The position numbers were made by a program, and so were the translations under genes. This document shows positions 1 through 20,127 of a DNA stretch of 20,127 bases, in pieces (position 1 is the first letter of the stretch; each line of letters starts with the position of its first letter). The notes under the pieces are model-generated. The model saw only the letters and a list, made by a program, of their open reading frames with translations, did not search any database and had not been told where the DNA came from. The stretch comes from Baffinella frigidus (lineage: Eukaryota > Cryptophyceae > Cryptomonadales > Baffinellaceae), in the NCBI GenBank assembly GCA_026770585.1, contig MU647229.1, forward strand, positions 135,908-156,034, in the 5' to 3' direction.

Positions 1-263
1 GAGGTGCGGTGACTGAGGTTCGGCAGGGCGTGGCTCTCTGGGTGTGGGGTCCGGCTGAAACATGCTGCAGGTCCCCGCCTCCCGATCTCCCAATGGGCAT
101 GCTTACCACCAGCCCTCACAGCAGGCCCCAATTCCAATCGATTTGGTCCTTGCACCAGTTCAAGGACGCCGGATTCCGGCATCCTTGTACCGACAGATTC
201 CGGCACCCTTGAAGAATGAAAGGACATACTTGATTTCCCCCCAATTCCTCGCAACGTCCTTAC

Positions 264-355
264 CAGCAGTGCGCACGTATGAATCTTGCCAGCGACCACA
301 GCGACGGCTGTCCTCGCAGCCCCGAGATCGACCGGAGGGAGGTTCGTCCCCATCT
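264..355 (-). CDS. Gene A blade 5, B exon
   Basis: 92-nt exon after GTGCAG. It reads EMGTNLPPVDLGAARTAVAV and ends KIHTCALL, donor CTG|GTAAGG, phase 0. Its partner A exon must lie beyond the left edge. Bases 1-263 are intron. Confidence 0.75.
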
Positions 356-3144
356 CTGCACACGGAGGGCAGAAGAAATTGGTGAGCAGGAGCAAGGGTT
401 GTCAAATTTTTATCACACCACCAACCCTCACGGAAAGACCAAATCGTCAATTTTCAGACCTCACATTTTACCTTGCCAGCCAGGCGAATTTGCCTGGCTG
501 TGTTAACTTAAGTCCCAATCTTGGTTCAAAATCAAATTTTGGGAACGGTTCGAAATCAATCGATTTGGTCCTTCCGTGAGGGTTGGTGGCGGGACACTTA
601 TTTTTCATTCATTTCCTGGCAACAAAAATTTCTACACAATTCGTTCTGACAAGGAACATTAAAAGATTTGTGTAATAATTTTTGTTGCCAGGAAATGAAA
701 GAAAAATAGGATTCACCCGATAAATGTGTGGCCAGCCCGAGAGACGCGGTGGTGGATTGAACGCGCGGGGCGGGCGAGAGAGAGAGCGAGAGAGAGAGAG
801 CGCGCGAGAAAGAGAGAGAGAGCGAGAGAGAGAGAGAGAGAAGGACCGTTGGCTTCTGAGCCCCGGGTAACCACGTCACCGAGCCCCAGCTGCCCATTGA
901 AGTTTCCACCCCAGCACTTGACGGTCGCGTCGTCCTGCGGCGAGGAGCAACCGAGGATCACTAGACTGGTTCAGGATTGCCGGATGGGGCGAGTCTTTCA
1001 CTGAAGGGCGCCAGGCACGATGATCCTCAATGGTGGTTCGTGGCTGGATTATGGCTCTCTGGGTGTGGGGTCCGACTGAAATATTCTGTAGATCCCCAGC
1101 CCCCCATCTCCCAATCTCCCCACGAGGCTACCCAAGCACCCTTTGTAAATGTCGATTGTAGGCGTTTTGTACGGAGTTGGTCGCGTGTCCCCCCGAAAAG
1201 CGGGTCGACACGTGACAAAAAATATTAAAATTACTACGCACTACCTCACTTGTACAGCTCCCCGGTCTTGAAAAGGCTTCCTTGCCAGCAGCGCGCACGT
1301 GTGATAGGCGCCAGCGACGGTAAATATAATGACAATAATAATAATAGACAATAAGATATATGGGCTTTCTGTGAGGGTTGAAGGTACCAGCAGCGCGCAC
1401 GTATGAATTTCGCCAGCGCAGAGAGCTGTGGCCGTCCTCGCAGCCCCGAGATCGATGAAAGGGAGCTTGGTCCCCATCTCTGCACGAGGACCGTGCCCCG
1501 GTGAGCAGGAGCAAAGGGTGGGGACACTCGGGGCCGGCGCGAGAGACGCGGTGGTGGAGCGCGCGGGGCAGGCGGGAGAGAGAGCGAGAGAGCGCTCGCG
1601 CGAGAGAGAGACAGAGCGAGGGAGGGAGGGAGGGAGAGAGAGAGAGAGAGAGAGAGTGTGTGTGTGTGTGTATGAGAGAGAGGCAAGGACCGTTGGGTTG
1701 GTTTCCGTGCATGAATAGTCTGGCTGGCCCCAGCTGCCAATCACTGTTCCAGCCCCAGCACTTGATGGCCCCGTCGTCCTGCGAGAAGCCACCATCCAAC
1801 TTAGCAGCAGCCGAGTTCCTTTTACCCCGGATATCCGGGGGAAATGCGGTTAGAATCCAACGCAAATCGATAAGATTCTAGTACAAATCGTTTAGATGGA
1901 CTGTATCTGTGAAGCCCCCGGTGGCTGCTAAGTGGACTGACTCTCCTTGGTCGGATGACGAGGGGGCAACTGGGTTTTTTCAATTCGGGTACGAATTCAA
2001 AAATTGGTACCAGCAGTGTCCAACTTGTGGGTTTCAAACTGCCCGATGGTCACTTTGGCAACAAATTGCCCAATCCATTTGCCCCCTCGCTATCCGACCA
2101 AGGCTCAGGATTGACGGATGGGGCGAGTCTTTCACTGAAAGGGCTCAGGCGCGAAAAGGTTCCACGTGGTGCGTGCGACTGCACAGGTCTCCGGCGGTCC
2201 TCAGAGAGCACCGAATTTCAAAAGTCAATTCATAGGAGAAATCATAGGAAACATTACTTCGGTATAGGTAAATTTACTTATGAATCATAATTAAATCAAT
2301 TAGCTCAAAGTTTTGTGAGAAAAGGGCCCGCAAAAGTCAATCCTTTTCATGGCGGGGAGGAGGCGCGCCGCTCCTCGCCCCTGCCCGATGGCACAGGGAA
2401 GAAATCAAAATTCCGGCTCGTTGGTGCTCACCACATGATGGACAGGTCCAACATGGCGCCACGCACGAGGCCCTCATCCAGCGGCAGCCCCAGAGCTAAG
2501 ACCCTGAGTCCGGGATTCAGGCCTCCAGCTGACTAGCGAGGCTGGCGGTTGCGGGTCGCCGCCGCTGCGCGCAGAGATGCGGGCATCTCATAGCTGTGGC
2601 TTGAGCCTAGGGATTTCCGCGAAGAAGCAAGGAACGAGGAGCTCTGTGGGCCCGGCGAGAGGCCTGGCCGCCTGCCAGCCCCCGCCATGAAAATTCCTTC
2701 CCCGTTGAGTTGACGGGGGAGCCACTTTTGGGTCACCTCTGAGGTCCATGCAGCAACTTTCTCTCTGGGTATGGGGTCCGACTGAAAATATTCTGCAGGT
2801 CCCCGCCTCCCGATCTCCCAATGGAAATCCTTACCAGCACCGCGCACGTGTGATGGTCTCCAGCGATGACGGCTACGGGCGTCCTCCCAGCCCCCAGGTC
2901 GACCGAAGGGAGGTTCGTCCCCATCTCTGCGGAGACCAGGAGCGAAGTGTGAAAGGGGGCAAAGGGTGAGGAATCACGGGGCCGGTACGAGAGACGCGGT
3001 AGTGGAGCGCGCGGTTCAGGCAAGAAAGCGAGAGAGAGAGAGCGCGCGCGAGAGAGAGAGAGAGCGCGAGAGAGCGCGAGAGAGAGCGAGAGCGAGAGAG
3101 CAAGAGCAAGAGAGCGAGTGAGAAAGAGCGACAGAGAGAGAGAT

Positions 3145-3211
<67 letters not shown>

Positions 3212-4492
3212 AGCACCTTTGGCTTTCCAGCCCCGGTGAACGTTGTCGCCTAGCCCCAGCTGCCCGTGCACGTTGTACCCCCAGCACTTGACGGTCGCGT
3301 CGTCCTGCGGCGAGAAGCAACACAGGATCACTGGACTGATTCAGGATTGAAGGGTGGGGCGAGTCTTTCACTCAAGCGCTCTTTCACTGGAGGGCGAAGA
3401 TCCTCCGCCCACACAGCGGGCTACGAAGGGATTTTCGGGCAGGAAACGCCCCAGTTTCCGTTACCTTAGCCGTGGGAACCCCCCCTGTGTCCCTACGGGT
3501 TGCCTACCGTAAGGTCCTAGGTCTTGTCGCTTAGGGGTTATTCAAAATCCCTTCAAGGTCTGCTGTGTGGGTGGTGCGTGACTGGATTATGGCACGGGTC
3601 TCCACCCATGAGGCGGTCCAAGTGTAGCAGTGACTGAAGTTCGGCAGGGCGTGGCTCTCTGGGTGTGGGGTCCGGCTGAAACATGCTGCAGGTCCCCGCC
3701 TCCCGATCTCCCAATGGGCATGCTTACCAGCAGCCCTCACAGCAGGCCCCAATTCCAATCGATTTGGTCCTTGCACCAGTTCAAGGACGCCAGATTCTGG
3801 CATCCTGCACCAGAAACATGAAAGGACTTGAGTGATTTGGGCTTGCTGTGAGGGTTGGTGGCTTACCAGCAGCGCGCACGTATGTTGCAAGCCCATGCAG
3901 AGAGCTTTGGCCGTCCTCCCAGCCCCGAGGTCGACCGAAGGGAGGTTCGTCCCCATCTCTGCACGCGGTGAGCAGGAGCAGGGGTGAGGACACGTGGGGC
4001 CGGCACGAGAGACGCGGTGGTGGAGCGCGCGGGGCAGGCAAGGACCTTTGGAATCGTCGCCCCGGGGTGCCACGTCGCCTAGCCCCAGCTGCCCCATTAT
4101 GTTGTACCCCCAGCACTTGACGGTCGCGTCGTCCTGCGGCAAGAGGGAACCCCCCCTGTCATCCTTGTTGCGCTTGAATGGAGTGGGCCAGGTCCCAGCT
4201 ATGTTCAGCGCTGACATGGCTACGTTTTTTTCCTACGCTCCAGAACCGTGTGCTTTTTCTCTGAGAATGCAATGATGAAAGATGGGGTGCTTCGTGTTCT
4301 CCAGCTTCCCTCCCCCCCTCCCTCTTCCCCGCCCCTATCCCCTTTGCTTACCAGAATTGCGCATGCGTGGGATCCACCAACGGCGACAGCGATAGCCTTA
4401 CTGCCAGTGGTGTTGGTGCAGGTCTGCGGTGTTGCGCCGCCCAGGAAAGCCAGGGCGACCACGCCGAGCAGCAGAGCGCGCATCCTATTCAT
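264..4492 (-). CDS. Gene A: secreted/membrane RCC1-repeat protein, 5' part (cut by left edge)
   Basis: Exons seen on the minus strand, in order: 4492-4352 (signal peptide and start of blade 1), 4133-4046 (A), 3958-3867 (B), 3304-3217 (A), 2926-2835 (B), 1778-1691 (A), 1479-1388 (B), 934-847 (A), 355-264 (B). All A exons are 88 nt and all B exons 92 nt. Phases alternate 0 after B and 1 after A, so the frame stays open throughout. The product is an RCC1-type beta-propeller, four and a half blades in view, behind an N-terminal signal peptide. RCC1-like propellers are usually binding platforms; no partner can be named here. It is a paralogue of gene B, which lies head to head with it, so its unseen 3' end may also carry a cysteine-rich stalk and an ADP-ribosyltransferase domain (inference). 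The three long GA tracts on the + strand are its (TC)n intron tracts. Confidence 0.75.
418..589. mobile_element. TIR element, CCACCAACCCTCAC family
   Basis: 29-bp terminal inverted repeats, arms 418-446 and 561-589, one mismatch. They begin CCACCAACCCTCACGG. 172 bp, no coding capacity, inside a gene A intron. A CCAGCCAGGCGAATTTGCCTGGCTG hairpin lies inside. Confidence 0.8.
599..708. mobile_element. Foldback MITE with 41-bp arms
   Basis: Arms 599-639 and 668-708 match at about 38 of 41 positions (core TTTCCTGGCAACAAAAATT). TA lies at both ends, as in TA-targeting elements. AT-rich, 110 bp, non-coding. Confidence 0.8.
775..841. repeat. (GA)n tract, intron of gene A
   Basis: Purine tract on +, that is (TC)n on the coding minus strand, immediately after the donor GTCCTT at 846. 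Confidence 0.9.
847..1479 (-). CDS. Gene A blade 4 (B exon 1479-1388, A exon 934-847)
   Basis: The B exon reads EMGTKLPFIDLGAARTATAL and ends IHTCALL, with donor CTG|GTACC. The A exon reads DDATVKCWGGN, GQLGLGDVVTRG, and ends AACG|GTCCTT. The intron between them (1387-935) holds a broken B-exon tail at 1286-1320 and a copy of the GTCACGTG element. Confidence 0.75.
1129..1285 (-). repeat. GTCACGTG intron element, copy 3
   Basis: Minus-strand copy following the broken B-exon tail. It matches copy 1 closely, including GGGGAGCTGTACAAGTGAGG. Confidence 0.72.
1286..1320 (-). pseudogene. Broken B-exon tail in gene A intron
   Basis: The minus strand reads VAGAYHTCALL, then GCAAGG, that is the last 11 codons of a B exon with a GC donor. 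The front two thirds of the exon are missing; AT-rich sequence (ATA and AAT runs) lies there instead. It is followed by a copy of the GTCACGTG element, as after intact B exons. Confidence 0.6.
1575..1682. repeat. (GA)n with (GT)n and GGGA, intron of gene A
   Basis: GA tract with a (GT)n block at about 1656-1671 and a GGGA block at 1618-1636. It sits after the minus-strand donor at 1690. Confidence 0.9.
1691..2926 (-). CDS. Gene A blade 3 (B exon 2926-2835, A exon 1778-1691)
   Basis: The B exon reads EMGTNLPSVDLGAGRTPVAV and ends HHTCAVL. The A exon reads DDGAIKCWGWN, then WQLGPARLF, so the usual GQLGLGD loop is changed although length (88 nt) and phase are kept. The intron between them, 1056 nt, is the longest in gene A. 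It contains a GC-rich stretch (2339-2703) and a TIR element (1945-2103). Confidence 0.72.
1945..2103. mobile_element. TIR element, CCTTGGTCGGAT family
   Basis: Arms 1945-1969 and 2079-2103 (CCTTGGTCGGAT, GAGGGGGCAA) match at all but two or three positions. 159 bp, non-coding, in a gene A intron. Confidence 0.75.
2339..2703. other. GC-rich insertion of unknown nature
   Basis: About 365 bp unlike other copies of this intron. TTTTCATGGCGGGG near the left end and CCCCGCCATGAAAA near the right end form an inverted repeat. No recognisable protein, although a short open frame crosses part of it. Confidence 0.4.
3024..3209. repeat. Longest (GA)n tract, intron of gene A
   Basis: About 185 bp of nearly pure purine, ending in an uninterrupted (GA) run at about 3160-3208. 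It lies between the donor at 3216 and the conserved GC-rich intron core. Confidence 0.9.
3217..3958 (-). CDS. Gene A blade 2 (B exon 3958-3867, A exon 3304-3217)
   Basis: The B exon reads EMGTNLPSVDLGAGRTAKA and ends QHTCALL at CTG|GTAAGC. The A exon reads DDATVKCWGYNVHGQLGLGD and ends AAAG|GTGCTT, the only GTGC donor among the A exons. The 562-nt intron between them contains two TIR elements (3728-3861 and 3408-3571). The first sits on the B-exon donor and is flanked by a second copy of that donor. Confidence 0.78.
3408..3571. mobile_element. TIR element, CCCACACAGCGG family, copy 1
   Basis: 28-bp arms (3408-3435 and 3544-3571), 24 of 28 matching. 164 bp. An inner TACGGGTTGCCTACCGTA hairpin is shared with copy 2 at 8966-9131. 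A partial third copy (right end) lies at 18545-18598. Confidence 0.78.
3722..3872. mobile_element. TIR element sitting on a splice donor
   Basis: Arms 3728-3752 and 3837-3861 are inverted copies (CAGCCCTCACAGCAGGCCC type). GCTTACCAGCAG, the minus-strand CTGCTG|GTAAGC donor, is present at both ends (3722-3733 and 3861-3872), as a target duplication. Related copies: about 113-263 and 10917-11053. Confidence 0.7.
4046..4133 (-). CDS. Gene A blade 1, A exon
   Basis: 88-nt exon after CCGCAG. It reads DDATVKCWGYN, then GQLGLGD and RGDDSK, and ends in phase 1. The donor is AAAG|GTCCTT. The following intron (4045-3959, 87 nt) has no (TC)n tract, so it shows the uninterrupted form of the intron that is expanded in the other copies. 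Confidence 0.8.
4352..4492 (-). CDS. Gene A exon 1: signal peptide and first half of blade 1
   Basis: Codes for 47 residues starting MNRMRALLLGVVALAFLGGA, a basic start followed by a hydrophobic core typical of a signal peptide. Then come TCTNTTGSKAIAVAVGG and SHACAIL, which is the second half of a B-type RCC1 segment. The donor is CTG|GTAAGC. The start at 4492 was chosen because it aligns with exon 1 of gene B. The second ATG at 4483 aligns equally well. The open frame upstream to 4600 is charged, has no signal-peptide character and is probably 5' leader. Possible N-glycosylation site NTT. Confidence 0.8.
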
Positions 4493-5534
4493 CGGCGTGA
4501 CCAAGAGGAAATATTCGCCCCTTGGCGTGACCTCACGGACTTCCCAAGGGGAAATGTGACCACTTTCCAAGGGGAGATGTGAGACAACTTTCCCATGCAC
4601 TTTCCCATGGACTTCCTGGACCTTCTAGACCTCGGATTACGTCCCTTTAAATTCGGGCGACGTCCTTGAAATTCTTCTGCGATCGACTTTTATCTTCGTA
4701 TTATCCATTATCACGGATAGGATACTGTTGCGGTGATATGACTCTGGGTAGGTGACTCTCTAGAGCATCTTTCTGCTCTCGCGTGTCGCCTCCCAGAGGC
4801 GCCCCAAATCTATTTTTCTTTCATTCCATTTCAAGGGGAAACTTTCCCATGTTTCATTTGAGCCAGGGCGATTTCGAGGTTTTCCCTTAAAATATTTTTA
4901 ATTTTTATCCGCTCAAAAAGTTAGGAACGCCATCTGAAAGGGCTTGGAAAGTTTTTGCTTGGATGTGGTCTCAGATTTTCGCTGAGCCATCAGGAAGGGC
5001 CCCTTCTGAGGGGCGCAAAATGACGTTTGTGCGAAAATTACTACAGCTTTTTTTACAATTCGATTGATTTGTATTTTAAGAAATGTCTTTTTGAATCTGT
5101 GTAGTAATTTGAGGTCATGATGAAGACGCGTCACATCGATCCGTGATCGAATCGACGCCGGAAATAGCTTAAATCACGAGTCAACACCGGAAATAGAAAA
5201 AAACGTGACGAGGACCTCGTGACAAGTGTTGCTCTGTGTTGTAAATTGGGGACGTTCCTGGACCATCTTGTTTCAGGTGAAGGTGTGCACGGAGTACTTT
5301 CCCCCCAAAAAAGGATGTGACCAAGGGGTAAAATACCGGTACGAGCTCGTACCCCTTGATGTGACTGTGTCCCAAAGTGAGGGGCACTTTGATTTTGGGA
5401 GGCACCGACCTCCTTTTGGGGTGCACGACGGGATCAGTTAATTCCCGGACATCGTGTGCTCCTCAGATTTTGTACGACGGGGACATTTGATTCCCTTTTG
5501 CAAGATAGTTTCAAGGAAGCAAGGAGCAGAAAGG
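4493..5534. promoter_or_regulatory. Divergent intergenic region between genes A and B
   Basis: About 1.04 kb between the two start codons, which must hold both 5' leaders and promoters. I see no coding exon in it. The octamer CCAAGGGG or a one-base variant recurs on either strand at 4518-4525, 4544-4551, 4567-4574, 4831-4838, 5321-5328 and 5351-5358, often beside TGTGAC. CCGGAAATAG is repeated at 5158-5167 and 5187-5196. AAATTACTACAG at 5035-5046 faces its inverted copy at 5097-5110. No TATA box or transcription start can be placed with confidence. Confidence 0.55.
5322..5358. promoter_or_regulatory. Nested palindrome in the divergent promoter region
   Basis: GGTACGAGCTCGTACC at 5338-5353 is a perfect 16-bp palindrome. 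Around it CAAGGGGTA (5322-5330) and TACCCCTTG (5350-5358) form a 9-bp inverted repeat, and ATGTGAC lies on both outer flanks. It lies about 180 bp upstream of the gene B start codon. It could be a protein-binding site or a small hairpin; function is inferred only from symmetry and position. Confidence 0.45.
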
Positions 5535-5903
5535 ATGACGCGCGCCCTGCTGATGCTCGGCGCGGGCGGGCTGGCTTTCCTGGGAGGCGTGACATCGCAG
5601 AACTGCACAAACGCCACTGGCAGCAAGGCTGTCGCTATCGCTGGAGTTGGGGCCTTCACATGCGCTCTCATGGTAAGCAAACGGGGAAAGGCGGCGGGAA
5701 AGAAAGGAGGGAGGAAGGGAGGGAGGGAGGATCAGGCCTCTGCAGCCCCTCTAGAGACTAGCCCCATCTGTCCATCTGGAGACAGTGAGTGATCCTCGGT
5801 TGCTTCTTGCCGCAGGACGACGCGACCATCAAGTGCTGGGGGTACAACGGTTATGGGCAGCTGGGGCTAGGCGACGCCTCCAGCCGGGGCGACGATCCCA
5901 ACG
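5535..5903 (+). CDS. Gene B exons 1-2: signal peptide and blade 1
   Basis: Exon 1 (5535-5672) codes 46 residues, starting MTRALLMLGAGGLAFLGGV, a clear signal peptide. TSQNCTNATGS (possible N-glycosylation sites NCT and NAT) and then AVAIAGVGAFTCALM follow. Exon 2 (5816-5903) reads DDATIKCWGYNGYGQLGLGD. Together they make the first RCC1 blade. The ATG at 5535 was chosen because signal-peptide character begins there and it matches gene A exon 1. The open frame upstream is unrelated. Donors are ATG|GTAAGC and AACG|GTCCTT. Intron 1 contains a purine-rich GGGA tract (about 5692-5730). Confidence 0.85.
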
Positions 5904-7316
5904 GTCCTTGCCTCTCTCCCTCTCTCTCTCATGCCTGACCCGTTCGCTCCACCACCGCGTCTCTCGTGCCGGCCCCACGTGTCTTGACCATTTCCGCCTT
6001 CTCACCTCTCCTCACTTTCCTCGTGCAGAGTTGGGGACGAACCTCCCTTCGGTCGACCTGGGGGCTGGGAAGACGCCCGGTGCCGTCATCACAGGCTATC
6101 AACACGCGTGCGCGATTCTGGTAAGCATTTCCATTGGGAGATCGGGACAAAGGGACCTGCAGCATGTAAAAATGTTACAGTCGGACCCCCATCCAGAGAG
6201 CCACTCGCTGCCGAATCTCAGCCGCCGCAACACGTGGACCGCCTCAAGGCTCGAGACCCGTGCTGCCAGAATCTAGTCACGCAGTACGTAGCGGATCAGC
6301 CCTTCAGTGAAAGACTTGCCCGATCTTGAGACAGTCGGTGATCCTTGGTTGCTTCTCGCCGCAGGACGACGCGACCGTCAAGTGCTGGGGCGGGAACGAT
6401 GAGGGGCAGCTGGGGCTAGGCGACCTCTCCAACCGGGGCGACGATTCCAACGGTCCTTGCCGCACGCTCTGTCTCTTGCGCGCTCTCTCTCTTGCGTGCC
6501 TGCCCCGCGCGCTCCACCACCGCGTCTCTCGTGCCGGCCCCACGTGTCCTCACCCCCGCGCCTGCTCACCGCGTGCAGAGATGGGGACGAACCTCCCTTC
6601 GGTCGACCTCGGGGCTGGGAGGAAGGTCAAAGCTCTCAGCGCTGGCATGCGGCACACGTGCGCGCTGCTGGTAAGGATGCCCGTTGGGAGATCCGGAGGC
6701 GGGGACCTGCAGAACTTTTCAGTCGGAACACATGCCCAGAGAGCCACTCGCTGCCAAATCTCCGCCACCGCAACACCGGGCCGTCTCAAGGCTAGGGAGG
6801 GAGAGAGAGAGAGAGCGAGCGAGCGAGAGAGAGGACCCGTGCAGCCAGAATCTAATCGCGCACCACGTAGCATCATCGCCCCAGAGACCCTTCAGTAAAA
6901 AACTCGCCCTATCCGTGAATCCTGAACCAGTCTAGGAAAGTGATGGTCCGTAAGTGCTGGGGCGAGAGGGGACGTAAAGTGCCGGGTGTGAAAACTATCC
7001 GGGGATAGGCCCGCCTCGGCAGACGTTGGAGCCTCTGGGACTGGGTTGCTTCCTTTACTGAAGAGCCAAATTCCCCCGGTTCCGGTTGGCTAATCCTGGC
7101 TTCCTCCAGCCAATGGCTCAAACGTCTGCCGAGGTGGGCCTATCTCCGGATAGTCCTCACACTGGCAGGGACAACGCGTCCGTAACCCATGAACCCTAAA
7201 CCCTGGACCAGGACGACGCGACCATCAAGTGCTGGGGGTACAACGGTTATGGGCAGCTGGGGCTAGGCGACGCCTCCAACCGGGGCGACGATCCTTACGG
7301 TCCTTGCCTCTCTCCC

Positions 7317-7378
<62 letters not shown>

Positions 7379-7384
7379 GCTCGC

Positions 7385-7416
<32 letters not shown>

Positions 7417-8686
7417 GCGCGCGCGCTCTCTCTCTCTCGCCTGCCCCGCGCGCTCCACCACCGCGTCTCTTGTGCCGGCCCCACGTGTCCTCACCCATTT
7501 CTGCTGCTCACCGCGAGCAGAGATGGGGACGAACCTCACTTCGGTCGATCTGGGGCCTGGGAGGACAGCCGTCGCCGTCGTCGCTGGCTCGTGGCACACG
7601 TGCGCGCTGCTGGTAAGGAAGCCTTTTAAAAAACCGGGGAGCTGTACAAGTGAGGTAGTGTGTAGTAATTTTTATATGTTTGGTCACGTGTCGACCCGCT
7701 TTTCGGGGGAACACGTGACCAACTCCGTACAAAACGCCTACAATCGACATTTACAAAGGGTGCTTGGGTAGCCACGTGTGGACATTGGGAGATCGGGGGG
7801 TGGGGATCTGCAGAATGTTTCAGCCGAACCTCACACCCAGAGAGTCATAATCCAGCCACGAACCACCATTGAGGATCATCGTGCCTGGCGCCCTTCAGTG
7901 AAAGACTTGCCCCATTCGTGGAAGGAGAGGGAAGGAGGCAGAGCGAGAGGGAGGGAAGAGGAAGAGCGAGAGAAGGAGGGAGAGCGAGAGGGAGGGAGAG
8001 AGGGAAAAGGCAGGGGAGAGATAGGAGGGAGAGAGGGAGGGAGGGAGGTGCGGAGGGCCAACGCGGTAGTACCCCATCAACCCTCAACCCTAGACCAGGA
8101 CGACGCGACCATCAGGTTCTGGGGGCAAAACATCAACGCACGGCGACACGTTCCACACGGTGGACTACGGACCTTTCATCAAAAGTTAACGTACCCTGTG
8201 GGCAGTTAACTTTAAGGATTTTCTGATGCAAATTTGGTCACGTTACCGCTAAATCTGCAAATTTGGTCACGTTACCGCTTCGGGGTCCCGAAGCCCTCGT
8301 AGCCCACCGCGTGGATTGGAGTTACCAGTGAAGCAGCTCTCTCTCTCTCTTCTGACTTGAAACCCACCGCAGGACGACGCGACTGTCAAGTGCTGGGGGG
8401 GGGGGGCGTGACTTGACACCCAGCCATAATCATGTGTGTAAGCATAACACCCCTTAACAAACACACAACGTCGCAGGAAGACGCGAGCATCAAGTGCTGG
8501 GGATTGAACGAAATGGGGCAGCTGGGGCTGCGGGGGGTCGTCGTCTACGGCGACGTGGAGGACCGGGGCGACAATCCCTACGGTCCTGTCTCTCTCTCTC
8601 TCTTTCGCTCTCTCGCTCGCTCTCTCTCTTTCGCTCTCGCTCTCTCTCTCTCTTTCTCTCTCGCTCGCTCTCTCTCTCGCCGTCTT

Positions 8687-8721
<35 letters not shown>

Positions 8722-10686
8722 TAGGCGATGCGGTCAACCGGGGCGACAATCCCTAATGTCCCGCACCCGTGGGAGCTTGAGGATTTCATTTCGGAACACA
8801 ACTGAATCAGTTGCGCTATCGTAGGCTCCCAAAGCTTAAGATAAGGGTGGATATGCTATGTTAGGCATCAAACCAAAGCTTAAGATAGCACAAAAGTGCA
8901 ACTGATTCAGTTATGTTCCGAGATTAGATTGATTCAATCCCGCCATAGCTGGACACCTCGCCCTTCACACACAGCGGGCTACGAAGGGATTTTTTGCCCG
9001 AAGTTCGGCCATTTCCCGTTACCTTATCCGTAGGTACCCCCCTCTGTCCTTACGGTATTGCCTACCGTAGATTCCATGACTGATCCAACTCCGGGTTATT
9101 CAAGAAATCTCTTCGTAGTCCGCTGTGTGGGTAGTCGGGCGGGGGAGAACCGAGTACCAAACCTCCAAACCGCTGGTGTGCCGGCCCTGAGTTGTCCTCG
9201 ACCGTACTGCTGCTCTCTCTTGGCTAGGCGACGCGATTAACCGGGGCTCCACAGCCAACGGTCCTTGCCTCTCTCTCGCTCTCTCTCTCTCTCTCGCCTG
9301 CCCTGCGCGCTCCCCCACCGCGTCTCTCGTGCCGACCCGAGTGTCCTCACCCTTTGCTCCTGCTCACCCTTTGCTCATGCTCACCGCGTGCAGAGATGGG
9401 GACAAATCTCTCGTCGATCGACCTCGGGCTTGGCAGGACGGCCAAAGCCATCACCGCGGGAGGGGGACATACGTGCGCGCTGATGGTAAGCCACACGAGG
9501 CGGAGCAAACACATTTTTTAAGAAACGGGGAGCTGCACGCGTGAGGTAGTGTGTAGTAATTATTATATATTTGGTCACGTGTCGACTCGCTTTTTGGGGG
9601 GACACGTGACCAACGCCGTGCAAAACGTCTACAATCGACATTAACAAAGGGTGCTTGGGTAGCTTCGTGGGTCCATTGAGGGATCGGGAAGCGGGGACCT
9701 GGAGAATGTTCCTGTTGGAGTAGAGGGGGAAATGGCTCAAAGAACGCGCCTCCCAGCTCCCCACCCTACACCCAGAGAGCCACTCCCTGTCAAACCTAGC
9801 GAAAGACTCGCCCCATCCGGCAATGCTCAACCAGTCCAGTGATCCTGGGTGCTTCTCGCCGCAGGACGACGCTTCCGTCAAGTGCTGGGGAATGAATATA
9901 GGGGGCCAGCTGGGGATAGGCGACACCCTCGATCGAGGCTACCAACTCTACGGTCCGTGCCTCTCTCTCTCGCTCGCTCGCTCGCTCTCGCTCTCTCTCG
10001 CTCTATCTCTCTCTCTCTCTCTCTCTCTCGCCTGCCCAGCGCGCTCCACCACCGCGTCTCTCGTGCCGGCCCCACGCGTCCTCACCCAGAGCTCCTCACT
10101 CACCTATTTCCTGCTCACCGCGCACATGGATACCTCCCACATAAGAAACCGCCTCCTCGTAGCACCCCACAGTAGGCATATGCGTAGGGCCCTGTGGTGG
10201 TCCTAGGGGAGATGGCAGTTTCTTCTGACCGAGGTACCACTGTGCAGGGATGGGGAAGAACCTGTCGTCGGTCGACTTGGGGGTCGGAAGGACGGCCCTC
10301 GTCGTCGAGGCTGGCGGCTATCATACGTGCGCGCTGCTGGTACCTCCAACCCGAACAGAAAGCCCTCTGGGTGTGGGGTCCGACTGACAAACATTATTGG
10401 CAGGGAGTGGCTTTCTAGGTGCGGGAAGCTTCTGGGGTGGAGACCCGTGCAGCCAGAATCTAGTCACGCACCACCATTGAGGATCATCGTGCCTGAGACC
10501 CTTCAGTGAAAGACTTGCCCCGTCCTGCATTCCGTATTCTGTCAGTGATGCTCGGTTGCTTCTCGCCGCAGGACGACGCGACCGTCAAGTGCTGGGGGTA
10601 CAACGAGGAGGGGCAGCTGGGGACCGGTGACGCCTCCCACCGGGGCGACAATCTTTACGGTCCTTGCCTCTCTCTCTCTCGCTCTC

Positions 10687-10717
<31 letters not shown>

Positions 10718-11814
10718 ATCTTGCCTGACCCGCGCGCTCCACCACCGCGTCTCTCGTGCCGACTCCGAGTTTCCTCAATGATTGCTCTTGCTCACCCTTT
10801 GCTCCTGCCCTCCGCGTGCAGAGATGGGGGAGAACCTCACCTCGATCGACCTGGGGGCTGGGAGGACGCCCGTCGCCATCGTCGCTTCTTGGTTTTATAC
10901 CTGCGCGCTGCTGGTACCATCAACCTTCACAGAAAGTCCAATTCATTTTTGTCATTTCAGTTTTCTGGTACAACAACGCCGGAATTCGGCGTCCTTGTAC
11001 GGGTGCAGGGACCAAACCGATTTGGGATTTGGGCCTGCTCTGAGGGCTGGTGGTAAGCATGCCCACAGGGAGATAGGGAGGCGGGGACCTGCAGCATGTT
11101 TCAGCCGGACTCCACACCCAGAGATCCACGCCCTGCCGATCCTCAGCCGCCGCAACACTTGGACCGCCTCAAGCCTGGAGAACCATTCAGACAAAATCTC
11201 ATCTCGGAAGATACGAGGATCTGTCCACATTTATGCTGTGTTAAGCCTTAGTTTGATGCCAAAAAGAGCATATTCACCCTTATCTTAAGCTTTGGAAGCC
11301 TAAGATAGATTTTGTTGACTTCCGAAATTGCTTTGGAAGCCTAACACAGATTCTGGTAACTTCCAAAATTAAATCGAATCGCGCCTGGCGCGAGTAGTTG
11401 AAAGACTCGCCCCTCCGTGAATCATGAGACATTCAGTGGTCCGACATTTAGTGATCCAGCCCTTCAGTGAAAGAATTGCCCGATCTTGAGACATTATCAT
11501 AGCCAAGGCCATGCAATTTAAACCGTGTTTTTGCTATCTTGGGGTAAATTTGTGCTATTTTACCGCCATGTCGAAGCTAAGATAGCAAAATCTGACAAAA
11601 TCCACCCTTGATATATAAAAGGCGATTCAAACTGCATGGCCTCGGACACTAAATTGAATTTAGTGATGCTCGGTTGCTTCTCGCCGCAGGACGACGAGAC
11701 CATCAAGTGCTGGGGGTACAACGTGCACGGGCAGCTGGGGCGCGGTGACGTCACCAGCTGGGGCCTCCATCGCAACGGTCCTTGCCCCGCGCGCTCCTTG
11801 CCATTCTCTCCTTG

Positions 11815-11866
<52 letters not shown>

Positions 11867-14800
11867 CTGCCCCGCGCGCTCCACCACCGCGTCTCTCGTG
11901 CCGGCCCCACGTGTCCGCACCCATTGCCTCTGCTTTCCGAGTGCAGGGTCGGGGACGAACCTCCCTTCGGTCCACTTGGGGGCTGGTGGGACGGCCGTAC
12001 ACGGCCCTTACTCCTTGCTCACCCTCTTTTTTGTCTTTGTTGCAGAAATGGGCGAACATCTTCCCGCCCTGGCGTTCTGCGGCTGCTCTCCAGGGGCACA
12101 AATTATCGCGGTCTCTGCGGAGGGCAACACATCGACCACATCGATGCGCGTCTGCGCGTGCGAGGCGGGCTTCACGGGGGATGCGGCGAGTGCGGCGAGC
12201 TGCGTGGCGTGCGAAGCGGGGACGTACAAGAGTGGCGTGGGCTCCGCGGTGTGCACGAGCTGCCCGGTGAATGCGGTGACCGTTGAGGGGGGCATGAGCT
12301 GTGCGTGTGCTGCCGGCTTCACGGGGGACGCGTCGGGCGGGGAGAGCTGCACGGCGTGCAGGGCGGGTGCGCACAAGAGTGTCACAGGCTCCGCGGCGTG
12401 CTCTGCGTGCCCTGTGGGGACGTACGTGGCGACGCAAGGCTCTGCTGAATGCTCAAAGTGCCCGTCAGGCTCGAGTGTGTCCGTGACTGGCAGTGTTGCG
12501 GTCACGGCGTGCATCTGCTCCGTGGGGTACGCGGGGAGCGACGGCGGACCCTGTACAGGATGTGGGCCGGGGACGTACAGCAACGCTACTGGCAGTGCAG
12601 TGTGTGCGGTCTGTCCTGCGGATTCGTTCGCGAGTACTGCCAGCAACAAGGCGTGCACGAGGTGTGGGGCAAACGCCGCATCGGCGAAGGGGAGCACTGC
12701 CGCGAGCAGCTGCGGCTGCGCACCGGGCTTCTGGGGGGATGCCGCTAGCGGGGAAATCTGCACCGCGTGTCCTGTTGGGTCATACAAGAACTCTGTTGGT
12801 GCGACGGAGTGCTCTTCGTGCCCAGAAGAAGAACCTCAGTCGTTCCCGGGGAGCACCACGGTGGGGGACTGTGGCGCTTCTGTTTCGTTCATCACATTCT
12901 CGGGGAGGCTTCAGATGAGTCAAGCCGACTTCGAGTCCCCAGCAACAAGCGCCGCGTACGTCTCAGGCGTGGCAGCGGCGCTGGACGTCGCTGAGACCTC
13001 TGTCTTGATCCTCTCGGTGGTGGAGCAAACCACGGGACGCAGGCGCAAGCTGCTCGTGACGTCGGTCGTGGTCGAAACGCGCGTGGTCGTCTCCGCCGAG
13101 CAGGCCGTGACCGTAGCGCGACGCATCACGACCGCCAACCTCAACTCCGCGCTCAGCTTCGCGGGCATCTCCGTCGAGGAGGTGTTCAACATTTCGACCG
13201 TCAGTGGACCCGCTTCGCTTTCCGCGGGGGGGCTCGCAGGGATTGCTATCGGGGGGGTGGCCCTTCTTGCCGCGTGCGTGTGCGTGTGCTGGGGTGGAAA
13301 CCCTGCACCCTGAACCCGAAACCCTATACCCTATACCCGGAACCCTAAACCCTAAACCCTAAACCTTTAACCCGAAACCCGAAACCCTGAACCATAACCC
13401 CTAAACCCTGAACCCTAAACCCTAAACCCTAAACCCTAAACCCAAAACCCTAAACCCTCAACCCTAAACCCTAAACCCTAAACCCTAAACCAGGTGTAGT
13501 CCGGACACGTCGGGCAAAGCTCACCACAGACAACTTTGCCCGGCGGTCACAACTTTTGGGACTGGCGGGCAACGTGGCTGAGGCCGCCAAAGGTGCACCC
13601 GCCACCCCCAACCCGAAACCCGAAACCCTCGTATCAATCAACAGCCATGTGGTTTGTACCCTAATCCCTGGGGCGCATAACCTACAGGAAGTATAAATGA
13701 TGTTTCGCTCTTCTTCTTTATTACGCTCGGAAAAGGTCCCTAGATAGGCCCTTCAGCCTTGAGTTGAGTGATACCAAAGTCCTCAAGCCGTAAGAACGAG
13801 CCCGCCTCGGAACAGGTGCGGACCTTGAACCCTGAACCATGAACCCTGAACCCTACACCTCTAAACCTCTAAAGCCTCAACTCTGAACCCTACAACCTGA
13901 ACCAACCCACTAAACGCTACACCATAAACCCTGCACCCTAAACCATCAAACATAAATCATCAAAAATCAAATATAAACCATGAACCATAAACCAACTAAA
14001 ACAACTAAACTTAACCAAACCAAATCAAATCAAACTGAACCAAACCAAACCAAACCATATTACACCAAAACAGGTGCTGATGCCCAGGAGCTTCGGGACC
14101 TTGTGGAAGACTCTGTCAAAAATCTCGGCAAAGGTACCAGGGTGTAGGGTGTAGGGTGTAGGGTGAAGGGTGTAGGGTGTAGGGTCCCATCTACGTGTGA
14201 CGCTGCAGCGGCCCCCCTGTCACCTCTCTCAAGGCGGGGGCGGCTAGCCAGACGGAGGGTGGAGGGTTTCGGATGGAGCGTCGGGGCGCTGTGGCAGACG
14301 CTGTCAGGGATCTTGGCGAAGGTAACCTACCTAGACCCCACCTAGGCCCTAGACCCCACCTAGGGTAACCTACCTAGACCCCACCTAGGTAACCTACCTA
14401 GACCCCACCTAGGAGAGAGTTGTTTATTGACAACCAAGTGGTCCGGGTCCGGTTTGTCACCCAAGTGAGCGGGACAACGAGCGCCATCGGAGTTTGAATT
14501 CCCTTTTCCACGAAGGTACCCCCCAACCCCTACACTTTCTGGGTGTACGAGGGTCTCGTATACTTTCGGAACGACATCCGAGTGTGTTTTTACTCTTTTT
14601 CTCTCCTTATAATCAAGCATATCAGGATTTCCCCCCTTCTTTCCATATATATCCCCCACCCTTCCCAGGAATCGGTTTTTCATCCAAAAGCATTCCGGGT
14701 GAGCGAAAAAAATAGAGCTTTATTGCGAAGCGCGGGATTATTCTTTTCTGCCACCAAGCAGAATTGAACCCGCGCGGGACTCATAACCTGAGAAGATAAT

Positions 14801-14952
14801 CATTCTTCTTAACCACTCGGCCAACCGCCTTAACCACTCGGCCAAGATGATCCTTCGCCTTAACCACTCGGCCAACCGATAATCCTTCGCCTTAACAACT
14901 CGGCCAACCATAATCCTTCGCCTTAACCACTCGGCCAACCAACCAACCAACC

Positions 14953-15007
<55 letters not shown>

Positions 15008-18000
15008 GAAGTGCTATGGAAGATGCTGTCAGCAACGGTAACACCTCACCCCTAACCCTACCTAGACCCTACCCAGACCCTACATAGACCCTACCCAGAC
15101 CCCACATACACCCTTCCCAGACCCTACGTAGACCCTACATAGACCCTACATAGACCCTGACTATACCCTACCTGACCCCTAAACCCAAAACCCCACACCC
15201 TAAACCACAAACCCTAAACCACAAACCCCAAACTCCCAAACCCTACACCCCAAACCCCAAACCCTAACCCCTAAACCCCAAACCCTACACCAGGCTTCCG
15301 ACTTTCGACTAAGGGAAAGTTCGCCCCGCTGGTGTTTGGTAACTTCGAAACCCCAAACCCTCAACCCTAAGCCCTCAATTCTGAACCTTAACCCCCAAAC
15401 CCTAAACCAGGTAACTTCGACGAGGCAACGACGGCTCTGGTTTCCCGAAACCCCAAACCCCAAACACCAAACACCAAACCCTACACTCTAACCCCTAAAC
15501 CTTGAACCCTAAATCCTAAACCCTAAACCCTAAACCCTAAACCCTAAACCCTAAACCCTAAACCCTAAACCCTAAACCCTAAACCCTAAACCCTAAACCC
15601 TAAACCAGAGCGACTTTCTGTGCGTGAACAGCGCCGAGCTCCACGCAAACATGTAAACCCAAATCCTTAATCCTAATCCCTGAAACCTAAACCTGAAACC
15701 TAAACATTCCCAAACCCTGAACCAGGGCAAAACGCGAGCTGGCCGTCGTCTCGGAAATCGAAGAGATGGTTGCCCCTAAGCCCTAAACCATCATTTCCAA
15801 ACCCTGAACCCCAAACCATAAACCATCAACACCAAACCCTAAACCAGGTTGCGGGCGTACGACAGCGCGTCATCCAAAACAGCGTGGAATCCAAGGGTTG
15901 GGCGAGTGACGAGGCAACTCCTCAACCCTAAACCCTAAACTCTAAACCCTCATCCCTCACCCCTAAACCCTAATCTCTAAAACCTAAACCTTGAACCCTA
16001 AACCCTAAGCCCCCAATCCTAAACCCTAACCCACCCCAAACCCCGCGCCCCACGCCCCAAACCTTAAACCTCACTCCCTAAACGCCAATTCCTAATCCCT
16101 ATACTCCAAAACCAAACCCCTAAACCCTTAACCCCAAACCAGGACCAGGCGCAGCTGAAGGAGGCCGAAGAGCTCGAGGAGTGCCTTGACTACGTGCGAA
16201 CTCCAAACCCTAAACCCCAGACACTAAACACCAAACCTTAACCCCAAACCCTAAACCCTGAACACCAAACCCTAAACACCAAACCCTGAACCCTAAACCC
16301 TAAACCCCGAACCCCGAACCCGAAACCAGGTGCTCAATCAAGAAGCGGGGTCGTCCAAAGTTGTGTTTGAAAACGGAGGCGCCACTCAAGGTCAAACCTA
16401 GATTCTAAAACCTAAACCCTAATTCCTAAACCCTAACCCCGAAACACTAAAACACTAAACACTAAACCCTAAAATATCATAACTAAACCCTAAACCCTAA
16501 ACCCCAAAGCCTAAACCCCAAACCTTTTTTCTCAAACCCTAAGCCCTCAACCCTGAACCCTAAAACCCTAAACCCCAAACAATAAACCAGGCCTGAAGCG
16601 CGACTGCGACACGGACGGCAACCTCCTGCCGTCGCGCGAGATCGTCGACCCCAGACCCTAAACCCTAAACCTTAATCCCTAAACCCCAAACACCAACACC
16701 CTAATCCCTAAACCCCAAACCCCCCAAACCCCAAACCCACCAAACCCCCAACTCGAAATCCTAAACCCCAAGCCCTAAATCAGGTGGACCGCGAGACTGG
16801 GCAAACGCGCGGCATGCTCCTAGACGACTTCACAGCCCACCCTTCTTCGAAGCTCGCAGGTATGCCACGCCAGAGGCCTCGATGGTAATCACTGCTTTAT
16901 CGACGCCAGGTCTGGCGTAGTTGACTTTAGAATTGTTCGGGGTTCCACTGAAATATGTCAAAAGTGGATGTTTTGAAGCCTCTGGCGTAGTAGGGTTCAG
17001 AACACTTTGGGACGAATCCACAGCCCACCCCAGCGCGACCCAAGGAGGTTCGAGGTTTAGGGTTCAGGGGTGTCGGGTTTAGGGTCATGACCACACCTTG
17101 GGGCCAGGACTGCGGTGGGAGAATGTGCGGACACTAAACCCTAGGCTCTAAACCCCAGACCCCAAACCCGAAGCCCGAAAACCGAAAACCAATTCCAGGG
17201 CTGGGTCGGGAGCATGTGCTGGCGCTGCGCCTCTACACTACCGTCGCCTTCAAAAGCATACACCCTAAACCCCGAGCCCAAACCCTAAACCCTAGACCCC
17301 AAACCCCAAATTCTAAACTCAAAACCCGAAACCCTACACCCCCAACACCAAACCCCAAACCCCAAACCCCAAACCCCAAACCAGGCATCAACCACCCGCT
17401 ACGCGACGCGACACGCAAGGCTGAGGGCAAAGCGCACCCGCTGCCTGTCACGGTGCGACCCCGCGAACCCTAAAGTTGTTTGTCCACTTACGAACCCGCG
17501 AACACCAAATACCAAACACCAAGACTGAAACTCAAAAACCCAAACCCCAAACTCCAAACCCTTACCCAGGTTGCGTTACTCGAGAAGGCCGTGCTTCAGC
17601 TGCGCAAGGTAAACCCTGAACCCTGAACCCTAAAACCTAATCCCTAAACCCTAAACCCGAAACCCGAAACCAGGTGGAAGGGAACGAGACTACGGCGCAC
17701 GACTCGGTTCCCCAAATCCCCAAGCCCGAACCGCAACCCGAAGCCCGAGAACCGCAAGTCGAAACCGACACCCAGAACACTAGTCCCGAAACCCGTTAGC
17801 AGAAATTCGAATCCAGAAACCCGAAACCCTGATCCCGGAATCCGCATCCTGAATCCCGAAATTCGAAACCCGCAACCTCATCCCAAAACCCGCAAGCAGG
17901 TAGACCTGTACCGCGGCCTCGCAAGTCGCTCCATTCCGGAGGAGTTCTTAGCCAAGGGCGGCACGGAGTTGGCGTCCATGTCGACCACACGGTGAAACTG

Positions 18001-20127
18001 GGTTTAGGATTGGGCGGCGGTTGGAAGGATAGGGCGGCAGTTGCAAGGAGAGGAAGGCAGTTGGCAGGATAGGGTGGCGATTGACTTGATAGGAGGGCGG
18101 TTAGCTGGATAAAGTTTGGGGAAACCAGCCTGGCCAAGGAGTTCTTAGCCAAGGGCGGCACGGAGCTGGGGCCTATGTCGACCACGCTGTCAAAATTTAA
18201 TTATTTAATTTCGCATTACCACTCGAGGCTACAAGTATGACTATTTTGAAACAGGGTTCATTTACAAGTGAAGGAGGGAAAGGAATGTGTAGTAATTTTT
18301 ACACAAGTAGGGGCGTTTGGTCTCGTAGCTCAAGGAATTCCTTGAGTAGCTCAAGGAATTCCTTGAGCTACTAAACGTGACCAAGCCTGCCCCTGACTGG
18401 TACTAAATTTAACAACCCCACATTTAAAATACTCCCTCTTCCAGCCTCGAGTGGTAGATTTCACCGTGATTTTGAACCTTCCTATATTGTTTTGTTCTGG
18501 TTCGGATTCTAGTTTATTTTTGCCTATCGTAGAGTCTAGGAATTATTCACGTATGGGTTGTTCAAGAAATCCCTTCATAGTCCGCTGTTTTGGTTGCCCT
18601 GCAGTATCGCCAGTTCAGAAGACTTTTTCGAGTTATAGAACTCCGAGGTGGAACAAATCAAGGCTGGATCTTGAGCAATTTCCTTCGCAAGGAGCTCGAA
18701 TTCGGAGCTCTGGCTGAGGGAAATGTGTCAAGATCCAGCTTTGATTTGATCCACTTCATGATGATCCAACACTCCACGCAGTAATTCTTCGGCTCCGGAC
18801 CGAACCCATATCCCTAATCCGCCGCCCAAACCTAAACCCTATACCCCAATCCCGAGACCCAATACCCTTAACCCCTAGACCCTAAACCCTAAACCCTGAA
18901 CCCAAAACCAGGGACCTCAAGGTTGCGCTGCAGTACTGTGCCAGTGAGCATGCGGTAAATCCGCGAATCCTAAACCCTAAATCTGCGAACCCTGAACCCT
19001 GAACCTCGAACCCTGAACCCTGAACCCTGAACCCTGAACCCTGAACCCTGAACCCTGAACCCTGAACTTTGAACCCTCAGGTGATCTTGAGGCTTCGGAC
19101 CGAGGGCTTCATGGGAAGGGGCGCGGTAAACCCCAAAACCCCAAAAAACCAAACCATAACCGAAAATCCAAAACACTCAAAACTCAATGATCAATGCTCA
19201 ATGATCAATGCTCGATGCTCAACACCAACCCTCAAACCTCAACCCGCAATCCTCAACCTCAAACCCTAAACGCTAAACCTGAAACCCGAAACCGAGAACA
19301 GGACATCGCATTCCTCTCAGCCTTCCCCGCGGAGTCAGAGGTTTGCGCCCCTTCCTTCTAATCTCTCAAGTGGCGAGTTATCCCTTGAGTGGCGAGTAGC
19401 CTCTTACACTCCTTCCTAGGCCAATGCGGTGTTGCCTGCGAGCCTTCGTGGGGCATAAACGACTCGCTCGCCAGTTGAGGGATACAACGTGTATTCGCTG
19501 GCATGACCTCTCACGTCGCCTGCTCACCCACAGCCTCCGTGGGGGTGCAAAACATTGTCGTTATACACCAAGTGTCCATTCAACTGCAGACTCTTATCAT
19601 TTCCCACGAATTATGCTTATACACAAAAAATCGATTTCCCGCAGGTGGTGTCCCCAAAACCTATTATCCATATACATTAGATATCATTGTACACTAGTTG
19701 TCCATTCAATGAGGAACTGTTTTCAGGTGGTGTTTCCGCCCCAGACGTGCCTCGCCCCCCTTGTCGGCCATGCCTTCCATGTAGTAAGCTCGTCCTAGAG
19801 GGCGAGACGTTCTCCTCCCCTCCCCAGCCCTTGAGGTCGGTCGCGGACCGCTAGAGCCCTTACGCCTCGTCACACCTTGCCGTGTGGCTAGTCGCGGTCG
19901 TGTTTGACACTTCGTTCAACTTCGCTTTCCCCCTTTCAGGTGGTGTCCCCGAAAACCTACATACATTATATACCAATTATCATTGTACACTAGTTATGCA
20001 ATTAATGGGGGGCTGTTTTCAGGTGGTGTTTCCACCGCTGACGTACCTCGGGCCTGTGCGGGAGAAGGACGAGAACGGCGTCGAGCAGCCCAAGAAACCG
20101 CAGGTCACCATTGAGGGCGAGGGGGGG
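5535..20127 (+). CDS. Gene B: RCC1 propeller - cysteine-rich - transmembrane - ADP-ribosyltransferase protein (3' end beyond window)
   Basis: Exons: 5535-5672, 5816-5903, 6029-6120, 6365-6452, 6579-6670, 7212-7299, 7521-7612, 8477-8582, 9394-9485, 9865-9952, 10248-10339, 10572-10659, 10822-10913, 11690-11777, 12046-13293, 13494-13592, 14074-14133, (14265-14321 and 15012-15037 tentative), 15294-15338, 15411-15439, 15609-15652, 15726-15768, 15848-15907 or 15913, 16143-16193, 16330-16390, 16591-16643, 16784-16859, 17199-17255, 17385-17452, 17570-17608, 17674-17706, 17900-17991, 18912-18954, 19081-19125, 19302-19340, 20023-20127. Phases agree at every junction except around 14134-15037. About 1,260 residues are visible. 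Joining the RCC1 part to the ART part rests on matching phase 1 at 13293/13494, a GT donor, an aaaccag acceptor, and basic residues right after the membrane helix. The alternative is two genes split near 13.3 kb or 14.2-15.0 kb. Confidence 0.65.
6029..6452 (+). CDS. Gene B blade 2 (exons 6029-6120 and 6365-6452)
   Basis: The B exon reads ELGTNLPSVDLGAGKTPGAV and ends YQHACAIL. The A exon reads DDATVKCWGGN, GQLGLGD, RGDDSN. The intron between them (244 nt) is short and has no foreign element, so it shows the basic B-to-A intron whose pieces recur in the longer ones. Confidence 0.85.
6579..7299 (+). CDS. Gene B blade 3 (exons 6579-6670 and 7212-7299)
   Basis: The B exon reads EMGTNLPSVDLGAGRKVKAL and ends MRHTCALL, donor CTG|GTAAGG. 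The A exon reads DDATIKCWGYNGYGQLGLGD and is almost a copy of the blade 1 A exon. The intron between them carries a MITE-like element (6981-7166). Unlike the other blade introns it ends in telomere-like sequence, aaccctaaaccctggaccag, instead of the usual TTCTCGCCGCAG. Confidence 0.82.
6981..7166. mobile_element. MITE with about 50-bp inverted repeats
   Basis: Arms 6981-7033 and 7115-7166 match over almost their whole length (cores ACTATCCGG, GATAGGCCC, CCTCGGCAGACGTT). 186 bp, non-coding. The high arm similarity suggests a recent insertion. Confidence 0.82.
7308..7440. repeat. (TC)n tract, intron after blade 3 of gene B
   Basis: Starts 9 nt after the donor GTCCTTGCC, includes a C7 run, and ends at the constant block GCCTGCCCCGCGCGCTCC. 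Shorter tracts sit at the same place at 5911-5930 and 9268-9297. Confidence 0.9.
7521..8582 (+). CDS. Gene B blade 4 (exons 7521-7612 and 8477-8582)
   Basis: The B exon reads EMGTNLTSVDLGPGRTAVAV and ends WHTCALL. I take 8477-8582 as the A exon: EDASIKCWGLNEMGQLGL, then an insertion around VVVYGDVEDRGD, 106 nt in all, six codons longer than the others and still phase 1. Two earlier A-like copies in the 864-nt intron (8099-8159 and 8373-8399) are broken and are probably skipped. Confidence 0.7.
7613..7772 (+). repeat. GTCACGTG intron element, copy 1
   Basis: A block from the donor side (GGAAGCCTTTT, GGGGAGCTGTACAAGTGAGG) through GTGTAGTAATTTTTA, the palindromic GGTCACGTGT / ACACGTGACC, to AAAGGGTGCTTGGGTAGCC. 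Copy 2 is at 9486-9664, copy 3 inverted at about 1129-1285 in gene A. No open frame is conserved in it. Confidence 0.75.
7920..8050. repeat. GGGA-rich purine tract
   Basis: About 130 bp of purine on the + strand, opposite in polarity to the (TC)n tracts of gene B. It lies in the phase-0 intron before the broken A exon at 8099. Confidence 0.85.
8099..8159 (+). pseudogene. Truncated A-exon copy
   Basis: After ctagaccag it reads DDATIRFWGQN, but the GQLGLGD part is lost. It ends CACACG|GTGG. No B exon follows, so using it would break the blade order. Confidence 0.55.
8228..8279. repeat. 23-bp direct repeat
   Basis: GCAAATTTGGTCACGTTACC plus GCT occurs exactly at 8228-8250 and 8257-8279. An AAAGTTAAC / GTTAACTTT hairpin lies just upstream (8182-8213). 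Confidence 0.85.
8373..8406 (+). pseudogene. A-exon fragment ending in a G12 run
   Basis: After CACCGCAG it reads DDATVKCWG, then twelve G in a row (8395-8406) and unrelated sequence. No donor or GQLGLGD follows. Confidence 0.6.
8588..8719. repeat. (TC)n tract, intron after blade 4 of gene B
   Basis: Follows donor GTCCTG and runs directly into a broken A-exon fragment at 8720, which suggests unequal exchange within the tract. Confidence 0.9.
8720..8758 (+). pseudogene. 3' half of an A exon
   Basis: It reads GDAVNRGDNP followed by a stop, directly after a (TC)n tract. The front of the exon and the donor are gone. Confidence 0.5.
8791..8921. mobile_element. TIR element, TCGGAACAYAACTGAATCAG family
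   Basis: 24-bp arms 8791-8814 and 8898-8921 with one mismatch. Inside, AAAGCTTAAGATAAGGGTGGATATGC is found again, inverted, at about 11262-11290. Confidence 0.78.
8966..9131. mobile_element. TIR element, CCCACACAGCGG family, copy 2
   Basis: Arms at 8966-8996 and about 9101-9131, same sequence and inner hairpin as copy 1. It lies in the disturbed intron after blade 4. Confidence 0.75.
9222..9260 (+). pseudogene. 3' half of an A exon with intact donor
   Basis: It reads LGDAINRGSTAN and ends AACG|GTCCTTGCC with a normal (TC)n intron after it. The DDATVKCWG half is missing, so it cannot form a blade. It shows that a complete copy once lay here. Confidence 0.55.
9394..9952 (+). CDS. Gene B blade 5 (exons 9394-9485 and 9865-9952)
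   Basis: The B exon reads EMGTNLSSIDLGLGRTAKAI and ends GHTCALM. The A exon reads DDASVKCWGMNIGGQLGIGD. Phases 1 and 0 are kept. The preceding intron (8583-9393, 811 nt) is heavily disturbed, with two broken A-exon fragments and two TIR elements. The intron between the two exons carries a copy of the GTCACGTG element. Confidence 0.78.
9486..9664 (+). repeat. GTCACGTG intron element, copy 2
   Basis: Same order of blocks as copy 1 with a longer start. It follows the blade 5 B exon. Confidence 0.72.
9961..10029. repeat. (TC)n tract, intron after blade 5 of gene B
   Basis: Same position after donor GTCCGTGCC; (TCGC) units at the start, pure TC later. Confidence 0.9.
10123..10244. mobile_element. 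Inverted-repeat insertion 3 nt before a 3' splice site
   Basis: Ends CACATGGATACCTC and GAGGTACCACTGTG, imperfect arms of about 35 bp. It splits the constant intron end CTCACCGCG / TGCAG, leaving CAG against the exon at 10248. Confidence 0.6.
10248..10659 (+). CDS. Gene B blade 6 (exons 10248-10339 and 10572-10659)
   Basis: The B exon begins after GTGCAG with gg instead of ag, so the usual Glu of EMG becomes Gly (GMGKNLSSVDLGVGRTA). It ends GGYHTCALL with donor GTACC. The A exon reads DDATVKCWGYNEEGQLGTGD. A 122-bp inverted-repeat insertion ends 3 nt before the B exon (10123-10244). Confidence 0.8.
10669..10719. repeat. (TC)n tract, intron after blade 6 of gene B
   Basis: Short version at the same position after GTCCTTGCC. 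Confidence 0.88.
10822..11777 (+). CDS. Gene B blade 7 (exons 10822-10913 and 11690-11777)
   Basis: The B exon reads EMGENLTSIDLGAGRTPVAI and ends FYTCALL. The A exon reads DDETIKCWGYNVHGQLGRGD and ends AACG|GTCCTT. This completes seven blades, the number in the classical RCC1 propeller. The 776-nt intron between them carries a TIR element on its donor (10917-11053) and two AT-rich elements. Confidence 0.8.
10917..11053. mobile_element. TIR element next to donor, CCAACCCTCAC family, gene B
   Basis: Starts CCATCAACCTTCACAGAAAG right after the donor GTA and ends GCTCTGAGGGCTGGTGG, followed by a second donor-like GTAAGCATGCCC. Same layout as at 3722-3872. The middle (GTCCTTGTACGGGTGCAGGGACCAA) is shared with the copy near 140-180. 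Confidence 0.65.
11190..11370. mobile_element. AT-rich element remnant related to 8791-8921
   Basis: Contains GCATATTCACCCTTATCTTAAGC, the reverse of part of 8843-8870, and a tandem pair of TTTGGAAGCCTAAnA units. Boundaries are unclear. Confidence 0.45.
11506..11642. mobile_element. TIR element, AGGCCATGCA family
   Basis: Ends AGGCCATGCAATTTAAACCG and its inverted form CGATTCAAACTGCATGGCCT (17 of 20). Inner arms TTTTGCTATCTT / AAGATAGCAAAA. 137 bp, ending about 47 bp before the blade 7 A exon. Confidence 0.7.
11815..11864. repeat. (TC)n tract, intron after blade 7 of gene B
   Basis: Pure TC run, here displaced about 35 nt from the donor by a second copy of CCCCGCGCGCTCC-like sequence. Confidence 0.88.
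11947..12045 (+). other. Truncated eighth B exon, alternative 5' extension of the large exon
   Basis: After GTGCAG the sequence reads GTNLPSVHLGAGGTAVHG, a B-exon start whose second half is missing. It stays in frame into the large exon through a pyrimidine-rich stretch coding SLLTLFFVFVA. Either the acceptor at 11946 is used and these 33 residues are included, or the better acceptor at 12045 is used and this is intron. I favour the second because the hydrophobic stretch is the polypyrimidine tract of that acceptor. Confidence 0.5.
12046..13293 (+). CDS. Gene B large exon: cysteine-rich GCC2/GCC3-like region, SEA-like region, transmembrane helix
   Basis: It starts after a strong pyrimidine tract and TTTGTTGCAG, phase 1, giving EMGEHLPALAFCGCSPG. 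About 12090-12870 codes repeated cysteine motifs of two alternating kinds: EGF-like CACEAGFTGDA and ephrin-receptor-like GTYKSGVGSAVCTSCP, the pattern of the GCC2/GCC3 family, about five to six repeats. A cysteine-free region (about 12880-13200) with SFITFSGRLQ and RRRKLLVTSVVVETRVVV resembles SEA-like juxtamembrane domains (inference). LAGIAIGGVALLAACVCVCW at 13233-13292 is a transmembrane helix. Read-through beyond 13293 gives a stop at 13311-13313, but the donor TGGG|GTGG in phase 1 joins to 13494. Confidence 0.8.
13233..13292 (+). other. Transmembrane helix of gene B
   Basis: Twenty uncharged residues from LAGIAIGG to VCVCW. The next exon (13494) begins with VVRTRRAK, a basic stop-transfer sequence. 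With the N-terminal signal peptide this predicts a type I membrane protein, propeller and cysteine-rich stalk outside and everything downstream inside. The cluster of cysteines at the inner edge could be lipid-modified (inference). Confidence 0.75.
13294..13493 (+). repeat. Telomere-like repeat intron joining membrane and cytoplasmic parts
   Basis: 200 nt of CCCTAAA and variants between GTGGAAACC and aaaccag. Both its ends and the downstream exon carry GTG. It holds a run of perfect CCCTAAA units at about 13410-13440. Confidence 0.75.
13494..13592 (+). CDS. Gene B juxtamembrane cytoplasmic exon
   Basis: 99 nt, phase 1 in and out, after ctaaaccag. It reads VVRTRRAKLTTDNFARRSQL, then LGLAGNVAEAAK. 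It is basic at first, then helical. The donor AAAG|GTGCACC shares GTGC with the start of the next exon. No family is recognised in this piece. Confidence 0.68.
13593..14073 (+). repeat. Composite telomere-like intron
   Basis: Telomere-like ends with a unique stretch at 13630-13815 in the middle. AGGTGC occurs at the donor (13591-13596), in the middle (CAGGTGC near 13815) and at the acceptor (14072-14077), as if two insertions shared one target. The last part drifts to (AAACC)n. Confidence 0.65.
14074..14133 (+). CDS. Gene B helical linker exon
   Basis: 60 nt, phase 1 both ends. It reads ADAQELRDLVEDSVKNLGK, an amphipathic helix. The acceptor is aaaacag|GTGCTG and the donor AAAG|GTACC. Its end (GAAGACTCTGTCAAAAATCTCGGC) recurs in degenerate form at 14288-14321 and 15018-15037. 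Confidence 0.65.
14265..14321 (+). CDS. Tentative gene B exon, repeat of the helical linker
   Basis: In phase 1 it would read FRMERRGAVADAVRDLGE, similar to the LVEDSVKNLGK end of the preceding exon, with donor GAAG|GTAACC. The acceptor (GGTGGAG) has no pyrimidine tract, so the start is uncertain. It may be a duplicated exon remnant inside an intron. Confidence 0.35.
14749..14829 (-). tRNA. tRNA-like sequence, probable pseudogene (long variable arm)
   Basis: The minus strand has a perfect box A, TGGCCGAGTGG (14823-14813), and a near box B, GGTTCAATTCT (14771-14761). Between them AGAAGA-ATGATTA-TCTTCT makes an anticodon-like stem-loop (GAT in the anticodon position), and CTCA-GGTTA-TGAG makes a long variable arm. 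The T stem pairs badly and no acceptor stem can be closed. A GAT anticodon does not fit a long-variable-arm tRNA of Ser or Leu type. I read it as a tRNA-derived pseudogene or SINE head. Confidence 0.45.
14806..14940 (-). repeat. Tandem copies of a tRNA 5' half
   Basis: The unit TTGGCCGAGTGGTTAAGGCG, plus about 10 bases such as AAGGATTATC, is repeated five times with spacings of about 22-32 bp (one copy has GTT for GGT). Every copy keeps box A, only the last has a box B. It lies inside a gene B intron, on the opposite strand. Confidence 0.7.
14936..15006. repeat. (AACC)n then (AACT)n microsatellite
   Basis: About 70 bp of 4-bp repeats, directly continuing the last tRNA-half copy (caacc becomes caact), as if slippage started from its end. 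Confidence 0.9.
15012..15037 (+). CDS. Tentative gene B micro-exon
   Basis: It reads AMEDAVSN and then phase 1 into 15294, which fits the downstream frame. It again resembles the LVEDSVKN motif. The upstream side does not fit: the nearest AG (15010-15011) leaves the wrong phase. Either the acceptor lies elsewhere or this is a decayed copy. Confidence 0.35.
15294..15439 (+). CDS. Gene B exons 15294-15338 and 15411-15439
   Basis: They read FRLSTKGKFAPLVF, then G from the split codon, then NFDEATTAL. The 72-nt intron between them is pure CCCTAAA-like sequence and is flanked by an exact 11-bp direct repeat, GGTAACTTCGA (15338-15348 and 15410-15420). The first copy supplies the GT donor. Phases 1/1 and 1/0. 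Confidence 0.65.
15515..15606. repeat. Longest perfect CCCTAAA run
   Basis: About 11-13 perfect CCCTAAA units before ccag|AGCGAC. It is part of the intron 15440-15608. Confidence 0.92.
15609..15768 (+). CDS. Gene B exons 15609-15652 and 15726-15768
   Basis: The first reads SDFLCVNSAELHAN plus two bases, donor CAT|GTAAACCC, where the telomere-like repeat itself forms the donor. The second completes Met and reads AKRELAVVSEIEEM, probably helical. Phase 2 at the shared junction agrees. The acceptor before 15609 is followed by A, the only exception to AG|G in the ART half. Confidence 0.65.
15848..15913 (+). CDS. Gene B exon with non-GT donor
   Basis: It reads VAGVRQRVIQNSVESKGWAS, and the frame then runs into a stop in telomere-like sequence. 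The next exon must be entered in phase 0, and both GT candidates (15897, 15906) give phase 1 and a downstream stop. The donor is therefore GC (after 15913) or GA (after 15907). GTTGC begins both the upstream intron (15769) and this exon (15848). Confidence 0.6.
16143..16390 (+). CDS. Gene B exons 16143-16193 and 16330-16390
   Basis: The first reads DQAQLKEAEELEECLDY, a strongly charged helix of coiled-coil type. The second reads VLNQEAGSSKVVFENGGATQ, ending in phase 1 at CAAG|GTCAAAC. The intron between them begins GTGC and the second exon also begins GTGC. Confidence 0.7.
16591..16859 (+). CDS. Gene B exons 16591-16643 and 16784-16859, entry to the ART domain
   Basis: They read LKRDCDTDGNLLPSREI, then VDRETGQTRGMLLDDFTAH and PSSKLA. 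The TRGMLLDDF stretch just before the ART fold is, to my recollection, a common lead-in in this family of protist ADP-ribosyltransferases. The intron between them starts GTCGAC and the next exon starts GTGGAC, a one-mismatch direct repeat. Phase 0 at that junction, phase 1 at the end. Confidence 0.7.
16860..17198 (+). repeat. Composite intron with a foldback element and both repeat polarities
   Basis: A small foldback (about 16864-16991) has CCACGCCAGAGGC / GCCTCTGGCGTAG ends. TTTAGGG-polarity sequence lies at 17054-17090. CCCTAAA-polarity sequence follows. GGACTGCGGTGGGAGAATGT at 17107 resembles the next exon start (17199), a long imperfect direct repeat. Confidence 0.6.
17011..17053 (+). 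pseudogene. Partial duplicate of the end of exon 16784-16859
   Basis: It reads DESTAHPSATQG, against DDFTAHPSSKLAG at 16820-16859, and both end in phase 1 before GT. It lies beyond the small foldback element. It could be an alternative exon end or a remnant. Confidence 0.45.
17199..17452 (+). CDS. Gene B exons 17199-17255 and 17385-17452, ART N-terminal helices
   Basis: They read LGREHVLALRLYTTVAFK, then S from the split codon, then INHPLRDATRKAEGKAHPL. The pattern L-T-x-x-E-x-x-A-L-x-x-Y-T, then I-N-x-x-L-R is the helical first part of R-S-E type ADP-ribosyltransferases. The intron between them is GC-AG: AAA|GCATACACC, next exon GCATCAACC, with GCAT at both ends. Only this GC donor keeps the frame. 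Confidence 0.75.
17256..17899 (+). repeat. Telomere-like introns of the ART domain
   Basis: Introns 17256-17384 (GC-AG), 17453-17569, 17609-17673 and 17707-17899. The last drifts to CCCGAAA and CGAAACC units. Confidence 0.75.
17570..17706 (+). CDS. Gene B exons 17570-17608 and 17674-17706, ART helix before the active-site strand
   Basis: They read VALLEKAVLQLRK and VEGNETTAHDS, phase 0 throughout. The helix with LxxAxxQLRK precedes the LYRG strand in this family. The 65-nt intron between them starts AAG|GTAAACCC and ends aaaccag. Confidence 0.7.
17900..17991 (+). CDS. Gene B exon with catalytic Arg and Ser-Thr motif of the ART domain
   Basis: It reads VDLYRGLASRSIPEEFLAK, then GGTELASMSTT and ends in phase 2. 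LYRG holds the NAD-binding arginine and MSTT the serine of the R-S-E triad. A second, shorter copy of its 3' half lies in the next intron at 18137-18190. The donor is CG|GTGAAAC. Confidence 0.8.
18001..18117. repeat. Minisatellite, about 20-bp unit, five copies
   Basis: Units such as GGCGGCAGTTGCAAGGAGAG and GGTGGCGATTGACTTGATAG. It lies between the two copies of the catalytic exon segment. Confidence 0.75.
18137..18190 (+). pseudogene. Duplicate of the catalytic ART exon's 3' half
   Basis: It reads AKEFLAKGGTELGPMSTT, nearly the same as EEFLAKGGTELASMSTT at 17939-17989. An acceptor-like gaaaccag lies just upstream at about 18121-18128. The LYRG half is missing. It may be a decayed duplicate or a candidate alternative exon. 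Confidence 0.5.
18217..18456. mobile_element. Foldback element with tandem perfect palindromes
   Basis: TIRs TACCACTCGAGGCT (18217-18230) and AGCCTCGAGTGGTA (18443-18456). The centre carries CTCAAGGAATTCCTTGAG twice (18329-18346, 18350-18367). GTGTAGTAATTTTTA is shared with the GTCACGTG elements. Confidence 0.75.
18647..18754. mobile_element. Foldback element, GGCTGGATCTTGA family
   Basis: Arms 18647-18674 and 18728-18754 (CAAATCAAGGCTGGATCTTG type), two or three mismatches, 108 bp, non-coding. A short open frame across it is a shadow of the arms. Confidence 0.7.
18912..19340 (+). CDS. Gene B exons 18912-18954, 19081-19125, 19302-19340, ART core with ExE motif
   Basis: They read DLKVALQYCASEHA, VILRLRTEGFMGRGA and DIAFLSAFPAESE. 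Phases 2, 0, 0 join directly to MSTT upstream and to VVFPPLTYL downstream. The ESE of PAESE matches the ExE active-site motif of arginine-specific ARTs. Together with LYRG and MSTT the triad is complete, so the enzyme looks intact. Introns are CCCTGAA and CCCTAAA repeats with donors GTAAATCC, GTAAACCC and GTTTGCG. Confidence 0.8.
18985..19080 (+). repeat. CCCTGAA run in an ART intron
   Basis: About ten units of CCCTGAA, ending in CCCTCAG|GTGATC. This is the C-for-T variant (TTCAGGG) of the telomere repeat, also seen in Plasmodium telomeres. Confidence 0.88.
19126..19301 (+). repeat. Degenerate telomere-like intron
   Basis: Donor GTAAACCCC and acceptor gagaacag. The middle has short TCAATGATCAATGCTC repeats (19184-19220). 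Confidence 0.7.
19645..19726 (+). repeat. 82-bp intron-like element, copy 1
   Basis: Runs from GTGGTGTCCCC to CTGTTTTCAG and is flanked by CAG|GTGGTGT at both ends. Shares TATCATTGTACACTAGTT with copy 2. A degenerate 3' part lies at about 19550-19596 (TACACCAAGTGTCCATTCAA). Confidence 0.75.
19727..19798 (+). pseudogene. Degenerate duplicate of the VVFPPLTYL exon
   Basis: After CTGTTTTCAG it reads VVFPPQTCLAPLV and reaches a stop at about 19796. Like the exon at 20023 it is preceded by an 82-bp element starting GTGGTGTCCCC. A tandem duplication of element plus exon is the simplest explanation. Confidence 0.6.
19940..20022 (+). repeat. 83-bp intron-like element, copy 2
   Basis: Same ends and inner blocks as copy 1, directly before the last exon. 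Each copy has a GT donor, an AG acceptor and a 10-bp direct repeat CAGGTGGTGT. Confidence 0.75.
20023..20127 (+). CDS. Gene B last visible exon, end of ART domain (runs off right edge)
   Basis: After CTGTTTTCAG it reads VVFPPLTYLGPVREKDENGV and continues open to the window end (35 codons). FPPLTYL directly after the ExE motif is the usual next strand of ARTs. An 83-bp intron-like element (19940-20022) precedes it, starting with GTGGTGT, the same bases that start this exon. Confidence 0.78.
   Translation, partial: MVFPPLTYLGPVREKDENGVEQPKKPQVTIEGEGG

Follow-up and report, generated by a model that had tools for sequence, protein, structure and literature searches.

The window analysed here, a 20,127 nt stretch from a contig of the Arctic cryptophyte Baffinella frigidus, contains a gene interrupted by sequence resembling telomeres, raising the question of whether such repeats can form introns and, if so, how they came to lie within a gene. 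Positions 12045-20127 represent the second half of one gene, the ART half, whose 21 exons encode a domain of the ART fold as well as Cys-rich repeats and a membrane segment. The ART-fold domain scores 25.8 bits against Pfam PF01129 (NAD:arginine ADP-ribosyltransferase), above the curated cut-off of 22.3, and 117 of 7994 scored proteins were homologous. The 5' half of the same predicted gene, encoding RCC1 repeats, extends from 5535 to 11777 (exons r0-r13); both halves, and all the features described below, are on the + strand. The 10 kb immediately to the left of the window consists of N except for one base, and ARAGORN detected no tRNA in the window.

Exon e1 (12045-13293) encodes the Cys-rich Ephrin_rec_like repeats and the membrane segment in 1249 nt of intron-free sequence. 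Its 5' boundary is predicted; its junction with e2 matches P0001, a public intronless ORF of 519 aa on a 2.8-kb contig. The same ORF matches the exons that follow: e2 (13494-13592), e3 (14074-14133), e6 (15294-15338), e7 (15411-15439), e8 (15609-15652), e9 (15726-15768), e10 (15848-15913), e11 (16143-16193), e12 (16330-16390), e13 (16591-16643), e14 (16784-16859), e15 (17199-17255), e16 (17385-17452), e17 (17570-17608), e18 (17674-17706), e19 (17900-17991), e20 (18912-18954), e21 (19081-19125), e22 (19302-19340) and e23 (20023-20127). The last of these runs to the end of the window and matches as far as the residues KPQV, after which P0001 diverges; a GT at 20104 would place the end of e23 at 20103. 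P0001 thus equals the predicted spliced chain at the protein level across all 20 junctions, with one difference in 502 aa. The original prediction that exon-like islands of 29-99 nt are joined, and the intervening sequence spliced out, is therefore borne out for e1-e3 and e6-e23, the size range holding for the internal exons used; two further islands, e4 (14265-14321), which by eye resembles the end of e3, and e5 (15023-15037), are skipped in P0001 and appear to be pseudo-exons. A search of the assembly, which is partly N, found no near-identical uninterrupted copy from which P0001 might derive; the idea that it is a retrocopy within the assembly was set aside on this result, much of the fetched sequence being N. 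It is as good as shown, from the protein-level match at every junction, that the ART half is interrupted by spliceosomal GT/GC-AG introns.

Bases were counted as telomere-type when lying within a 14-mer matching (CCCTAAA)n at 11 or more of its 14 positions. By this measure the 6008 b from 13294 to 19301, which contain 19 of the 20 introns joining e1 to e23, have 2300 b (+) and 129 b (-) of telomere-type sequence, compared to 175-256 b in five first-order Markov simulations, and to 66 b (+) and 14 b (-) in the left 13,293 b of the window. Telomere-type 3' ends, defined as at least 60% coverage over the last 40 nt of the intron, are found in 18 of the 20 introns of the ART half, the exceptions being e2/e3 and e22/e23, and in one of the 14 in the RCC1 half. 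Fourteen of the 20 are at least 75% repeat over their full length, 12 of these at least 94%, confirming that the telomere-repeat introns originally predicted are real.

The coverage is 100% in introns e8/e9 (15653-15725), e15/e16 (17256-17384) and e17/e18 (17609-17673); 99% in e1/e2 (13294-13493), e6/e7 (15339-15410), e7/e8 (15440-15608), e9/e10 (15769-15847), e10/e11 (15914-16142) and e13/e14 (16644-16783); 98% in e11/e12 (16194-16329) and e12/e13 (16391-16590); 94% in e20/e21 (18955-19080), where CCCTGAA units predominate; 82% in e18/e19 (17707-17899); and 80% in e21/e22 (19126-19301). Unit variants such as CCCTGAA and CCCCAAA appear to be locally homogenised. Intron e16/e17 (17453-17569) is 50% telomere-type and e2/e3 (13593-14073) 44%, with a degenerate 3' end below the threshold. 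In the long introns e3/e6 (14134-15293), e14/e15 (16860-17198) and e19/e20 (17992-18911), the C-rich repeat is confined towards the 3' end and is preceded by G-rich pieces, as at the 5' end of e3/e6 and at 17047-17089 in e14/e15; inverted telomere-type arms are present in e3/e6 (14139-14185 and 15240-15286) and in e19/e20. Intron e22/e23 (19341-20022) is not telomere-type, and contains repeat copies of the start of e23. In the RCC1 half, the telomere-type 3' end belongs to intron r4/r5 (7183-7211), across whose acceptor the public model P0180 joins, and a further telomere-type stretch read from the sequence (8074-8099) lies within intron r6/r7, ahead of a degenerate copy of an RCC1 exon.

Donors are GT in 18 introns and GC in two (e10/e11 and e15/e16). 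The suggestion that the repeats often form the donor was overstated, as the exact sequence GTAAACCC occurs in just three of the 20 (e8/e9, e17/e18 and e21/e22). The acceptor is CAG in every case, extending to ACCAG in 12 and to AAACCAG in 10. The orientation of the arrays leaves few competing signals: 13 of the 14 mostly-repeat introns have no internal GT, and these introns contain 22 AG dinucleotides against 41 expected, although three of the 14 have an additional AG no more than 11 nt before the acceptor.

Whether these introns were gained can be judged from related genes, the presence or absence of each intron having been checked in paralogues rather than in sister species. Paralogue C332 (66% aa identity) has a single open frame over 16 of the intron positions in the window, 14 of which can be aligned residue by residue, and C18, the DNA of which was read, is open over eight; the empty sites were seen in these two paralogues rather than in an orthologue. 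Matches to five others (C472, C127, C158, C36 and C80) are unbroken over the parts that they cover. C1 lacks introns e21/e22 and e22/e23, and apparently shares e20/e21, having around 17 telomere-type bases after a run of N, and CCCTAG before the exon. C332 itself carries a telomere-type array, with a telomere-type donor, at a position that is uninterrupted in the window. A second copy of the gene, L139, is identical to the window at 498 of 521 exonic nt (about 96%) and has introns at the same positions, with lengths that differ (e.g. 477 vs 129 nt and 394 vs 65 nt). To judge from these comparisons, the introns of the ART half look to have been gained.

The sequences flanking the introns carry the traces expected of repair. 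Matches between intron starts and the starts of the downstream exons sum to 49 bases of shared prefix against 33.6 in permutations (p=0.00025), or 39 against 30.9 without e6/e7 (p=0.004); in like pairs, an excess is also seen at positions 3-7 (p=0.026). Intron starts likewise match the empty sites of the paralogue (27 against 16.4, p=0.0004; over the first six bases, 40 against 30.2, p=0.006), as in e13/e14, the first 6 nt of which, GTCGAC, are those of the uninterrupted site. The shared length is not fixed, ranging from 0 to 10 bases: it is at most one base in eight introns, two or three in seven and four or more in five. Short direct repeats are found at both ends of some introns, including the 11-bp GGTAACTTCGA on the two flanks of e6/e7, GGTTGC at e9/e10, GTGC at e11/e12 and GCAT at e15/e16. 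At the e12/e13 junction, four amino acids are added relative to the paralogue, and these are absent from all seven other aligned homologues, P0001 aside; at e10/e11, 21 aa present in the intronless paralogue are missing, the deletion being no more than three residues from the junction; and the end of e19 is duplicated inside intron e19/e20 (58 nt, 88%, at 18137-18194). Deletion, filler or duplication footprints of break repair are hence present in this gene.

On balance, we think it somewhat probable that telomere-type DNA was inserted into exons during the repair of breaks, and so became genuine spliceosomal introns. A break would open in an exon, its repair often duplicating between a few and about a dozen target bases, a step with statistical support and clear traces in five to six of the 20 introns. 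DNA of the (CCCTAAA)n type would close the gap, most likely through telomerase acting at the free 3' end or through capture of telomeric DNA or RNA; telomeres of the TTTAGGG type occur in cryptophytes, and we know of no telomerase RNA for the genus Baffinella. The donor would then be the upstream copy of a GT or GC in the target, and the CAG would come from the end of the array, an arrangement that can be seen in the sequence. Since GT and AG are rare in arrays that are C-rich in the RNA, a CCCUAAA-sense insertion would offer the spliceosome few decoys, the frame would be restored and the insertion would be nearly neutral, the repeat DNA being tolerated in a working gene because it is spliced out; the opposite orientation, having a GT and an AG in every unit, would presumably be selected out. 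Later the arrays expand, shrink and change their unit, giving the fast turnover of intron length seen alongside the approximately 96% identical exons of the second copy.

The proposal of capture at breaks gains from the intron-free paralogues, the copied target bases, the four-residue addition and the 21-aa deletion, whereas telomerase, as the source of the arrays, is something we infer. Some observations sit less easily with it. A direct-repeat test on 39 arrays from a sample of the genome, with crude array boundaries, was not significant (p=0.18); eight of the 20 introns have no more than one base in common with the start of the downstream exon; the deletion at e10/e11 falls in a poorly conserved stretch; and three repeat introns have the additional AG close to the acceptor. 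Local direct repeats with an array between them were found in nine of 10 cases at locus L121, 12 of 13 at L130 and one of six at L133, the first two counts being weak because arrays are dense there.

Three long introns, and r4/r5, have telomere-type sequence near the 3' end alone, which also fits the invasion of existing introns, and it is possible, if rather unlikely, that a telomere-type satellite colonised older, ordinary introns through slippage, gene conversion or telomeric insertion, the repeat not being their origin. The locally homogenised variants, the rapid length turnover in L139 and the apparent sharing of e20/e21 with C1 also speak for such a process. However, it accounts poorly for introns that are repeat over at least 75%, and mostly at least 94%, of their length, for paralogues entirely without them, for intron starts that match exonic sequence at the empty site, and for the array that C332 has, downstream of a donor, at a site of its own.

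An unlikely source is a mobile introner-like element that brings its own 3' splice site together with a telomere-like body, recruits its donor from duplicated target bases and spreads through genes. A donor copied from the target and an acceptor borne by the insert is an arrangement described in Symbiodinium introners (PMC9860276), and both the identical AAACCAG ends of 10 introns and the inverted arms in e3/e6 and e19/e20 might be attributed to such an element. Yet the length of the duplication is variable, the arrays differ in unit and length, and none of the 14 mostly-repeat introns has a G-strand arm at its 5' end. Of 65 sampled arrays, 41 have a CAG, and the pair formed by the preceding base and the C is GC in 13, CC in 11, AC in 10 and TC in seven; because the ends vary in this way, the idea that AAACCAG is the fixed end of an element, or a copy of a telomerase-RNA template border, was dropped. 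Spread as an element, the other route originally envisaged, is thus weaker than capture at breaks, there being no end common to the arrays sampled and no 5' G-strand arm in the mostly-repeat introns.

Slightly less likely again is that an intron-rich ancestor gave rise to intronless paralogues through cDNA, in which case the introns were lost rather than gained. C332, free of introns at 16 consecutive positions, is what a reverse-transcribed copy would look like, but C18, C472, C127, C158, C36 and C80 (divergent) are also unbroken over their parts, C332 carries its own telomere-type array, and the four residues added at e12/e13 are missing from seven other homologues. That the region is a silent, decayed subtelomeric pseudogene or an assembly artefact, as its repeats, copies of pseudo-exons and runs of N might suggest, is very improbable. 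It is contradicted by a frame intact across 20 junctions, by the ORF of P0001, which contains every one of them, by L139, a distinct copy in which these exons recur, and by arrays that lie within C1, a contig of 2.1 Mb, as well as in sampled stretches elsewhere.

The repeat is not confined to this gene. A count over the assembly gave 30,621 occurrences of a 28-mer of the repeat, and arrays were present in seven of 18 sampled stretches. A P4-ATPase gene (L121), not selected for its repeats, is built likewise, with all 34 of its arrays in the sense orientation; telomere-type introns are hence found in at least one gene besides this one. The window, L121, L130 and L139 have the telomere-type repeat in common; a unique body shared among them was not seen. 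A contig scan matched 110 stretches, of which the best 80 listed had prokaryotic titles; these were taken as chance and not used, and searches of viral contigs yielded no useful match. Returning to insertion at breaks, the related copies without introns suggest that telomere-type DNA entered working genes and survived through splicing, at least two genes being affected. More tentatively, telomere maintenance could be a genome-wide factory of introns, in which breaks in exons are healed by telomerase, or with DNA copied from telomeric RNA, leaving C-strand scars that in one orientation are nearly silent in splicing and so producing thousands of introns without a transposon.

The origin of most introns is an old question, and the source shown to act genome-wide in the work cited here is transposon-like introners. 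If our reading is correct, spliced telomeric insertions in exons, lying beside intron-free paralogues and near-identical duplicates, would make a second source of introns, based on repair, directly testable, and telomere-type introns would account for public gene models that are broken, P0180 and P0315 among them. Introners are a source of new spliceosomal introns in algal genomes; one arrangement has a donor from target duplication and an acceptor in the insert, and GC donors occur among them (PMC9860276). The introns of the ART half are similar in each of these respects, but their body is a tandem telomere-type repeat of variable unit and length, with neither a fixed end in the sample nor a fixed duplication length; words beginning 'telomer' are absent from the main text of that paper. 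In the chlorarachniophyte Amorphochlora, lineage-specific (AT)n-rich introns lie at protosplice-like sites, introners being judged unlikely and the source left open by the authors (PMC12730881); these are also algal introns gained with a simple repeat, (AT)n rather than telomere-type.

Staggered-break intron gain in Daphnia leaves direct repeats of 4-12 bp at the sites of new introns, with internal repeats from repeated breaks (PMC4202315). Direct repeats are likewise found at the introns described here; however, telomeric filler goes unmentioned there ('telomer' occurs 0 times), whereas one repeat family fills most introns of the gene in the window. Plant telo boxes are short telomere motifs within genes and introns, for which telomerase has been proposed as the source (PMC3022908), but these are single units with a promoter role, unlike the Baffinella arrays, which form whole introns. 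Vertebrate interstitial telomeric sequences arise by one-step insertion at double-strand breaks, accompanied by target deletion, random filler or direct duplication, and telomerase has been implicated in their formation (PMC7215372, PMC8537989). In humans, existing introns hold 31% of them and exons none, an absence that the authors attribute to the stop codons the repeats would introduce (PMC7215372). The gene in the window shares with them both the telomere-type repeats and the footprints of deletion, filler and duplication; the difference is that the Baffinella arrays break coding exons repeatedly within a gene, and serve as introns.

The window forms the end of contig C855 (positions 135908-156034) in an assembly of 382 Mb and 1364 contigs. 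Its + strand is predicted to hold a single gene, in which RCC1-repeat exons (r0-r13, 5535-11777) are followed by exon e1 and by an ART half divided among the small exons e2-e23. Exon e1 (1249 nt, + strand), to which r13 is predicted to be spliced, encodes Cys-rich Ephrin_rec_like repeats (Pfam, E 2.3e-27) and a membrane segment; the ART domain scored 25.8 bits in Pfam, against a cut-off of 22.3. P0180, a public protein named for Baffinella (a genus of the Cryptophyceae), is 99% identical across 66% of an RCC1-half query; the end of its model reads into an RCC1 intron, and the ART half is left out. The RCC1 exons and introns (5774-11934) have long stretches of sequence in common with one another, a pattern suggestive of tandem duplication of entire exon-intron units. 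On the - strand (1-4500), a second RCC1-repeat gene lies head to head with the first, and ART-half exons with telomere-type introns are found further along C855 (118676-123156); these two are presumably one gene. The intervening stretch is mostly N.

The exon chain was built using AG and GT/GC boundaries and an open frame. Joined, it gives 823 aa free of stops, including two doubtful islands, e4 (14265-14321) and e5 (15023-15037). The ART half, used as a database query, returned 117 of the 7994 proteins scored, the first being P0001, a 519 aa ORF on a 2790-base JGI contig. This differs from the chain lacking e4 and e5 at a single position in 502 aa and diverges from it within the last exon; the residues around the junctions are identical at all 20. 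P0001 is most likely a transcript, because searching the assembly with it recovered the window locus piece by piece, and none of the best candidates scored was an uninterrupted copy of near identity, parts of the assembly being N. Even a retrocopy would presuppose a spliced RNA.

Measured intron by intron, telomere-type sequence makes up 75% or more of 14 of the 20 introns that separate e1 from e23; the last 40 nt are telomere-type in 18 of the 20, as against one of 14 in the RCC1 half. The exon sizes of the original prediction, 29-99 nt, were confirmed in the joined chain; the donor it proposed, GTAAACCC, matches exactly in only three of the 20 introns. In all 14 mostly-repeat introns the sense strand is CCCTAAA, and G-strand pieces within the region are found in three long introns. 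Neither GU nor AG occurs in CCCUAAA repeats when these are read as RNA; their complement has both dinucleotides in each unit. Of the 14 mostly-repeat introns, 13 have no GT inside; AG is found 22 times in the 14 together (41 expected), and three of the 14 have an extra AG no more than 11 nt upstream of the acceptor. Half of this gene's introns end in AAACCAG; sampled array ends elsewhere in the genome do not generally share this end, so there is no support for a fixed element end or for a telomerase-template border. Telomerase is a putative source of the repeats. A 53-nt inverted repeat, with arms 77% complementary and 7 nt apart, lies in intron e19/e20 (18645-18757). At 14826-14941 there are about four 31-nt units (CGCCTTAACCACTCGGCCAACC...), which resemble the 5' portion of a - strand tRNA; ARAGORN detected no tRNA in the window. 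Literature searches, covering mainly open-access papers, listed none that by title and abstract opening deals with telomere-repeat introns.

Across the assembly, the (CCCTAAA)4 28-mer matches 15,790 times in forward and 14,831 times in reverse orientation, overlaps counted, whereas a reversed-pattern control has one of each; the matches listed by position are all in contig C1 (2.1 Mb). A sample of 18 unselected 10-kb stretches, 138 of 180 kb being N, contained 65 arrays no shorter than 35 bases (together 8275 bases) in the non-N part of seven stretches; this small sample is dominated by two, L121 and L130, which hold 54 of the arrays. The gene in L121 is a P4-ATPase, the joined exon peptides of which match DRS2 (E 1.2e-53); all 34 of its arrays are in the sense orientation, and its DKTGT motif is split over two exons with telomere-type sequence in between. 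CAG was found within a set distance of 41 of the 65 sampled array 3' ends, compared to 18 of the 5' ends, and is followed directly by G in 34 of these 41; a direct-repeat test on the sample was not significant. In P0315, a public model named Baffinella frigidus on another contig, a telomere-type stretch ending ..TPNQ|V is read as exon, and such introns may have disrupted further gene models publicly available for this genome. TPNPKPQ-type stretches are also present in P0247 (named as a Flavobacterium glycosyltransferase) and P0271 (unnamed, PF09972), where they may reflect chance or mis-binning or may be genuine.

The assembly search with P0001 also revealed uninterrupted relatives within the same genome, on contigs C332, C18, C472, C127, C158, C36 and C80. 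The C332 paralogue, identical at 275 of 416 aligned aa, has one open frame over all 16 window intron positions in reach (e1/e2 to e18/e19); at 14 of these positions a residue-by-residue alignment is possible. Beyond this frame come GT, a telomere-type array and then an N run, at a point that is not interrupted in the window gene; as far as it is readable, C332 thus carries a telomere-type intron in a new place. C18 has no interruption from e15/e16 to e22/e23 and no array within 1 kb, its columns at e1/e2, e13/e14 and e14/e15 being disregarded as outside the clear match, and in the search alignments the other five match unbroken over their respective parts. The copy on C1 lacks introns e21/e22 and e22/e23; at its e20/e21 site an N run is followed by approximately 17 bases of telomere-type sequence, the last of which are CCCTAG. 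It is possible that the introns of C332 were lost via cDNA; however, since several lineages are uninterrupted, we argue that those of the window gene were gained.

C855 also carries a second gene copy (118600-123200, - strand), which holds e15-e23, with 498 of 521 summed nt identical to the window. Its introns are at the same positions, seven of eight having a telomere-type 3' end, but differ greatly in length from those in the window (second copy/window): 477/129, 287/117, 394/65, 447/193, 1054/920, 307/126, 561/176 and 441/682 nt. A further array inside its e15/e16 intron is flanked on either side by the exon start GGCATCAAC.

An insertion that duplicates its target should leave an intron start that copies the start of the downstream exon. 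Added up across the 20 introns, the common prefix of the two comes to 49, whereas shuffled pairings give 33.6 (p=0.00025); the values are 39 and 30.9 (p=0.004) when the 11-bp case at e6/e7 is left out; a narrower test of positions 3-7 gave p=0.026. The bases in common number at least four in five introns, two or three in seven, and none or one in eight. Against the uninterrupted sites of the C332 paralogue, intron starts at the 14 alignable junctions have a prefix sum of 27 versus 16.4 (p=0.0004), and 40 matches versus 30.2 over the first six bases (p=0.006). At e13/e14 the intron retains the paralogue's GTCGAC exactly, whilst the window exon now reads GTGGAC. The window protein has four additional residues at the e12/e13 junction and lacks 21 near e10/e11, the gap being placed no more than three residues from the junction, where conservation is poor; a 58-nt duplicate of the end of e19 (88% identity) lies within the next intron. 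A stretch spanning TTTTCAG into GTGGTGTTTCC, with CAGGTGGTGTCCCC before it, is repeated at 19652-19754 and 19948-20050 (78% identity over 103 nt), and resembles another intron-forming insert, this one non-telomeric, with a donor that would likewise come from the target. New introns in Daphnia have been described with direct repeats of 4-12 bp (PMC4202315). The mixture of deletion, addition and duplication in the window gene is like that described for horse telomeric insertions (PMC7215372).
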